A stretch of DNA of 64,000 nt from Yersinia kristensenii (lineage in GTDB: Bacteria; Pseudomonadota; Gammaproteobacteria; Enterobacterales; Enterobacteriaceae), in assembly GCF_900460525.1 (NCBI RefSeq), contig NZ_UHIY01000001.1, forward strand, positions 1,922,001-1,986,000, written 5' to 3'. The position numbers and the translations under genes are program-made. Below the pieces are notes generated by a model that was given only the letters and a program-made list of their open reading frames with translations, had not been told where the DNA came from and made no database searches. Below, one piece after another: positions 1 through 64,000 of this stretch (position 1 is its first letter; each line of letters begins with the position of its first letter).

Positions 1-1
1 C

Positions 2-355
2 AAAGGTAATGGCTTCCTGGCGACAATCGGTGCTATTTCTCCGTTTGTCGGGTTGTTTGGTACGGTTTGGGGCATCATGAACAGCTTTATTGGTATTGCT
101 CACTCACAGACGACCAACCTGGCTGTTGTTGCTCCGGGTATTGCAGAAGCCTTGCTGGCAACAGCACTTGGCTTAGTTGCCGCAATTCCTGCAGTGGTTA
201 TCTATAATATCTTTGCTCGCCTTATTGGTTCTTATCGCGCTCAGGTAGGGGATGTTGCTGCACAGGTATTATTATTGCTGAGCCGTGATCTTGATTTGAG
301 CAACAGCGCTGAAGCAAAGTCACCTAAGCAGCCTCACCAATTGCGTGCGGGGTGA
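2..355 (+). CDS. exbB: ExbB, C-terminal part (TonB energising proton channel)
   Basis: The frame is open from the left edge, so only the C-terminal part (about 117 residues) is present. Two hydrophobic segments are visible: one around [19 protein letters not shown] and one around [20 protein letters not shown]. These match the second and third membrane helices of the ExbB/MotA/TolQ family. With ExbD, ExbB uses the proton gradient to drive TonB-dependent outer-membrane receptors. exbD follows 3 bases after the stop, the usual exbBD operon. The tail after the last helix is hydrophilic ([13 protein letters not shown]). The link to the siderophore receptor further right is functional, not operonic. 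The assignment to ExbB rather than TolQ rests mainly on the ExbD neighbour. Confidence 0.93.
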
Positions 356-358
356 TTT

Positions 359-784
359 ATGGCCATGCGGATGAACGATAACCTCGATGAAAGTGGTGAA
401 TTGCACGAAATTAACGTGACACCTTTCATCGACGTCATGCTGGTGTTGCTGATTATCTTTATGGTGGCGGCACCCTTGGCGACGGTTGATATTAAAGTAG
501 ACTTACCGGCATCTTCAGCGGTGCCACAGCCGCGGCCAGAGAAACCGGTTTTTCTGACAGTGAAAGCTGATAATCAGCTGTATGTCGGCGATCAGCAGGT
601 TGATCGCGATACACTGGCGGCTGCGCTGGATAAAGTGACTCAATCGAACAAAGAAACCACCATATTTTTCCAAGCGGATAAAGTGGTGGATTATGAGACT
701 CTGATGAGTGTGATGGACGCATTGCGTAAGTCAGGTTATCTCAAGGTAGGTTTAGTCGGCATGGAAGCTGGTGGCGCAAAATAA
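359..784 (+). CDS. exbD: ExbD, TonB energising protein
   Basis: This 141-residue protein has the ExbD layout: a short cytoplasmic N-terminus, one membrane helix at about residues 24-43, and a periplasmic domain. The motif INVTPFIDVMLVLLIIFMVA holds the conserved Asp of the proton path (D in PFIDVML). The periplasmic part has the ExbD-type PQPRPEKPV and TTIFFQADKVVDYETLM segments. Length and start agree with the roughly 140-residue enterobacterial ExbD. It works with ExbB and TonB in the inner membrane to power uptake of ferric siderophores. No Fur box can be seen because the operon start lies outside the window. Confidence 0.97.
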   Translation: MAMRMNDNLDESGELHEINVTPFIDVMLVLLIIFMVAAPLATVDIKVDLPASSAVPQPRPEKPVFLTVKADNQLYVGDQQVDRDTLAAALDKVTQSNKETTIFFQADKVVDYETLMSVMDALRKSGYLKVGLVGMEAGGAK

Positions 785-792
785 TCAATAAT

Positions 793-817
793 AGGCGCGG
801 TAGTTATTACCGCGCCT
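793..817. terminator. Hairpin between exbD and tadG
   Basis: A perfect 10-bp inverted repeat AGGCGCGGTA/TACCGCGCCT encloses a 5-base loop in the 51-base gap between convergent exbD and tadG. There is no strong T-run on the plus side. On the minus side it is followed by an AT-rich tract. It probably acts as a two-way transcription end for both operons. Confidence 0.7.
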
Positions 818-835
818 GATATTGGTGATTGGAGA

Positions 836-2215
836 TTATTGTTTGGGAGTATTACGTCCGACCTCACTTGTTGCTGACACGCTAACGGCTTGTTGTAGTT
901 CAAGTTCCAGCTCATGAGCATTATGAGCTTCGTAGTAATTATCTTCACCAACGCATTGTTTCCAGTTAATATATTCAGGTGCATTTACATTATTTTCCGG
1001 TGAATATGCAATGGCAATAAATGCCATTTGAATACCATTCTTTATAATCATCTCACACATTCCTTCATCTATAAGTGTTTTGCTGATAAAAAATCCTTTA
1101 TTTGGTAACATTGTCGAGTTATAGCTATCCATACCATCTGAAAGAATGATCATTAGTTTTTTATGGCCATTATCAGCTGTCTCCTTAAATATGTTATTAG
1201 CCGAGAGTATCCCTGAGCTTATTAGCGTCCCCCCTAATGGAGCCATTTCTATTATATTTTCTATACTATAATCAAATTGTTCTCTCTCTAGTGAGTATGA
1301 GTTTGTACCACTTAGGCAAATCTCTTTGTGTTTGATATCACGCATAGGGATATCAATGGGTTGTACATTTTCAGTAATTGACATAATTGTCTTTTTATAG
1401 TCAATATGATCGCCGATTACATCCAAAAAAGTCCAAGCGTTCTTTGTGGCCTCTGCATTTTCCGACAGATAATCACCGTTAGGCTTATATATCTTTGGTG
1501 AAAAAGGTAAATGGCAATATTCTTTGTTTTCTCCATTTTCTGAAACTTTTCTTTTTGTTCCCGATCCGAAAGGGATAAAACCTATAGTATTAACATTACT
1601 ATTATTTTTAATAGTATTATGTAATATTCTAAATGCCGATCTTAAGGCATTTATTCGTTCGCCATTTTTTATGCTCACGTCATCAGAAAAACTTAGCAAC
1701 ATTGAACCTGAATAGTCAGCGACAAAAACTACATCAGTCGGCTCACTGACTTCTATGGTTTTATTTTTTATGGCCTCACCATTATCTGTGGTTTGTATAT
1801 TACTAATGGAGTTGGTAAGAGGACTCCGGCCTAAAAATTCGACAGGATAAGTCATAGTAACAGCGGCATTGTATCCAAGATAGTTGGTATTATCATCTAT
1901 ATTAATTATCGGGTCTGAAAACCCCTCAGAGGGTAAATAGGCATTAGCATAAGATAAAACCAATTCCCTGTTTTTTGTTTGTTGAGCCGCATTGGGTATT
2001 CCATCATTTTCTACGGTTAGTGCTAATGTGGCTTGCTCAATAGCATCTGATAGTTTGGCTTTTTTTTGTAAAAAAATTGAAACTTCAAGAATTATAAAAG
2101 TAAGTGCAATAAAAAAAGGGAATATAATAATGAAAGACACTAGGATAGCGCCATGTTCATTTTTCTTAAACTGGGTGAGGCGATTAAACTTACGAATGAT
2201 ATCTGTATTAGTCAA
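836..2215 (-). CDS. tadG: TadG-like protein with von Willebrand A domain
   Basis: A 459-residue protein and the last gene of the tad operon. Near residues 19-45 there is a TadE/TadG-type leader (EHGAILVSFIIIFPFFIAL): a glycine, then a long hydrophobic segment. The pseudopilin glutamate is replaced by serine. From about residue 160 there is a von Willebrand A domain with the metal-site motif DYSGSM and later LMIILSDGMDS. TadG proteins are envelope accessories of the Flp/Tad pilus with an adhesin-like or assembly role; the exact role here is inference. tadF ends 31 bases upstream. The reading frame is intact and AT-rich like the rest of the locus. Confidence 0.88.
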   Translation of the reverse strand: MTNTDIIRKFNRLTQFKKNEHGAILVSFIIIFPFFIALTFIILEVSIFLQKKAKLSDAIEQATLALTVENDGIPNAAQQTKNRELVLSYANAYLPSEGFSDPIINIDDNTNYLGYNAAVTMTYPVEFLGRSPLTNSISNIQTTDNGEAIKNKTIEVSEPTDVVFVADYSGSMLLSFSDDVSIKNGERINALRSAFRILHNTIKNNSNVNTIGFIPFGSGTKRKVSENGENKEYCHLPFSPKIYKPNGDYLSENAEATKNAWTFLDVIGDHIDYKKTIMSITENVQPIDIPMRDIKHKEICLSGTNSYSLEREQFDYSIENIIEMAPLGGTLISSGILSANNIFKETADNGHKKLMIILSDGMDSYNSTMLPNKGFFISKTLIDEGMCEMIIKNGIQMAFIAIAYSPENNVNAPEYINWKQCVGEDNYYEAHNAHELELELQQAVSVSATSEVGRNTPKQ

Positions 2216-2246
2216 AATAAATAGCCTTTATCATATAAATTACGCG

Positions 2247-2834
2247 TTATCGCCCGATAGTAATCGCCGATGATTTGATCGCAGGAGCCGGTGTTTCGGG
2301 GCTAAATAGAGTGCTATACCAAGGTATAGTCGGTAGACATAAGGTCACCTGATAAAGAGGTATCCATCGGCCAGTATTCCCATAGGGTGATAAGCTATCC
2401 ATTTCATGCAATGGTTGGGTGGGGTTACAAGCAACCGTTCCAGCGCTAAGTGACAAACTATTTCTCTCGTCTATAATTTTATCTATTAGGTCTGGTGAGT
2501 CAGTATCATTAAAATGTAAGGTTTCTATTTTTATCGCAATATTATTATAATGCGCACCTGAATTTAATAGCATTTGTTCCGTTAGCTGTTTTAATTTTTC
2601 AACCTGTGCCTGTGTCAATACATTATCATTGTCGTATAATCTTGCCCGCTCCCGGACGATTCCAGCAATAGAATATGAAATACGATCTAATTTACCCACG
2701 GTAGATTGATATGCAGCCATAGATAATAATAACTTTATAAATAGTGCAATAATTGAAATAATAAAAACCAGCTCAAGAATTACAGCCCCTTTATTGTTGA
2801 TAATAAATTCATTTTGATTAATTTTCTTGAACAA
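2247..2834 (-). CDS. tadF: TadF-like minor pseudopilin
   Basis: 195 residues. The N-terminus has a prepilin-peptidase-type site, NNKGAVILEL, with glutamate five residues after the glycine, followed by a hydrophobic helix (VFIISIIALFIKLLLSMAA). The rest is a globular periplasmic domain. In Tad systems TadE and TadF are pseudopilins cut by the TadV peptidase and needed for pilus assembly. The start overlaps the end of tadE by 17 bases, which indicates translational coupling. The call rests on position between tadE and tadG and on the leader type, because sequence conservation of TadF outside the helix is weak. Confidence 0.85.
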   Translation of the reverse strand: MFKKINQNEFIINNKGAVILELVFIISIIALFIKLLLSMAAYQSTVGKLDRISYSIAGIVRERARLYDNDNVLTQAQVEKLKQLTEQMLLNSGAHYNNIAIKIETLHFNDTDSPDLIDKIIDERNSLSLSAGTVACNPTQPLHEMDSLSPYGNTGRWIPLYQVTLCLPTIPWYSTLFSPETPAPAIKSSAITIGR

Positions 2835-3342
2835 AAATCACCTCACGTCTTAATAGAGTATTGGCAAAAACAGAGGGGATAGGGAAAAAAATAGGTTGAT
2901 ATGAATAGATGACAGTGTATTTAGCCAGTGGCAGTGAATCATCATTATGTCTGCCGCCGGAAATAATCTCATTAAGATTATTTCCTATATCATTACCAAT
3001 ACTATCGAAAAGGCTATCATTTATGATGTCATCAATGCTATTACTGAAGACAACTTGAGTAATTATATTTTCATTTGTTATAAATGCCCCAAAAACACCT
3101 GTTTGAGTGATGAGTTTTTGTCGTACAATCGTATTGTAAGTTGTTCTATCATCCTTGCTTTTGTTTTTAGCGGCCTTTGTTGCTTCTGAGACAGCCAAAT
3201 CTAGGTTAGAGGAAATATAAAATAGACGTGCCATCTCAGCACTTGATAGCAATATAAATAAAAACAACACAAATAATATTGAAAATTCAATCGAAATGGA
3301 GCCTCTATTTGAGCGAAAAAAAGTCATAATATTTTCACTCAT
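2818..3342 (-). CDS. tadE: TadE-like minor pseudopilin
   Basis: 174 residues with the TadE-type leader RSNRGSISIEFSILFVLFLF: glycine, four residues, glutamate, then a membrane helix. The remaining periplasmic part includes SSAEMARLFYISSNLDLAVSEA, a stretch typical of the TadE family just after the helix. It is probably processed by TadV and placed at the base of the Flp pilus machine. The start codon shares a base with the tadD stop region (tadD ends at 3342), so the genes are tightly packed. Confidence 0.88.
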   Translation of the reverse strand: MSENIMTFFRSNRGSISIEFSILFVLFLFILLSSAEMARLFYISSNLDLAVSEATKAAKNKSKDDRTTYNTIVRQKLITQTGVFGAFITNENIITQVVFSNSIDDIINDSLFDSIGNDIGNNLNEIISGGRHNDDSLPLAKYTVIYSYQPIFFPIPSVFANTLLRREVIFVQEN

Positions 3343-4100
3343 TATTTTATTTCTCGAGTCAAACTCTCTGGACGCAGGCTGGCAACTTGGCTCAGGGCTA
3401 ATACTAACTGGTCTGGATTGTCAGACATTTTTTCGGCTACGATTATTTTTTTAGCATATTGGATATCACCTAACTGAACTAGTGAGAATACCAGATTATG
3501 TAACATTAAACGGCCTCTTTTTCCTGCCAAATAGTCTGGTAGTAATATTCTAACGGCATCGGTGTAACGGTCATCAAGCATTGCGACTACAGCGAGATTA
3601 TTCATTGCTATTTCATCAGAAATAAACAAAGCGCGTGATTTTTCAATGGCAATTTCAGATTTATGTATTTCACCCTCATTAGCTAAAATAATGCCATTTA
3701 GATTATGGGCTTCTGCATTATTAGGTGAAATCGCTAATAACTTACTCACCACAATTTTAGCCCCGTCATTATTATTGTTATTGATCAGGTTCTTGGCTTG
3801 TAGCATGTAAATTGATGCGTTTTCCTTATGGGATATTGGTTGCAAGTAATATAAAGAGGACTTACTATCACCAGTAAGGTAGTAAGCATTTGCCAGTTTT
3901 AGTCGAATTGATTCATCTTCTTTTACTTTTAATTTATTGCGATATAAAGTAATTAAACCAGCATGGTTATTGGCTTTAAGTAAAATACTTTCACGATAAT
4001 AAAATTCTTTATTACTAACATTATTATTAGAACAACCACTTAAAATAAAAGTAAAAATTAAAAAAATCATTATGGTGTTAAGTTCTTTATTCATATGCAA
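3342..4100 (-). CDS. tadD: TadD, TPR lipoprotein of the Tad machine
   Basis: 252 residues. A lipoprotein signal ends in LSGC within the first 25 residues, so the mature protein should be lipid-anchored, probably in the outer membrane. The body is helical and looks like tetratricopeptide repeats, for example AEAHNLNGIILANEGEIHKSEIAIEKSRAL and EIAMNNLAVVAMLDDRYTDAVRIL. TadD acts as an assembly factor (pilotin-like) for the Flp pilus secretin or machine; this role comes from the family. The first ATG and a second one two codons later are both possible starts. It overlaps the end of tadC by 14 bases. Confidence 0.9.
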   Translation of the reverse strand: MHMNKELNTIMIFLIFTFILSGCSNNNVSNKEFYYRESILLKANNHAGLITLYRNKLKVKEDESIRLKLANAYYLTGDSKSSLYYLQPISHKENASIYMLQAKNLINNNNNDGAKIVVSKLLAISPNNAEAHNLNGIILANEGEIHKSEIAIEKSRALFISDEIAMNNLAVVAMLDDRYTDAVRILLPDYLAGKRGRLMLHNLVFSLVQLGDIQYAKKIIVAEKMSDNPDQLVLALSQVASLRPESLTREIK

Positions 4101-4917
4101 GTAGCTCCAAAACGCTTGGTGATATAACTAATATAATAAATGGAATAAGAATAAATAAGAATAATGGAATGGTCAGTTTCGCTGTTAATTTACTTATTTT
4201 TTCTTCAGTGACCAATAACTGCATTTCCCTCATATCTTGAGATAACTTAATCAGTTGTTCGTAAACAGTGGCCCCAAAACTGATACTATATTGTAGTGCA
4301 CTACAAAACATTCTTATTTCTAGCTCAGTAGAAGACTGATGGAATTCTTTAATAGCACTTTCTAAACCATTAATTTCTGCCCTCCGGGTTACTTTTAGCA
4401 TAATTAAACTTAAGTCTGCATTAATTAGTTCAAATTTTTTTGCTGTATAACTCAGAGAACTGTCAATTGTCATCCCGGATTGAACACAGGCAGCAGTTAT
4501 ATCAATAAAGAATGGAAGCGACTTTAGTAAAGATTTATTTCTGCTAGTTATAATATTTTTCACTATATATTTAGGGAGGTATAACATCATGATAAGCATA
4601 ATAACCCCCACTATAAGAATATTTTTCAGATTGATTGAGAATAAATTTAGTGCTGTTAAAACTACTGTTACTACCAGAGATATTATTATAATCATCAACT
4701 TAAAATAGGCAATGTTATATAAAAAAAAAGGTAGTCTTATAGTATTATAAATATAATTTTCTTTTGAGTTTTCTTTTTCGGTATTTTTTGTTTTACTATT
4801 TACCCTTTCCTGATTATTTATTGCATTATAAGTTGACAATCTGTTATTTTTATTTTTATTTTTAAAGAAAACGATGCAGCCAAATACAAGTATAATAATA
4901 AACAATAATATTTTCAT
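4087..4917 (-). CDS. tadC: TadC, inner-membrane platform protein
   Basis: 276 residues with a T2SS-F (GspF-like) domain. An N-terminal membrane anchor is followed by a Lys/Asn-rich linker, two membrane helices at about residues 70-112, a cytoplasmic helical domain (LLKSLPFFIDITAACVQSGMTIDSSL) and a C-terminal helix ending in ISPSVLELLAYE. TadB and TadC together form the inner-membrane platform on which the TadA ATPase acts. Start and tadB stop overlap by 4 bases (ATGA type). Confidence 0.9.
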   Translation of the reverse strand: MKILLFIIILVFGCIVFFKNKNKNNRLSTYNAINNQERVNSKTKNTEKENSKENYIYNTIRLPFFLYNIAYFKLMIIIISLVVTVVLTALNLFSINLKNILIVGVIMLIMMLYLPKYIVKNIITSRNKSLLKSLPFFIDITAACVQSGMTIDSSLSYTAKKFELINADLSLIMLKVTRRAEINGLESAIKEFHQSSTELEIRMFCSALQYSISFGATVYEQLIKLSQDMREMQLLVTEEKISKLTAKLTIPLFLFILIPFIILVISPSVLELLAYE

Positions 4918-5807
4918 GTCGATTTACCTAGCATTTTTCTTATTAAAACAATTCCAACAATCTCACTGGTGATAATGTAGTAATATATCATTCTACCGAT
5001 AGGGTGATCCCACATGGATTCTATAGTAGTAGGATCAAGAAAATAAAGTAAAAAAGAAAATGCAATAGGCATTATGGATATAATATTTACTGACATTCGT
5101 ACTTGTGCAGTCATTACTGCTTTTTTTTGCTCGGTAGTTTTATTTTTATTAATTACTTCAGATAAACGGCTGGTTAGCTCTCTTAACTGCCCACCTTGCT
5201 GTAGATTAAGTAAAGTTATAGTAATAAGAAAATAGAACTCTGGATGTTTAAATCTTTGATAAGAATCATAAAAAACAGCCTCAGGAGACTCCCCAACATT
5301 CAGTCGACGGCAAATAAGGCTAAACTCATTCCCTAATGGACCACTAATTTCTTGGCCACAGCGTTCTAATACTTGATTAATACTGGCACCGCTACTCGCT
5401 GCCATGTTAATCATCAACAGAGCTTCAGGAAAATCTTTTTTAAAAAGAGTGTGATGTCTTTTTCTTGACAACCTCAATTGAAAGTATATAACACTTATCA
5501 TTATAAAAAATAAAATAATAAGAGTGTTGAAATTAAGCCAAAAGTAATTAACTGCATAAATGCCTATTGAGTATATTACCGGGATTAATATGTGTAATGT
5601 ATTTCTCTCTTTAAGAATTGTAGATAAATAAGTAAGCCATTCTTTAAGTATTCTCTTAGAAAATGCAATAAAAAAATATCCATTGTCGGATTTTATTTTC
5701 TTTGTTCTTTTCTCTTTTATAACAGATCTTTTTATTTTTAACCATTTTATGTTATTTAATATTAACAATAGTAGACCTGATGATAATATTATTATGTAGT
5801 AAATCAT
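4914..5807 (-). CDS. tadB: TadB, inner-membrane platform protein
   Basis: 297 residues, the partner of TadC and also a GspF-type protein. It has an N-terminal helix, two helices in the middle (residues about 70-110), a cytoplasmic helical bundle with the TadB-like stretch FPEALLMINMAASSGASINQ, and C-terminal helices. It couples TadA ATP hydrolysis to Flp pilin assembly. It overlaps tadA by 4 bases. Base composition is strongly AT-rich, as elsewhere in the locus. Confidence 0.9.
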   Translation of the reverse strand: MIYYIIILSSGLLLLILNNIKWLKIKRSVIKEKRTKKIKSDNGYFFIAFSKRILKEWLTYLSTILKERNTLHILIPVIYSIGIYAVNYFWLNFNTLIILFFIMISVIYFQLRLSRKRHHTLFKKDFPEALLMINMAASSGASINQVLERCGQEISGPLGNEFSLICRRLNVGESPEAVFYDSYQRFKHPEFYFLITITLLNLQQGGQLRELTSRLSEVINKNKTTEQKKAVMTAQVRMSVNIISIMPIAFSFLLYFLDPTTIESMWDHPIGRMIYYYIITSEIVGIVLIRKMLGKST

Positions 5808-7090
5808 TTATCCACCAAAGAAAAAATACCATTTAATTCATTTGATAAGTTATAGATATCGGCATTTATTCTTACAGAAGAGCGACTCAGTAAGCCATGA
5901 TTAACGAAATCCCCTTGAATTTTGCCTTCTTGTCCACGTTCTTTAGCGGGTTTAAATGAAAAAATATCTTGTAATACAACATTATCGCCCTCCATTCCCA
6001 TGATCTCACTGATGTGACATAATTTTCGTGAGCCATCATTCATCCGCGAAACTTGAACAATAAGGTTGATCGCTGAAGCGATATTACGACGAATGGTAAA
6101 TATAGGCATATTAACCGGGCCCATCATAATCATACTTTCGAGCCGTGCAACAGCATCTCGGGGGGAATTAGCATGCAGCGTTGACATGGAACCATTATGA
6201 CCGGTGTTCATTGCCTGAAGCATTTCAAAAGTTTCTTCACCTCGACACTCCCCGATAATAATCCGATCAGGGCGCATACGCAGTGAGTTAATCACTAAGT
6301 CTCGCATTGTGATCTGTCCGGTATTTTCCAACCCCGCTAGTCGTGTCTCCATCCGTACCACATGCGGTTGTTCAAGATTCAGTTCTGCTGCATCTTCTAA
6401 AGTAATCACCCTTTCATTTTCAGATATATACTTTGATAGTGCATTGAGTAATGTTGTTTTACCTGAACCAGTTCCTCCAGAGATAATAATATTAACCCGA
6501 CAACTGGCAGCAATAATCAGAAAATTAGCCATATCACTGCTCATAGCGCCCATATCGACCAAGTCTTCTAATTTTCGTTTGTTACTACTGAATTTTCGGA
6601 TCGAAAGTACTGTCCCGTCCAATGTAATAGGGCTTATTGCTACATTGATGCGACTACCATCAATTAAACGTGCATCGGCCAGGGGGCGGCTTTCATCAAT
6701 ACGCCGATTGGCCCTCTGCATTAAACGTTTGGCAATATCCGTCAGTTGAGCATTATTAATAAAACGGCGAGAGGTTAAGGTGATCAGCCCATAGCGTTCA
6801 ATAAATATTTTTTCGGGGCCATTAACCATAATATCACTAATAGAGTCATCCTCCATAAGTTCTCTTAATGGGCCAAATCCAGTAATTTCATCCGCAATTA
6901 TAGAAATTATTTTTTTCTGATCTTGAGTTGTTAACTTATAGTCATTATCATTAAATAAATCATCAAGTGTTTGTGAAAGTAATTCACTAAGTTTGCTATA
7001 ATCGTCAACAAGATATTCAACCTTATCTATATCAATATTGGCTAGTAGTTTCTCTCTAATTAATTCTTGCGTATTCAATGATACTTTCAC
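5804..7090 (-). CDS. tadA: TadA/CpaF-type secretion ATPase
   Basis: 428 residues, a type II/IV secretion ATPase of the CpaF class. Visible motifs are Walker A GGTGSGKTTLL (about residues 205-215), an Asp box (RVITLEDAAEL), Walker B-like RPDRIIIGECRGEE and a His box (MSTLHANSP). The N-terminal domain has the CpaF-like DEITGFGPLRELMEDDSISDI segment. It is the hexameric motor that drives Flp pilus extension and, in related systems, retraction. It is the best conserved gene of the locus. Confidence 0.97.
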   Translation of the reverse strand: MKVSLNTQELIREKLLANIDIDKVEYLVDDYSKLSELLSQTLDDLFNDNDYKLTTQDQKKIISIIADEITGFGPLRELMEDDSISDIMVNGPEKIFIERYGLITLTSRRFINNAQLTDIAKRLMQRANRRIDESRPLADARLIDGSRINVAISPITLDGTVLSIRKFSSNKRKLEDLVDMGAMSSDMANFLIIAASCRVNIIISGGTGSGKTTLLNALSKYISENERVITLEDAAELNLEQPHVVRMETRLAGLENTGQITMRDLVINSLRMRPDRIIIGECRGEETFEMLQAMNTGHNGSMSTLHANSPRDAVARLESMIMMGPVNMPIFTIRRNIASAINLIVQVSRMNDGSRKLCHISEIMGMEGDNVVLQDIFSFKPAKERGQEGKIQGDFVNHGLLSRSSVRINADIYNLSNELNGIFSLVDK

Positions 7091-7106
7091 TGTTTATTTT
7101 CCCTTT

Positions 7107-8231
7107 TTATTTTAGTGATGCTGCTATCTTATTTATCCATGATTTACCATTTTTTGATAAATGAATATTTATACCTAATGTATTCTTGGCTAAATCAATT
7201 ATCTTTACTTTGCTTCTGCCAAAATAATTTTTGTCAACTAATGACTCTTTTGTTTTCGATATATATGGTATTTGTGTGTCAATCTTACGACCTAATAAAG
7301 ATTGTATGTCAGATGTATTTAACATATTTTTTGCTATAGGCCTGCTTTCATTTAAACAAACTATTAATCGAGTGGTTTGTCTATTATCTCGTTTGAAACG
7401 ATCATAAATATCAATGAAATCTTTAGCCACACGAACAGATGTCATACTATTGTCGAGTAATATAATAATACAATCAGAGTGTTCTATGTAACCCGTTAGT
7501 TTTTCCTTTGGTGAATTATGGATAGATTGGTCAAACACAATATAATTATGCTTTCTACCAATTTTAATATCAATATCACTTAACTCGTTTCCTTTGCATA
7601 GCATAATATCAATGTTTTTATGATATTCATTTATCTCTGATGTCATCTTTTTCTCTGTAACAAGATCAAGATCTTGAGACCCTTGATTACCTTGTAATAA
7701 CAAAGTGGGGGATTTTTTTATTTGAGTTATTTCACAAGAAAAATGATAACTAAGGAGTGTGGTACCTATTCCACCCTTACATCCTAATATGCTGATAAAA
7801 AAAGCTTTTCTTTCCATTTCAATTGGAATGCCTTTGAGTAAGTGTTGTGTTAGTTCAATTGACTGTGATTGTACGTTTAAGTATAAAATTCCTCGTTCAG
7901 TAAATTTCTGTGCGACACTAATTGAATCAATATCACCGACTAATACGCACCAACAGTCTCGTGGTGTATTACTTTTTATCAAACTTAATGTTTTTTCAAC
8001 GTCCTCATTATTACCTATATCAATAATAAAACCGACAGTTTTTTCAGGAGTATTAATTGTCGATAAATTAAAAATATCTTTATCAATTTCTTTAATATCG
8101 TTGATGTCGGCCAGTCGTATTTTTTCAGATACTTTCTCTATCACCCATTTTCTAGTGGATACAATCACAATATTACTTTTTATTTTATTATCTTTTCTAT
8201 TGATTAATTCTTTGTTGAGGATTAATTGCAT
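7107..8231 (-). CDS. tadZ: TadZ/CpaE-like localisation protein
   Basis: 374 residues in two parts. The N-terminal half is a receiver-like domain, and the C-terminal half is a MinD/ParA-type P-loop domain with the motif GCKGGIGTTLLSYHF (about residue 150). TadZ/CpaE proteins localise the Tad machine to its site in the cell. The P-loop ends in TT rather than KTT, the sort of variation seen in TadZ proteins that bind but poorly hydrolyse ATP; activity is not predictable here. The gene is very AT-rich and less conserved than tadA. It overlaps the small upstream gene by 10 bases. Confidence 0.85.
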   Translation of the reverse strand: MQLILNKELINRKDNKIKSNIVIVSTRKWVIEKVSEKIRLADINDIKEIDKDIFNLSTINTPEKTVGFIIDIGNNEDVEKTLSLIKSNTPRDCWCVLVGDIDSISVAQKFTERGILYLNVQSQSIELTQHLLKGIPIEMERKAFFISILGCKGGIGTTLLSYHFSCEITQIKKSPTLLLQGNQGSQDLDLVTEKKMTSEINEYHKNIDIMLCKGNELSDIDIKIGRKHNYIVFDQSIHNSPKEKLTGYIEHSDCIIILLDNSMTSVRVAKDFIDIYDRFKRDNRQTTRLIVCLNESRPIAKNMLNTSDIQSLLGRKIDTQIPYISKTKESLVDKNYFGRSKVKIIDLAKNTLGINIHLSKNGKSWINKIAASLK

Positions 8232-8503
8232 ATGTCACCATTATCTCTGGAGTTTTTTCTATTGATATCTGATGCGCAGCCCATTTTTTTATTTTTATCC
8301 GTGCGGTAATCATTAATATTATAGTCGCATGATTTATATTGAATTTTAAATCTATTATCTTTGCATCTGTTAGCATTTTTTATAATGGGTTTATTTTTTA
8401 CTACTAATACTGATGCACGATCATTATCCAGAGGGGCAATTGTTCTTCCTGCATAAATATAATTTGAAAATAATAAAAGACCGCTTATTATTAATAACTT
8501 CAT
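8222..8503 (-). CDS. Small secreted protein in the rcpB position of the tad locus
   Basis: 93 residues, not recognised by sequence. A clear signal peptide (KLLIISGLLLFSNYIYAG) is followed by about 75 polar residues rich in Asn, Asp and Lys with four cysteines (RCKDNR, KSCDYN, GCASD, ICN). It sits between rcpA and tadZ, exactly where rcpB (cpaD in Caulobacter) lies in other tad operons. It is much shorter than usual RcpB/CpaD proteins and shows no obvious similarity. It overlaps rcpA by 4 bases and tadZ by 10, so it is very probably a translated operon member. A function with the secretin in the outer membrane is inference from position only. Confidence 0.7.
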   Translation of the reverse strand: MKLLIISGLLLFSNYIYAGRTIAPLDNDRASVLVVKNKPIIKNANRCKDNRFKIQYKSCDYNINDYRTDKNKKMGCASDINRKNSRDNGDICN

Positions 8504-9837
8504 TTTATAAATCCTCCTTTGCGTATAAACTCTTTAGCCATTTTTTCTCTTTTTACTTCCATGATATGAGTAAAGTTAAAAAAACGCTCAAGTGTTGAGG
8601 TATGCATGAAATTGGGGAGCTCTACTTCTCTCTCTGACACGGGGCGCACCAAATTCACGGTAGCCACAACGACCAATTCAGTTTGGTTTTTCCGAGTCTC
8701 AGCATTGCGGAAGAATGCGCCTAAAATAGGGATATCACCTATAAATGGGATTTTTTTCAGCGATTCCCGCTCTGAGTTGCTGATCAGACCCCCTAGAATA
8801 AAACTTTCGCCATCACCTAGTTCCAGGGTGGTTGCAGCCTTACGAGTCCTGAATGAAGGGTAAGCATTTCCTCCATCGATATTAAACACTTTATCGATAC
8901 TACTTACTTCTTCATCCAGCATGATGCGGATGCGTTTTTTCTCATTAACTTTGGCTCCGATATTGAGTTTTATGCCAAATTCTTTATAAGTAATCACAGT
9001 GCTATTTTGCGTGGTATTAACCATAGGGATCTCACCACCTACTAAAAATGAGGCACTTTCTCCTGATAATACTGATAGATTAGGTTCGGCTAAAACACGG
9101 GCTATGGAGTCATCATTAATGGCATGGACTAATGCGCTAATACCTCTTGCGCTGAAATTATTTAAACTGTTCAGTTTAACTAATTGAAATGAACCTGAAA
9201 AATCCCCTATAGTACTCCAATCTACTCCAATGTTTTCACTAAAGTCTTTGGTGACTTCTGCAATAGTCAATTTCACATTAACTTGGTTAGTACCCATAAG
9301 CTTTATTTTATTGATGATCCCATAATACTCTGGGGTATTAAGATATTGGCTATCAGTATCTATTGTTTTTTTACTGCCGATGGCTTCACCAATGATACTG
9401 ACAATAGTATCTTTTGCCTCTTCTGACTCCGCCATTCCTGTCAGGATATAGCTGGTGCCTATCTTGTTAATTTCAATGTCACTTTCAGGATATTCAATTT
9501 GTATTCTTTTATTCGCGGCGGTAATGGTATTATTCACTAACACGGCTGATTTTTTAATAGGCTGATTATTCTGATTGAATAGAATAAACTCTGCCGTCCC
9601 TTCCTGTTTGGCATAAACAATAATACTATTTTTACCCACTAACTCATAGTCAGCGATAGCTGCAGCAGAAACAAAAACAGTATCTATTTCCTCTTGTGTT
9701 TTAATAATGTAGGATTCCCCAGTAGATAAATAAACTGGTTTGGCATTCGCTCTATTTACTGCTATTTGACATGAAATAATAATGAATAGAAAAAACAGTA
9801 TATTCTGGTTTAAATACTTTGTTCTGGCTACTTTCAT
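8500..9837 (-). CDS. rcpA: RcpA/CpaC-type secretin
   Basis: 445 residues. A signal peptide (residues about 1-32) is followed by the pilus/BON-like N-terminal domain (YLSTGESYIIKTQEEIDTVF) and the secretin domain. The secretin part shows VLAEPNLSVLSGESASFLVG, the GGEIPMV segment and the terminal signature LGDGESFILGGLIS...FIGDIPILGAFFR. RcpA forms the outer-membrane pore through which the Flp pilus leaves. It overlaps rcpC by 4 bases. This is a confident family call. Confidence 0.96.
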   Translation of the reverse strand: MKVARTKYLNQNILFFLFIIISCQIAVNRANAKPVYLSTGESYIIKTQEEIDTVFVSAAAIADYELVGKNSIIVYAKQEGTAEFILFNQNNQPIKKSAVLVNNTITAANKRIQIEYPESDIEINKIGTSYILTGMAESEEAKDTIVSIIGEAIGSKKTIDTDSQYLNTPEYYGIINKIKLMGTNQVNVKLTIAEVTKDFSENIGVDWSTIGDFSGSFQLVKLNSLNNFSARGISALVHAINDDSIARVLAEPNLSVLSGESASFLVGGEIPMVNTTQNSTVITYKEFGIKLNIGAKVNEKKRIRIMLDEEVSSIDKVFNIDGGNAYPSFRTRKAATTLELGDGESFILGGLISNSERESLKKIPFIGDIPILGAFFRNAETRKNQTELVVVATVNLVRPVSEREVELPNFMHTSTLERFFNFTHIMEVKREKMAKEFIRKGGFIK

Positions 9838-10667
9838 CCTCTTAACTCTCTTATTGTACGCAACTCTGGCAATATATCATGTAAGTATTTTGATTTATGT
9901 TTTTCATCGTCAATGCTTGGTGTCAAAATAATGTCACCGGATGCTTCTGCCAGATAGATTAAATCAAGATCCTGCATGTTGATAATGACCTCTATATAAC
10001 CAGATAACGTCTCTTCAGTCTTTTGATTCTTACCGTTTATTTCTGATAATTCGCTTTCTGAGTACTTTTTTATTCTTACTATTTCCATTTTTTGGATGAG
10101 TTTACTGAGTGAGTAACTTTGTCTTTGTCTATCGTTCATACCTTTTTTATTAATAGTGGTTCCATTATCCATGCCCTTTCTCTTATCTGTCTCAAGGGTT
10201 CTCAATTGAAATGAAAGCCAATCCCCAATATTTAATGAATCTAGCAAATACTCATCTTGTTTTTTTAAATTAAATTTATAGATAACATTACCTTTTTTTA
10301 AAATAAGATGATTAAACTCATCACTGTTAGGTGAAATTAGCATGTTTTTAGTGAGGTAAGATCCAGAGAGAACATTTTCTTTCAATAAGTAGCTGTTAAT
10401 GTCGGTACTGTTCGATATATTACTTTCAACTAATTCACTTGATTCCTTAACCGAGAGTTTTTTTATGGCGTAATCTTGTCTTCTTAATATTGTTCCTGAG
10501 GGGAGGTCATGGGTTGATTGTGCCAATGCTATATTGACTTCTTTTTCACTGTCCAATTCGGATGAGTTATAAGGTTTTTTTTCATCATTATCGATATTAA
10601 TCAGAATGCCTATAATGCCAACTACGACAATTAAAAGCGAAAGTAATAAAATAAACTTACGATTCAT
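9834..10667 (-). CDS. rcpC: RcpC/CpaB-like pilus assembly protein
   Basis: 277 residues. A single N-terminal membrane helix (FILLLSLLIVVVGIIGILINI) is followed by a SAF-type domain (VNIALAQSTHDLPSGTILRRQDYAIKKL), the hallmark of CpaB/RcpC proteins. The C-terminal part is charged and ends in a conserved-looking EVIINMQDLDLIYLAEASG. Family members are periplasmic/envelope components that modify or stabilise the secretin complex. It lies between tadV and rcpA, the usual order. Confidence 0.88.
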   Translation of the reverse strand: MNRKFILLLSLLIVVVGIIGILINIDNDEKKPYNSSELDSEKEVNIALAQSTHDLPSGTILRRQDYAIKKLSVKESSELVESNISNSTDINSYLLKENVLSGSYLTKNMLISPNSDEFNHLILKKGNVIYKFNLKKQDEYLLDSLNIGDWLSFQLRTLETDKRKGMDNGTTINKKGMNDRQRQSYSLSKLIQKMEIVRIKKYSESELSEINGKNQKTEETLSGYIEVIINMQDLDLIYLAEASGDIILTPSIDDEKHKSKYLHDILPELRTIRELRG

Positions 10668-10706
10668 TATAATATCCTTTTTTTGTTTAAATATCTGTTT
10701 GCTATT

Positions 10707-11129
10707 TTAGATGACAAACGACAATAAAAATCCAGCAGAAATAGCCACAGCATAAGGAACTCCGCGCTGTTTAATATCCTCCCTATTGACGAACATACCT
10801 ATTATCATCACTACGCCGCCCATAATTGCAGTGTAGAGAATGAAGTTCAGCGACTGCGTTGTGGTTAGTGCAAATAACAACACAGTGATTAGCTTGACAT
10901 CACCTCCACCAATAAGATCGAAATAAAATATGATATAGCCAATTAGTAATGCACTGAGGGGAATAATAATATTAACCGCTTGATGAGTAGCCAAACCTAA
11001 GACCACTGTATTGATAGCGATAGTGATAATAAAATTATTGCTAATAGTTCGATGACGGATATCGCTATAGCAGACGAACAGTAGTTGCAATATTAAAAAT
11101 GTATTTAATAATACGTTAAGGATATCCAA
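10707..11129 (-). CDS. tadV: TadV/CpaA prepilin peptidase
   Basis: 140 residues, an A24-type aspartic prepilin peptidase without a methylase domain. The two catalytic aspartates are visible in YSDIRHRTIS near residue 22 and in DLIGGGDVKL near residue 75. Four or five hydrophobic segments make up the rest. It cuts Flp prepilin and the TadE/TadF pseudopilins at the inner membrane. It is the second gene of the operon after flp, separated from it by 68 bases. Confidence 0.95.
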   Translation of the reverse strand: MDILNVLLNTFLILQLLFVCYSDIRHRTISNNFIITIAINTVVLGLATHQAVNIIIPLSALLIGYIIFYFDLIGGGDVKLITVLLFALTTTQSLNFILYTAIMGGVVMIIGMFVNREDIKQRGVPYAVAISAGFLLSFVI

Positions 11130-11197
11130 TATACTACCCTGATATATGAGTAAGCACGATAGTATCAGGCTACCGTGCTTATGAGGTAAATTTATAT

Positions 11198-11392
11198 TTA
11201 TTTAACGAGTGCTTTTATATCTGTCATCGCTGTTTCTACTATAGTCTTCAAATCAGTTTTCACTAAGGACAGTAATAAAGCTGCAACTGCAATGATCATA
11301 ACGTATTCAATGACTGTGCCACGTTTATCTTTCATAAATTCTTGTGCATTAACTTGTGCAGCGACGTAGCCTTTAGTGATTAAGTTCATCAT
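11198..11392 (-). CDS. flp: Flp-type major pilin
   Basis: 64 residues, the right size for a Flp prepilin. A 24-residue leader rich in polar residues ends in KDKRG, followed by TVIEYVMIIAVAALLLSLV, the Flp-type Glu-Tyr and hydrophobic stem. The short mature pilin ends in TDIKALVK. It is the structural subunit of the Tad pilus, first gene of the operon. The spacing between glycine and the Glu-Tyr pair is three residues, one less than in the usual Flp motif. Two adjacent ATGs make the start uncertain by one residue. The 68-base gap to tadV may hold a partial terminator that lets pilin be made in excess, but none is clear by eye. Confidence 0.93.
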   Translation of the reverse strand: MMNLITKGYVAAQVNAQEFMKDKRGTVIEYVMIIAVAALLLSLVKTDLKTIVETAMTDIKALVK

Positions 11393-11594
11393 TATTTATT
11401 TTCCTTGTTAAAAGTGTTGGGATTATTCCCGATTTTAAATTAAGAACAGAGCAGGTATCTCGCTACTACTCGAATTGATATTTTTTATATTCGCCTCGTT
11501 CGTAGTGGTAGCTATTAAATACCTTTCTGGAGGGGGAATCCTTTTTGTTACCATTATTTTACCTTTTTAAATCATATTGGTTTTAGTGTGAGGA
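11393..11594. promoter_or_regulatory. Intergenic region upstream of flp with an imperfect inverted repeat
   Basis: This 202-base, AT-rich gap separates the flp start (minus strand) from the end of the upstream regulator. It should carry the tad operon promoter. An imperfect inverted repeat, GCTACTACTCGAA at 11462-11474 and TTCGTAGTGGTAGC at 11499-11512, could be an operator or, read on the minus strand, a hairpin ending the regulator transcript. No confident -35/-10 pair was chosen. Confidence 0.45.
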
Positions 11595-12194
11595 TTAAGG
11601 ATTTGGTGTATCCCCATTGAATAAGATAATAATGATTAATACTGAGAGAAATGAGAGCCAACAGAAAGAGAAAAAAGCGAGTAAAGATATCAACTTTTTC
11701 CAGCCGTTACTTTGCAAAAAGCTTTGTTTGTTGTTTGCTAGCGGAACTCGTGGCGTGACACTCTCTGCTGGTAGAGAAGATGTAGTTATTTGGGGTAGTT
11801 CAGGGAGCGTTGTTATCTGCTGAATATCGTCATTATTTTGCTGTTCATCAGAATCGTTGCTAACGGTCACTTGGCTTACCGAGCCAGTATAACGGACGCC
11901 TTTTCGGGGAATAGTATGAATAAGAGATTCCTTCAGCCCTACCTGAAGAAATGCCTTACGCAACATATAAAGTTGCCCATAATAACTGCTTTCACTAACA
12001 GCCCCGCGCTGTTCTTTCCATACTTGATTAATAATCTTTTCTTTTTCAGTGACGCCGTTAAGCAACAGTTGCAAGAATCTCAGATTATTTTCAGTTAACA
12101 TTACCACTGAACCACCAGGGCCATTTAAACAGCGTTGTGTGGGAGAAAATAGCACTGTTCCTTCTAATTTAAACACAATCTCATTTATCTCCAT
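11595..12194 (-). CDS. Membrane-anchored winged-helix (ToxR/CadC-type) regulator
   Basis: 199 residues. Residues about 10-105 form an OmpR/PhoB-type winged-helix DNA-binding domain: GSVVMLTENNLRFLQLLLNG, then the recognition-helix region SESSYYGQLYMLRKAFLQVG, then the wing IHTIPRKGVRYTG. A Ser/Thr/Gln/Asn-rich linker follows and then one hydrophobic helix near the C-terminus (LISLLAFFSFCWLSFLSVLI). Only about ten residues (NGDTPNP end) remain outside the membrane. ToxR-like regulators normally have a periplasmic sensing domain, which is missing here. Its place just upstream of flp and on the same strand suggests it controls the tad operon; this is inference. Confidence 0.82.
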   Translation of the reverse strand: MEINEIVFKLEGTVLFSPTQRCLNGPGGSVVMLTENNLRFLQLLLNGVTEKEKIINQVWKEQRGAVSESSYYGQLYMLRKAFLQVGLKESLIHTIPRKGVRYTGSVSQVTVSNDSDEQQNNDDIQQITTLPELPQITTSSLPAESVTPRVPLANNKQSFLQSNGWKKLISLLAFFSFCWLSFLSVLIIIILFNGDTPNP

Positions 12195-12713
12195 ATTGGC
12201 GGCTACCTATCCTGTGTAAGATGTATATTTATTTTTTGAGTGTTTTAAGGTCTTGGGTAACTCAGACTTACGCTAAGTGAGTATTTCTCTTTGATGTTGT
12301 GTGCATTGAAAGTGTAGTTACGCCATGTAATAGCTATTGTCAGAGTTATAAATCCGCTGTTTTCCTGTGTTTATTTTAATCCTCAAATTTCTTTAAATAG
12401 CTACGCGGCGTATTCTTGCACGATGCAATTGAGCTTAACAAGCAGGTATTTAGCCTGAATATGTGATTTGCTATTATTACTTATCATCATTTCTTATTTG
12501 TTTATTATTTAATCTTTGTCATATGATTATACTATTCTTCTGTTTTTTTGATTATATTCATGTTTTTTAATTTTAATATATTAAATATAATATTTTTCCG
12601 CCATCCAGGGAGAGGGAGTCGATAAAAAATGAAGCAGTGATAAGTTGAGTTGGAGTTAGAGTAAACTATATTACTCTTAGTTATGTCACCGCCTGAGGTA
12701 AAGTGAGGCCCTT
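12195..12713. other. 519-base AT-rich intergenic region between the regulator and alkB
   Basis: No gene is supported here. It is strongly AT-rich between about 12470 and 12600. A small palindrome, AGAGTAA-6-TTACTCT at 12658-12677, lies about 37 bases before alkB, and a shorter one (TTGCA-3-TGCAA) lies at 12416-12428. The region must hold divergent promoters for the regulator and alkB, but none is sharp enough to mark. Confidence 0.5.
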
Positions 12714-13379
12714 ATGACCATGGATCTGTTTTCTCAATTACCCAATGAGCCTTGGGTTGAAGAATTAGCCCCAGGCGCTCTGGTTTTGCATCATTTTGTA
12801 TCAGAACAGGCCCCGTCATTGTTAGCCGAAGTAACCGCCATTACCACCGTCGCCCCCTTGCGGCATTTGATTACCCCAGGTGGTTACCGGATGTCGGTTG
12901 CTATGAGTAATTGCGGTTCAGTGGGGTGGGTCAGTGATGCGAGAGGTTATCGCTACAGCCCGATTGATCCGTTAACAGAAATGCGCTGGCCCGCGATGCC
13001 CGAAAGTTTTATGGCACTGGCGATTTCTGCTGCGCGGCAAGCCGGTTTCCTGCATTTTCAACCCAATGCCTGTTTGATTAACCGCTATGAGGTAGGAGCC
13101 AAGTTATCTTTGCATCAAGATAAAGATGAGCTGGATTTACGCCAGCCGATTGTCTCAGTATCGTTGGGGCTACCTGCCGTATTCCAATTTGGTGGGGCAT
13201 CCCGTGAGGCTAAATGCCAGAAAGTCTTATTGAGCGAAGGTGATGTGGTGGTGTGGGGCGGGCCATCTCGTTTGAATTATCACGGTGTATTGCCAGTTAA
13301 AGCTGGGTTTTCTCCCAGTGCAGGGGCATATCGGATTAATTTGACCTTCCGGTGTACTGGGCGCTCTGAGAAGTTATGA
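12714..13379 (+). CDS. alkB: AlkB, DNA/RNA alkylation-damage dioxygenase
   Basis: 221 residues, an Fe(II)/2-oxoglutarate dioxygenase that removes 1-methyladenine and 3-methylcytosine lesions by oxidative demethylation. Visible AlkB features are PGGYRMSVAMSNCG, the YSPIDP segment, the metal ligands H and D in LHQDKDE, the distal His in LNYHGVLP, and the 2-oxoglutarate arginine in the final RINLTFR. Length is close to E. coli AlkB (216). The start at 12714 has a GTGAGG-like ribosome site five bases ahead; a second in-frame ATG two codons on is also possible. It stands alone and is not in an ada operon here. Confidence 0.96.
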   Translation: MTMDLFSQLPNEPWVEELAPGALVLHHFVSEQAPSLLAEVTAITTVAPLRHLITPGGYRMSVAMSNCGSVGWVSDARGYRYSPIDPLTEMRWPAMPESFMALAISAARQAGFLHFQPNACLINRYEVGAKLSLHQDKDELDLRQPIVSVSLGLPAVFQFGGASREAKCQKVLLSEGDVVVWGGPSRLNYHGVLPVKAGFSPSAGAYRINLTFRCTGRSEKL

Positions 13380-13395
13380 GGTATCAATAAGAAAA

Positions 13396-13424
13396 CCCTC
13401 AGTCCCGCAAGACAGAACTGAGGG
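13396..13424. terminator. Terminator between alkB and cusA
   Basis: CCCTCAGT/ACTGAGGG forms an 8-bp stem in the gap between the convergent alkB and cus operons. Read on the minus strand the hairpin is followed directly by TTTTC, so it fits a Rho-independent end of the cus operon. On the plus strand there is no T-run. Confidence 0.75.
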
Positions 13425-13446
13425 CGATGATGATACTTGTTAAGGT

Positions 13447-16400
13447 TTACTGCTGTTTGCTCTCTTTTTTATGTAGCAGCATATACACCGCCGGAATAAC
13501 TAGCATCGAAAGTAATGGTGCACTCACCATCCCACCGATCATCGGGGCGGCAATTCGCTGCATAACTTCCGAACCGGTGCCACCTCCCCACATAATGGGC
13601 AGCAAACCGGCCATAATGGTCGCAACCGTCATCGCCTTTGGCCGTACTCGCAATACTGCACCTTCGTGAATGGCCGCACTCATCTCACTGGCCGTCATGG
13701 CAATACCGGGTCGCTGATGTTTTTTCACCGCCTGATTCAGATACAACACCATGATCACACCGAACTCGGCAGCCACTCCCGCCAGCGCGATAAAGCCCAC
13801 GGCGGCGGCAACGGAAAAGTTATAGCCCAATCCATAAAGCAACCAGACCCCACCTATCAACGCGAAAGGCAGTGTCGCCATTATCAAAGCAGCATCCCGG
13901 ACACTACTGAAAGTGACATACAGCAGCACGAAAATGATCATGAGAGTGACTGGCAGAACAATTTTCAGTTTCGCGGTTGCCCGCTCCAGATATTCAAATT
14001 GCCCCGACCAACTGAGAGAGACCCCCTCCGGCAGTTTGACTTGCTCAGCGACGGCCTGTTGCATATCCGTGACCGCTGATTTCAAATCTCGCCCACGTAA
14101 ATCGACATAAACCCAGTCGGATAAGCGCGCATTTTCACTTTTCAGCATCGGCGGGCCTTCTGTCACTTTGATATCCGCCAGTTCGGATAATGCCACTTGC
14201 CCACCGCTGGCAGTGACGACCGGTAAATCACGCAATTTTTGCAGCGAATCGCGGATCTCCCGTGGATAACGCAGATTGATTGGATAGCGTTCACGGCCTT
14301 CAATAGTTTCGCCAATGTTTTGCCCGCCGATCACGGTTTCTACCAGCGATTGCAGTTCTTTGACTGAAACACCATAGCGGGCTGCCCGCTTGCGGTCGAT
14401 ATCGATATCCACATAGCGGCCACCGGCCAGCCGTTCGGACAACGCCGAGGTTACGCCCGGCACTTTGCGCACTACCTGCTCAATTTTCTGTGCAACTTGC
14501 TCAATTTGCTGCACATTTTTGCCATTTACTTTGATCCCCACCGGGCTTTTGATCCCGGTAGACAGCATGTCCAGCCGATTGCGGATCGGCGGTACCCACA
14601 GATTAGCAATACCGGGGACCTTAACAGTGGCATCCAGTTCCTCGATCAATTTGTCCATGGTCATGCCGGGTCGCCATTGATCTTTGGGTTTAAAGCGAAT
14701 GGTGGTTTCGATCATGGTAAGTGGCGCGGGATCGGTGGCTGTTTCTGCACGCCCAGCTTTACCAAAGACGGTATCCACTTCTGGCACCGTTTTGATCAGG
14801 CGATCCGTTTGTTGCAGTAAATGGCTGGCTTCGCGCACCGAAATCCCCGGCAGGGTCGAAGGCATATACAGTAAATCGCCCTCATCCAACGCGGGCATAA
14901 ACTCGCTGCCTAAGCGGCTTAGCGGATATAACGTTGCCAGCAATAGCATACCCGCAATGGCCAATGTGGTTTTTGGTCGTGCCAGCACGGCAGTTAACAC
15001 TGGGTGATAAAGCGCAATTAGCCAGCGGTTAATCGGGTTGGCATTTTCGTCAGGAATTTTCCCGCGAATAAAATAGCCCATTAATACCGGCACTAAAGTG
15101 ATGGCTAAGCCAGCAGAAACCGCCATGGCATAGGTTTTGGTAAAGGCCAGTGGGGAAAACATCCGCCCCTCTTGCGCTTGTAAGGTAAATACTGGAATAA
15201 ATGACAAAGTGATAATCAATAAGCTGCAAAATAGCGCTGGGCCGACTTCAATGGCCGCTTGTTCTGAAATACGCCAGTAATCCTGACTGACCGGCGTTTG
15301 GCCGGGGTGATCCCGCCGCCATTGTTCCAATACTTTGTGCATATTTTCGATCATGACGATCGCCGCATCCACCATGGCACCAATGGCGATGGCGATGCCG
15401 CCCAATGACATGATATTGGCATTAACCCCTTGATAGTGCATAACAATAAATGCACCGAGGATCCCCAGCGGCAGGGTGATAATAGCCACCAGTGCCGAGC
15501 GGAAGTGGAATAGAAACAGCGAGCAGATAACCGCGACCACTAGAAACTCTTCCAGCAACTTAAATGACAAGCTGTCGATGGCCTGAGTAATCAGGTGCGA
15601 GCGGTCATAAACCGGCACAATTTCTACTCCAGCGGGCAAACTGCGCTGAATCTGTTGGAGCTTCTCTTTCACGCCATTGATGGTTTCCAGCGCATTTTTG
15701 CCGTAGCGCATCACGATGATGCCGCCAGCGACTTCGCCTTCGCCGTTCAGTTCAGCTACACCGCGCCGCATTTCTGGCCCAATGCGCACGGTGGCAACAT
15801 CGGACAGTAAAATCGGAATACCCTCACGGACGGTTATCACGATATTCCTGAAATCATCCAGCGTTTTCAGGTAACCGCTGGCGCGCACCATATATTCGGC
15901 GGCCCCCATTTCCAGCACTGAACCGCCGCCCTCCTGATTACTGTCGGCAATGGCGCTGGCAATTTGTTGATGAGAGAGATTCAGCGCCCGCATTCTTTCC
16001 GGGTCGAGAACCACTTGATATTGGCGCACCATGCCGCCGACACTGGCGACTTCCGAAACATTGGGCACGGTTTTCAGTTCAAACTTCAGTGTCCAATCCT
16101 GTAAAGCACGCAAATCGGCCAGACTGTGTTTGCCGGTTCTATCAATTAATGCATATTCATAAATCCAGCCGACGCCGGTGGCATCCGGCCCCAGTGCCGC
16201 TTTGGCCTCGGCTGGCAGGGTGGATTGCACCTGGCTGAGATACTCCAGCACTCTTGAGCGCGCCCAGTAGGGATCTGTGCCGTCATCAAATAATACATAA
16301 ACGTAAGCATCGCCAAACATAGAAAAGCCGCGCACAGTTTTAGCGCCGGGCACTGACAACATGGTGGTAGTCAGCGGGTAAGTGACTTGATCCTCTACTA

Positions 16401-16578
16401 CTTGCGGGGCTTTGCCGGGGTAACTGACGCGAATGATCACTTGTGTGTCCGACAGATCCGGTAGTGCGTCCAGCGGGGTTTGTTGCAGTGACCAAACTCC
16501 CCAGGCCGCCATCATCACCGCGCCTAGCAGCACCAACAGCCGGTTACGCAACGACCAACGGATAATGGCGGCAATCAT
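13447..16578 (-). CDS. cusA: CusA-type Cu(I)/Ag(I) RND efflux pump
   Basis: 1043 residues, a heavy-metal RND transporter of the inner membrane that exports Cu(I) and Ag(I) using protons. The three methionines of the periplasmic metal site in E. coli CusA have visible equivalents in [19 protein letters not shown] and [10 protein letters not shown], so specificity for monovalent metals rather than Zn/Co is likely. The RND proton-relay region includes [20 protein letters not shown]. Length matches CusA (1047). It overlaps cusB by 4 bases and is the last gene of the operon. Confidence 0.95.
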
Positions 16579-18104
16579 AAGTGGCTCCCATGGATATCCG
16601 TGCTGTTATTAGCTTTTACCGGCTGGATGTGGCGGATCTGCGCGCCTTGTTCATTCAGCGTAAAGGTGAAATTGACTTCACTGCCGACGTGGATATCCGG
16701 TGATAACTTGCCCGGTGGCAGCAGGAAATCCATGGTCATCGCGCCCCATTTCAACGCGGCTATCGGGCCGTGAGATAAGGTGATTGTGGTGCCATTAATG
16801 GCGTTGACTTCCCCCTGTACTGAGTAAATATCGGCCGGTGCTTGCGCGGTGTTTTCCACTGCGGGCGCTTCGGTTTCTGGGGTATCAGCCATCTGCGGCA
16901 GGGCACTTTGCAAGCTAGCCTCTGAATCAATCAGGAATTGGCCGGACGTCACCACTTGCTGGCCATTACTCAGCCCAGATTTGATTTCTACCCAGCCGTC
17001 CTGAGTTTGCCCGGCACTGACTTCAACCGGCTTAAAGTGACCATTTCCTTCCGCTAGCAACACGGTGTTGCGGCTGCCCGTCAGCAATAAAGCTTCCTGT
17101 GGAATAGCCAGCACCGGCTCAAGCGCGGCAGTTTGTGCCGATTGCACATTGAGGTACATCCCCGGTTTGAGCTTTTGTTGCGGGTTTTCCACGGTGATGC
17201 GTGCTTTTAAGGTGCGGGTCGCGAGATCCATATTGGGCAATAACTCGCTGACTTTGCCGTGGAAGGTTTCACCCGGCCAACTGGCGGTGGTAGCGGCAAT
17301 TTCACTACCGATCGTGACTAAACTGGCTTGCGATTGTGGGTAATCGACCAAGATCCACACCTGATCGAGACTGGCTAATTCGAACAGTGATTGGGTCGCT
17401 GTCACTTGCGAACCGGCGCGGATATCCAGTTTATTAACATAGCCATTGGCCGGGGAGCGCAGAGTCACTCGGGTTTGCGGCTGACCACTTTTTTCGACAC
17501 TGCGAATCACCTCTTCCGGCATGAATTGCAGTTGTAACCGCTGGCGGGCGGCGGCGGTCAATGCGCTGTCACCCAATTGGCGAATAGCCAGATACTCTTG
17601 CTGAGCGGCACTCCAATCTGGCACCCATAACTGTGCCAATGGTTGATTTTTCGTGACCGGCTGCTGATTGGCGCGCACATATAATTGCTCGATGATGCCA
17701 TTTGCCCGCGCCGCAATGACTTGCACACTGCGTTCGTCAGTTGCCACGGTGCCGTAGCCGGTAAGGCGATAGTTAAGTGTGCGCATTTCTGCCGCCGCGG
17801 TGCGTACCCCCAGATTTTGCTGTTGGCGGGCGCTGATTGTCACGCCGCCATCTTCCACAGTTTCACCGGCATAGCGCGGCACCAGTTCCATATCCATAAA
17901 CGGCGATTTCCCCGGTTTATCAAAGCGTTGTCCGGGGGACATCGGGTCATACCAATAAAGCACTTTGCGGCCGCTTTCTGCTGTGACGTCAGAGTTTGCG
18001 CTGGCGGCTGGCGTAGAATCTGCTGTCGGTTTCCCGAGCAGATAACCGCCGAGGCCGCTGATGACGGCGACGGCCACTAAAGTCAGGCTAAATAGCTTTT
18101 TCAT
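16575..18104 (-). CDS. cusB: CusB-type adaptor with C-terminal CusF-like domain
   Basis: 509 residues, a periplasmic membrane-fusion protein linking CusA and CusC. It has an N-terminal membrane anchor, a heavy-metal-binding segment ([20 protein letters not shown]), the barrel-sandwich/alpha-hairpin body, and then an extra domain after about residue 425. That domain reads [20 protein letters not shown] followed by [10 protein letters not shown], which has the His, Trp and two Met pattern of the CusF copper chaperone. E. coli CusB (407 residues) lacks it. Metal capture and hand-over in one chain is a plausible inference. It overlaps both neighbours by 4 bases. Confidence 0.94.
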
Positions 18105-19396
18105 CGTGCGCTCTCCTGCGGGGTCAGATAACGGATGGCGGCCCAGGTGCGGGCTAATTCTCTGGCGGCATTGCTGGCATTGAGCTGGCTGTCGAGCAAG
18201 GCGCGGCGGGCCTCCAACACGCTGCTTAAATCACTTTTATTGGATTGATATTGCGCCATCATCAAGTTAACCCGCTGTTTTTGCAGCGGTAAAACCTCGT
18301 CAGTTTGTCGCTGCCATAACTGCTGGGTGGCGTGATATTGTGCCAATAAGGTGTCGAGTTGCGCCCGATGGTCGCGGGTTAATAATGTCAGTTGATCATT
18401 GGCTTCCATGGAGCGCGAGACGTCGGCGGCATAGTCTTTATCCTGACGTTGTGAGCGGAACAGCGGCAAATCGACAGTGACCATGACCCCCGCCATATCC
18501 TCATACTCTTCGGCGCGTTTGGCGTAATAAACTTCAATGCCAACATCGGGAATGGCTGCAATAGCAGATTGTGCCGAACGCGCTTTGGCGACTTCCGCTT
18601 CGCGGCTGGCGAGCAGAATTTCCGGGTGCTGCTTGATAGCATCGCGCAATACGTTGATATCCGCAGGCAAGCGGGAGAACTTGGGCAAGGTGCCACTGAC
18701 GTGCTGAACCTCGATGCCGGTTAATTGGGTGAGTTGGGTTTGCGCCAAAGCCACATCGCGTTGTGCGGTGGTTAACCTGTCTTGCATGGCGGAGAGGGTC
18801 AGGCGCGCATCCAACACACTGCTGGGTAACGCGCCACCACTGGCAACACCTGCCCGTTGCAGCGCCACCTGTTTTTCGCTTTCTTGCACTAAAACCCTGG
18901 CATCCGTCACCGCTTGCTCGGTGAGTGCTAAATCCAGCCAGGCTTGGGCTGTTTCCCTTTGTAGCCGGGCACGAATGGTTTCGCTGCCCGCTGCGGTTTT
19001 ACGGGCTTCGGCGCTGAGGGTATCGGCCTTTCTTTGCCGTTTATCGTGGCTTACATAATCCTGCATGATGCCGATCCGCTGCATGGTCATGCCCTCGCGG
19101 GTAAAGCGGCGGCCATTGTTGCCCCCCACCGGCAGGTTTTCAATACCGAATTTCAGTTTGGGATCAGGCAGTTGGGTGGCAGAACTGGCCATGTTTTCTA
19201 GCGCATTAACCTGATGCTGATTAGCCGATAGCTCGGCTGAATAGCGCTCCGCCGAAACCAGCGCTTGCTCCAGAGTGATGTCTGCCGCATAGCCCATGGC
19301 GGGTAAACTAAACGCCGCAGCGAGCAACAGGCGGATCAATCCTATCCGCAAGGCAGCGGTGGGCCGCCCCTGCTGAGGGTGATTCAAGTGATTCAT
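18101..19396 (-). CDS. cusC: CusC/CzcC-type outer-membrane channel of the TolC family
   Basis: About 431 residues from the ATG at 19396, which is followed by a signal peptide (LLLAAAFSLPAMGYAA). The frame is open further upstream, but that extension is Arg/Ser-rich and unlike a leader. The body holds the two outer-membrane efflux protein repeats (ADITLEQALVSAERYSAEL and later EVYYAKRAEEYEDMAGVMVT). Unlike E. coli CusC there is no lipobox cysteine at the cleavage site, so it may not be a lipoprotein. It forms the outer-membrane exit duct for CusAB. Confidence 0.9.
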   Translation of the reverse strand: MNHLNHPQQGRPTAALRIGLIRLLLAAAFSLPAMGYAADITLEQALVSAERYSAELSANQHQVNALENMASSATQLPDPKLKFGIENLPVGGNNGRRFTREGMTMQRIGIMQDYVSHDKRQRKADTLSAEARKTAAGSETIRARLQRETAQAWLDLALTEQAVTDARVLVQESEKQVALQRAGVASGGALPSSVLDARLTLSAMQDRLTTAQRDVALAQTQLTQLTGIEVQHVSGTLPKFSRLPADINVLRDAIKQHPEILLASREAEVAKARSAQSAIAAIPDVGIEVYYAKRAEEYEDMAGVMVTVDLPLFRSQRQDKDYAADVSRSMEANDQLTLLTRDHRAQLDTLLAQYHATQQLWQRQTDEVLPLQKQRVNLMMAQYQSNKSDLSSVLEARRALLDSQLNASNAARELARTWAAIRYLTPQESAR

Positions 19397-19409
19397 GATG
19401 GCTCCCGCC

Positions 19410-19799
19410 TTACGGTTGTTGTGCTGAAATGGCGGTGAGCTGATAGCCCTGTCCAGTCTGGCGGAAGCTGAATGTGACCTGCGTGCCGACCGGGAGGGGG
19501 GCGGCAACCCGATTATTCGGCAGATCGAATGTCATGGTCATCGGCGGCCAGTTTAGGGCCGGAATGGCATCGTGGGCGATGGAAACACTATTGGCATTCC
19601 AGGTTTTTATTTGCCCGCTAGAGTGGTAGCTATTGGTGTCTGTGGCGGTGTTTTCAGCCATCATGGCCCCATGATTATGGGACATCGGCATGTTGTCGGC
19701 CATCGACGGAGTAGCGGCAAACAGGGGGGCAGAGAAAAGAATAACAGCAAAAAATAAGGCACTAATAGTGGTGGATACAGCATTAAATAAGGAACTCAT
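19410..19799 (-). CDS. cusF: CusF-like periplasmic Cu(I)/Ag(I) chaperone
   Basis: About 129 residues from the ATG at 19799, which has a GGAG ribosome site seven bases ahead. Signal peptide (ALFFAVILFSAPLFAA), a Met/His-rich stretch (NMPMSHNHGAMM), then a CusF OB-fold. The copper ligands of CusF are visible as His in SIAHDAIPALNW, the capping Trp, and the two Met of PPMTMTF. It delivers Cu(I)/Ag(I) to CusB. It lies 13 bases before cusC. Confidence 0.93.
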   Translation of the reverse strand: MSSLFNAVSTTISALFFAVILFSAPLFAATPSMADNMPMSHNHGAMMAENTATDTNSYHSSGQIKTWNANSVSIAHDAIPALNWPPMTMTFDLPNNRVAAPLPVGTQVTFSFRQTGQGYQLTAISAQQP

Positions 19800-19876
19800 G
19801 GAATAACTCCAAAATAGAATTAGCACAACACACCGCGTGAAAGCGGCCTGAAAAATGTGGTTAACTCTGTCTGGAT

Positions 19877-20320
19877 CTATTCTCTAAATCGGCAGAAAAC
19901 GATTTCGGTGGGGGGCCCGACAATGGGCGGCATATGCCAGTCGAGGCGATGAACACGGGGAGCTTGTTGGAGATCCGCCAGCACTAACTCAGTGTGAGTT
20001 GGTAATGCTGCCAACACCAGCATCCCGCTGTCAGACTGAACTGAATCGGGGATACAATGTTTTTCACACAGGGAGTTTTGCGCCGGGCCGTGGGACATTT
20101 CCATCGCCGACAACATTTGTTGCATCGGGTCTGCTTGCAAATGCCCTTGATGCTGACTAAAAACCGGCGAGTCGGCAGGGGCGATATCACACTGATGGCC
20201 CGCGATTGCCAGTTGGGTATTCAGGAAAAACCAGCAGGTCACCAGCAGCATACCGCACAGCCGCTTTTTACAAGCGCGCGTCCGATGCATAAGCTGTGAT
20301 ATTCCCTTAAATGCTGGCAT
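19877..20320 (-). CDS. Cys/His/Met-rich secreted protein heading the cus operon
   Basis: 147 residues, not assigned to a named family. A signal peptide ends near TQLAIAG. The mature part has several possible metal ligands: HQCDIAP, HQGHLQADPMQQMLSAMEMSH, and a CEKHC pair, with a final FCRF. It is the first gene on the minus strand before cusF (77-base gap) and is likely in the same transcript. The ligand-rich sequence and position suggest periplasmic copper binding or sensing; that is inference. Two early ATGs (residues 1 and 11) are possible starts. Confidence 0.68.
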   Translation of the reverse strand: MPAFKGISQLMHRTRACKKRLCGMLLVTCWFFLNTQLAIAGHQCDIAPADSPVFSQHQGHLQADPMQQMLSAMEMSHGPAQNSLCEKHCIPDSVQSDSGMLVLAALPTHTELVLADLQQAPRVHRLDWHMPPIVGPPTEIVFCRFRE

Positions 20321-20533
20321 TTTTACCCTGAGTCAGTGGTGTGATGAAATAATGCTGTTAGCGAGTATAGGATTATCTCACTGTTTTTAGAATGGTTTTG
20401 CCCGGTTACACGGAATAAAATAAAAGGTTTCTAAAATGTTATTAGGCTGAATTTATTCGATTTTTTGCTAAAATAACAGCAGCAAGAGGACGAAAATTTA
20501 CTTTTCTTTAAGCAATTCCTATCCCGCCAAGAC

Positions 20534-20563
20534 AAAAAATGCGCCAGTATGGGCTACCGGCGC
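20534..20563 (-). terminator. Rho-independent terminator of the siderophore receptor gene
   Basis: On the minus strand, GCGCCGGTA and TACTGGCGC (one mismatch) form a stem with a 5-base loop, followed by ATTTTTTG. It lies 17 bases after the receptor stop codon. Confidence 0.85.
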
Positions 20564-20579
20564 GGCTGAAAGTGAAAAC

Positions 20580-22796
20580 TTACCAGGAATAACTGACTGT
20601 TGCGGTCGCTATACGGCCACTGCCATAGAAGCAGGCGGCCATTTGTGCGCAACTGGCCACATATTCTTTGTTGAACACGTTGTTGACGTTAACCTGCAAA
20701 CTGGTGCCTTTCATGGCGGGCAGTGCTTGCCCCAGTTCATAGCGCATCATCCAGTCATATAGTGTTACCGCCGGGACTTTAAAGCTGTTTTTTCCATCGC
20801 CCCAACTGGTGCCGATATACCGCACGCCGACGCCGGTAGATAAGCCATCGACCACACCTTTATCAAAGCTATACATTCCCCACAGTGAGGCAGAATGATT
20901 GGGTGTCCGTGATGGCATTTTGCCTAATTCAGCGGCGTTCTTGGTTTCACGTACTTTGCCTTTCGTGTAGGTATAAGCGGCGATCAGGTTGATATTGTCG
21001 TTAATTTCACTGTTTAACTGGGTTTCTATCCCCTGCGATTGGATTTCACCAATTGGCACGCTGTAGGCCAGTGCTGAGTCGTATTCGCTGATATTCTTCT
21101 GCCGCAAATCATACAAAGCGGTGGTCAGCAGGGTGCTGCTGCCCGGAGGCTGATATTTCAACCCTAGCTCAACCTGACGTGCCGTTTTTGGATCCAATGC
21201 CCCGGTTCCCGGCGCGCCTTTAGCGGTGTTGGGTTCAAATGAGGTGCTGTAGCTGACATAGGGCGAGATACCGGAATCAAAGGCATACAACACGCCAGCC
21301 CGTCCAGTAAAGGCGTGGGAGTCTTGCTGATCTTGCGTGACACTTTTACGGTTCATGATTTTTAACTGCGACCAGTCATAGCGCCCGGACAACAAGAAAT
21401 TCCACTTATCCAGCTCAATTTGGTCTTGTAAATAAACCCCGACCTGATCGAGTTTGGTTAAATCACTGCTATTGAGCGACAGGTCACTGTCCTTGATATT
21501 CAGGCCATAAGAGGGGGATACCCAATCCAAATTGTAGGCTGGCAGCACTTTACCCATATAGAACAGGCTATCAATACGGGTGCGTTTATAATCTAACCCG
21601 GTCAGCACTGTGTGATTTAACTGTCCAGTCCAGAAGTCGGCTTGTAACTGGTTGTCGACCGCAAACTCACCGGTGTTCTGCCGTTCGATTTGCGGACGGC
21701 GGGTCATGGTGCGCTTATCAGCCAGTAAATCCATAAAGACCAGATATTTGTAATCTTGCTTGTTGTAGCTGTAACGCAGATTTTGGCGGAATTTAAAGGT
21801 GTCATTGATGTAATGCTCGAGGGCATAACCGACAGAGGTTTGCTCGCGTTCAGACTGCTCAAATGACGGGTCGCTGACGTTGAAATCGTAAGGTATTTTA
21901 CCGTAGGGGGTGCCAAACACCGTGCCGATGGCCGGTAAGAAGTTACGTGAGCCAGCTTTGGGTTCTTTCTGATAGCTGGTCAGCAAGGTAAAAGTGGTGT
22001 CTTCATTCGGGATGAAAGTCAATGCAGGGGCAATGGCAAAACGCTCCTGCTTATAGGTATTAACCGCATCATCCTGTGTTCTGCCAATCCCATTCAGGCG
22101 ATAGAGAACTTTACCCTCATCATCCAACACACCGCCAAAATCAAAGGCGGCTTCTGCCAGACTCTTATTTCCCGCCCCGACTTGCACTTTATGAATACTT
22201 TCGGCTGTCGGGCGTTTGCTGACCATATTGATCAGGCCACCTGGGTTGACTTGGCCGTAAAGCACAGATGCTGGGCCACGAACCACTTCAACGCGCTCCA
22301 GCAGCCACGGATCAATTTGGCCGCCGCGCCGTGCGCCACCCAGCGAGTTATAACTTAAACCATCCAGGAAACGCGGTGCGTAGCCGAAACCTCGAATGAT
22401 AACTTCGTCATTCATGTTAGAACCACCCCGATATTCCGGCACAACACCAGCGGTATAACGCAATGCTTGTGCCACGGAAGTCGCACCTTGCTCTTGCATT
22501 TGCTGGCTGGTAATCACGGAAACAGATTGTGGCGTGCGGATCAGCGGGGTGTCGGTCTTGGTGCCGGTTGAGCTATTTTTAGCGACGAAGCCATCATCTT
22601 GTTGCCCGCTACCTGCTTTGGCAACCACCACTAATTTATCTTCTTTTGTCGCTGTTGCTTCTTTCGCTGTGGTCGCCGCGAAAGCCGGTAGAACCGGTAT
22701 TAATGTTAGTGCAGAGGTTAATAATAAGGTTTTTGATGCATAGCTTGCCCTGAATGGCAATTTCCCTGGCATCTTCTTGCCTGAAATATCAAACAT
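20580..22796 (-). CDS. TonB-dependent outer-membrane siderophore receptor
   Basis: 738 residues. Signal peptide (residues about 20-40), a TonB box (DKLVVVA near residue 54), a plug domain (TPQSVSVITSQQMQEQG; VEVVRGPASVLYGQVNPGG), then a long beta-barrel ending in aromatic SYSW. It resembles the FhuA/FcuA/Fct group of receptors rather than FepA. Fct of Dickeya is the chrysobactin receptor and sits beside a catechol biosynthesis cluster, so a role in taking up the ferric siderophore made by this locus is likely, though a hydroxamate ligand cannot be excluded. The start has an AGGGA ribosome site six bases ahead. It diverges from the esterase gene. Confidence 0.92.
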   Translation of the reverse strand: MFDISGKKMPGKLPFRASYASKTLLLTSALTLIPVLPAFAATTAKEATATKEDKLVVVAKAGSGQQDDGFVAKNSSTGTKTDTPLIRTPQSVSVITSQQMQEQGATSVAQALRYTAGVVPEYRGGSNMNDEVIIRGFGYAPRFLDGLSYNSLGGARRGGQIDPWLLERVEVVRGPASVLYGQVNPGGLINMVSKRPTAESIHKVQVGAGNKSLAEAAFDFGGVLDDEGKVLYRLNGIGRTQDDAVNTYKQERFAIAPALTFIPNEDTTFTLLTSYQKEPKAGSRNFLPAIGTVFGTPYGKIPYDFNVSDPSFEQSEREQTSVGYALEHYINDTFKFRQNLRYSYNKQDYKYLVFMDLLADKRTMTRRPQIERQNTGEFAVDNQLQADFWTGQLNHTVLTGLDYKRTRIDSLFYMGKVLPAYNLDWVSPSYGLNIKDSDLSLNSSDLTKLDQVGVYLQDQIELDKWNFLLSGRYDWSQLKIMNRKSVTQDQQDSHAFTGRAGVLYAFDSGISPYVSYSTSFEPNTAKGAPGTGALDPKTARQVELGLKYQPPGSSTLLTTALYDLRQKNISEYDSALAYSVPIGEIQSQGIETQLNSEINDNINLIAAYTYTKGKVRETKNAAELGKMPSRTPNHSASLWGMYSFDKGVVDGLSTGVGVRYIGTSWGDGKNSFKVPAVTLYDWMMRYELGQALPAMKGTSLQVNVNNVFNKEYVASCAQMAACFYGSGRIATATVSYSW

Positions 22797-22850
22797 GATT
22801 TATCCCTACCTAGAAACACAATAATAGAAGTGCTGGAGTCCATTCGGATT

Positions 22851-22977
22851 TATACCTTTCATCTTTCAAATTACAGGGGAGTGGGTGGCACTCAATAAAC
22901 CGAATCACATATTTGCGTAAGCTCATCGGGATTATCTCTTTTGCCGCGTTCCTACCTATTGAAATCTATTGGGTTTA
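22851..22977. repeat. ERIC element (127 bp)
   Basis: The stretch begins TATACC and ends GGGTTTA, with the ERIC landmarks in order: CATCTTTCAAATTACAG, ACTCAATAAACCGAATCAC, GTAAGCTCATCGGGATT, TTGCCGC and GAAATCTATTGGG. The length (127 bases) is that of full ERIC elements. It is somewhat degenerate, so not a recent copy. It lies between the receptor start codon and the Fur-box-like site. Confidence 0.85.
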
Positions 22978-23109
22978 TTTATTATCCGGTATGGCGATAA
23001 GAAAACTTTCTGCCCATTCAATTCCTTCTCGACACCACAGACCGCCCTTACTCATATTAAGGGAATAAAGTGGCACTCAAGAGAGAATACGCACTATCTT
23101 ATTGCAAAT

Positions 23110-23128
23110 GCTAATGGTTCTCAATATT
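23110..23128. promoter_or_regulatory. Fur-box-like site between receptor and esterase genes
   Basis: GCTAATGGTTCTCAATATT agrees with the classic 19-bp Fur box at about 14 of 19 positions. It lies 107 bases before the esterase start and 314 bases before the receptor start. It is the best Fur candidate in the 438-base divergent region. Confidence 0.6.
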
Positions 23129-23234
23129 ATTTGCATTCATATAATAATTACAAATATATTTAACTCGGTTGCTTGTGGACATACATTGGCTTGATGAATG
23201 GTGCCTTAATGTGTAGTGAACAGAGACTTGGGCA

Positions 23235-24560
23235 ATGAAATCAAAAGGATTGAGTGTGAGCACGACAAATGAACATTTTGATAGCCAGCGTTTGTTAGCC
23301 GACCCTCTGGTTGGTAGTGAGTCATGGTGGCAGCAGATTGCGCAGTGGGGGACACCGCTGGTGGAGCCAGTCGCTGCGGGTAAAGTGAAGCTAACGTTTC
23401 TCTGGCGAGAGCCGCCAGTCAAGGCGGGAGGCACTGCCTATAGCCGCGTCTATATTGATGTTAACGGCGTGACAGATCACCACAGTCCCAACCCGGAAAC
23501 GCTACAGCGCTTGGGCCAGAGCAATGTTTGGTATTGGCAGACAGAAGTGGAATCTGATTTCCGGGGCAGCTACAGCTTTATTCCTGTTGTTGAAGAACAC
23601 TGTTTGAATTTACCGGAGGGGACATCACAAGAGCGCCGTCAAGCGCAGCGCAATTGGTGGCTCTCATTGATGGATCTCGCTGAAAACGATCCGTTTAACC
23701 CTACCGCTCCCCATTACAGCTATCGCGGGAAACCACTTTCGGCGGTGCATTTAGCCGATGCTTTGCCCCAGACGGCCTGGCAGCCCATTGATGCGGGCCA
23801 AAAACTCCCAACGGACCCAAAACGGCTGCAACGGATTAGCTGGAATAGTGCGTTGCTCGGTAACAGCCGCAACGTGTGGATTTACCACACACTCGGTGCC
23901 GAAGATAAGACTGAGCGGCCGCTGGCTATCTTACTCGATGGTCAATATTGGGCGCATGGACAATCGATATTTGGCGTGCTGGACAGCGAAACTGACGCCG
24001 GGCGTCTGCCTGCCAGTGTGTATGTCTTAATCGACATCATCGACCAACCTCATCGCGCAGTGGAATTGCCCTGTAATCAGGATTTCTGGCAAGCGCTGCA
24101 AACGGAATTACTGCCACAAGTGGCCTTGCTGCAACCTTTCACTGATAAAGCCTCTCGCACCCTGGTCGCCGGACAGAGTTTTGGCGGGTTAGCTTCGCTG
24201 TATGCCGGATTACATTGGCCGCAGCGTTTTGGTTGTGTGCTGAGTCAGTCAGGTTCCTTTTGGTGGCCAGACGTCGACAATTTCAAAGCACTGACTGCCG
24301 GGACTGCCGAGCGGCAGGGCTGGCTGACAGAACAGGTTTATCAAGGTGTGGGCGCTGACCATCCATTAGATATCTTTATGGAAGCGGGCCGTCGCGAAGA
24401 TGTGATTTATCAAGTCAATGAGGCCATGAGTGAAGCACTGCGACAGGCCGGGCATCGGCTGCATTATCGAGTGTATTCAGGGGGCCACGACGCCTTGTGC
24501 TGGCGCGGCGGCTTGATTGATGGATTGCACTGTTTATTAGGTTCCTCTGATTCAAAATAA
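23235..24560 (+). CDS. fes: Fes/IroD-type ferric catecholate siderophore esterase
   Basis: 441 residues. An N-terminal Fes domain (FLWREPPVKAGG, RVYIDVNGVTDHH) is followed by an alpha/beta-hydrolase (esterase D-like) domain. The nucleophile Ser is in AGQSFGGLASLYAG (about residue 314) and the catalytic His in YSGGHDALCW. Such enzymes hydrolyse the serine ester bonds of ferric tri-catecholates in the cytoplasm to free iron. It is the first gene of a plus-strand operon with the MbtH-like gene and the NRPS. It is slightly longer than E. coli Fes (about 400). The start is a little uncertain; a GTG ten residues in is possible. Confidence 0.94.
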   Translation: MKSKGLSVSTTNEHFDSQRLLADPLVGSESWWQQIAQWGTPLVEPVAAGKVKLTFLWREPPVKAGGTAYSRVYIDVNGVTDHHSPNPETLQRLGQSNVWYWQTEVESDFRGSYSFIPVVEEHCLNLPEGTSQERRQAQRNWWLSLMDLAENDPFNPTAPHYSYRGKPLSAVHLADALPQTAWQPIDAGQKLPTDPKRLQRISWNSALLGNSRNVWIYHTLGAEDKTERPLAILLDGQYWAHGQSIFGVLDSETDAGRLPASVYVLIDIIDQPHRAVELPCNQDFWQALQTELLPQVALLQPFTDKASRTLVAGQSFGGLASLYAGLHWPQRFGCVLSQSGSFWWPDVDNFKALTAGTAERQGWLTEQVYQGVGADHPLDIFMEAGRREDVIYQVNEAMSEALRQAGHRLHYRVYSGGHDALCWRGGLIDGLHCLLGSSDSK

Positions 24561-24573
24561 GGATATTTACGCC

Positions 24574-24825
24574 ATGAACATTTATGCCATGAACAATGAA
24601 ACAGAAACACCCACCAACCCGTTTGATAATGAAGATCTGCCTTTTTTTGTGCTGATCAATGAGCAACAGCAATACAGCCTGTGGCCCCAAATTACGGCGA
24701 TCCCGGCAGGGTGGGAGATTGTTCATGGCCTGCAAAGCCGGGCCGATTGTGTGAAATATCTTGAGGCTAACTGGGTCGATATGCGCCCGGCCAGTTTGAT
24801 TCGGGCAGAGGCTGGCCTGCAATAA
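24574..24825 (+). CDS. ybdZ: MbtH-like protein (YbdZ), NRPS partner
   Basis: 83 residues with the MbtH-family core: NPFDNEDLPFFVLINEQQQY, then SLWP, IPAGWEIVHG and YLEANWVDMRP. The invariant tryptophans are present. MbtH-like proteins bind adenylation domains and make them soluble and active. It lies 13 bases after fes and 88 bases before the NRPS start. The first ATG at 24574 or a second at 24592 could be used. Both A domains of the downstream NRPS are likely clients. Confidence 0.96.
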   Translation: MNIYAMNNETETPTNPFDNEDLPFFVLINEQQQYSLWPQITAIPAGWEIVHGLQSRADCVKYLEANWVDMRPASLIRAEAGLQ

Positions 24826-24854
24826 CGCGGGCCGTGGGCTAAAGGAATTATCAG

Positions 24855-24883
24855 ATTATTGCGGCTCCACTTGCCGCAATAAT
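24855..24883 (+). other. Perfect hairpin between the MbtH-like gene and the NRPS
   Basis: ATTATTGCGG at 24855-24864 and CCGCAATAAT at 24874-24883 form a 10-bp perfect stem with a 9-base loop, 30 bases before the NRPS start codon. No T-run follows, so it is not a full terminator; it may be an attenuator or an mRNA-stability element. Confidence 0.55.
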
Positions 24884-24913
24884 CCTGTGTTGCCAAAAAA
24901 AGGAATACCCATC

Positions 24914-27900
24914 GTGTCAGAGGATTCAATCTCCCTTGTTGCTGTTGTCGAACTGCCCTTGGTGGCGGCACAGCCCGGCATTTGGTTCGCCGATCAGTTA
25001 AGTCAGCAAAAAAACATGTTTACCGTGGCCCATTACATTGAACTGGCGGGGCCGCTGGATCAGGCGTTATTTAGCCGCGCTGTTAGCCAAGGGTTGGCGG
25101 AGGCCGATACGCTTCATGCACGCTTTTTTGATGGAAACGACGGCCCGATGCAGCGCATACCCTTACAGTGTCATGCGGCTGACATGCCCGAGTTGGCGTG
25201 GTTGGATCTCAGTTCTCATGCTGATGGGCGACAGGTAGCACTGACATTGATGCGGGATGATACTGATGCCCCGTTACCCGTGGATGGTGAGGAGCCACTG
25301 TCTCGACATTGGGTTATTCGTGTTCCTGATGAAAATGGGAAGCCGCTATGGCTTTGGTATCAGCGTTATCATCATTTATTGCTTGATGGCTTTAGTTTCA
25401 CCGCCATTACCCGCCGTATCGCCGATATTTACACCGCATTGTTGCAAGGGAAATCTATCGGGGAATCTCCTTTTACTCGGTTTAGCGAGGTCGTCAGTGA
25501 ATATCTGGCGTATGTGGGGTCAGAAACCGAGCAACGCGATAAGCAATTTTGGCAACAACATACGGCGGATTTGCCCGCCGCACTCTCCCTGGCCCCCATG
25601 AACTCGCCCGTCCGGGCCGAACCAACGGATAATCGCGTCTTACGTCAGCGCATTAATATCGATTCTGACTTGTTTAGCGCTTTAACGGCGGGGGGCGCAG
25701 AGCAACGGCTGAGCGCCACAGAGATGGCGATGGCGCTGTTGCTGATTTATTTTGCCCGTATGAGCGGCGAAATGCGCTTGTCGGTCGGGTGCCCGTTTAT
25801 GCGCCGTATGGGATCTGCCGCTTTGACCGCCACCGGGCCGGTGGTGAATGTATTGCCGTTGCAGGTCACTTTGCGGCGCGAAATGCACATTGTTGATGTG
25901 GCGCGCGCAGTGGCGAGCGAGCTGAAAACGGTGCGCAAACATCAGCGCTATGAAGCAGAGCAATTGCGGCGTGATTTGGGAATGGTCGGTTCCCAGCGGG
26001 CGCTATATGGCCCGGTACTGAATTTTAAAATGTTCGATTTCGCCCTGAATTTTGGGGAGATAACCGGTGTTACTCATACTTTGGCCTCCGGTCCGGTCGA
26101 TGATGTCGAGTTTGACTTCTACCTCGACAACGGCCAGTTGACGTTGGAAATGCTGGCAAATGCGCAGCGCTATGACCTCGCCTGCTTACATCAGCATGGT
26201 GAGCGGATACAATTCTTGTTGCAGCAATTGGCGACCCAAGCTGAAATCACGGTGGGCGACCTCATATTGACGCCAGAGCAAGAGCTACAACGCATTGATA
26301 GTTGGGCTAAAGGCCCGCAATTAAGTCTGCCAGCCGGGGTGGTGTCGGTGTTGGATATTTTCCAGCAGCAGGTCACTCTGCAACCGGATGCTATTGCGGT
26401 GAGTTGTGGCAAGCAAAGTCTGACTTACCGCCAGCTTTCTGACCGCGCTGCCCAACTGGGGCGAACATTGATCGCCAGAGGTATTGGGGCTGATGATGTG
26501 GTCGCGATTGGTATTCCGCGAACTGTGGATTCGCTGGTGGCCATTTTGGGGGTTCTGACCAGTGGAGCAGCTTACATGCCGCTTGATCTGGATTACCCAA
26601 TGGAGCGTCTCGCCTTAATGTGTGAAGACGCCAGCCCGCGCTTACTCTTGGCGCATCAATCGACTGAAAGCTTGCTATCTCCGCTGGCTATCAATGGATT
26701 GGTAGCCATAGTTTGCCTGAATGAATCGCGCTTCCAGCAGGAATGTGCGGCTTGCTCTGCTCAGCCCATTACCGATACAGAACGCCGGTACCCCCTGCAC
26801 GGCGACCATCTGGCTTATATGATTTATACCTCCGGCTCGACTGGGCGACCAAAAGGAGTGATGAGCACCCACGGTGGGTTAGTCAACTTGCTGGTGGCGC
26901 ACCGCACGCACCTGTATGGGCCAGCGATGGCGGAATTTAAGCAGCATAATACCCGCCGGATGCGCGCAGGGCATACCGCCTCATTCTCTTTTGATTCTTC
27001 TTGGGAACCGCTGTTCTGGATGATGATGGGCTGCGAGATGGTTATCTTTGATGAGGAAATGCGCCGTGATGCTTATGCATTGGTACAGATGATGGATCAG
27101 ACGCCAATCGACACCATGGATATTACCCCGTCATTCTTAACGCAAATGATAGAGAGCGGTTTGCTGGACGCCGGGCGTCATCGGCCCGCCTTTATGATGA
27201 TTGGCGGTGAAGCCGCAACACCGCGTTTGTGGGAGCAACTGAAACAGCATCCTGAGCTGAATGTGGTGAACTTCTACGGCCCGTCGGAATACACCATTGA
27301 TACTCTTGGTGCGAATACCAAGGTGGCGGCGCAGCCGGTGATTGGCCGCCCAGTAGCAAATACTGAAGTCTATTTGCTCGATAGCCAACTGACCAAAGTG
27401 CCAATTGGCGCGGTAGGGGAGTTATATATTGCCGGAAAAGGGCTGGCTCGTGGTTATTTGAACCGGCCGGATTTAACGGCGGCGCGTTTTGTTGCCAACC
27501 CTTTCCGTCATGGCGAGGTGATGTATCGCAGCGGTGATTTGATGCGCTGGACGGCGGAGGGGCAATTGGATTTTGTCGGGCGCACTGACCACCAGATAAA
27601 GGTGCGCGGTTTCCGGGTTGAACTGGGTGAAGTCGAGAATGCGCTGGTGGCTTTGCCGGAAGTCAGTAGCGCGGTGGTTATCGCCGAAGCTACCGGCGCA
27701 ACCCATCGGCTTATTGGTTACTGTACGGTGCCTGATGTGCAACAGCGTGATAGTGAGGATCTCAACGCCCGGCTGATGGATCAACTGGCTGTTACCCTGC
27801 CAGATTATATGGTGCCCGCGATCCTGATGGTGCTGGATGAAATGCCGCTGACGATCAATGGCAAGATTGACCGGCAAGCACTGCCCGCCCCACAACACCA

Positions 27901-30900
27901 GCAACAGCTCAGCAGCCGGGCATCACAGACTGCGCAGGAAACGCTTTTGTGTGATGCTATCGCCAATTTGCTGCGTGTGGGCAATATTGGGGCGGAAGAT
28001 GATTTCTTCCAGCTCGGAGGCGACAGTATTTCCGCCATGGCGCTAGGGAGCACTTTGCGCCGCGCCGGTTTCCGCCTGGCTCCGCGAGAGATTTTTGCTT
28101 TGCGCACCCCGGCTAAAATGGCGCTGGCTTTACAGCCATTGGTGGATTCACCCGTGGCGGTACACTCTGCGGCTACCGTAGCCTTATCAGAAACACTGTG
28201 GCAGGCTGCGGGTGAAAAATATGGCCCAATAGCCGATATTCTGCCGGTATTGCCGCTCCAGCAAGGTTTGCTATTCCATGCTCAGTTAGGGCAAGAAGCC
28301 AATAATTACAATGCCATCAGCCGTTTTGACCTTCAAGGTGCATTAGACATTGAGTGCTTGCGTGATGCACTGGAAAACCTACTGCGGCGCTACCCGCAAC
28401 TGGGGGCTATTTTTGACAGTGAGTTGCACAGTGAATCATTACAAATTCTGCCGCAGACTCAAGATAGCGCCCGCCGCTGGCCGTGGCAGCAATATGACCT
28501 GAGCGCATTGACACGGGATCAACAGATTGCCAAAACCCAGCAATTGGAGCGCAAAGGGCTGGCACGGGATCTGATGAGTGAGACGGCAGGGACATTAAAA
28601 CCTTTACTGATGGCTATTTTGATCCGTTACAGCGCCGAGCGCCATTCGTTGATCATCATCGCGCATCATCTGGTGGGAGATGGCTGGTCATCGGCAATCT
28701 TGCTGCATGATTTGCTGCATCTCTACGGCAACACGCCGGAATTGCCGCCGCTGAGTGTCAGTTATGGTGATTTAATCCGCCGCATGACGGCGCGTGACTT
28801 GCAACCAGAACGGCTGGCCTGGCAACAGGCTATTCGTGGTGTCGTGCCAACTATTCTGTATCCAGAAGCTCATGCCGCAGGCCCGGTGCATGAATGGGTT
28901 ATCGCGCTGGACAGCAAACTGGAAGCGGCACTGACCGAGCTGCAACGGCGTGAGGGCATCACACTCAATACCTTATTGCAAGGGGCTTGGGCAACCTTAT
29001 TGGGTGTGCTCAGTGGGCGTGATGATGTGGTATTCGGCTCGCCGGTTTCTGGCCGTTTTAGTGAAATCGAGGGTATCGAACAGCAGGTTGGGCTGTTCAG
29101 TAACACCCTCCCGGTGCGGGTGAAATTGCAACCGCAATTGCCACTATTAGCGCAGTTAGCCGCATTGCAGCAGCAACAGATCCAATTACTGGAGCACGAT
29201 GGTCTGGGCTTGGGGGAGATCCAGCGCCTGGCTGGAGCGAATACCTTATTTGATACCTTGTTGGTGGTCGAAAACTACACAGAAAACAATCAATTGCATC
29301 AAAAATCTTTCAACGGTTTGCGGTGTGATGCACTGAATAATCGCGGCTATACCCATTACCCACTGACCCTATTGGTGCTGCCGGGCGAGAAGTTGCATCT
29401 GCAACTGGAATACCGTGATGCGGTCAGCGATCCGCAGAGACTGGCTCAGCGCTTGGTGATGTTGCTCGAATATTTGGTTTGGCAGCCTGAGTTGCCGTTA
29501 TCTGCACTGAATTTACTGACTGCCGATGAGAAAGCACTGTTGGCTGCCGCCAATGACACCGCTGTTGCCCTACCTGCGCTGACGCTATGTGATTTGATGA
29601 ATCAGCAGTCACAGCTGACCCCCCAAGCTATCGCCTTATTGGATGCAGATGAAACACTGACTTATCAGCAGGTTAATCAGCAGGTTCAACTGCTGGCTGC
29701 CCATTTACGTCAACAGGGCGTGCAGCCCGGTGACCGGGTTGCTGTAGCGCTGCCGCGTTCAGTTAATCTCAGCCTGGCACTAATGGCTATTTTGGCGGCG
29801 GGGGCGGCTTATTTGCCGCTGGATACCGGCTATCCTGATGACCGCCTGGCTTACATGATAAGTGATGCCAATCCACGGCTCCTGATGACGGTCAGCTCAT
29901 TGGCTGAGCGCTTTACCGGCCAGGCTCCGCTTTTGCTGTTGGATCAGCTGTCTGTACAGGATCAACCGGCGCTGTTGCCCGCCGTCCAGATAACACCAGA
30001 CCATCCCGCTTATTTGATTTATACCTCCGGCTCGACTGGGCGGCCAAAAGGTGTGGTGGTCTCACATGGTGCTATCGTTAACCGCTTGTTATGGATGCAA
30101 AATGAGTATCCGCTGGGCGGCGATGACGTGGTATTACAAAAAACGCCGTGCAGTTTTGATGTCTCGGTGTGGGAGTTTTTCTGGCCGATGATAACCGGAG
30201 CAAGATTGGTCATGGCACCGCCAGAAGCTCATCGTGACCCAGAAGTTCTGCGTAGCTTAATAGAGGATTATGGCGTCACTACCGCTCACTTTGTGCCCTC
30301 AATGCTGGCCGCTTTTGTCAGCGCCATGCAGGGGCAACACCAACCTTGCCAGAGCTTACGCCGGGTATTTTGCAGTGGTGAGGCCTTGTCGCGCGAGCTA
30401 TCAGAGCTATACCAACAAATTTTTGCTGCTCCATTGCATAATTTATATGGCCCAACTGAAGCGGCGGTGGATGTCACTTATCAACCGGCCTATGGTGACG
30501 CTCTGGCGCGAGTGACCGGCAGCAGTGTGCCCATCGGCAAGCCGGTGTGGAACACCCAACTGCGTATTCTCGACAGTATGCTGCGGCAAGCCCCGGTCGG
30601 CATTGCAGGCGATCTCTACTTATGCGGCGTGCAACTGGCGCAGGGTTACCATGCCCGTCCAGACCTGACTGCCAGCCGTTTTGTTGCCGATCCTTATGAT
30701 CGTGGGCAGCGGATGTACCGCACCGGTGATATCGCCCGCTGGCTGCCGGATGGCACGGTAGAATATTTGGGGCGCAGTGACGATCAACTGAAAATTCGTG
30801 GGCAACGTATTGAATTAGGTGAGATTGAATCCGCGCTATTGGAGTTGCCTTCCGTCCAGCAAGCGGTGGTGCATGCCCGCAGCTTGGCGGGGGGAGAAGG

Positions 30901-32113
30901 GGCCTTGGCCGGTGCTGATACTCGTCAGCTGGTCGGTTATATTGTGCCAGTTGCCGGGGCAGAAAATATCGATTTGGAGGCTTTGCGTAGTCAGCTTAGT
31001 GAACGTTTACCGGCGCATATGGTGCCGGTAGTTATCGTCAGCCTGAGTGCTCTCCCACTGAGTGCCAATGGCAAACTGGATCGCAAGGCATTACCGGCAC
31101 CGGTGAATCAGGTGGGCAGTGGTGGGCGCGCCCCACAAGCCGGTTTGGAAAGCCTGATTGCCGGATTATTTGCCCAGTTGCTGGGGGTAGAATCTGTCAG
31201 TGCGGATGATGATTTCTTCGCACTTGGCGGGCATTCTTTGTTAGCAATGCGCTTAGCGGCTGACCTGCGCCGTGAGCTGCAACAGCCCGTCGCGGTGGGG
31301 CAGGTGATGGTGGCCTCGACGGTGGCAGCATTGGCCACCGCATTGAGTCAGCCGCAATCAGATAAACAGGCGGGTAAAGCCGGTTTCAGTGAAGTATTGC
31401 CGCTGCGCAATGGCAGCGGTAACCCACTATTTTGTTTCCATCCGGCTTCAGGTTTTGCCTGGCAGTTCAGTTTGTTACCGCGTTATTTGCCGGGTAGCTG
31501 GCCGGTGCTGGGAATTCAGTCTCCGCGCCCTCATGGGGCCATTGCTACCTGTCAGGATATGGACAGTTTATGTGACCATCACTTGGCGACGTTACGCCGG
31601 GTGCAGCCACAGGGGCCCTATCACCTGATGGGATACTCACTGGGAGGCACCGTGGCGCAGGCGATGGCGGTAAAATTACAGGCGCAGGGTGAGGAAGTGG
31701 CCTTCTTGGGGCTATTAGATACCTATCCGCCGGAAACTCAGGACTGGAACGCACCGATTGAGGCTGAAGTATTGGAGGAAGTTGAGCGCGAGCGGGCATT
31801 ATTTATGGCGGTAGCAGGGGACGAGCAGGAAGAGAAGCGAGAGATGTTTGCGCAAATTCAGGCAAACTACGACGATTCTGTCGGCTTGCTATCAGGGGCT
31901 AAAACACCGGTTTATGAGGGGGAAACCACGTTATTTGTCGCGACTCAAACCTTACCCGCGGGTGAAACTCCCGAAGATATTTGGCGGCCATATGTGAAGC
32001 AGCTGCGGACATATCATCTGGATTGTTCACATATCACGATGATGTCGCCGGAGACATTAAAAGTGTTGGGGCCTATTTTGCAGAAAGTATTTAGTGGAAT
32101 TGGGTCATTGTAG
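24914..32113 (+). CDS. entF: EntF-like dimodular NRPS (C-A-T-C-A-T-TE)
   Basis: About 2399 residues, nearly twice E. coli EntF (1293). The GTG at 24914 is chosen because AAGGA lies nine bases ahead and the sequence then matches EntF (LPLVAAQPGIW). Domains: C1 with HHLLLDG near 152; A1 with IYTSGSTGRPKG near 635; T1 with GGDSIS near 1035; C2 with HHLVGDG near 1250; A2 near 1700; T2 with GGHSLL near 2105; thioesterase with GYSLGG near 2240 and His in CSHITMM. By eye the A2 code is D-V-W-H-F-S-L-V-D, the serine code. A1 reads about D-S-E-D-I-G-F-I-D, with acidic residues that suggest Lys, Orn or Arg. No epimerase domain follows T1. The product is probably (DHB-basic amino acid-Ser)3, as in the frederiksenibactin/turnerbactin group. 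Confidence 0.93.
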   Translation: MSEDSISLVAVVELPLVAAQPGIWFADQLSQQKNMFTVAHYIELAGPLDQALFSRAVSQGLAEADTLHARFFDGNDGPMQRIPLQCHAADMPELAWLDLSSHADGRQVALTLMRDDTDAPLPVDGEEPLSRHWVIRVPDENGKPLWLWYQRYHHLLLDGFSFTAITRRIADIYTALLQGKSIGESPFTRFSEVVSEYLAYVGSETEQRDKQFWQQHTADLPAALSLAPMNSPVRAEPTDNRVLRQRINIDSDLFSALTAGGAEQRLSATEMAMALLLIYFARMSGEMRLSVGCPFMRRMGSAALTATGPVVNVLPLQVTLRREMHIVDVARAVASELKTVRKHQRYEAEQLRRDLGMVGSQRALYGPVLNFKMFDFALNFGEITGVTHTLASGPVDDVEFDFYLDNGQLTLEMLANAQRYDLACLHQHGERIQFLLQQLATQAEITVGDLILTPEQELQRIDSWAKGPQLSLPAGVVSVLDIFQQQVTLQPDAIAVSCGKQSLTYRQLSDRAAQLGRTLIARGIGADDVVAIGIPRTVDSLVAILGVLTSGAAYMPLDLDYPMERLALMCEDASPRLLLAHQSTESLLSPLAINGLVAIVCLNESRFQQECAACSAQPITDTERRYPLHGDHLAYMIYTSGSTGRPKGVMSTHGGLVNLLVAHRTHLYGPAMAEFKQHNTRRMRAGHTASFSFDSSWEPLFWMMMGCEMVIFDEEMRRDAYALVQMMDQTPIDTMDITPSFLTQMIESGLLDAGRHRPAFMMIGGEAATPRLWEQLKQHPELNVVNFYGPSEYTIDTLGANTKVAAQPVIGRPVANTEVYLLDSQLTKVPIGAVGELYIAGKGLARGYLNRPDLTAARFVANPFRHGEVMYRSGDLMRWTAEGQLDFVGRTDHQIKVRGFRVELGEVENALVALPEVSSAVVIAEATGATHRLIGYCTVPDVQQRDSEDLNARLMDQLAVTLPDYMVPAILMVLDEMPLTINGKIDRQALPAPQHQQQLSSRASQTAQETLLCDAIANLLRVGNIGAEDDFFQLGGDSISAMALGSTLRRAGFRLAPREIFALRTPAKMALALQPLVDSPVAVHSAATVALSETLWQAAGEKYGPIADILPVLPLQQGLLFHAQLGQEANNYNAISRFDLQGALDIECLRDALENLLRRYPQLGAIFDSELHSESLQILPQTQDSARRWPWQQYDLSALTRDQQIAKTQQLERKGLARDLMSETAGTLKPLLMAILIRYSAERHSLIIIAHHLVGDGWSSAILLHDLLHLYGNTPELPPLSVSYGDLIRRMTARDLQPERLAWQQAIRGVVPTILYPEAHAAGPVHEWVIALDSKLEAALTELQRREGITLNTLLQGAWATLLGVLSGRDDVVFGSPVSGRFSEIEGIEQQVGLFSNTLPVRVKLQPQLPLLAQLAALQQQQIQLLEHDGLGLGEIQRLAGANTLFDTLLVVENYTENNQLHQKSFNGLRCDALNNRGYTHYPLTLLVLPGEKLHLQLEYRDAVSDPQRLAQRLVMLLEYLVWQPELPLSALNLLTADEKALLAAANDTAVALPALTLCDLMNQQSQLTPQAIALLDADETLTYQQVNQQVQLLAAHLRQQGVQPGDRVAVALPRSVNLSLALMAILAAGAAYLPLDTGYPDDRLAYMISDANPRLLMTVSSLAERFTGQAPLLLLDQLSVQDQPALLPAVQITPDHPAYLIYTSGSTGRPKGVVVSHGAIVNRLLWMQNEYPLGGDDVVLQKTPCSFDVSVWEFFWPMITGARLVMAPPEAHRDPEVLRSLIEDYGVTTAHFVPSMLAAFVSAMQGQHQPCQSLRRVFCSGEALSRELSELYQQIFAAPLHNLYGPTEAAVDVTYQPAYGDALARVTGSSVPIGKPVWNTQLRILDSMLRQAPVGIAGDLYLCGVQLAQGYHARPDLTASRFVADPYDRGQRMYRTGDIARWLPDGTVEYLGRSDDQLKIRGQRIELGEIESALLELPSVQQAVVHARSLAGGEGALAGADTRQLVGYIVPVAGAENIDLEALRSQLSERLPAHMVPVVIVSLSALPLSANGKLDRKALPAPVNQVGSGGRAPQAGLESLIAGLFAQLLGVESVSADDDFFALGGHSLLAMRLAADLRRELQQPVAVGQVMVASTVAALATALSQPQSDKQAGKAGFSEVLPLRNGSGNPLFCFHPASGFAWQFSLLPRYLPGSWPVLGIQSPRPHGAIATCQDMDSLCDHHLATLRRVQPQGPYHLMGYSLGGTVAQAMAVKLQAQGEEVAFLGLLDTYPPETQDWNAPIEAEVLEEVERERALFMAVAGDEQEEKREMFAQIQANYDDSVGLLSGAKTPVYEGETTLFVATQTLPAGETPEDIWRPYVKQLRTYHLDCSHITMMSPETLKVLGPILQKVFSGIGSL

Positions 32114-32128
32114 TTGGGGGATGGTTTT

Positions 32129-32646
32129 GGTGATCAGGTTCGGTTGTTAGAGTATTGGAGTATATTTCGGTTGATAATTGTTCAGTTATCACTTAATCCC
32201 AGTAGCCTCAACCGAGCAGGAGGGCAGGCCGGCCCTCCTACAGCTGCGGCTTGCGCGAAATATCACTGCTATTTGCAGTTCCCTCCGGCAGATTTGTCTA
32301 TGCCCGCTCACTCGGGCCATCGTCTTTGTCGGTAATATTCCTGATTGCGCTCAAGGTCAAAAGCCAAAAACCATGATTTTGACCTTGATGTTAAAAGCAC
32401 ATTTGAGCCGCCGAGTGAAGAGAGTCGGCAAGGCAACCCGCCATGGACGGTGGGTTGAGGCGTCATGAGCAGGGATGCGAATAAAGCTGTCCGTCAGCCG
32501 GAATGATGAGTGAGGGAACCCACGTAGTGGGCAGGCGATACGTGCGAAGCGCGGGATTCCACAAGGGTGCGCGCCCGCACCCTTTGGCGGTTGGTTCATC
32601 GGAGATTAAGTGAACCGTGAAAATCTAACAACCGAACCTGAGCACC
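32129..32646. repeat. Hairpin-rich dispersed element with 23-bp terminal inverted repeats
   Basis: This fills most of the 600-base gap between convergent entF and entS. Its ends are inverted repeats matching at 22 of 23 bases: 32129-32151 (GGTGATCAGGTTCGGTTGTTAGA) and 32624-32646. Inside are strong stems: AGGAGGGC/GCCCTCCT (32218-32239), TCAAGGTCAAAA/TTTTGACCTTGA (32351-32388), CCCAC/GTGGG (32519-32531) and AAGGGTGCG/CGCACCCTT (32563-32584). Open frames across it look like chance. About 120 bases of it recur in inverted orientation at 37138-37286. It looks like a non-coding mobile or structured repeat and could also end transcription from both sides. Confidence 0.65.
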
Positions 32647-32688
32647 AAATCGAATATCAACCGAACCTGAGCATCAAATCAAATATCA
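32631..32688. repeat. Two tandem copies of a 29-bp unit
   Basis: ACCGAACCTGAGCA starts each unit; copies run 32631-32659 and 32660-32688 and differ at two bases. The unit overlaps the right terminal inverted repeat of the larger element, so the end of that element appears duplicated. Confidence 0.8.
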
Positions 32689-32713
32689 ACCAAAACAATG
32701 ATCTAATACTCTA

Positions 32714-33985
32714 TCACCCGCCGACTTGATCGGCCTTTTCCCCCTCATCGGACACCTCGTCCCCCATGGTCGCGCGGCGTAATGTCCCGCCACAGACGGC
32801 AATAACACCTCCTACCGTGGCCGCGATCATGCCAAAGGTCAAGGCGCTAAGCGCCGGGGCCATGACTTTCGCCAACACACCTAACCCCAATGCACCGAAT
32901 GATTCACCCGCAACAAACTGCACGTTCCATAGGCTGTTCACCCGCCCTAATAAGGCATCCGGTGTATGAGTTTGCACTAAGGTATATTGCAGCAATCCGC
33001 TGATAGACCCCAGATAGCCATATAGCAACAAACCGGGCAGGGCCAGATAGAAGTTATTGGTCAGTCCTAATGTTCCAATGGCTAAAAAAGCGCCAATAGA
33101 ACTGTACATCAGCACCATTCCAGGGCGGTGAACCTGATTGACCCAACCACTGGTAAAGGCGCCGATTGTCGCCCCCAGTGGCACCACCGAGTACATTAAA
33201 CCAATCTGTGACGCGCCCACATGATAGGTGTTCTCTGCCAGCGCGGGGAACAAAATACGAATAGCCCCAATCATGCTGACCAATGTCCCCAGCAACACCA
33301 CAGAGCCCACGACTTTATGCCGCAATACGAAGGAAATCCCCGTCGCCAATGCCCGTAACGGGTGTTCATGCTGGCTGGTCGTCGGTTTCATTGCGGGCAA
33401 ACTTAACAGTGGCAACAGCGTTAACATCGTCCCCACCGCAGCAATCCCGTAGTTCCAACCCACCCCACCGTAGACAATCACCAGGCCACCAATTGCCGGG
33501 GAAATTACCGAGCCAAAACGCACCGTCAGCATGCTTAACCCACCCGCTGCGGCCAGATTTTCTCGCCCGACCAGTGAGGGGGTTGCTGCCATCAAGGCGG
33601 TCATACCGAGTGCGCCAAAGAACCCATCCCAGGCCGCTAAAACATACAAAACCCACAATGAGGGTGTGAGAGAGAACGCATTGATACTTAAGCCAATAAA
33701 CCCTAAACCACAGGTAAAACGGGCGAATAAAATCAGTTTGCGTCGATCAAATCTGTCCGCTAATACGCCCCCCAGCAGTAGGCCAATAAACATCCCTAGC
33801 CCATCCAAGGTGACGGCCAACCCCACTTGCAAGGTTGATCCAGTCATCATTTGTATCTGCACCGGCACCGCAACCGTGAGCATTCCCAGCCCTAAAATGG
33901 AAATAAAACGGGCAAAAAATACGGCTCGAAAATTAGCATTTTCTCTTAACAGGCTGAAATCCAAAAGAATCGGTGATTTTGCCAT
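32714..33985 (-). CDS. entS: EntS, siderophore exporter of the MFS
   Basis: 423 residues with about twelve membrane segments. The start MAKSPILLDFSLLRENANFR and the motifs LADRFDRRKLILFARF (MFS loop 2-3) and LLGRVNSLWNVQFVAGE match EntS, which exports enterobactin across the inner membrane. It diverges from fepD across a Fur-box region, as in E. coli. Here the exported molecule is expected to be the triscatechol made by the dimodular NRPS. The C-terminus is hydrophilic (DEVSDEGEKADQ). Confidence 0.95.
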   Translation of the reverse strand: MAKSPILLDFSLLRENANFRAVFFARFISILGLGMLTVAVPVQIQMMTGSTLQVGLAVTLDGLGMFIGLLLGGVLADRFDRRKLILFARFTCGLGFIGLSINAFSLTPSLWVLYVLAAWDGFFGALGMTALMAATPSLVGRENLAAAGGLSMLTVRFGSVISPAIGGLVIVYGGVGWNYGIAAVGTMLTLLPLLSLPAMKPTTSQHEHPLRALATGISFVLRHKVVGSVVLLGTLVSMIGAIRILFPALAENTYHVGASQIGLMYSVVPLGATIGAFTSGWVNQVHRPGMVLMYSSIGAFLAIGTLGLTNNFYLALPGLLLYGYLGSISGLLQYTLVQTHTPDALLGRVNSLWNVQFVAGESFGALGLGVLAKVMAPALSALTFGMIAATVGGVIAVCGGTLRRATMGDEVSDEGEKADQVGG

Positions 33986-34114
33986 GATGATTTAATCCTT
34001 TAATGTAGGTAACAATGACCTGCCATGGTGACAAACGGAACATTAATCTTGCCGGGAAGAGGTTTTAGCCAATGCATTCCCATTGTAAGTCGTGTTAAAA
34101 TACATGAAATAAAT

Positions 34115-34151
34115 ACTAATGATAATCAAAACGATAATAACAATCATTTGT
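34115..34151. promoter_or_regulatory. Two overlapping Fur-box-like sites between entS and fepD
   Basis: ACTAATGATAATCAAAACG (34115-34133) has twelve consecutive matches to the Fur consensus core, and GATAATAACAATCATTTGT (34133-34151) matches at about 14 of 19. Together they cover the centre of the divergent entS/fepD promoter region, 46 bases before fepD and 129 bases before entS. Confidence 0.8.
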
Positions 34152-34197
34152 AAATGAATATTTGTAATTAATCGGCGTTTGTTAAAAAAGAGTCACA

Positions 34198-35265
34198 ATG
34201 TCAGCGACTGATTCCCCAAACCAATCTTTACCAAAACAGCTAAAACCAAGCCCCGTTGTGGCTGAAAACGCACAATCCCGTCGGGGACTTTTGCTGTTAC
34301 TCAGCATAGTTATATTGATGCTCGTGATGGTTGCCAGCCTAATGCTCGGTGCCAAAGCCATCCCTTTCTCTGTCGTCTGGCAAAGTTTGCTGGGCGAACA
34401 CAGTAATGTCGACAGCGTTTTAATACTGGAATCCCGCCTACCCCGTACCTTGATTGGTGTGCTAGCCGGTGCTGCACTTGGGTTATCGGGCGCAGTGATT
34501 CAAGCATTGACCCGCAATCCTCTGGCGGACCCAGGGATTTTGGGTGTCAATGCTGGGGCCAGCTTTGCCGTGGTGATTGGCATCACTGTTTTCGGCGTTC
34601 ATGCCATTCATGGCTATATGATTTCTGCGTTTATTGGCGCGATGGTCACCACACTGGTGGTGTATTGGGTAGGAACACAGGGCAGTGGGCGAGTTAACCC
34701 CTTGCGGCTGACCCTCTCCGGTGTCGCTATCGGGGCGGTATTACTGGGGATTTCTAGCGGCATATCACTGACACACCCGCAGGTTTACGATCGCGTTCGC
34801 TTCTGGCAAGCCGGTTCGCTGGATATCCGCGATATGTCAGTGGTCGTGGCGGTTGCGCCCGCCATTCTTTTCGGCTGTGTGATTGCCTTGTTGCTGGCAC
34901 GCCCTCTCAATGCTATGCATATGGGGGAAGATTTAGCCGCCGCAATTGGCGCGCACATAGCTCAGACCCAATTTTGGGCAGTGGTCACCGTGACCTTACT
35001 CTGCGGTGCTGCTACCGCCGCTGTTGGCCCAATTGCCTTTGTCGGCTTGATGGTGCCGCATATTGCGCGCTGGATTGTCGGGCCGAATCAATGTTGGATA
35101 CTCCCATTCACCTTGGTGATGACCCCGATTTTGTTATTGGTATCGGATATTGTTGGCCGCTTTCTGGTGCCCGGTGAATTGCGAGTCTCAATTGTCACGG
35201 CGTTTATTGGCGCGCCCTTGTTGATCTGGTTGGTACGCCGCAACAAAAGGATGACCGCGCTATGA
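34198..35265 (+). CDS. fepD: FepD, ferric siderophore permease subunit
   Basis: 355 residues, a FecCD-family inner-membrane permease. Typical features are LESRLPRTLIGVLAGAALGLSG, NPLADPGILGVNAGA and, near the end, GPIAFVGLMVPHIARWIVG. It pairs with FepG to form the channel of the ABC importer for ferric catecholates. It starts the fepDGC operon and overlaps fepG by 4 bases (ATGA). The first 25 residues before the membrane part are hydrophilic. Confidence 0.96.
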   Translation: MSATDSPNQSLPKQLKPSPVVAENAQSRRGLLLLLSIVILMLVMVASLMLGAKAIPFSVVWQSLLGEHSNVDSVLILESRLPRTLIGVLAGAALGLSGAVIQALTRNPLADPGILGVNAGASFAVVIGITVFGVHAIHGYMISAFIGAMVTTLVVYWVGTQGSGRVNPLRLTLSGVAIGAVLLGISSGISLTHPQVYDRVRFWQAGSLDIRDMSVVVAVAPAILFGCVIALLLARPLNAMHMGEDLAAAIGAHIAQTQFWAVVTVTLLCGAATAAVGPIAFVGLMVPHIARWIVGPNQCWILPFTLVMTPILLLVSDIVGRFLVPGELRVSIVTAFIGAPLLIWLVRRNKRMTAL

Positions 35266-36305
35266 AATCCGCCACTCCGCCGTGGCTATTGGGCCGCCCT
35301 GATGGCCCAATAAATCTGCGCATCCAACCCCGTAGTTTGATTGTTGGCGGTTTGCTGTTACTGGCCTGCTTATTGGCGGGTTTGCTGGCATTAATGGTCG
35401 GGACTTTGCCGCTCTCTTCCGGGCAAGTATTTGCAGCCTTATTCGGCCAGGCCAGTGGTGCAGCGGATATTATCGTCAACCAATGGCGGTTGCCCCGCGC
35501 CATGATGGCGTTGATTTTTGGTGCTGCACTGGGTATCAGTGGCGCTATATTTCAATCATTAGTGCGCAATCCCTTAGGTAGCCCAGATATCATCGGCTTT
35601 AACGCCGGTGCTTATACCGGTGCACTGGTGGCGATTACGCTGTTCAACGGCAACTATTTTGAGGTTGCCAGTAGTGCGCTGGGGGGCGGGTTACTGTCTG
35701 CCCTCGCGGTGTATTTGTTGGCCTATCGCCAAGGGATTCAGGGCTTTCGGCTGATTATTGTCGGCATCGCCATTGGTGCCATGTTAACGGCATTCAATAC
35801 CTGGCTGACTATCACCGCTTCATTAGAGGCAGCGATGACCGCTGCTGCGTGGGGAGCCGGTTCGCTCAATGGCCTGACGTGGGCCAAGGGCTTGCCGTCG
35901 GTGATATTCATCATTATCGCCACGGTGATAGCTATGCTATTGAGCCGCCGTATGCCGCTGCTGGAAATGGGCGATGATGCGGCGGGCGCTTTGGGCGTTC
36001 CGGTCGAAAAAACCCGTTTGGGCTTGATGGCTATTGGTGTGATTTTGATGGCAGCGGTCACGGCGGCGGCGGGGCCGATTTCCTTTATTGCATTAGCCGC
36101 GCCACAGATTGCAAAACGCCTGTTGGGCACATCGTCAGTGACGTTGACCGCGTCTGCGCTGATGGGGGCATTGTTATTGATCGCCGCGGATTTGTGCGCT
36201 CAGCACCTATTTTTACCTAATCAATTGCCCGTGGGCGTGATCACCATCAGCATCGGCGGCTTATATCTTATTTGGCTTTTAATCCGAGAGTCCGGACGAT
36301 CATGA
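35262..36305 (+). CDS. fepG: FepG, ferric siderophore permease subunit
   Basis: 347 residues, the second FecCD-family permease. It shows WRLPRAMMALIFGAALGISG, NPLGSPDIIGFNAGAYTGA and GPISFIALAAPQIAKRLLG, matching FepG. Overlaps with fepD (4 bases) and with the fepC start (ATGA-type) show a translationally coupled operon. It is about the usual FepG length (330) with a slightly longer N-terminus. Confidence 0.96.
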   Translation: MKSATPPWLLGRPDGPINLRIQPRSLIVGGLLLLACLLAGLLALMVGTLPLSSGQVFAALFGQASGAADIIVNQWRLPRAMMALIFGAALGISGAIFQSLVRNPLGSPDIIGFNAGAYTGALVAITLFNGNYFEVASSALGGGLLSALAVYLLAYRQGIQGFRLIIVGIAIGAMLTAFNTWLTITASLEAAMTAAAWGAGSLNGLTWAKGLPSVIFIIIATVIAMLLSRRMPLLEMGDDAAGALGVPVEKTRLGLMAIGVILMAAVTAAAGPISFIALAAPQIAKRLLGTSSVTLTASALMGALLLIAADLCAQHLFLPNQLPVGVITISIGGLYLIWLLIRESGRS

Positions 36306-37114
36306 GTAATGCTAGCTCTGCCACCTTACCTATATCGCGTTTACAGGCCGATGCTCTGACATTGGGTTATGACGGCAAGATAATCAGCGAGAACCTGAGT
36401 GTCGCCATTCCTGATGGTGAGTTTACCGTTATTGTCGGCCCCAATGCTTGTGGCAAATCGACACTGCTGCGCGCCTTGAGCCGTTTGCTGAAACCGCAAG
36501 CGGGTCAGGTGATTTTAGACGGTAAGAATATTGCCAGCCTTGATACCCGGCACGTTGCGCGCCATTTGGGCTTATTGCCGCAAAGTTCGCAAGCTCCGGA
36601 TGGCATCAGTGTGCTGGATTTAGTCGCGCGAGGCCGCTATCCCCATCAGAAATTGTTACAGCAATGGACACAAACCGACAGGTTGGCCGTCAGTCATGCC
36701 ATGCAAGCCACGGGGGTCAGTGAACTGGCGGACAGGTCGGTGGATGCGCTATCCGGCGGGCAACGTCAACGGGTTTGGATAGCCATGGTGCTGGCGCAAC
36801 AAACACCATTGTTATTGTTAGATGAGCCAACCACCTATCTAGATATCGCCCATCAAATTGATTTGCTTGAGTTATTTAGCAGTCTGAATCAACAACATAA
36901 TCATACGCTAGTGGCCGTCCTGCATGATCTCAATCATGCTTGCCGTTATGCCACCCACATTATCGCTATGCGCGATGGGCAGATAGTAACGCAAGGTAAA
37001 CCGCGCGAAGTGATCACCGCCGATCTAGTCGAGCAGGTTTTTGGTATGCCGTGTTTGATTATTGATGATCCGGTTTCGCATACGCCATTGGTGATACCGA
37101 AAGGGCGGTTTTAG
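36302..37114 (+). CDS. fepC: FepC, ATPase of the ferric siderophore importer
   Basis: About 270 residues from the ATG at 36302, which overlaps the fepG stop as in a coupled operon; a longer frame starting at 36272 reads through the fepG end and is not favoured. Walker A GPNACGKST, signature LSGGQRQR, Walker B LLLLDEPT and the switch His in AVLHDLNH are all intact. It powers FepDG uptake of the ferric siderophore delivered by FepB. Length matches E. coli FepC (271). Confidence 0.97.
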   Translation: MSNASSATLPISRLQADALTLGYDGKIISENLSVAIPDGEFTVIVGPNACGKSTLLRALSRLLKPQAGQVILDGKNIASLDTRHVARHLGLLPQSSQAPDGISVLDLVARGRYPHQKLLQQWTQTDRLAVSHAMQATGVSELADRSVDALSGGQRQRVWIAMVLAQQTPLLLLDEPTTYLDIAHQIDLLELFSSLNQQHNHTLVAVLHDLNHACRYATHIIAMRDGQIVTQGKPREVITADLVEQVFGMPCLIIDDPVSHTPLVIPKGRF

Positions 37115-37137
37115 TTTTTAAGCTATAGATAGGATTG

Positions 37138-37286
37138 GTTGATGGTGCTCCGGTTGGTCAGCCCGAAAGACGCCGGAGGTTTATCCGCAGGGCAATATTT
37201 CGCGCAAGCCGCAGGAGCAGGAGGGCCGGCGAGCCCTCCTGTGGGATTAAGTGATAACTGAACGACTATCAACCGAAAGCTGATCC
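37138..37286. repeat. Second, shorter, inverted copy of the dispersed element
   Basis: Read on the minus strand, this stretch repeats the left part of the element at 32166-32292: GGTTGATA.TCGTTCAG, TTATCACTTAATCCCA, the AGGAGGGC/GCCCTCCT palindrome (here 37218-37241, 9-bp stem), GCGGCTTGCGCGAAATAT and CCTCCGGC. It fills the convergent gap between fepC and fepB. It lacks the longer right part of the 518-bp copy, so it looks like a short derivative. Confidence 0.7.
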
Positions 37287-37326
37287 GCCGCCCCAGCACT
37301 AACCCATTTAATAAAAAATAAGACTA

Positions 37327-38370
37327 TTAAGGTTTAGTCTTAAACATCCCCTCGATCCGTGCCAATAAATTACTCGCACTGTAATAATCCAACCGGAACG
37401 TATCATAGCCCGCGGCATAAACCCGATCATGTTCAATTGCTGGGATATGAGCTAAAAACTTATTACTTTTCAGGGCGTCAATCGCCGGTTGATCCCCGGA
37501 AAATAGCAAAATAGTCTCGCCGTTAAGGCCCTCGGCCAGCTTCTCGCCACCCAGTTGGATGATATCTTTGCGGTGCCCCATGCTGGTGTTGCCCTTCACG
37601 GCATCAGGGACTTCTGCCAGTGTGAAACCCAATTCCTGCAACAGTTTTCCCTGCGCGGAACTCTCGGTCCACAAATTAGCAGTGCTGCCCGCCGCTTGAT
37701 AAACAAAGGCTGATGTCGGTTGCGGTGGTAGCGTAATATTCTGCTTTACTTCATTGATTCGATTAGTAAATTTCTCAATAATTTGCTGTGCATCGGCCTC
37801 GTGTCCTGTTGCTTGCCCCAGCACGATGGCTAATTCTTGCCAACTCTTATCATCGTAATTAATGACTAATGTGGGAGCTATAGCTGACAGTTGCTCATAC
37901 AACTTCAACGCCGAATCCCCGCCAGTGGCAGAAATAATAATTAAGTCCGGATTCATTCCCGCGACAGCTTCGGCATTTGGCTCTGTCTGGTACATTGGCA
38001 CCAGTTTTTTGGCCTGTGCAACATCTGACCATTGGGTAAAGAAACCTTGATGATCAGCCACCGTGGTGTCAGGCACGGTCGCCCCACTGGCAATCACCGG
38101 AGCATTGATAGCCAGTAAAGTCCCGGTAATGGTGATACTCGTGGACACAATCCGTGTGGGTGGATGTGTTAGTACTACTGGGCCTTTGGCCGTTTCTACG
38201 GTGCGAGTCCATGCAGCTGTACCCTCACTACCTGATGAGGGGGCTTGTTGATCCTTAGTTTCTTCTGCCGGTTTACAGGCAGACAAGCAGAGAACAAGGC
38301 CAAAAAGACCCAATTTAGTCAATGTTGAACGCCATTTTTTATGCTGAATGTAATTGATATCAAAGGACAT
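37327..38370 (-). CDS. fepB: FepB-like periplasmic ferric siderophore binding lipoprotein
   Basis: About 347 residues from the ATG at 38370. The frame is open 73 codons further upstream, but that part runs through the Fur-box promoter region and is not a plausible leader. The N-terminus (KLGLFGLVLCLSACKPAEE) has a lipobox LSAC, so it should be a lipoprotein, whereas E. coli FepB is soluble. The body is a class III binding protein (TRIVSTSITITGTLLAINAPV, AVAGMNPDLIIISATGGDS). It passes the ferric siderophore from the receptor to FepDGC. Confidence 0.93.
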   Translation of the reverse strand: MSFDINYIQHKKWRSTLTKLGLFGLVLCLSACKPAEETKDQQAPSSGSEGTAAWTRTVETAKGPVVLTHPPTRIVSTSITITGTLLAINAPVIASGATVPDTTVADHQGFFTQWSDVAQAKKLVPMYQTEPNAEAVAGMNPDLIIISATGGDSALKLYEQLSAIAPTLVINYDDKSWQELAIVLGQATGHEADAQQIIEKFTNRINEVKQNITLPPQPTSAFVYQAAGSTANLWTESSAQGKLLQELGFTLAEVPDAVKGNTSMGHRKDIIQLGGEKLAEGLNGETILLFSGDQPAIDALKSNKFLAHIPAIEHDRVYAAGYDTFRLDYYSASNLLARIEGMFKTKP

Positions 38371-38501
38371 AACGGCATTTTCTCTTTCTATTTTAAGCCC
38401 CAGTTCTGGGGGGATATATAAATAAGATTTATTAATAAATACATTTACATTGATTGACAATGTGAGTGCCAGGTCGTAATTTACCACGCACAAAAGGGAA
38501 T

Positions 38502-38520
38502 GATAGTAATTATTATTACC
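38502..38520. promoter_or_regulatory. Fur-box-like site between fepB and entC
   Basis: GATAGTAATTATTATTACC matches the 19-bp Fur consensus at about 15 positions. It lies 25 bases before the preferred entC start and 132 bases before fepB. A TTGACA hexamer at 38454-38459 on the plus strand may belong to one of the promoters. The site falls inside the longest open frame for entC, which argues for a start further downstream. Confidence 0.75.
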
Positions 38521-38544
38521 ATTTGCATTGTGATGGAGGTCTTT

Positions 38545-39777
38545 GTGCGGTACTTCAACTCTGAAGAACATGGCAGCTCTGAAGAACATAACAGTTCTGA
38601 AGATATGCCCGCTAATTCGCCGTTTTCAGCTGTATCCTCAACATTTCTATTTACTTCAAGACATCAGAGTATCAAAACTCAGGGTATCTTCGAACGAATT
38701 AATCAAGCGGCACAAAGTCGTGCTGGCCATGAAAATTCGCTGCAATCAGCCCTACAACCAGCGTTCCAACGGGCACGTGATGCCGGGCAACAACAGCCTA
38801 TCATTGTCGGGGCAATACCTTTTGATGCCAGTCAGGCATCGTGCTTATTTATTCCAGAACATTATCAGGTTTGTGACCGGCAAGCCTTGGTGGATGCTGC
38901 GTGTGTTGATAGCCGTAGGGTGGTTACTGCCCTCGCCAGTCGCAGTTTGCCGGATGAAAATGAGTTCAAACATATTGTGGCGGAGGCTGTTGCCGCTTGT
39001 CAGTGCGGGGCAATCCATAAAGTTGTTCTTTCCCGCATTTTGGAAATTGATACAGATACCCCGGTTGATAGCGATCAGGTTATGAATCATTTACTGCTCC
39101 AAAACAGCACAGCGCATCACTTCCGCGTGCCGCTTGCGGATGGTGGCGTATTACTCGGTGCCAGCCCTGAGCTATTGGTGCGTAAACATCTGGCTGGGGT
39201 TTATACCAATCCGTTGGCAGGATCGGCGAAACGCCAAACCGACCCACAGCATGATTGGGATATTAGCCAGACACTACTGGATTCAGAGAAAGACCAATAT
39301 GAGCATCGTCTGGTTATCGACGAAGTTCGCCGCTTATTGACGCCACATTGCTCAAGTTTGAATATTCCCTCACAACCTTCATTGCTTAGCACCACCGCGC
39401 TGTGGCACTTATCTTCCGCCATCAGTGGCGAGCTGGAAAACCCACAGATGCGGGTGTTAGAGCTGGCGAATCTGTTACACCCAACCCCCGCATTGTGTGG
39501 ATTACCGACGCAAAAAGCCCGCCAGTTAATTCAGCAATTAGAGCCTTTTGAGCGGGGATTATTCAGCGGGATTGTAGGTTGGTGCGATGAACAGGGCAAT
39601 GGTGAATGGGCGGTGATTATCCGATGCGCCACGGTACACCCAACACAAGTGCGGCTATTTGCCGGGGCGGGCATTGTCGCTGCCTCACAACCCGCGCTGG
39701 AATGGGCAGAAACTGAAGCCAAATTGGGCACCATGCTCAACGCGATTGCCATCACCCGGCCAGGAGTGCCGCTATGA
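38545..39777 (+). CDS. entC: EntC, isochorismate synthase
   Basis: About 410 residues from a GTG at 38545. This start has a strong GGAGG ribosome site about five bases ahead and lies just downstream of the Fur box. ATG at 38605 would give 390 residues, close to E. coli EntC (391). EntC converts chorismate to isochorismate, the first step to DHB. Family motifs include [40 protein letters not shown] ([16 protein letters not shown]), [12 protein letters not shown] and [10 protein letters not shown]. The extra N-terminus is a repeated [15 protein letters not shown] stretch. It overlaps entE by 4 bases. Confidence 0.93.
38560..38604 (+). repeat. Tandem 18-bp repeats at the start of entC
   Basis: TCTGAAGAACATGGCAGC (38560-38577) is followed by TCTGAAGAACATAACAGT (38578-38595) and a partial third copy TCTGAAGAT (38596-38604). 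Two and a half copies, in frame, encode [15 protein letters not shown]. The unit is 18 bases, so changes in copy number would keep the frame. Confidence 0.85.
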
Positions 39778-41423
39778 GTATTGAATTTACCCGTTGGCCG
39801 GAAGAGTTTGCTCGTCACTATCGCGAGAAAGGCTATTGGACAGACCAGCCGATGACGGAGATTTTGTCTCGCCAATGCCAGCGGCGGCCGGAGGCGACGG
39901 CCATCATTTGTGGTGAGCGCCATATCAGTTATGCGCAGTTCGAGCAGGCAACTCAGCGGTTGGCGGTGCGCCTAACCCATCTGGGCATGCGCCGTGGCGA
40001 TAGCGCCTTGGTTCAGCTCCCTAATTGTGCTGAATTCTATCTGGTTTACTTTGCACTATTAAAAATCGGTGTTGCGCCGGTCAATGCATTATTCAGTCAT
40101 AACCGGTTGGAATTAAATGCTTATATTGAACAGATCCAACCGCGTTTACTGATTGCTCATGCTAGCCACAACCTGTTTGTCGAAGGGAATTACTGCGCCG
40201 AGCTACAGAAAAAAATGCCGATGCTGGAATTACTGATCGTGGCAGGAACCACAAATTATGCCCAATCGCTGGAGGCCTTGTTGTATAGCGAGGGGGGATT
40301 TAATGATCGGGATGGTAATGAAACTGCCGAATTTCATCCCTCTGCGGCTGACGAAGTGGCTTTTTTCCAGCTTTCTGGGGGCAGCACCGGGACACCAAAA
40401 CTGATCCCTCGCACCCACAATGACTATTACTACAGTGTGCGGGCCAGCGCGGAAATTTGTCAGCTCGACGAGCACACCCGCTACCTTTGCGCTTTACCGG
40501 CTGCCCATAATTACCCGCTCAGTTCACCGGGGGCATTAGGGGTATTTTACGTGGGGGGCTGTGTGGTGTTGGCCCCAGATCCCAGTGCGATGAGTTGTTT
40601 CCCACTGATTAAGCGCCACCAAATTACGTTCACTTCTTTGGTTCCTCCCGCTGTGGCCCTGTGGTTACAAGCTGCACAGCATTTTGCCGCTGATCTGGCC
40701 AGTTTGCAGGTGTTACAAGTAGGGGGCGCAAAACTCAGTGAGTCTCTGGCGCGACGTATTCCACCGATACTGGGCTGCCAGTTGCAGCAGGTGTTGGGGA
40801 TGGCGGAAGGGTTAGTGAATTACACCCGCTTTGGTGACAGTGACCACTTGGTGTTTACCACTCAAGGACGGCCTATCAGCGAGGATGACGAAATTAAAGT
40901 GGTGGATAGTGATGGGATGCCAGTCGCTATCGGAGAGGTCGGTGCACTGGTGACTCGTGGCCCTTATACATTCCGTGGCTATTACCGCAGTCCAACCCAT
41001 AATGCCAATGCCTTTGATAAAGAAGGATTTTACCATTCCGGTGATCTGGTACAGATGACTGAAGAGGGCTATTTGCGGGTAGTAGGGCGGGAAAAAGATC
41101 AGATTAACCGTGGTGGTGAAAAGATTGCCGCAGAAGAGATTGAAAACCTGCTGGTGGCCCATAACGATATTCTTCATGCGGCATTGGTTTCTATGCCAGA
41201 CGAAATAATGGGTGAGAAAAGCTGCGCATTTATTGTCGTCACAAATACCGATTTGCGGCCAGTAACTTTGCGTAAATATTTGCGTGAGATGGGGGTGGCT
41301 GATTTCAAATTGCCCGATCGTTTTGAAATAGTTGCCAACCTACCTGTGACTCCTGTTGGCAAGATAGATAAAAAACGGTTGCGTCAGGATATTCAAGACC
41401 GCCTTAGTACACTTAGCAAATAA
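39774..41423 (+). CDS. entE: EntE, DHB-AMP ligase
   Basis: 549 residues, a stand-alone aryl adenylation enzyme. It activates 2,3-dihydroxybenzoate and loads it on the EntB carrier domain. Motifs: [15 protein letters not shown] (A3), the [33 protein letters not shown] stretch (A7-A8; positions about 415-450) and the A10 lysine in PVGKIDKK. Length is a little over E. coli EntE (536). It is coupled to entC by an ATGA overlap and followed after a few bases by entB. Confidence 0.97.
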
Positions 41424-41433
41424 GGATTTTATG

Positions 41434-42342
41434 ATGGCTATTCCGGTTCTTTCTGCTTACGACCTCCCTAAAGTGGGGCAATTTCCGGCGAATAAAGTGA
41501 ATTGGCAGTTTAATCCCGCCCGTGCCGTGTTACTTATCCATGATATGCAGGATTATTTTGTGAGCTTTTATGGTGAAAATAACCATTTGATACAGCAGGT
41601 TATCGCCAATATCGCTGCACTGAGAAATTACTGTAAACAGCAGGGAATACCCGTTATTTATACTGCTCAGCCTAATCATCAAAGTGCTGAGGATCGCGGG
41701 TTGCTTAATGATATGTGGGGCGCGGGTTTGAATAATCATCCGGCTAAACAGCGGGTCGTTTCAGAACTGACACCGGATACGGATGATGAAGTGCTCGTTA
41801 AATGGCGATACAGCGCGTTTTACCGCTCGCCATTACGCCAAATCATGGCGGACAAGGGCCGTGATCAGTTGGTTATTTGTGGCATTTATGGCCATATCGG
41901 TTGCCTGACGACTGCTACGGATGCTTTTATGCAAGATATTCAGCCGTTTATGGTCGCCGATGCTATTGCTGATTTCTCACTGGAAGAGCATTTGATGGCA
42001 CTTAAGTATGTGGCAACGCGCAGTGGGCGGGTGATATTTACCAATGAAATTGTTGCGAACGTGAACGAAAACACACTCATTTTCAGTAAAGAAAAGCTAA
42101 AGCAGCAATTATTGGCTCTGATTGATGAGAATGCTGATGATTTCGATGAAAACGAAAATCTGATCGATTATGGCCTGAGCTCGGTGCATATCATGGCGCT
42201 AGCCACACAGTGGCGTCAACAAGGTATAGAACTGAGTTTTGTCGCGTTAGCCAAGAACCCGAGCTTGAATGGTTGGTGGAAGCTGTTGGAGCCGCAACTC
42301 ATCGATCTGGATAAAAATGTGTCATTGGTCGGGGCTGAATAA
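41434..42342 (+). CDS. entB: EntB, isochorismatase and aryl carrier protein
   Basis: About 302 residues from the ATG at 41434 (MAIPVLSAYDLP, matching EntB); an ATG one codon earlier is also open. The N-terminal isochorismatase domain has LLIHDMQDYFV with the catalytic Asp, VKWRYSAFYRS, and CGIYGHIGCLTTA with the cysteine. The C-terminal carrier domain (from about 220) has NLIDYGLSSVHIM: the phosphopantetheine serine is expected to be the second Ser, but the residue before it is Ser where EntB normally has Asp. It makes 2,3-dihydro-DHB and then carries DHB to the NRPS. It overlaps entA by one base. Confidence 0.95.
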   Translation: MAIPVLSAYDLPKVGQFPANKVNWQFNPARAVLLIHDMQDYFVSFYGENNHLIQQVIANIAALRNYCKQQGIPVIYTAQPNHQSAEDRGLLNDMWGAGLNNHPAKQRVVSELTPDTDDEVLVKWRYSAFYRSPLRQIMADKGRDQLVICGIYGHIGCLTTATDAFMQDIQPFMVADAIADFSLEEHLMALKYVATRSGRVIFTNEIVANVNENTLIFSKEKLKQQLLALIDENADDFDENENLIDYGLSSVHIMALATQWRQQGIELSFVALAKNPSLNGWWKLLEPQLIDLDKNVSLVGAE

Positions 42343-43151
42343 TGGCGGCTAATCAGGTTTCATCCGCAAAAAACACCCGTACAATCAGTCCAGCTACACC
42401 GATGGATTTTACCGGTAAACGGGTGTGGGTCACTGGCGCGGGGCAGGGTATTGGCTATCAAATTGCCAGCCAGTTTGTCGCGCTGGGCGCAGATGTCGTC
42501 GGGTTGGATAAAACCTTTTCGGCGGCGCAAAACTCTCCTTTCACCACGGCTTTACTGGATATTAGCAACCCGCAGCAAGTGGAACTGGTGTGCCAGCATT
42601 TATTGAGCCAGGTTCCACGTATCGATATTCTGGTGAATGGTGCTGGGATTCTCCGTCTGGCAGAGACCGAGGCGCTGAGTCTCGAAGATTGGCAACAGTG
42701 TTTTAATGTGAATGTTTCCGGCACGTTTTATCTCTTGCGCCAGTTAATTCCACAGTTCAAACAGCAGCGTTTTGGCGCGGTAGTGACTATTAGCTCCAAT
42801 GCTGCTCATGTGCCGCGCATTCAAATGTCAGCTTATTGTGCTTCTAAAGCTGCATTGACCAGCTTCAGCCATTGTGTCGGGTTGGAGTTAGCGGCCTACG
42901 GTGTGCGGTGCAATGTGGTCTCCCCCGGATCTACCGATACCCCAATGCAGCGCGGCATGTGGCGCAGCGAAGATGCTCAGCAGCAGACGATTGCCGGTTT
43001 TCCACAGCAATATAAATTGGGGATCCCGTTAGGGAAAATCGCCACTCCGCAAGAAATTGCCCACACCGTAGTGTTTCTGGCCTCAGATTTAGCCAGTCAT
43101 ATTACGATGCAAGATATTGTGGTAGACGGCGGCGCAACGCTGTCTGCCTGA
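42342..43151 (+). CDS. entA: EntA, 2,3-dihydro-2,3-dihydroxybenzoate dehydrogenase
   Basis: 269 residues, a short-chain dehydrogenase. NAD site TGAGQGIGYQIA, the NAG motif (VNGAGILRL), the catalytic Ser in VTISSNAAHV, Tyr-x3-Lys in SAYCASKAAL, and PGSTDTPMQ typical of EntA. It oxidises dihydro-DHB to DHB, finishing the precursor. It has about 20 more N-terminal residues than E. coli EntA (248); an ATG at residue 22 (MDFTGKRVWVTGAG) fits that length better. It is the last gene of entCEBA. Confidence 0.96.
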   Translation: MAANQVSSAKNTRTISPATPMDFTGKRVWVTGAGQGIGYQIASQFVALGADVVGLDKTFSAAQNSPFTTALLDISNPQQVELVCQHLLSQVPRIDILVNGAGILRLAETEALSLEDWQQCFNVNVSGTFYLLRQLIPQFKQQRFGAVVTISSNAAHVPRIQMSAYCASKAALTSFSHCVGLELAAYGVRCNVVSPGSTDTPMQRGMWRSEDAQQQTIAGFPQQYKLGIPLGKIATPQEIAHTVVFLASDLASHITMQDIVVDGGATLSA

Positions 43152-43188
43152 TAAGTCATGTTTCATCCCTCAGCGCTTCCTTGTGAGA

Positions 43189-43223
43189 CATCCCACCGCA
43201 ATAGTTTCTTGTTGCGAGGGATG
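43189..43223 (+). terminator. Hairpin downstream of entA
   Basis: CATCCC..GCAA (43189-43201) pairs with TTGC..GGGATG (43212-43223) with a small bulge. There is no T-run after it, so it may slow or protect the end of the entCEBA transcript rather than terminate it alone. Confidence 0.4.
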
Positions 43224-43378
43224 AATCACACTTGGCTGTTTACCCTCTGGTATTGCTCTTCATAACGGCACTTGCTGCCGATTATCGCTCTTGATGTTAC
43301 TTTCCGTGAATAAGATTAAATAAAAATTCCTTTTAAATCATTTTGTTGTGTTTTAATGCATCATTGCATGTTAATTAT

Positions 43379-43394
43379 TGTGATTTAAATCGCA
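43379..43394 (+). promoter_or_regulatory. CRP-like site before the transporter gene
   Basis: TGTGATTTAAATCGCA fits TGTGA-N6-TCACA with one mismatch. It lies about 150 bases before the transporter start in an AT-rich stretch. This fits catabolite control of the transporter-dehydrogenase pair. Confidence 0.6.
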
Positions 43395-43541
43395 TTTACT
43401 TCTCAATATATCCCTTAGATTTAACTTTAATAAACATTAAATAACTAAAATTAACATTTATGTGCAACGCCAGCAGCCGTAGTTGACAGGATTATGGCTG
43501 ACCTCTGTTCCCTGCGAATAATTAAAATATGAGGCTCTACT

Positions 43542-44852
43542 ATGTCTGGATTATCGACCGAACCTTTAGTGATACCGAAGGTGTTACCGGAGGAGAATCA
43601 TGCCTATCGTAAAGCGGCATGGCATATTTTACCTTTATTGATGTTGTGCTATGTCATGGCTTATCTGGATCGGGTGAATGTGGGTTTCGCTAAGTTACAA
43701 ATGGCTGATGACTTACAATTCTCCGATGCGGTGTATGGTTTTGGTGCCGGTATCTTCTTTATTGCCTATTTCTTTTTAGAGATTCCCAGCAACCTGATGT
43801 TGCATCGTGTTGGGGCGCGGTTGTGGATCGCGCGCATCATGATTACCTGGGGCATTATTTCGGCGGGAATGGCTTTTGTCACCACGCCGATGTCATTTTA
43901 TGTGATGCGTTGTTTGTTAGGGATTGCTGAGGCTGGGTTCTATCCGGGGGTGATCCTTTATATCTCTTATTGGTTCCCGACTAACCGCCGTGGTCGAATG
44001 TATGCTTTGTTCGCCACCGCTGTTCCATTATCTGGGGTGATAGGTGCACCGCTATCTGGCTGGATAATGGATTCTTTTAATGGTTTCCACGGTTTTGCCG
44101 GTTGGCAATGGATGTTTATTCTGGAAGGTATCCCTTCGATATTAATCGGTATTTTGGTCATTTTTAAACTGACGGACAGGATCGGCCATGCTAAGTGGCT
44201 AACCGACGCAGAGAAAAAAATCTTACAAACCAATATCGATAATGACACGCAGCATCATGTCCACAGCAGCTTGAAAGAGATTTTCCTGCAACCGCGAGTT
44301 TGGTTGCTAACCCTTATTTATTTCTGCCTGATCGCCGGTTTTTACACCATTGGCTTCTGGTTGCCGACGCTGATTAAAGACAGTGGAGTGACCAATATCC
44401 TGTCCATTGGCTTACTGAGTGCCATTCCCTATGCAGCAGCGGCTGTGACCATGATTGTGGTCTCGCGCAGTGCCGACCGCTTGCGGGAACGGCGCTGGCA
44501 TTTGGCATTAACCGCAACATTGGGGGGGATCGGGATGATTATCTCAGCCAGCTTCAGTGACAACATCATCATCGCCATGATCGGTTTAACCATAGGCGCT
44601 ATGGGGGCTCTTAGTACCTTACCTCTGTTCTGGAGCTTACCGACCGCCTTCCTTGGGGGGACTGCCGCTGCTGCGGGTATCGCACTGATTAACTCTTGGG
44701 GTAACCTGGCCGGTTTCGTTGCCCCTTATATGATGGGATATCTGAAAGATCTGACGCAAAGTACCACTATCGGGATGTTGATTATTTCCACCATGTTATT
44801 TATTGGTGCGGGGCTGGTCTTTTTAGTTCCGGCTAAGACAGTTAACCGCTAA
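43542..44852 (+). CDS. MFS transporter of the anion:cation symporter (sugar-acid) family
   Basis: 436 residues, twelve predicted membrane segments. Family marks: LCYVMAYLDRVNVGFAKLQM at the first helix, YFFLEIPSNLMLHRVGAR, and GIAEAGFYPGVILYISYWFP, all typical of the ACS group (tartrate, galactonate, hexuronate, phthalate transporters). The substrate is an organic or sugar acid; its neighbour suggests a four-carbon sugar acid such as erythronate or a related compound. The DenD-like gene follows after 25 bases, so they are probably one transcript. A CRP-like site lies upstream. Confidence 0.9.
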   Translation: MSGLSTEPLVIPKVLPEENHAYRKAAWHILPLLMLCYVMAYLDRVNVGFAKLQMADDLQFSDAVYGFGAGIFFIAYFFLEIPSNLMLHRVGARLWIARIMITWGIISAGMAFVTTPMSFYVMRCLLGIAEAGFYPGVILYISYWFPTNRRGRMYALFATAVPLSGVIGAPLSGWIMDSFNGFHGFAGWQWMFILEGIPSILIGILVIFKLTDRIGHAKWLTDAEKKILQTNIDNDTQHHVHSSLKEIFLQPRVWLLTLIYFCLIAGFYTIGFWLPTLIKDSGVTNILSIGLLSAIPYAAAAVTMIVVSRSADRLRERRWHLALTATLGGIGMIISASFSDNIIIAMIGLTIGAMGALSTLPLFWSLPTAFLGGTAAAAGIALINSWGNLAGFVAPYMMGYLKDLTQSTTIGMLIISTMLFIGAGLVFLVPAKTVNR

Positions 44853-44877
44853 CTGCGCAAATAAAAAGGATAAGACC

Positions 44878-45873
44878 ATGAACATAATGATAACGGGTGC
44901 TGCGGGGTTTCTGGGGCGTCGATTAATAGAACATTTACTGACACTGGAATCGTTGACGGACAGCCAAGGTCATCAGCGCAGCATCAACAAAATTATTGCC
45001 TGTGATGTGGTGCCGCTGAGTGGAATAACGGATGAGCGGTTAGCGGTTTTTTGTGGTGATATCTCTGACGCACAATGGTTGGCGAGTATTTTCGATCAGC
45101 AAATTGACACGGTTTTCCATCTGGCGGCGATCGTCTCTAGTCAGGCAGAAGAAGAATTTGATCTGGGTATGCACATCAACTTTGATGCTACCCGCGGTTT
45201 ACTAGAACGGGCGCGCCACTTGGGGCACCGTCCTAAAGTCATTATTACCAGTTCAGTGGCAGTATTTGGCGGTGAGTTACCGGCGGTGGTAGCAGATGAG
45301 CAGGTTTGGGCGCCACAAAGTTCCTATGGCACACAAAAAGCATTGAATGATTTATTGCTGGCAGATTATAGCCGCCGAGGATTTGTTGATGGTCGTAGCC
45401 TGAGAATGCCGACTATTGTGGTGCGCCCGGGCAAACCAAATCGTGCCGCTTCTAGCTTTGCCAGCGGCATTATTCGAGAGCCATTACAGGGGGTTGCAGC
45501 GATTTGTCCGGTTAACCCACAAACACGCTTATGGTTGTTATCGCCGAAAATGGCGATTAACAACCTGATCCATGGGCACCAACTGAATGCCAGCCAGCTT
45601 AAGTCTGGGCGAGTGATTAATCTGCCTGGGCTATCTGTCCGTGTGCAACAAATGATTGATGCATTACGGCGCATTGCGGGTAATGAAGTGGCTGATCTAA
45701 TTAACGTTCAGCAAGATCCGCTCATTGAGAAAATTGTGAATTCCTGGCCTGGGAATTTCGATGCGCGTTACGCCAAATCCTTAGGTTTTAGCAGTGATAA
45801 GGACTTCGACAACATCATTCATGATTTTATTCTCGGTGATTTACCCCAGAAAGGGCTTAAGAATGTGCCATAG
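44878..45873 (+). CDS. denD: DenD-like D-erythronate dehydrogenase (NAD-dependent epimerase/dehydratase fold)
   Basis: 331 residues, an extended short-chain dehydrogenase. NAD site ITGAAGFLGRRL at the very N-terminus, catalytic Ser in VIITSSVAVFGG and Tyr-x3-Lys in SSYGTQKALN. The stretch LRMPTIVVRPGKPNRAASSFASGIIREPLQG is characteristic of the DenD group, which oxidises D-erythronate to 2-oxo-erythronate. The other den/ltn pathway genes (isomerase, kinase, decarboxylase) are not next to it, so the pathway would have to be completed elsewhere. A general sugar nucleotide epimerase is less likely. Confidence 0.82.
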   Translation: MNIMITGAAGFLGRRLIEHLLTLESLTDSQGHQRSINKIIACDVVPLSGITDERLAVFCGDISDAQWLASIFDQQIDTVFHLAAIVSSQAEEEFDLGMHINFDATRGLLERARHLGHRPKVIITSSVAVFGGELPAVVADEQVWAPQSSYGTQKALNDLLLADYSRRGFVDGRSLRMPTIVVRPGKPNRAASSFASGIIREPLQGVAAICPVNPQTRLWLLSPKMAINNLIHGHQLNASQLKSGRVINLPGLSVRVQQMIDALRRIAGNEVADLINVQQDPLIEKIVNSWPGNFDARYAKSLGFSSDKDFDNIIHDFILGDLPQKGLKNVP

Positions 45874-46063
45874 AGATATTAACTTTATATAATAATTACC
45901 TTAATAATAATATGGATAAGCTATCAGATTGTGTTGGATACTCAGCATAGTCTGGTGGCTTTTTATTGCCAGATACAGATTTTTAGTCATAAAGTCGATA
46001 TAATAACCCTATTCGAAATTATCTTATTAATAATAAAAATATATTTTCATTGGGCTAAATAAT

Positions 46064-47053
46064 ATGGTTTATCTTCGCGGTGTTTTCTTTTTGTTGCTGA
46101 TGATTATCTCATCTTCATCTTTAGCTATAAACTGCCAGCGAGCAGCAACACCGGTTGAGTACACCGTTTGCGGTGATGAAGATCTTCATTGGCTTGATCA
46201 GACATTCAGTGATATTTATCAAGCGATGTTAGTGAAATATGACACTGAAACAGTTTATCAGCAGCGGCAAGCATGGGAAAAATCTCTGAACAGTTGCACC
46301 AGTAATAGCTGTATCCAGCGAGCTTATTTTCAGGGCATTGCCTCTATGTCAGACATTGATAAAAATTTCGACTGGCGTGGTCAATGGTGGAATGTCACTA
46401 AAGGTAATGATCGGGGCGGTGTTATCAAAATAACCCGGGTTGCAGAGTGGGGGTTCAGTATTGATAGCCGTGCCTGGTCGGGTGAAAATACCGGTAATTT
46501 TAGAGCTGAAGCCCGTAAGGTTGAAGGGTTAGCTGTGGTTGATCTTATTGAAAATACAGCAAATTGTCGGCTATTACTGATTCCAGTAAAAGATGGTTCT
46601 ATACAGGTACACAGCAATGGCAGTTGGGGGTGTCGCATCTCAATGCCCAAAGATGTCTTTATTGATGGGCAGTATGTCCGAGCCGAAAAAGATCCACGCG
46701 AAATACCGACTTTACTTTCTATTGGTATTTTTACTGATGCTGAGAATGATAAGATTTTCCGTGATTTAGTCGGTGAACATTATTCCCAATTTATTGCTTC
46801 AGCCAATGTTTATATCTATAGCCAAGACAGGGATAATCGCGGCGCAAAAGTATTATCTACGTGGGTGCGAGGCGCTGCAAATAAACGAGCATCAATAATT
46901 ATGTACAATCGTAGCGGCTTGATGTGGGCTGCATATGTTGCGCCAGATAAGAATGGAAACCTGCGAGTTAATTATTTTACTAATGTGCCTGAAGACAAAG
47001 ATAAAAGACCTAAAACCATTGTTGAATGGCAACAAACCTTTATGGATAACTGA
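46064..47053 (+). CDS. Secreted protein with LprI-like (DUF1311) N-terminal domain
   Basis: 329 residues. A signal peptide (residues 1-22) is followed by a short domain of the LprI type: CQRAATPVEYTVCGDEDLHW, then LDQTFSDIYQAM, then SCTSNSCIQRAYFQ, with paired cysteines. LprI-type domains occur in periplasmic or lipoprotein inhibitors of lysozyme, but many members have no known role. The remaining 240 residues are not recognised and contain two more cysteines (ANCRLLL, WGCRIS). It stands alone between the transporter pair and the Flag-2 locus. AT-rich upstream region of 190 bases. Confidence 0.75.
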   Translation: MVYLRGVFFLLLMIISSSSLAINCQRAATPVEYTVCGDEDLHWLDQTFSDIYQAMLVKYDTETVYQQRQAWEKSLNSCTSNSCIQRAYFQGIASMSDIDKNFDWRGQWWNVTKGNDRGGVIKITRVAEWGFSIDSRAWSGENTGNFRAEARKVEGLAVVDLIENTANCRLLLIPVKDGSIQVHSNGSWGCRISMPKDVFIDGQYVRAEKDPREIPTLLSIGIFTDAENDKIFRDLVGEHYSQFIASANVYIYSQDRDNRGAKVLSTWVRGAANKRASIIMYNRSGLMWAAYVAPDKNGNLRVNYFTNVPEDKDKRPKTIVEWQQTFMDN

Positions 47054-47156
47054 TATACCTAGGTGCTAACGTTACTGAAGAGTGGCTGACGTGCTCTTAT
47101 TCCTAATCGATGAATTGAATCAGTACGCATGATCTGGGGCGAAGTTTTAGGCATAT

Positions 47157-47207
47157 AAAAAATGGCTACGGTGTCGAGAAATGAGTGTCGACACTGTAGC
47201 CATTTTT
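47157..47207. terminator. Strong bidirectional terminator
   Basis: AAAAATGGCTACGGTGTCGA pairs with TGTCGACACTGTAGCCATTTTT almost perfectly, with A-tract on one side and T-tract on the other. It lies between the end of the LprI-like gene (plus) and lfhA (minus), and can serve both. Confidence 0.92.
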
Positions 47208-47228
47208 ATGATGATAATTAACAATGTT

Positions 47229-49325
47229 TTATTCTAACGTACCAATCACGTTCAATGACATATCATCGGGTATTTCGTTATAAGACAATACGTTAAGCCC
47301 ATTGCAGAATAATCGTGCATAGCGTGCAATCAAAGGCCGTAATTGTGGAGTGACCAACAAAATAGGGTGGTGATTCTCTGCTTTCATTTGTTCTTTGATG
47401 ATCGGCATATTTTGTTGCAACTGGGTCAGAATATTTGGGTCGACAGGGAAATTATCCAGAACGATTTTTCCTGCTTGCTGTGCCTGATTGAGTGAGCCAA
47501 GCAACATATTCTCTAGCGTGTTATTAATGGTGTAAACCGACAGATTCTTATCATCACCATTGATGCTATTGACGATCCCGGTTCGTAACGCGTACCGTAC
47601 ATCGGAGGTTAATAAAAGTGAATCTCTCGTCATTTTGGCACTGTCTAATAATGTGGTCGCGATAGTCACAATATCTTTAAGAGAGACATTTTCAGTTAAT
47701 AACTGCCGGTAGACTTTTAATAACTCACTAAAATTAAACTCAGCGGCAAAATCTTCTGCCAGTCGGGGTGACAATGACTCAAGCCGTTGGTGTAATTGCG
47801 TTATATCGTCGTAATTAAATAACACCGGCAGGTGCTCGCGCGCCACTTTATTGACATGAGTTGCCACTACACTGGCGCAATCGACTATTTGATAGCCAAA
47901 GTTTAAGGCATTTGCCTTATTTTGTGGATCTATCCACACTACCGCCAGGCCATAGGTGGGGTCTATTGATAAAATACCATCCATTTCTCCATATTGCTCA
48001 GTGGTAGGAATAGCCATTAGCTTATCAATATAAACTTCACCGCCCGCGACTTTGACGCCATTGACATTAATCGAGTACTGAGAGGGCTTTAAGCGAAAAT
48101 TTTCCCGTACTTTTACCTCAGGTAATATAATTCCGCAGGTTTCAGAGATAATTTGTCGCACGCCACGTAATCGCTGAATTAAGGGACGCCCTTTTGCTTC
48201 ATCAACCAGTGTCACCAATTTATAGCCAAGATTCAGCCCAATAGGCTCTACGGCGGGTATATTATCCCAATTAATATTGAGTGAGTTATCTTCTGAAATT
48301 GCTTGGCTGAGGGTTGTAAGATCGGGTTCAATATTCGCTTGCTGTATTTTTTTACTTTGCTGCCAAGCGGCGAACAGGAGTAATCCGGTGAAACTGAGAA
48401 AGGCAAGATGGGGCATCCCCGGCACAATGGCGAGAATGAACATTACAAATGCTGCAGCATATAAAATGGTTGGCTTTGCCAATAACTGATCTTTAATTTC
48501 ATCAGTCATATCACCGCCGTCACTTACCCGGGTAACAATAATTGCCGCTGCGGTGGCTAATAACAGTGAAGGAATTTGCGCAACCAAACCATCACCAATG
48601 GTCAGTAATACATATTGCTGGAATGACTGGCTAGCACTGAGATCGTATTTGAAAATACCGATACAGATGCCGCCGATCACATTGATCACCAGAATCATAA
48701 TACCGGCGATAGCATCACCACGAACAAACTTGGATGCACCATCCATTGCTCCGTAGAAGTCGGCTTCGCTGGCCACTTCTTTACGTCGCCGGCGGGCTTG
48801 TTCCTGATTGATTAATCCGGCATTAAGGTCGGCATCAATAGCCATCTGCTTACCCGGTAGCGCGTCCAACGTAAAGCGGGCGGAAACCTCCGAAATTCTC
48901 TCGGCACCTTTTGTCACGACCACAAAGTTGATGATCATTAGGATGATAAACACCACGAAACCCACGACAAAGTTGCCGCCAATCACCACTTGACCAAAAG
49001 CTTCAATCACTTTACCGGCAGCACCAACACCTTCATGACCATTGAGTAATACCACTCGTGTTGACGCTACATTTAATGTTAAGCGCATTAAGGTCGCAAT
49101 CAGTAGTACAGTCGGAAATATTGCAAAATCAAGTGGGCGTTTACTGTTTACGCTAACCAATAAAACCAATACAGATAACACAATGTTAAAGGTAAATAAA
49201 ATATCCAATACAATAGGTGATAGCGGCAAAATAACCATTGCCAACACGCAAAGAATTAATATTGGAACGGTAACATGCATATCTCTCAATATATGAGTAA
49301 GATAACTAAACTTATTTTTCATCAT
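47229..49325 (-). CDS. lfhA: LfhA/FlhA-type flagellar export gate protein
   Basis: About 698 residues from the ATG at 49325, which overlaps the lfhB end; the longer frame to 49355 is less likely. FlhA family: eight N-terminal membrane helices, with the FHIPEP-region equivalent RFTLDALPGKQMAIDADLNAG near residue 145, and a large cytoplasmic domain. It is the largest component of the flagellar type III export gate. Its place at the end of an lfhA-lfhB-lfiRQPNM cluster marks the second, Flag-2 type flagellar system rather than the main peritrichous one. Confidence 0.95.
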   Translation of the reverse strand: MMKNKFSYLTHILRDMHVTVPILILCVLAMVILPLSPIVLDILFTFNIVLSVLVLLVSVNSKRPLDFAIFPTVLLIATLMRLTLNVASTRVVLLNGHEGVGAAGKVIEAFGQVVIGGNFVVGFVVFIILMIINFVVVTKGAERISEVSARFTLDALPGKQMAIDADLNAGLINQEQARRRRKEVASEADFYGAMDGASKFVRGDAIAGIMILVINVIGGICIGIFKYDLSASQSFQQYVLLTIGDGLVAQIPSLLLATAAAIIVTRVSDGGDMTDEIKDQLLAKPTILYAAAFVMFILAIVPGMPHLAFLSFTGLLLFAAWQQSKKIQQANIEPDLTTLSQAISEDNSLNINWDNIPAVEPIGLNLGYKLVTLVDEAKGRPLIQRLRGVRQIISETCGIILPEVKVRENFRLKPSQYSINVNGVKVAGGEVYIDKLMAIPTTEQYGEMDGILSIDPTYGLAVVWIDPQNKANALNFGYQIVDCASVVATHVNKVAREHLPVLFNYDDITQLHQRLESLSPRLAEDFAAEFNFSELLKVYRQLLTENVSLKDIVTIATTLLDSAKMTRDSLLLTSDVRYALRTGIVNSINGDDKNLSVYTINNTLENMLLGSLNQAQQAGKIVLDNFPVDPNILTQLQQNMPIIKEQMKAENHHPILLVTPQLRPLIARYARLFCNGLNVLSYNEIPDDMSLNVIGTLE

Positions 49326-50445
49326 GGAATTTCTGCATCTCTTTGGGAATACCAAGGTGGGTATTTAATACCGGTTTATTAGCCATGCCTGAGCGCCAAG
49401 ACTTGACTTGCATCACATACGTCAATACTTGAGCGATGGCGCGATATAGCTGGATTGGAACCTGTTGGTTGACCTTGGTAGTATGGTAAATAGCACGCGC
49501 TAAAGGAGGAAACTCAACAATTTCAATATCATTATTTTTAGCTATAGTCCGAATGTATAATGCAATGTCATCCTTCCCCTTTGCGATAATATAAGGCGCA
49601 CTGGCTTTCTCCGGAGCATATTTTAATGCTACTGAAAAATGCGTTGGGTTAGTAATAATAACATCAGCATTTGGAACGGTTTTATTAATTTGTCCCATAG
49701 CAAACTGCCGTTGTAACTGACGAACCCTATTTTTAATTTCTGGATTACCATCATTACTCTTGTGTTCTAGTTTCACCTCCTGCTTAGTCATTTTCATTTT
49801 CTTGGTGAAAAGATATTTGCTAAGTGGAATATCAATCGCGGCAAAAATGACAATAATGGCGATGAAATAAACCAAAATGCCGTGATATAAAATAAATCCT
49901 TCAGTAATCGCTTCCTGTAGCGGCAATGCTTGTAAGCGCAACAAATCGACCAGCGAGCTATTGACCATTAGATATAAGGTGTAAAGCACGATGCTGCATT
50001 TGCCGAGCATCTTCAGGACTTCGGTGCCATTACTCGCTGAAAATATCTTTTTAATTCCTGCCAACGGACTGAGTTTTTTAAAATCCGGGATTAATTTTAC
50101 CGGTGTGAAATTCCAGCCGCTAGGAACTAAAGTTGCCAATATACTGACCAGTGGGATCGGGGTTAACGTGAGCAAAAATTTGAAAAATATCGATAGGTTG
50201 GTTAGTAGTAATTGTTCCAGTGCTGCGGGATCATCTATTCTGCCCGCTGTACGGCCAACCGCCAAAAATGACTCACCAATTAACTCTTTGTAATAGGGTA
50301 AAAATAGCGTCAGAGTGACTAATGATGTCACCAATCCGGCCGCCATAGTGACATCTTTAGATCGCGGAATATCCCCTTTCTTTCTCGCTTTCAGCAGCTT
50401 ACCGCTGGTGGGTTTTTCACTTTTCTCTCCGCTGTTCGATGACAT
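49312..50445 (-). CDS. lfhB: LfhB/FlhB-type export switch protein
   Basis: 377 residues. It has the SGEKSEKPTSGKLLKARKKGDIPRSKD N-terminus typical of FlhB, four membrane helices, and the self-cleaving NPTH motif (ITNPTHFSVALKY near residue 264). The C-terminal cytoplasmic domain follows. FlhB switches the export apparatus from rod/hook to filament substrates after cleaving itself between Asn and Pro. It overlaps lfiR by a base and lfhA by 14. Confidence 0.96.
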   Translation of the reverse strand: MSSNSGEKSEKPTSGKLLKARKKGDIPRSKDVTMAAGLVTSLVTLTLFLPYYKELIGESFLAVGRTAGRIDDPAALEQLLLTNLSIFFKFLLTLTPIPLVSILATLVPSGWNFTPVKLIPDFKKLSPLAGIKKIFSASNGTEVLKMLGKCSIVLYTLYLMVNSSLVDLLRLQALPLQEAITEGFILYHGILVYFIAIIVIFAAIDIPLSKYLFTKKMKMTKQEVKLEHKSNDGNPEIKNRVRQLQRQFAMGQINKTVPNADVIITNPTHFSVALKYAPEKASAPYIIAKGKDDIALYIRTIAKNNDIEIVEFPPLARAIYHTTKVNQQVPIQLYRAIAQVLTYVMQVKSWRSGMANKPVLNTHLGIPKEMQKFHDEK

Positions 50446-51218
50446 CAGTACACCTTCATCTGTTCAAGCTGCGTCAGGATCTCATTGGTCAAATTGAGAT
50501 AATGATCCGGCACATTGATGGCCAGTAGCAGTAGGCACAACAGGCCGGACAACATGCCTATGGGGAATCCCAGAGAAAAAAGGTTCAAGGTCGGAGAGAT
50601 TCGGTTCAGTAAACCGAAAGATCCTTGCACGATCAGCATGATAAAGGTGGTTGGCAGCGCCAGCAGTGTGGCGGATGACATGATCCAACCTAAGCTTAAT
50701 ATCAATGATCGTAAGGAGAAATCATTGATAGCTTCGCCCATTGGCCAACTAATAAAACTTTTATACAGGATGGTGATCAGCAACAAATGCCCATTCATCG
50801 TAAAAAAGATAAGTGTGCTAAAAACAAAAATAATTTGTGAAATCACGGTGGTTGAAGCACCACTGGTTGGGTCATTCATCACTGCCATGCCTAAACCCAT
50901 ATTCATTGATAAAATCTGGCCAGCGGCTTGTAAGGCGGCAAAAACCAGTTGCATCATGGAGCCAAATAACCAGCCCCACAGGATTTGTTCGCCGGTGAGC
51001 AGTAGTGAATTCATCGATAATAACTCACCAAGGGTCACCGGCTGGCTGAGCATTGGGGTGATTAAAATCGCCAGCAGCAGTGAGGTGCCAATCTTCGCTT
51101 TACGGGGAAAAGCGCGATGCTGGAGAACCGGGCAAAAATGGAAAAATGCTAAAATCCGAACAAAGGGTAGCCAAAGTGCAAATACCGGCGTGGTGAGTGT
51201 TTGAATATCGATTCCCAT
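50445..51218 (-). CDS. lfiR: LfiR/FliR-type export gate protein
   Basis: 257 residues, six membrane helices. The N-terminal PFVRILAFFHFCPVLQHRAFP matches FliR. FliR is part of the membrane core (FliPQR) of the flagellar type III export channel. It sits directly between lfiQ and lfhB, the standard order. No unusual features. Confidence 0.94.
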   Translation of the reverse strand: MGIDIQTLTTPVFALWLPFVRILAFFHFCPVLQHRAFPRKAKIGTSLLLAILITPMLSQPVTLGELLSMNSLLLTGEQILWGWLFGSMMQLVFAALQAAGQILSMNMGLGMAVMNDPTSGASTTVISQIIFVFSTLIFFTMNGHLLLITILYKSFISWPMGEAINDFSLRSLILSLGWIMSSATLLALPTTFIMLIVQGSFGLLNRISPTLNLFSLGFPIGMLSGLLCLLLLAINVPDHYLNLTNEILTQLEQMKVY

Positions 51219-51224
51219 TGCCTG

Positions 51225-51497
51225 TTACCCAACCAACTGTGCGGCTTGCTGGAAAATAGCGATGGTGAAATCACTCAGTTTGGTCATCATCCATTTACCG
51301 GCAAAGATTAATACCAGCATGGTCATCACCAGGCGCGGTAGGAAGCTAAGGGTTTGCTCATTAATTTGTGTGGTAGCTTGAAAGATGCTGACCAATAGCC
51401 CGGTTAATAAACTGGGAATAATGGCAACCACCGAAATGATCAATACCAGATGCAACCCTGTGGCAATAATGTCCCCGGCAATATCAGTGGTCATCAT
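51225..51497 (-). CDS. lfiQ: LfiQ/FliQ-type export gate protein
   Basis: 90 residues with two membrane helices. The sequence IPSLLTGLLVSIFQATTQIN, then EQTLSFLPRLVMTML, is the well-conserved FliQ signature. It is part of the FliPQR core. The first two codons are both ATG, so the start is uncertain by one residue. It is separated from lfiP by a single base. Confidence 0.96.
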   Translation of the reverse strand: MMTTDIAGDIIATGLHLVLIISVVAIIPSLLTGLLVSIFQATTQINEQTLSFLPRLVMTMLVLIFAGKWMMTKLSDFTIAIFQQAAQLVG

Positions 51498-51498
51498 G

Positions 51499-52269
51499 CT
51501 ATAGCCCCTGCACGCTAGCAGTCAGCGTCCCGACAATTAATGTCCAGCCATCACACAGCACAAACAGCATTAATTTAAAGGGTAACGAGACGATGAGAGG
51601 CGACAGCATCATCATCCCCATTGCCATCAGAATACTGGCGACAATCAGATCGATGACCAAAAAAGGGATATAAATCATAAAGCCAATCTGGAAGGCGGTT
51701 TTCAATTCACTCAACAAATACGCGGGCGTCACGATGGTAAGATCTTGCTGTTGCGGCTCGCCGCTGACTTGAGCAATATCCATCATCTGGTCCAGCGACT
51801 TATTGCTGGTCTGTGCCAGCATATAATTCTTAAGAGGGATTTCCGCGCGGGCCAATGCTTGTGGCAAAGTGATTTCATCATTCTGAAAGGGGATGACGGC
51901 ATCTTGATGGACCTTAGTCCATACCGGGCGCATCACCAGTAAGGTGAGTGCTAGCGCAATACCGGTCAGCACTTTATTGGGGGGACTTTGCTGTAATCCC
52001 AGTGCCTGACGTAAAATCGCCAGTACAATAATAAAGCGGGTAAAACAGGTCATCATCAGCATCATGATGGGCAATAGGCCAAGCAGTGTCATCAGGATCA
52101 GGATTTCAATCTTGACGTTATAATCCTGACCGGCAGCAGTCTGTGCCGTGCTAAAGAGGGTAATCCCCCCCTGCTGCGCAAGGAGAAGAGGGGAATACAG
52201 TAATGCGCTAATAACCAAGCCACTGCTGATGATTTTAGCTGTCATAGTTGGCAGGCGACTCAAGATCAT
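51499..52269 (-). CDS. lfiP: LfiP/FliP-type export gate protein
   Basis: 256 residues. An N-terminal signal sequence (residues about 14-32, ending LLLAQQG) is followed by FliP: ILILMTLLGLLPIMMLMMTC, then FTRFIIVLAILRQALGLQQSPPN. The C-terminal helices contain FMIYIPFLVIDLIVASILMAMGMMMLSP, the FliP family signature (about residues 195-222). It overlaps lfiN by 4 bases. An ATG nine residues in (MTAKII) would give the usual FliP length of about 247. Confidence 0.96.
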   Translation of the reverse strand: MILSRLPTMTAKIISSGLVISALLYSPLLLAQQGGITLFSTAQTAAGQDYNVKIEILILMTLLGLLPIMMLMMTCFTRFIIVLAILRQALGLQQSPPNKVLTGIALALTLLVMRPVWTKVHQDAVIPFQNDEITLPQALARAEIPLKNYMLAQTSNKSLDQMMDIAQVSGEPQQQDLTIVTPAYLLSELKTAFQIGFMIYIPFLVIDLIVASILMAMGMMMLSPLIVSLPFKLMLFVLCDGWTLIVGTLTASVQGL

Positions 52270-52655
52270 AAAGCGAGTTCACCTAGGCTTTGGCTATTGA
52301 AGCTGATAATACGCAGGCCATATTTCTCATTGACCACCACGACTTCAGCTTGACCGAACATGATGCCATTAATTTTAATATCCAGTGGTTCACCGGCCAG
52401 TTTATCCAACTCAATTACTGAATCATTATTCACTGACATCAATTCAGAAAGTGGAATATCTACCGAGGCGACTTCCAGTGTTAACGTGACAGGGATACGA
52501 CTGAACAGCGATATTTTTCGTTGCTGTTCATGCTGGCTGTTATCCACGGCGGGCACTGAAGCCGTAGGGACAGAAAATGGCACATTAACTTCATTCTCTG
52601 GTGGTGAAAAATTAAAATCTAGATCGTTGCTGAGTTCAATTGATTGGTCAGTCAT
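52266..52655 (-). CDS. lfiN: LfiN/FliN-type motor switch protein
   Basis: 129 residues. The first 55 are acidic and variable; the rest is a SpoA domain (RIPVTLTLEVASVDIPLSEL, then SVIELDKLAGEPLDI and NGIMFGQAEVVVV). FliN forms the lower C-ring with FliM and FliG and helps dock export substrates. It overlaps the lfiM stop by 8 bases. Confidence 0.95.
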   Translation of the reverse strand: MTDQSIELSNDLDFNFSPPENEVNVPFSVPTASVPAVDNSQHEQQRKISLFSRIPVTLTLEVASVDIPLSELMSVNNDSVIELDKLAGEPLDIKINGIMFGQAEVVVVNEKYGLRIISFNSQSLGELAL

Positions 52656-53523
52656 GGTTCATCTCATTAGTTTTGTCATTAAATTCAGATAAAAATAGTT
52701 TGCCGCGACTCTCAGTAACGACAGCGCTAAATAAGGGTTGCTTGCCAATAAATACGGGGAATCGCTCAGGTAGAGAAGTAGGGATGATATCGCCCTCTTT
52801 TATTGCCATCAGATCAAATAATGTGAGGTCACTACAACTTAACTGACTGGTAAGCTGAATAGGTAATTGGCTTACCAATTGATTAAATTGGGTTACTGAT
52901 AATGTCTGAGTTTTCTTTTCTTCTTTGATTCCGGTATGCAATGTATTAAGCAATCTGTCGACATTAGGAGTATCAATAAGCAATGTAAAACCGACATTCT
53001 CATAATCCTTTAGCAAAAAATCCATCTGATAAGACCAACTAACAATAGGTGTGGAATTGTTGTTTTTGATCACTAATGGCTCACCAAATACCGGCTGATT
53101 AAGAATCAAATCAGCTATTTCTATGCTTAGTTTGTTTTTTAGTCTCTCTTCTGTCTGGGTTTTTGGTGTGTTATCCAAGACGGAAACAGTGCTCTTTTCT
53201 TTGGTTAAACCATAGTAGTCATTAAGAATATTAAGCAGCAGAGTGCGGTCGATATCAAAGGCAATATTCCCTATTTGGCTACTGAGTGTTTGAGAATTAT
53301 TGTAATGGCAATCTGTTTTGAACTTGATATCTTTTAACGTGATATTGATTCTGTATTTTCTTAAAAAATAGAGGCTAACTTGCTTTTCAATTACAGCAAA
53401 ATAGCTACCCACTATTTTTGGTATTTTATGATAAGGACGCCCAAGTTTATTAATGTCCAGAGTCATTATTTCCGGTAGCGAGTCACTGCTGTGAACCCTT
53501 ACTTTAGCTTTATTTGGCTTCAT
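52648..53523 (-). CDS. lfiM: LfiM/FliM-like motor switch protein
   Basis: 291 residues, in the FliM position. Its middle (residues about 35-200) resembles the FliM core and the C-terminus is a SpoA domain (DLMAIKEGDIIPTSLPERFP, VFIGKQPLFSAVV). It lacks an obvious EIDAL-type CheY-binding motif at the N-terminus, which would fit a motor without CheY-driven switching as proposed for some lateral systems; this point is inference. It is the first gene of the minus-strand cluster running to lfhA. The call is less certain in detail than for lfiN. Confidence 0.85.
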   Translation of the reverse strand: MKPNKAKVRVHSSDSLPEIMTLDINKLGRPYHKIPKIVGSYFAVIEKQVSLYFLRKYRINITLKDIKFKTDCHYNNSQTLSSQIGNIAFDIDRTLLLNILNDYYGLTKEKSTVSVLDNTPKTQTEERLKNKLSIEIADLILNQPVFGEPLVIKNNNSTPIVSWSYQMDFLLKDYENVGFTLLIDTPNVDRLLNTLHTGIKEEKKTQTLSVTQFNQLVSQLPIQLTSQLSCSDLTLFDLMAIKEGDIIPTSLPERFPVFIGKQPLFSAVVTESRGKLFLSEFNDKTNEMNHD

Positions 53524-53935
53524 GCTTTATCCAAAATCATAGTCCGACTAATTTTTCACGTCACTCGCCAGTGGTCATGGGGAATGAGTGAGTTACTTAT
53601 GTTTTTTTAGGGTGTTAATTAAACCTTCTATTACAAATCAATACAATGGGCATTTCTTTATTAATTTATTTCTTTTTTATTTTCTGAATTAATAATTTAT
53701 CTCTAACTATATGATTCTAAATGATTAATATTTTTAATTTTTATTTAACTCCTTTATTTTAAAGAGTAAATATATAGTTATCACCCAGCAGTTTTCTGTT
53801 GTCTGGTTTGTTAATTGTTAAATAATAAAGTGAATGCATATTTTTATTTCATTAAGATTTAATAATACGTCATTGTTGGTCGTGTTATTAACTGTTGAAT
53901 GTGATTTGTTGGCTTTACTGGAGAGTGAGTACATT
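53524..53935. promoter_or_regulatory. Divergent AT-rich region between lfiM and lafK
   Basis: A very AT-rich gap (about 410 bases to the preferred lafK start). It must hold the promoters of the two opposite clusters. A TGG..TTGTT arrangement near 53805 resembles a sigma-54 site but lacks the -12 GC. No confident promoter is marked. Confidence 0.45.
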
Positions 53936-54994
53936 ATGATGAATATGACTATGGATGTGTTATCTAAAAATGAACATGGTTTTGTTGCTAATGCACCCTC
54001 CAGTGTGAGTGTATTCTCTCTTGCGCGTCGGGTGGCAGAATTCAATGTGCCAGTATTAATCACTGGAGAAACAGGAACCGGTAAAGAGTGTGTGGCAAAA
54101 TATATTCACCATAAAGCAATGGGTGAGAGCGCCCCCTATATTGCAGTAAATTGTGCCGCTATCCCTGAGAGTATGCTGGAAGCTATATTATTCGGTTATG
54201 AAAAAGGTGCATTTACTGGGGCTGTTGCCAGTGTTGCTGGTAAATTTGAACAAGCCAATGGCGGTACATTATTACTAGATGAAATTGGCGATATGCCATT
54301 AGCCTTGCAAGTTAAGTTATTACGTGTATTACAAGAGCAGGAAGTTGAGCGCTTAGGTGGACATAAACGTATCCCGCTAGATATTCGTATTATTGCCTCT
54401 ACCAATAAAGATTTGAGTGTTGAGATTGCAGAAGGGCGCTTTCGTCAGGATCTCTATTACCGCTTGTCAGTGGTGCCGATTCATATCTCACCGCTGCGCG
54501 AAAGGCCGGAAGATATTATGCCGTTGGTGAGTGCTTTTTTTAAGAAATACCGTAATTTTTTAGATGTGAAAATTAATATTACTGCGCAAGCGCAGTGTGA
54601 GCTACAAACGTATTCTTGGCCGGGTAATGTACGCGAATTAGAAAACGTTATTCAGCGAGGGATCATTATGAGCAATAATGGGCTTATCGACATTTCACAT
54701 TTAGGCCTGTCTGCAACAAAGGAAGAGCCGCTATCAGAGGGGCCATTAGATGAAAATAAATCGGCAGAAAATAAGCCGGTGTTTTCTACTGCCAATATTC
54801 AATCCAGTCATGGCGAAAGCAACATTAAATTACGCGGACGTTTGGCTCAATACCAATATATCGCGGATTTATTACAAAGACACCAGGGAAGTAAATCCAA
54901 AACGGCCGCATTTTTAGGTATTACCCCGCGCGCTTTGCGCTATCGGTTGGCTAATATGCGCGAAGACGGTATCGATATTGAGTGTTACTCATAA
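53936..54994 (+). CDS. lafK: LafK-like sigma-54 activator of the Flag-2 system
   Basis: About 352 residues from the ATG at 53936; the frame is open 34 codons further upstream but that part is hydrophobic and has no good ribosome site. The AAA+ domain is complete: Walker A GETGTGKE, the sigma-54 contact loop GAFTGAV, Walker B GGTLLLDEIGDM and the WPGNVRELENVIQ region. A Fis-type helix-turn-helix is at the C-terminus (KTAAFLGITPRALRYRLANM). Almost no N-terminal regulatory domain is present. LafK activates early lateral flagellar genes in other bacteria; the sigma-54 promoter before lfgB in this window fits. Confidence 0.92.
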   Translation: MMNMTMDVLSKNEHGFVANAPSSVSVFSLARRVAEFNVPVLITGETGTGKECVAKYIHHKAMGESAPYIAVNCAAIPESMLEAILFGYEKGAFTGAVASVAGKFEQANGGTLLLDEIGDMPLALQVKLLRVLQEQEVERLGGHKRIPLDIRIIASTNKDLSVEIAEGRFRQDLYYRLSVVPIHISPLRERPEDIMPLVSAFFKKYRNFLDVKINITAQAQCELQTYSWPGNVRELENVIQRGIIMSNNGLIDISHLGLSATKEEPLSEGPLDENKSAENKPVFSTANIQSSHGESNIKLRGRLAQYQYIADLLQRHQGSKSKTAAFLGITPRALRYRLANMREDGIDIECYS

Positions 54995-55005
54995 GAGGAA
55001 GAACC

Positions 55006-55386
55006 ATGGATAAAGTTGGAGCTATCACTATGCCAAATATGCAATTGCCGATGATAACGGAAATGCAACAGATGGCGGCCATAGCCAGTAATCGTGTTGA
55101 GTTTAGCACTGCATTACCGCAGCCCACGGGGAGTAGTTTGTTCGCGCAGGTTAACGGGGTGAACTCCCCTTCATTTTCCCGGGTGTTCAACGGTGTGATT
55201 AATAGTGTGGATAACTTACAACATGTGGCAAGCGATAAGCAGACCGCAATGGATATGGGCGTCAGTGATGATTTAACCGGCACGATGCTAGCAAGTCAGA
55301 AAGCCAGTGTGGCTTTCTCAGCGATGGTGCAGGTGCGTAATAAACTTACCACTGCACTCGACGAAGTCATGAATACTGCGCTGTAG
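55006..55386 (+). CDS. lfiE: LfiE/FliE-type basal body protein
   Basis: 126 residues from the ATG at 55006, preceded by AGAGGAAG five bases ahead; this start is much better than the upstream open frame. The C-terminal half has the FliE signature: VINSVDNLQHVASDKQTAMD, then SQKASVAFSAMVQVRNKLT. FliE joins the MS ring to the rod. It begins 11 bases after the lafK stop and leads the lfiEFGHIJ run. Confidence 0.94.
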   Translation: MDKVGAITMPNMQLPMITEMQQMAAIASNRVEFSTALPQPTGSSLFAQVNGVNSPSFSRVFNGVINSVDNLQHVASDKQTAMDMGVSDDLTGTMLASQKASVAFSAMVQVRNKLTTALDEVMNTAL

Positions 55387-55395
55387 GGTAAATCG

Positions 55396-57021
55396 GTGTT
55401 AGATAAAATTAAGCAACAATTGCCCGCCATTAGGTTGGGTAAAAATCAAAAAAGTATCCTTATGGGCGCGATGGCTCTCTTGGTCACCGGTGCGATTATT
55501 TTCAGCCTTTGGCGCGGCTCGCAGGGCTATACCGCCTTGTTTGGTTCACAGGAACATATTCCGGTGACGCAAGTCGTTGAAGTGCTGGATGGCGAGGCGA
55601 TTGCCTATCGTATTAATCCAGATAATGGTCAGATATTAGTAGCAGAAAATCAACTGGGCAGAGCGCGTATTCTGCTGGCAGCCAAAGGCATTACTGCCAC
55701 ATTGCCGACAGGTTATGAGCTGATGGATCAGGAAACCATGCTCGGCAGTAGCCAGTTTATTCAGAATGTGCGCTACAAGCGCAGTTTGGAGGGGGAACTG
55801 GCACAGAGCATTATGGCGTTAACCGCTGTGGATTATGCCCGGGTTCATTTAGGGATGAGTGAAGCCAGTTCTTTTGCCATCAGCAATCGCTCAGAGAGTA
55901 GTGCGTCCGTCATTTTGCGCCTGAAATATGGTCAAACGCTGAAAACCGAGCAGGTGGGGGCTATTGTCCAGTTGGTCGCGGGCAGTATTCCCGCCATGAA
56001 AGCGGCCAATGTGCGGGTAGTTGATCAGCACGGCGAGCTGTTATCAGAAGCCTATCAAGCGAATAGCAAAGGAATGACAAATGTGAAAAGTGGGGCTGAA
56101 TTAGCCCATTATTTGCAGAGCACCACCGAGAAGAGTATCGCCAATCTGCTTAGCTCCGTGGTCGGCGTCAATAACTACCGCATCAGTGTCGCGACCCAAC
56201 TTGATCTGAGCCGTGTTGAAGAAACGCTGGAACGCTATGGCGCAGAGCCGCGTGTCAGCGATGAGAATATTCAGCAAGAAAACGGCAATGAAGACATGGC
56301 GATGGGGATTCCAGGTTCATTAAGCAATCAGCCTTCTGCTCAGCCACGAAACACCAATGCGCCGGCCATGATGAGCCGCAGCCAGGCGCAGCGTAAGTAT
56401 GCCTACGACCGTGATATCCGCCATGTGCGCCATCCGGGCTTTAAGCTGGAGAAGATGACGGTTGCAGTGATTTTGAATAAATCCGCTCCGGCGCTGGATA
56501 AATGGACGGCAGAACAGCTGAATGAATTGAAGCGCTTAATTGAAGATGCCGCAGGTATCGACGTAAAACGGGGTGACTCCCTGACCCTGAATATGCTGGC
56601 CTTTACTGCGCCGATAGTGATTGAAGAGTCTGTTATTCCGTGGTGGCAAGATGCAACGACTTTCCGTTGGGCGGAAATTGCGGGTATTGGCTTACTGTCG
56701 CTGCTGTTCTTGCTATTCGGTGTACGCCCATTGATGGCGCGGTTATCACGTCCGGATGATAAGCACGCTACTTTGGCGATGTCCGAAAACGCTGATAGCC
56801 CGAATGCGACAAATACCGCAGGTGAAAGCGGCACAGCAACAGAATCTAGGTTGCCAGCCTCTTCCTTTAAAGAAGATGACAATCTGCCACCGCAAGGTTC
56901 TGGCCTGGATACCAAAATCGCTCACTTGCAACAATTAGCTCAGTCAGAAACTGAACGTGTCGCCGAAGTCATTAAACAATGGATTAATAATAATGAACGA
57001 ATCAAACCTCAATCAGAATGA
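55396..57021 (+). CDS. lfiF: LfiF/FliF-type MS-ring protein
   Basis: 541 residues from a GTG start at 55396. Two membrane helices (near 22-42 and 430-450) flank a large periplasmic domain with YRINPDNGQILVAENQLGRA, LEGELAQSIMAL and ARVHLGMSEASSF, all FliF-like. The C-terminal cytoplasmic tail binds FliG. It forms the MS ring. The 3' end overlaps lfiG by 29 bases. Confidence 0.96.
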   Translation: MLDKIKQQLPAIRLGKNQKSILMGAMALLVTGAIIFSLWRGSQGYTALFGSQEHIPVTQVVEVLDGEAIAYRINPDNGQILVAENQLGRARILLAAKGITATLPTGYELMDQETMLGSSQFIQNVRYKRSLEGELAQSIMALTAVDYARVHLGMSEASSFAISNRSESSASVILRLKYGQTLKTEQVGAIVQLVAGSIPAMKAANVRVVDQHGELLSEAYQANSKGMTNVKSGAELAHYLQSTTEKSIANLLSSVVGVNNYRISVATQLDLSRVEETLERYGAEPRVSDENIQQENGNEDMAMGIPGSLSNQPSAQPRNTNAPAMMSRSQAQRKYAYDRDIRHVRHPGFKLEKMTVAVILNKSAPALDKWTAEQLNELKRLIEDAAGIDVKRGDSLTLNMLAFTAPIVIEESVIPWWQDATTFRWAEIAGIGLLSLLFLLFGVRPLMARLSRPDDKHATLAMSENADSPNATNTAGESGTATESRLPASSFKEDDNLPPQGSGLDTKIAHLQQLAQSETERVAEVIKQWINNNERIKPQSE

Positions 57022-58048
57022 TGATGCAATGGTGCGTGATAGCGCCACTGCTTCTGCCCCGGTACGCAGCCGTTTAGAGCAGGCAGGGATTTTGCTTCTG
57101 AGTGTGGGTGAGGAAGCCGCGGCGATGGTGATGCAGAAACTGACGCGCGAGGAAGTGGTGTGTATCAGCCAAACTATGTCTCGCCTGCATGGTGTCAAAT
57201 TGAACCATGCACGGCAGGCATTGGATGACTTCTTTGTCGATTATCGTGAACAAAGCGGGATCAACGGCGCATCGCGCAGTTATCTGCAAGGCATTCTGAG
57301 TAAAGCTTTGGGCAGTGATATCTCTAAAAGTGTCATTAATGGCATCTATGGTGATGAAATCCGCCATAGGATGACCCGCTTGCAGTGGGTCGGGACACCA
57401 CAACTGGCGGCGCTGATTGAACAGGAACATCTGCAATTACAGGCGGTATTTTTAGCTTTTTTACCGCCGGATGTAGCAGCTGAAGTGTTGGCCTACCTGG
57501 ATAAAGGGCGGCAGGACGATGTGTTGTACCGGATTGCCAAGCTCGATGATGTCAACCGCGATGTGGTGGATGAACTGGATCGCCTGATTGAGCGCGGCGT
57601 GGCGGTATTGTCAGAGCACGGTTCCAAAGTTTTGGGGATCAAACAAGCCGCGAATATCGTTAACCGTATTCCCAGCAACCAGCAGCAGTTGTTGGAGCAA
57701 CTGGGGGAGCGTGATGAAGAAGTGCTCAATGATCTGAAGGATGAGATGTATGAATTCTTTATCCTCAGCCGCCAAAGTGAGGTCACTTTGCAACGCTTGA
57801 TGGATGATATCCCGATGAGCGACTGGGCGATAGCGCTGAAAGGCACTGAGCCGGTACTGCGCCAAGCCATTTATGACGTGCTGCCAAAGCGCCAAATACA
57901 GCAGTTGCAAAATGCGACCAATCGGATGGGGGCGGTGCCAGTCAGCCGCGTAGAGCATATACGCAAAGAGATAATGGCGCAGGTGCGCGCGCTGGCCGAA
58001 GCGGGAGAAATCCAGGTGCAATTGTTTGCTGAACAGACCATGGAGTAA
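56993..58048 (+). CDS. lfiG: LfiG/FliG-type motor switch protein
   Basis: About 351 residues from the ATG at 56993 inside the lfiF end. FliG features: RSRLEQAGILLLSVGEEAAA, the middle domain (EQEHLQLQAVFLAFLPPDVAAEVL), the conserved EHGSKVLGIKQAANIVNR and the C-terminal FILSRQSEVTLQRLMDDI. It links the MS ring to the C ring and carries the torque helix. It is about 20 residues longer than E. coli FliG at the N-terminus. Confidence 0.95.
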   Translation: MNESNLNQNDDAMVRDSATASAPVRSRLEQAGILLLSVGEEAAAMVMQKLTREEVVCISQTMSRLHGVKLNHARQALDDFFVDYREQSGINGASRSYLQGILSKALGSDISKSVINGIYGDEIRHRMTRLQWVGTPQLAALIEQEHLQLQAVFLAFLPPDVAAEVLAYLDKGRQDDVLYRIAKLDDVNRDVVDELDRLIERGVAVLSEHGSKVLGIKQAANIVNRIPSNQQQLLEQLGERDEEVLNDLKDEMYEFFILSRQSEVTLQRLMDDIPMSDWAIALKGTEPVLRQAIYDVLPKRQIQQLQNATNRMGAVPVSRVEHIRKEIMAQVRALAEAGEIQVQLFAEQTME

Positions 58049-58052
58049 GGCA

Positions 58053-58769
58053 ATGTCGATAAAAAATAGCCTGCGCTTTGGCGGGGCGAAAGTACGGGTT
58101 CATCAGTTCCCGCCATTGCGTCAAATCCGCCAGAACTTACAAGCCGCCGATACCATGACACTCGATCCGGCGGCCTATCAAAAACAGCTGATGGACGGTT
58201 TTCAGGAAGGGATCAGTCAGGGTTTTAATAAAGGATTGTCTGAGGGAAAAGAGGAAGGATATCAAGAGGGTGTCCGTCTGGGATATGACGACGGGTTGAA
58301 AAAAGGGCGGGTAGAAGCGCGACAATCAGAAAGTCACCGATTTGATGAAGCTATCGAGCCATTTAGCGGCTACATCGAAAAAATGCATGATTATTTAAGC
58401 AGTTATGAAAATCGCCGTCGCGATGAGCTAGTGCAATTAGTGGAAAAAGTGACGCGTCAGGTTATCCGCTGTGAATTGGCACTGCAACCTGCGCAGTTGC
58501 TCGCATTAGTTGAGGAAGCACTGGCGGCACAACCGTCAGTTCCCACGCAACTGAAAGTCTATCTTAACCCCGCCGAGCTGGGCCGCATCAATGATGTTGC
58601 GCCGGAGAAAGTTAAACAGTGGGGGCTGATAGCCGATCCGGAGATGGCCAGCGGTGAATGCCGTGTGGTCACCGATACCACGGAGATTGATGTGGGTTGC
58701 CAACATCGTCTGGATCAGTGTGTTGAAGCATTGAAAAGCAGCTTACTGCCGGATCAATACCATGGGTGA
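58053..58769 (+). CDS. lfiH: LfiH/FliH-like export ATPase regulator
   Basis: 238 residues from the ATG at 58053 (GTAAGG ahead). The middle has the FliH GxxxG-type repeat: GFQEGISQGFNKGLSEGKEE, then GYQEGVRLGYDDGLKKG. A C-terminal domain resembling V-ATPase stator subunit E follows (LVEKVTRQVIRCELALQP). FliH binds and restrains the FliI ATPase at the C ring. It overlaps lfiI by 8 bases. Confidence 0.92.
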   Translation: MSIKNSLRFGGAKVRVHQFPPLRQIRQNLQAADTMTLDPAAYQKQLMDGFQEGISQGFNKGLSEGKEEGYQEGVRLGYDDGLKKGRVEARQSESHRFDEAIEPFSGYIEKMHDYLSSYENRRRDELVQLVEKVTRQVIRCELALQPAQLLALVEEALAAQPSVPTQLKVYLNPAELGRINDVAPEKVKQWGLIADPEMASGECRVVTDTTEIDVGCQHRLDQCVEALKSSLLPDQYHG

Positions 58770-60111
58770 GCTGGCAGCACTGGATAATGCATTGAAATCT
58801 ATAGATAACATTAACCTGGCCAGAGTCGCTGGACGCTTAGTACGGGTTAATGGGATTTTGCTGGAAAGTGTCGGTTGCCGTCTGGCGATTGGCCAGCGTT
58901 GCCGTATCGAGAGCACTGAAAACGTCTTTATTGAGGCGCAGGTGGTCGGGTTTGACCGAGAGGTCACTTATCTGATGCCGTTTAAGCAACCGGATGGCCT
59001 GATGAGCGGGGCGCGGGTATTCCCGTGTGAACTGGATGGCGAACTGCTGATTGGTGATAGCTGGTTGGGTCGAGTGGTGAATGGTTTGGGTGAGCCGATT
59101 GATGGCAAGGGGTTGCTCGGTGGAGAGACTCCGCTGCAACCGCAATTACCGCAAATCCACCCTTTACAACGCCAGCCGGTTAGCACGCCATTGGATGTGG
59201 GGGTCAAAGCCATCAACGGCTTACTCACTATTGGCAAAGGCCAACGGGTCGGATTGATGGCGGGCAGTGGCGTGGGCAAAAGTATGTTGTTGGGCATGAT
59301 GACCCGCTATACCCAGGCAGATGTGGTGGTGGTCGGGCTGATTGGCGAGCGTGGCCGAGAGGTGAAGGAGTTTATTGAAAACTCCTTACAGGCCTGTGGT
59401 ATGGCAAAGTCGGTGGTGATAACCGCACCGGCAGATGAATCGCCGTTAATGCGCATTAGAGCCACCGAACTCTGCCACTCCGTTGCGACCTATTATCGTG
59501 ATAAAGGTAAAGACGTGTTACTGCTGGTGGATTCACTCACCCGCTATGCCATGGCACAGCGAGAAATTGCTCTGTCATTGGGGGAGCCACCGGCGACCAA
59601 AGGCTATCCGCCTTCTGCTTTTAGTATCATTCCACGGTTGGCCGAAAGTGCTGGGAACAGCTACGGCAGCGGCACCATGACCGCTATTTATACTGTGCTG
59701 GCGGAAGGCGATGATCAGCAAGATCCTATCGTCGATTGCGCCCGCGCAGTATTAGATGGTCACATCGTATTATCGCGCCAGTTGGCGGAGTCCGGTCACT
59801 ACCCTGCCATTGATATTGGCCAATCGATCAGCCGCTGTATGAGCCAGATCTCACCCCGTGAACAGGTTCAATCTGCCCGTTTACTGAAGCAATGCTATGC
59901 CGATTATATGGAGATCAAACCCTTGATTCCGCTGGGCGGCTATGTTGCTGGGGCCGATCCGATGGCAGATCGGGCAGTACAGTATTATCCGGCCATTATC
60001 GATTTCTTGCGACAGGAGGTCGATCAACCCTCACTCCTGCCCGCCACACTGGCGCATCTGAACTCGCTCTATCCACAATCTGATATTCAAACACCTGAGG
60101 CCCAATCATGA
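58762..60111 (+). CDS. lfiI: LfiI/FliI-type flagellar export ATPase
   Basis: 449 residues. An F1-beta-like ATPase with Walker A AGSGVGKSMLLGM near residue 170, ERGREVKEFIE, Walker B VLLLVDSLTRYAMAQREIAL and the signature PPSAFSIIPRLAESAGN. It drives unfolding and export of flagellar substrates. Length and motifs are complete. It overlaps lfiJ by 4 bases (ATGA). Confidence 0.97.
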   Translation: MGELAALDNALKSIDNINLARVAGRLVRVNGILLESVGCRLAIGQRCRIESTENVFIEAQVVGFDREVTYLMPFKQPDGLMSGARVFPCELDGELLIGDSWLGRVVNGLGEPIDGKGLLGGETPLQPQLPQIHPLQRQPVSTPLDVGVKAINGLLTIGKGQRVGLMAGSGVGKSMLLGMMTRYTQADVVVVGLIGERGREVKEFIENSLQACGMAKSVVITAPADESPLMRIRATELCHSVATYYRDKGKDVLLLVDSLTRYAMAQREIALSLGEPPATKGYPPSAFSIIPRLAESAGNSYGSGTMTAIYTVLAEGDDQQDPIVDCARAVLDGHIVLSRQLAESGHYPAIDIGQSISRCMSQISPREQVQSARLLKQCYADYMEIKPLIPLGGYVAGADPMADRAVQYYPAIIDFLRQEVDQPSLLPATLAHLNSLYPQSDIQTPEAQS

Positions 60112-60539
60112 GTGACAAGCTGATGAATACCTTGCAACGGCTACAACAGTTGCGGCAACGGGCGCTTAATCAGGCCACCAGTCAATTGGCCCAGCAAAAA
60201 CAGCTGTGCCAACGTTATCAAAACAACATTAATGCTTTAGCATCGTTAACCCATTTTGCATTAATACCCGTGTCTGGTGCGGCTTTGATGACTAACCGCG
60301 CCAACTATAAGCACAATATTCAGCGCGTTATTGACTGGCAAAAGCAGGAGCAGGTATTGGCCAATATTGAAGCGGGCAAGTTGCAAACGCATTTGCAGCA
60401 GCAAGCCTGTCGGGAAAAGATTGTGGCGGTGGTATTAGCACAGCAACAGCAGCAGAGTCAGATGGAACAGGGGCGGCGTGAGCAAAAAAACACTGATGGC
60501 CTGGCTGCGCAATGCTGGCAGCGGCAGCGGGCGGGATAA
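60108..60539 (+). CDS. lfiJ: LfiJ/FliJ-like export chaperone escort
   Basis: 143 residues, almost entirely helical and Gln-rich (LQQLRQRALNQATSQLAQQK; AQQQQQSQMEQGRRE), as in FliJ, which is a coiled coil. The call rests on this pattern and the position directly after lfiI. FliJ helps the FliI ring and shuttles chaperones to FlhA. It is the last gene of the run; cargo begins after 224 bases. Confidence 0.85.
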   Translation: MSDKLMNTLQRLQQLRQRALNQATSQLAQQKQLCQRYQNNINALASLTHFALIPVSGAALMTNRANYKHNIQRVIDWQKQEQVLANIEAGKLQTHLQQQACREKIVAVVLAQQQQQSQMEQGRREQKNTDGLAAQCWQRQRAG

Positions 60540-60624
60540 GGTTTCCCGCATAGGGTCATAGTGCTGATACCGGTTATTACCCTGCTTATAACCACGATAT
60601 TAACGATTTCATCGGGGGTTTATT

Positions 60625-60680
60625 TTATCCGCCCAAGGGGGTATTTATGCTAAGTGCCATTATTTGAAGTGGGCGGATAA
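60625..60680 (+). other. Perfect 10-bp inverted repeat before the nitrilase gene
   Basis: TTATCCGCCC (60625-60634) and GGGCGGATAA (60671-60680) are exact inverted copies 36 bases apart, in the 224-base gap between lfiJ and the nitrilase gene. It may be an operator pair, a terminator-like structure or the edge of an insertion. Nothing else is recognisable in the gap. Confidence 0.5.
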
Positions 60681-60763
60681 CTAATAATTATGAGAAATAT
60701 ATTAAGAGGTAAAGTAATAATCAAATAAATGATTATACCTTTCTGTAAAAGAAGGAAACTATT

Positions 60764-61786
60764 ATGAATAAGAATAACACCGCGTATATTGCCGCAGTCG
60801 TTCAAGCTTCTCCCATCTATCTTGACCTTGATGCCACCATTAATAAAGCGGTCGATCTTATTGCGCAGGCGGCCAGACAGGGGGCGAAGATTATCGCATT
60901 TTCTGAGCTGTTTTTCCCAGGTTATCCATGGTTTTTATGGCTGGGAACAATGGACTATATGACGCCATTTATTCGTCGTTATCATGAACAATCGATGATC
61001 ATTAATAGCCTTGAATATCAGCGGATCCAGCAGGCGGCCAAAGATAACCATATTTTCATTTCGTTTGGATTAAGTGAGCTTGATGCTGCTAGTTTGTATA
61101 TTGCACAGGTATTAATCAGTGATAAGGGGGAAACGGTTTATACGCGGCGCAAGCTCAAACCTACCTGTATGGAAAGGGTACTGTTCGGGGAAGGTGACGG
61201 CAGTAGTCTGGTAGTCAGCCCTACAGCACTGGGCAATATTGGCTCTCTGTGCTGCGGGGAGCATCTTCAACCGTTAAGTAAATATGCTCTGTATGCGCAG
61301 AATGAACAGCTCCATATTGCTGCGTGGCCCGCGTTTTCGCTGTCGGGAGGTGAGGGGAGCCATATTCTCTCTGGTGAGGTCAACATCGCGGTTTCTCAGG
61401 TCTATGCGGTGGAAGGACAGTGTTACGTTCTGGTTCCTTGCGCCACGGTATCAAGAGCTGCAGTAGCCTTATTTTGCTTTGATAATAACATGAAAAAAAC
61501 CTTATCTACCGGCGGGGGATATGCCCGTATTTTCGGCCCTGACGGGAAACTGCTAGTCACACCACTTCAGACCGACGAAGAGGGGATTTTGTATGCACAA
61601 TTGGATTTGTCGTCCATCACCATGGGTAAATTTATTTACGATCCCGCAGGGCATTATTCTCGGCCTGATGTCACCCGGTTGCTGCTTGATCCAAATAAAA
61701 AAGAGGTTGTAATAAAGAGCACTGATTTACCCGATAACAATGTCATATTACAGAATGATAGTGGGATTGAAATGAGTGATAAATAA
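60764..61786 (+). CDS. Nitrilase-superfamily enzyme, cargo in the Flag-2 locus
   Basis: 340 residues, close to branch-1 nitrilases. The catalytic triad is visible: Glu in IIAFSELFFPGYPWF (near 48), Lys in TRRKLKPT (near 131) and Cys in GSLCCGEHLQPL (near 165). PWFLWLG and CAAWPAF-like (HIAAWPAFSL) segments are nitrilase-specific. Such enzymes turn nitriles into acids and ammonia, or act on aldoximes' products or cyanide; the substrate cannot be told. The residue after the catalytic Cys is Gly, where most nitrilases have Trp. It is not a flagellar gene and sits alone between lfiJ and lfgN with its own AGAAGGAAA-type ribosome site. Confidence 0.92.
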   Translation: MNKNNTAYIAAVVQASPIYLDLDATINKAVDLIAQAARQGAKIIAFSELFFPGYPWFLWLGTMDYMTPFIRRYHEQSMIINSLEYQRIQQAAKDNHIFISFGLSELDAASLYIAQVLISDKGETVYTRRKLKPTCMERVLFGEGDGSSLVVSPTALGNIGSLCCGEHLQPLSKYALYAQNEQLHIAAWPAFSLSGGEGSHILSGEVNIAVSQVYAVEGQCYVLVPCATVSRAAVALFCFDNNMKKTLSTGGGYARIFGPDGKLLVTPLQTDEEGILYAQLDLSSITMGKFIYDPAGHYSRPDVTRLLLDPNKKEVVIKSTDLPDNNVILQNDSGIEMSDK

Positions 61787-61791
61787 TATTT

Positions 61792-61818
61792 CTGCGACTA
61801 TTATTCCATGAGTCGCAG
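61792..61818 (+). terminator. Hairpin between the nitrilase gene and lfgN
   Basis: CTGCGACT/AGTCGCAG makes a perfect 8-bp stem with an 11-base loop, six bases after the nitrilase stop codon. No T-run follows. It lies between convergent genes and probably marks the transcript end. Confidence 0.6.
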
Positions 61819-61859
61819 CTTCTCTCAAAGCCTCTGCTTGCCCTCCCTGAACACCTTAT

Positions 61860-62300
61860 TTAGCCCGCATATAAAAAATCTGACGGGGTCTCGGTTAATG
61901 AAGACAAGAGGTCCATCTGCATGGTTAGCAGCAGACCATTATGCTGGTTTTGCTGGCGGCAGGCGTCGGCGCGTAAACGCAAGTCCGCCCATAATGCGCC
62001 AGCATGTTCGCGGTAATGTATCGGTAAACTAGAGAGCAGCTGGTGCATACCTTCTTTATGGGCAGGAAATTGTAAATCTTGCATTAGCCGCCGGCGCTCA
62101 GTGGCAGATTGATCAATCATATTATACAGTTCCATCAACTGCAGATTGAGCGCTTCCAGAGCTTCAGTATTGTGGTTAATCATCAACTCGCGCTGTTTTA
62201 CCAATAACTTTTCCAAGGCAATATAGCGTTTGCGATCTTCCTGAATCGCCACCAACAACTGCTGAGTGCTCTGCTGCTGACTGTTTTTTACCGGCTGCAT
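61860..62300 (-). CDS. lfgN: LfgN/FlgN-like export chaperone
   Basis: 146 residues, helical, with the FlgN-type stretch RYIALEKLLVKQRELMINHN followed by TEALEALNLQLMELYNMIDQSATERRRLM. FlgN binds the hook-filament junction proteins FlgK and FlgL. It follows lfgM after 7 bases, the standard pair. Weak primary conservation is normal for this family. Confidence 0.85.
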   Translation of the reverse strand: MQPVKNSQQQSTQQLLVAIQEDRKRYIALEKLLVKQRELMINHNTEALEALNLQLMELYNMIDQSATERRRLMQDLQFPAHKEGMHQLLSSLPIHYREHAGALWADLRLRADACRQQNQHNGLLLTMQMDLLSSLTETPSDFLYAG

Positions 62301-62307
62301 AATTTCC

Positions 62308-62583
62308 TTAACTCCTGTGAAAGTTCAGCATCGCCCTGGCGATATCGGCGGTATTCAGTTTGATTTTATCGGCCTGAATATCCGCTTTAGCCATAGCGAC
62401 GCGTTCGCTATCCACTTCGGGCATTTTTTGTAATTTGGCATGCAACTCACCTGCCGATGCAGCATGTTGTGTCGTGCTAACCACAGATCGTACTGGAGCA
62501 ATAGCCTGAATAGCTTGGGAATTTTCTGTTTTAGCGGCCGGGGCGGCAACCATTATCTGCCGGCGATGCGCGTTAATTTCCAT
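62308..62583 (-). CDS. lfgM: LfgM/FlgM-like anti-sigma factor
   Basis: 91 residues. The C-terminal half has the FlgM pattern (MPEVDSERVAMAKADIQADK, then LNTADIARAMLNFHRS). FlgM inhibits the flagellar sigma-28 until the hook is complete, then is exported. This implies that the Flag-2 locus has its own late sigma factor (probably beyond the right edge) or acts on FliA of the main system. The N-terminus is Ala-rich and disordered-looking. Confidence 0.88.
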   Translation of the reverse strand: MEINAHRRQIMVAAPAAKTENSQAIQAIAPVRSVVSTTQHAASAGELHAKLQKMPEVDSERVAMAKADIQADKIKLNTADIARAMLNFHRS

Positions 62584-62709
62584 TTGAAGTCACCTTATAG
62601 TCAGTTAATGGAAGACGATTTTAGGTCTGTCTATATCAATGTGAACATACCTTCACAACCTGATATAGCGTCACAGCCCAGCCAAAACTTAATTTAAGGT
62701 GTTTTCACT

Positions 62710-63528
62710 TTAACTGCTGGCAATCCCCAACATTCTGACTCTGGCGATATCGTCAACTATGGCGGTAACGGTGCGTTTGCTGCTGAGATTTTTCACTTTT
62801 ATGAGCTCCCCTTTGCGGCCATTTTTCAGCGCCTCACCTAACATGCGAGCTTCAATACCTTCTTGCTCAGCAATCATTAATACCTGCTGACCACGGGTCA
62901 CTAATACCGGCTGTTCCAATTGGGAGGGTGTCACGACTTGCAACCCACGGATGCGGCGTTTAACCGTTAGCCCGACTATCTCATCGGGGTTGGTAATATA
63001 GCCACCCTGCGCCGTCGAAATATTCTTTTTCTTCAATTCAATATCGTCAGGTGCCACCAATTTACCGCGCTCAAGGGTACTTTTTGCCACCCAAACCGGC
63101 AGATAAATATCGGGTTTTACCGTGACAGACACTTCCCAGCCCAGGTCATCAGTGCAACTAATGTCATAACGTAAACGCGAGATATCGCGCTGCCCACTGG
63201 CGGGGGCCGTCACCCTGACATCACCCCGGCATAATTTATATCGGCTCACTTCTGACGGAATAAAAATATTCATTTTTACCGTATAGCCCTGCCAGTTTTT
63301 ATTTTTGGCAGTTTGGCTAATGTCAGCGCTGGCTGAGTGTAATGCCTGTGTATAAATCTGTTTTCGAGCGTGAGTTTCAGCGCTATTTGCTGCTCCTGCA
63401 TACAGGGCAATCAGGCCAATAGACAGCGGGAACCACCGGCATGATAAGCGGATGAGCAAGGGCCGTAATGAGAGGAAATTGTGTTTCCCGTTAGGCGAAG
63501 AGAATAATAAAAATATGTTTCTAATCAT
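62710..63528 (-). CDS. lfgA: LfgA/FlgA-like P-ring assembly chaperone
   Basis: About 272 residues from the ATG at 63528; a longer frame to 63582 overlaps the sigma-54 promoter of lfgB and is not preferred. A signal sequence with a long N-region ends in LIALYAGAANSA. The C-terminal SAF-type domain is clear (VAKSTLERGKLVAPDDIELK; GLTVKRRIRGLQVVTPSQLE; VLMIAEQEGIEARMLGEALKNG). FlgA helps build the periplasmic P ring. It diverges from lfgB. Confidence 0.92.
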   Translation of the reverse strand: MIRNIFLLFSSPNGKHNFLSLRPLLIRLSCRWFPLSIGLIALYAGAANSAETHARKQIYTQALHSASADISQTAKNKNWQGYTVKMNIFIPSEVSRYKLCRGDVRVTAPASGQRDISRLRYDISCTDDLGWEVSVTVKPDIYLPVWVAKSTLERGKLVAPDDIELKKKNISTAQGGYITNPDEIVGLTVKRRIRGLQVVTPSQLEQPVLVTRGQQVLMIAEQEGIEARMLGEALKNGRKGELIKVKNLSSKRTVTAIVDDIARVRMLGIASS

Positions 63529-63541
63529 GATGTTATAAACC

Positions 63542-63558
63542 TGGCACGTTGTTTGCAT
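63542..63558 (+). promoter_or_regulatory. Sigma-54 promoter of lfgB
   Basis: TGGCACGTTGTTTGCAT matches the -24/-12 consensus TGGCACG-N4-TTGCW exactly, with GG and GC ten bases apart. Transcription should start near 63568, about 50 bases before the lfgB start. LafK encoded at 53936-54994 is the obvious activator. Confidence 0.9.
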
Positions 63559-63616
63559 TAGTGTGAGTGTTCGTGAGTGCAAACTCGTGTTTTAACATCA
63601 AATTAGGATGTGTTTT

Positions 63617-63982
63617 GTGGGCATTGATTTTCAGAAAGCATTAGGGGTTCACCCTGCGGCGATGCAGCTTCGACTTACCAGAGCAGAACTGCTATCGGCC
63701 AATCTGGCCAATGTGAATACGCCAAACTTTCAGGCTAAAGATATTGATTTCGGCGCTGAAATGCAACGGGCAAAACAGGGGAGCGTCGGGATAGCGACTT
63801 CTCAAAGGCTCTCACCTCAAATGAAGTACCGGTTGCCGTATCAACCCTCACAAGATGGCAATACGGTGGCATTGAATGTCGAGCAGGCAGAGTTTTCAAA
63901 AAATGCTCTCGATTATCAAACCAGTTTGTCATTCCTCAATATGAAGTTGGTCGGCCTAAAACAGGCAATTGAAGGGAAATAG
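63617..63982 (+). CDS. lfgB: LfgB/FlgB-type proximal rod protein
   Basis: About 121 residues from a GTG at 63617, nine bases after an AGG; the ATG at 63608 touches that AGG and so is less likely. FlgB features: IDFQKALGVHPAAMQLRLTR, LLSANLANVNTPNFQAKDID and the C-terminal YQTSLSFLNMKLVGLKQAIEG. It is the first rod subunit built on the MS ring. It follows the sigma-54 promoter and leads the lfgBC.. operon that runs off the window. Confidence 0.94.
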   Translation: MGIDFQKALGVHPAAMQLRLTRAELLSANLANVNTPNFQAKDIDFGAEMQRAKQGSVGIATSQRLSPQMKYRLPYQPSQDGNTVALNVEQAEFSKNALDYQTSLSFLNMKLVGLKQAIEGK

Positions 63983-63984
63983 GG

Positions 63985-64000
63985 ATGTCTTTTAACAATA
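63985..64000 (+). CDS. lfgC: LfgC/FlgC-like rod protein, start only
   Basis: An ATG two bases after the lfgB stop opens a frame reading MSFNN up to the window edge. GAAGGGAAATAGGG provides a ribosome site. The identity as lfgC rests on the universal flgB-flgC order. Confidence 0.6.

Follow-up and report, generated by a model that had tools for sequence, protein, structure and literature searches.

Background

EntF, the synthetase of enterobactin, is a single module, and the residue carried by ruckerbactin is L-Arg. The described system closest to the one considered here is that of frederiksenibactin, a siderophore of Yersinia frederiksenii ATCC 33641 whose lysine was found to be L by Marfey's method and whose iron complex was assigned the Delta configuration (PMC8480324). 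The available portions of that report tie the synthetase FreF to the compound through the strain and genome prediction, and describe neither a freF mutant nor an A-domain assay (PMC8480324). According to the same portions chrysobactin contains D-Lys, and an excerpt of the turnerbactin report gives L-Orn for that siderophore (PMC3795760). From excerpts, too, the ruckerbactin receptor is said to be similar to Dickeya's ferrichrysobactin receptor rather than to the receptor that E. coli uses for enterobactin (PMC6770984), and a 'ferrichrysobactin receptor' protein of Y. ruckeri rises 10-15-fold in iron limitation (PMC5054536).

We describe here a siderophore locus in a stretch of 64,000 nucleotides from Yersinia kristensenii (contig NZ_UHIY01000001.1, positions 1,922,001 to 1,986,000 of the forward strand), referred to throughout as the window. 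A sequence-only reading had predicted that its dimodular synthetase makes a triscatechol of DHB, a basic L-amino acid and L-Ser, not enterobactin. Taken as a whole, the evidence indicates that the window very probably holds a frederiksenibactin locus. This adds one more Yersinia to those with a siderophore locus whose product has been proven by chemistry; frederiksenibactin is already known, so the molecule itself is not new. A literature search for frederiksenibactin together with kristensenii, a search outside whose scope subscription journals mostly lie, found no paper.

Results and discussion

Gene content of the locus

The features of the locus are collected in Table 1. As in the fre locus, entC, entE, entB (with its carrier domain) and entA stand beside the NRPS gene. 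The initial ~85 codons of the fepB-like ORF are probably non-coding, and the true start of the entC-like gene probably lies downstream of 38500. No NCBIfam match at E 1e-20 was found for the entB-like protein. The phosphopantetheinyl-transferase family has two matches elsewhere in the genome.

Table 1. Features of the siderophore locus, in window positions
Feature	Position	Strand	Evidence
TonB-dependent receptor, FhuA/FoxA-like, ferrichrysobactin-receptor kind	20580..22796	-	Pfam plug and barrel; FhuA model 661/803 bits, under cut-off
fes-like ferric-siderophore esterase	23235..24560	+	NCBIfam enterochelin esterase 577 bits, cut-off 222
MbtH-like protein	24574..24825	+	PF03621, E 1.4e-22
Dimodular NRPS, FreF orthologue, C-A-T-C-A-T-TE, 2399 aa	24914..32113	+	Pfam, motifs, alignment
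C1, starter condensation, expected DHB user (approximate limits)	24959..26248	+	Pfam; HHLLLDG at ~25364
A1, putative lysine adenylation, DSEDIGFIDK (approximate limits)	26351..27883	+	Aligned code, identities, tree
T1, LGGDSI (approximate limits)	27947..28153	+	Motif
C2, DCL-like condensation, HHLVGDG, no E before (approximate limits)	28235..29542	+	Alignment, PDB ranking, tree
A2, putative serine adenylation, DVWHFSLVDK (approximate limits)	29603..31093	+	Pfam, aligned code
T2, LGGHSL	31157..31345	+	Pfam, motif
TE, thioesterase, presumed role in product oligomerisation and release (approximate limits)	31421..32086	+	PF00975, motifs
entS-like exporter	32714..33985	-	NCBIfam EntS 604 bits, cut-off 324
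Fur-box-like overlapping sites, entS/fepD intergenic	34115..34151	.	4-6 mismatches of 19; mostly 6-base steps; suggestive only
fepD-, fepG-, fepC-like ABC importer, three genes	34198..37114	+	fepD and fepG models above cut-off; fepC best, 392/497 bits
fepB-like binding protein	37327..38589	-	NCBIfam FepB 473 bits, cut-off 205, match from residue 90
entC/freC-like isochorismate synthase	38500..39777	+	TIGR00543 310 bits, cut-off 225; EntC model 404/624 from residue 45
entE/freE-like DHB-AMP ligase	39774..41423	+	NCBIfam 915 bits, cut-off 783
entB/freB-like isochorismatase with C-terminal carrier domain	41431..42342	+	PF00857, PF00550
entA/freA-like dihydro-DHB dehydrogenase	42342..43151	+	NCBIfam 412 bits, cut-off 312

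The receptor gene is divergent from fes, and its product, whose best NCBIfam models (FhuA and FoxA) both fall below cut-off, is likely to take up a ferric siderophore. In the scheme that the gene content suggests, EntS would export the siderophore, return of the iron complex would fall to the receptor of ferrichrysobactin type together with the FepBDGC-type importer, and Fes would open the siderophore esters. Scanning at up to 6 mismatches with what we take to be the Fur-box consensus gave 49 sites against 10-21 in five Markov sequences, an excess inflated by AT-rich intergenic DNA; other Fur-box-like sites of the locus are at 23104-23128 and 38496-38526. CusCBA-like metal efflux genes adjoin the siderophore locus at 13447-19507, and their membrane-fusion protein has a CusF-like domain.

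Domain architecture of the synthetase

The synthetase ORF spans 24887..32113 (+) and encodes 2408 aa counted from its first GTG; read from the GTG at 24914 it gives 2399 aa, equal in length to a Y. kristensenii protein (P0002). Among the best 120 of 7389 protein matches, the nearest one with a species name comes from Yersinia kristensenii, at 98%. The synthetase gene of a known producer matches it end to end at 86% identity, which rules out a reading frame that arose by chance. Pfam finds Condensation, AMP-binding, AMP-binding_C and PP-binding twice each and Thioesterase once, and the motif positions yield the order C-A-T-C-A-T-TE, exactly the layout first read from the sequence. The TE carries GYSLGG with Asp and His further downstream, which we take to be its catalytic triad.

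The synthetase was compared in an alignment of 136 rows, comprising the window protein, the best 120 of the 7389 matches and 15 of 18 locus translations (L015-L017, with a longest frame under 2200 residues, were left out); some of these rows are one gene entered twice. In the window synthetase 63 residues separate the T1 motif from the beginning of C2, where the spacing is 58-77 in rows that lack an E domain (n=57) and 505-536 in rows that have one (n=79), and the claim that no E follows T1 is confirmed by this gap. The E between T1 and C2 by which the chrysobactin synthetase CbsF is recognised is missing. Profile searches of the scanned locus genes found neither an E domain nor an amino-acid racemase; a nearby match to an 'epimerase' family is the D-erythronate dehydrogenase.

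A protein search of the genome (4.73 Mb in three contigs) returned one full-length synthetase match, the window's own. A second NRPS-like locus lies at G000:C1:4613439-4616785 (L002, L003, L005), where an ORF has A, T and Male-sterility-type (NAD_binding_4) domains; beside it is an adenylation domain split over separate ORFs.

Substrates of the adenylation domains

The A1 and A2 codes in Table 1 come from an alignment in which A2, the Ser domain, served as the internal reference, and coincide in all nine letters of each with the codes earlier read by eye. The A2 code is DVWHFSLVDK in 135 of the 136 rows and DVWHFSLIDK in the other. The A1 code DSEDIGFIDK occurs in 15 of 136 rows, every one E-less, and those with names are Yersinia, FreF (L012) among them; that of Y. 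thracica (L009) is one letter off. DSEDIGYIDK is the A1 code of 43 of the 79 E-containing rows, Dickeya included, and of five E-less rows.

These comparisons support lysine as the substrate of A1 and serine as that of A2. The triscatechol first predicted, as opposed to enterobactin, is thereby favoured, and its 'basic' residue narrows to lysine because FreF, from the frederiksenibactin producer, has the same ten-residue A1 code and 86% identity in A1. It is very unlikely that A1 activates Orn or Arg instead, as in turnerbactin or ruckerbactin: Asp is indeed common at several code positions, and six of ten letters are shared with TnbF (DSDDGGLVDK) and five with the Y. ruckeri A1 (DADDVGLVDK), but with FreF all ten letters of both codes agree, and Y. 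ruckeri has only 50% identity in A1.

Other A1 codes are found in E-less dimodular synthetases with a Ser-type A2: DSENCGVVEK, in which the named rows are Methylocystis, Methylosinus and kin; DSLDIGLVDK, in which they are Azospirillum; and DADELGYVDK in Brenneria.

Configuration of the lysine

The sequence-only reading had reasoned that without an E domain the residue should stay L. The conclusion stands as the best reading, but the argument from the absence of E is incomplete by itself, since T1 (LGGDSI) and C2 look like the domains that ordinarily stand on either side of an E. An LGGDSI motif in a T domain is typical ahead of an E domain; in our alignment GGDSI occurs in T1 of 134 of 136 rows, E-containing and E-less alike. 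For the type of C2 we relied on its PDB ranking, because 11 further C domains that we had assembled proved too distant and too badly labelled for the purpose (the two closest to C2, both in L019, have no E ahead within their ORF). The ten best chains, from McyB, BacC, SrfA-C (surfactin), PvdL and TycB, score 153-173 bits and the next chain 92. In McyB, SrfA-C and TycB the C domain is presumably preceded by an E, and in the search output an E-like stretch ahead of C is visible for BacC only. By this ranking C2 appears to resemble domains placed after an epimerase, though no E is present here. A DCL-like C2 without E is a real oddity, but an already known one, given the precedent in the excerpted account of turnerbactin (PMC3795760).

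C2 was also considered as a dual E/C domain. Such domains have the N-terminal motif HH[I/L]xxxxGD, according to an excerpt of their description (PMC1894796); the window C2 reads FHAQLGQEANNY at that position, and the candidate was rejected for want of the motif.

A D configuration, with C2 either needing or making D-Lys, would suit both the LGGDSI of T1 and the DCL-like type of C2, and is nevertheless highly improbable: FreF is arranged alike and the product of its strain has L-Lys (PMC8480324, in part), TnbF also has a DCL-like C2 and gave L-Orn (PMC3795760, in part), and C2 is without the dual E/C motif. The first two of these points make L-Lys the best reading.

A possible marker of this C2 type is the residue before DG in its motif. 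In a large E-less clade described below, 20 of the 23 representatives have G there and the other 3 have A; the 54 E-containing representatives have V (52) or A (2), and among the remaining 8 without E the residue is I in 6 and V in 2. Four further C2 sites separate the 23-row clade from the E-containing group by a criterion of our own. Because the 23 representatives form a single clade the marker counts as one event, not 23, and because other E-less rows are without it, it is to be taken as a lead only. If the pattern holds, it could serve to predict product stereochemistry in cases that the E-domain rule by itself leaves undecided.

Histories of A1 and C2

Quick trees of A1 and of C2 were built from 85 representatives. 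Aligned with other A domains, as had been proposed at the outset, A1 clusters with those of chrysobactin type: one clade (SH-aLRT 99) holds 36 E-containing, chrysobactin-type rows and six E-less rows, namely the window, FreF, Y. massiliensis, Y. nurmii, Serratia ficaria (P0010) and a sixth row, P0011. The Y. ruckeri A1 falls outside this clade. In the C2 tree the same six rows and Y. ruckeri form a 7-row clade (SH-aLRT 99), nested with Brenneria and Methylocystis-like rows in the 23-row E-less clade (SH-aLRT 98), which stands apart from the chrysobactin-type C2 domains.

Forcing the seven rows together with the 37 chrysobactin-type rows in C2 was marginally rejected (AU p 0.042), and forcing the same seven, Y. 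ruckeri included, into one A1 clade gave AU p 0.014. These tests are not proof, since their groups were picked after the trees were seen, both trees were built quickly and the A1 of Y. ruckeri sits on a long branch. Between the window and Y. ruckeri the identity is 51% in C1, 50% in A1, 72% in C2 and 80% in A2, and to Dickeya P0016 it is 69% in A1 and 53% in C2. Towards Y. nurmii the window has 53% in C1 and 75% in A1; as C1 is low there too, it is A1 alone that stands out in Y. ruckeri. The trees are thus suggestive, with marginal statistical support, of partly separate histories of A1 and C2, and suggest an exchange of A1 among these synthetases. The outgroup of the A1 tree did not form one side of a branch. 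On the C2 tree the fewest changes in the presence of E number 2 with the references and 3 without them, and may be losses or gains of E.

We also considered the Yersinia synthetase as a chrysobactin synthetase with a recent loss of E, a view that suits A1 and suits C2 less, as C2 groups with E-less domains.

A further reading, less likely than not, is that in this family amino acid and stereochemistry depend on two parts, each with a history of its own: an A1 that can be exchanged, and a lineage of C2 domains able to take L donors. If so, the Yersinia/Serratia synthetases would combine an L-type chassis with a lysine A1 related to the one in chrysobactin synthetases of D type, Y. ruckeri would have the same chassis with a different A1, and the change from Val to Gly/Ala before the C2 DG, with the four other changes, would be part of L-donor acceptance.

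Distribution of the synthetase and the receptor

A full-length synthetase match (65-100%) was found in 12 of 25 Yersinia genomes, and the same 12 have an EntE match of 76-100%; one genome without the synthetase has an EntE match of 43% only (G007), and G019 has a second EntE match, at 42%. With a dimodular synthetase in 12 of 25 Yersinia genomes, enterobactin gene names can mislead. The receptor (E 1e-250 or better) is present in 17 of the 25, including all 12 synthetase holders; the five with the receptor and no full-length synthetase (G001, G007, G008, G012, G018) could use the siderophore of their neighbours.

Of 295 genomes sampled from the order, 22 had a synthetase match with E no worse than 1e-250; in 12 of these 22 it covered module 2 only. 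Four genomes (G201, G309, G262, G028) have a receptor relative of 47-55% about 2 kb from a synthetase judged E-containing by a stretch of 430-480 residues between its two matched parts. Among E-less synthetases of other A1 type, G195 and G118 gave no receptor match and G188 a 35% match elsewhere, which disfavours a general link between receptor and synthetase. A plasmid search found no record at 60% identity or above.

Form of the product

The expected product is a putative trimer of DHB-L-Lys-L-Ser; the [M+H]+ values computed for monomer, dimer and trimer are 370.161, 721.304 and 1072.447. The TE with its motifs might be thought to close a cyclic trilactone as the main product, and D. chrysanthemi EC16 has the D-Lys analogue in both cyclic and linear forms (PMC8480324, in part). 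In Y. frederiksenii, by the same partial source, only the linear trimer was detected, and the TE of FreF is 92% identical to that of the window, so that a cyclic main product is unlikely and a linear trimer is predicted.

Comparison with known systems

Module 2 and the TE resemble EntF (best PDB match 5ja1), with which the Ser code is shared, but the EntF chain in PDB has 1295 residues against the 2399 aa of the window protein. Enterobactin is an exceedingly improbable product: most accessory genes do bear enterobactin names in NCBIfam, yet the synthetase has two modules, the genome search found no second EntF-like gene over module 2, and the receptor is FhuA/FoxA-like and not the FepA of an enterobactin locus. 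A FepA-family receptor is encoded elsewhere in the genome (G000:C1:503839; 10 of 14 plug-domain loci scanned). At G000:C1:2022012-2022311 (L071) a TonB-receptor plug match has an internal stop and is perhaps a broken receptor gene.

TnbF of Teredinibacter turnerae T7901, in the published portions available to us, has 2399 aa, two modules and a TE, no E and a DCL-like C2, and differs in the A1 code, which there serves L-Orn (PMC3795760). The synthetase of Y. ruckeri ATCC 29473 (L014), presumed to make ruckerbactin, has the same E-less arrangement, with T1, C2, A2, T2 and TE 69-82% identical to those of the window, and is set apart by its A1; among the papers listed for ruckerbactin, none was a structure paper by title. 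For chrysobactin the Dickeya relatives P0016 and P0035 stand in for CbsF of D. dadantii 3937 in the comparison. These two relatives share the A2 code and nine of ten letters of the A1 code (DSEDIGYIDK), with A1 67-69% identical, but have an E between T1 and C2 and a C2 only 51-53% identical. The window receptor is of the same kind as the Dickeya ferrichrysobactin receptor (PMC6770984, in part).

The fre locus of Y. frederiksenii ATCC 33641 (L012; PMC8480324) is the nearest of all, and the early naming of frederiksenibactin as a relative proved sound. FreF has the domain order, T1 and C2 type of the window synthetase. The locus genes through entA have Y. frederiksenii counterparts, with identities of 86% for the NRPS, 93% for the receptor, 84% for entC, 89% for entE and 86-87% for entB/entA, and the receptor gene sits at the same position of the locus. 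The fepCGD-entS block is inverted relative to the window: behind the NRPS gene the window and Y. thracica (L009) have entS reversed and fepDGC forward, and the block is the opposite way round in L010, L011, L012 and L014; fepDGC was not found in the examined stretch of L013. Behind entA the Y. frederiksenii locus continues with a stand-alone adenylation gene (L080:3914-5407; TIGR01733, 329 bits) and a long ORF taken by eye for a chemoreceptor, whereas in the window entA is followed by genes for an MFS transporter and a D-erythronate dehydrogenase (43152-46063), and the two loci differ in that the adenylation gene is absent at that place. With the Y. frederiksenii product known, and NRPS, receptor and DHB genes 84-93% identical, the same siderophore is to be expected from Y. 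kristensenii.
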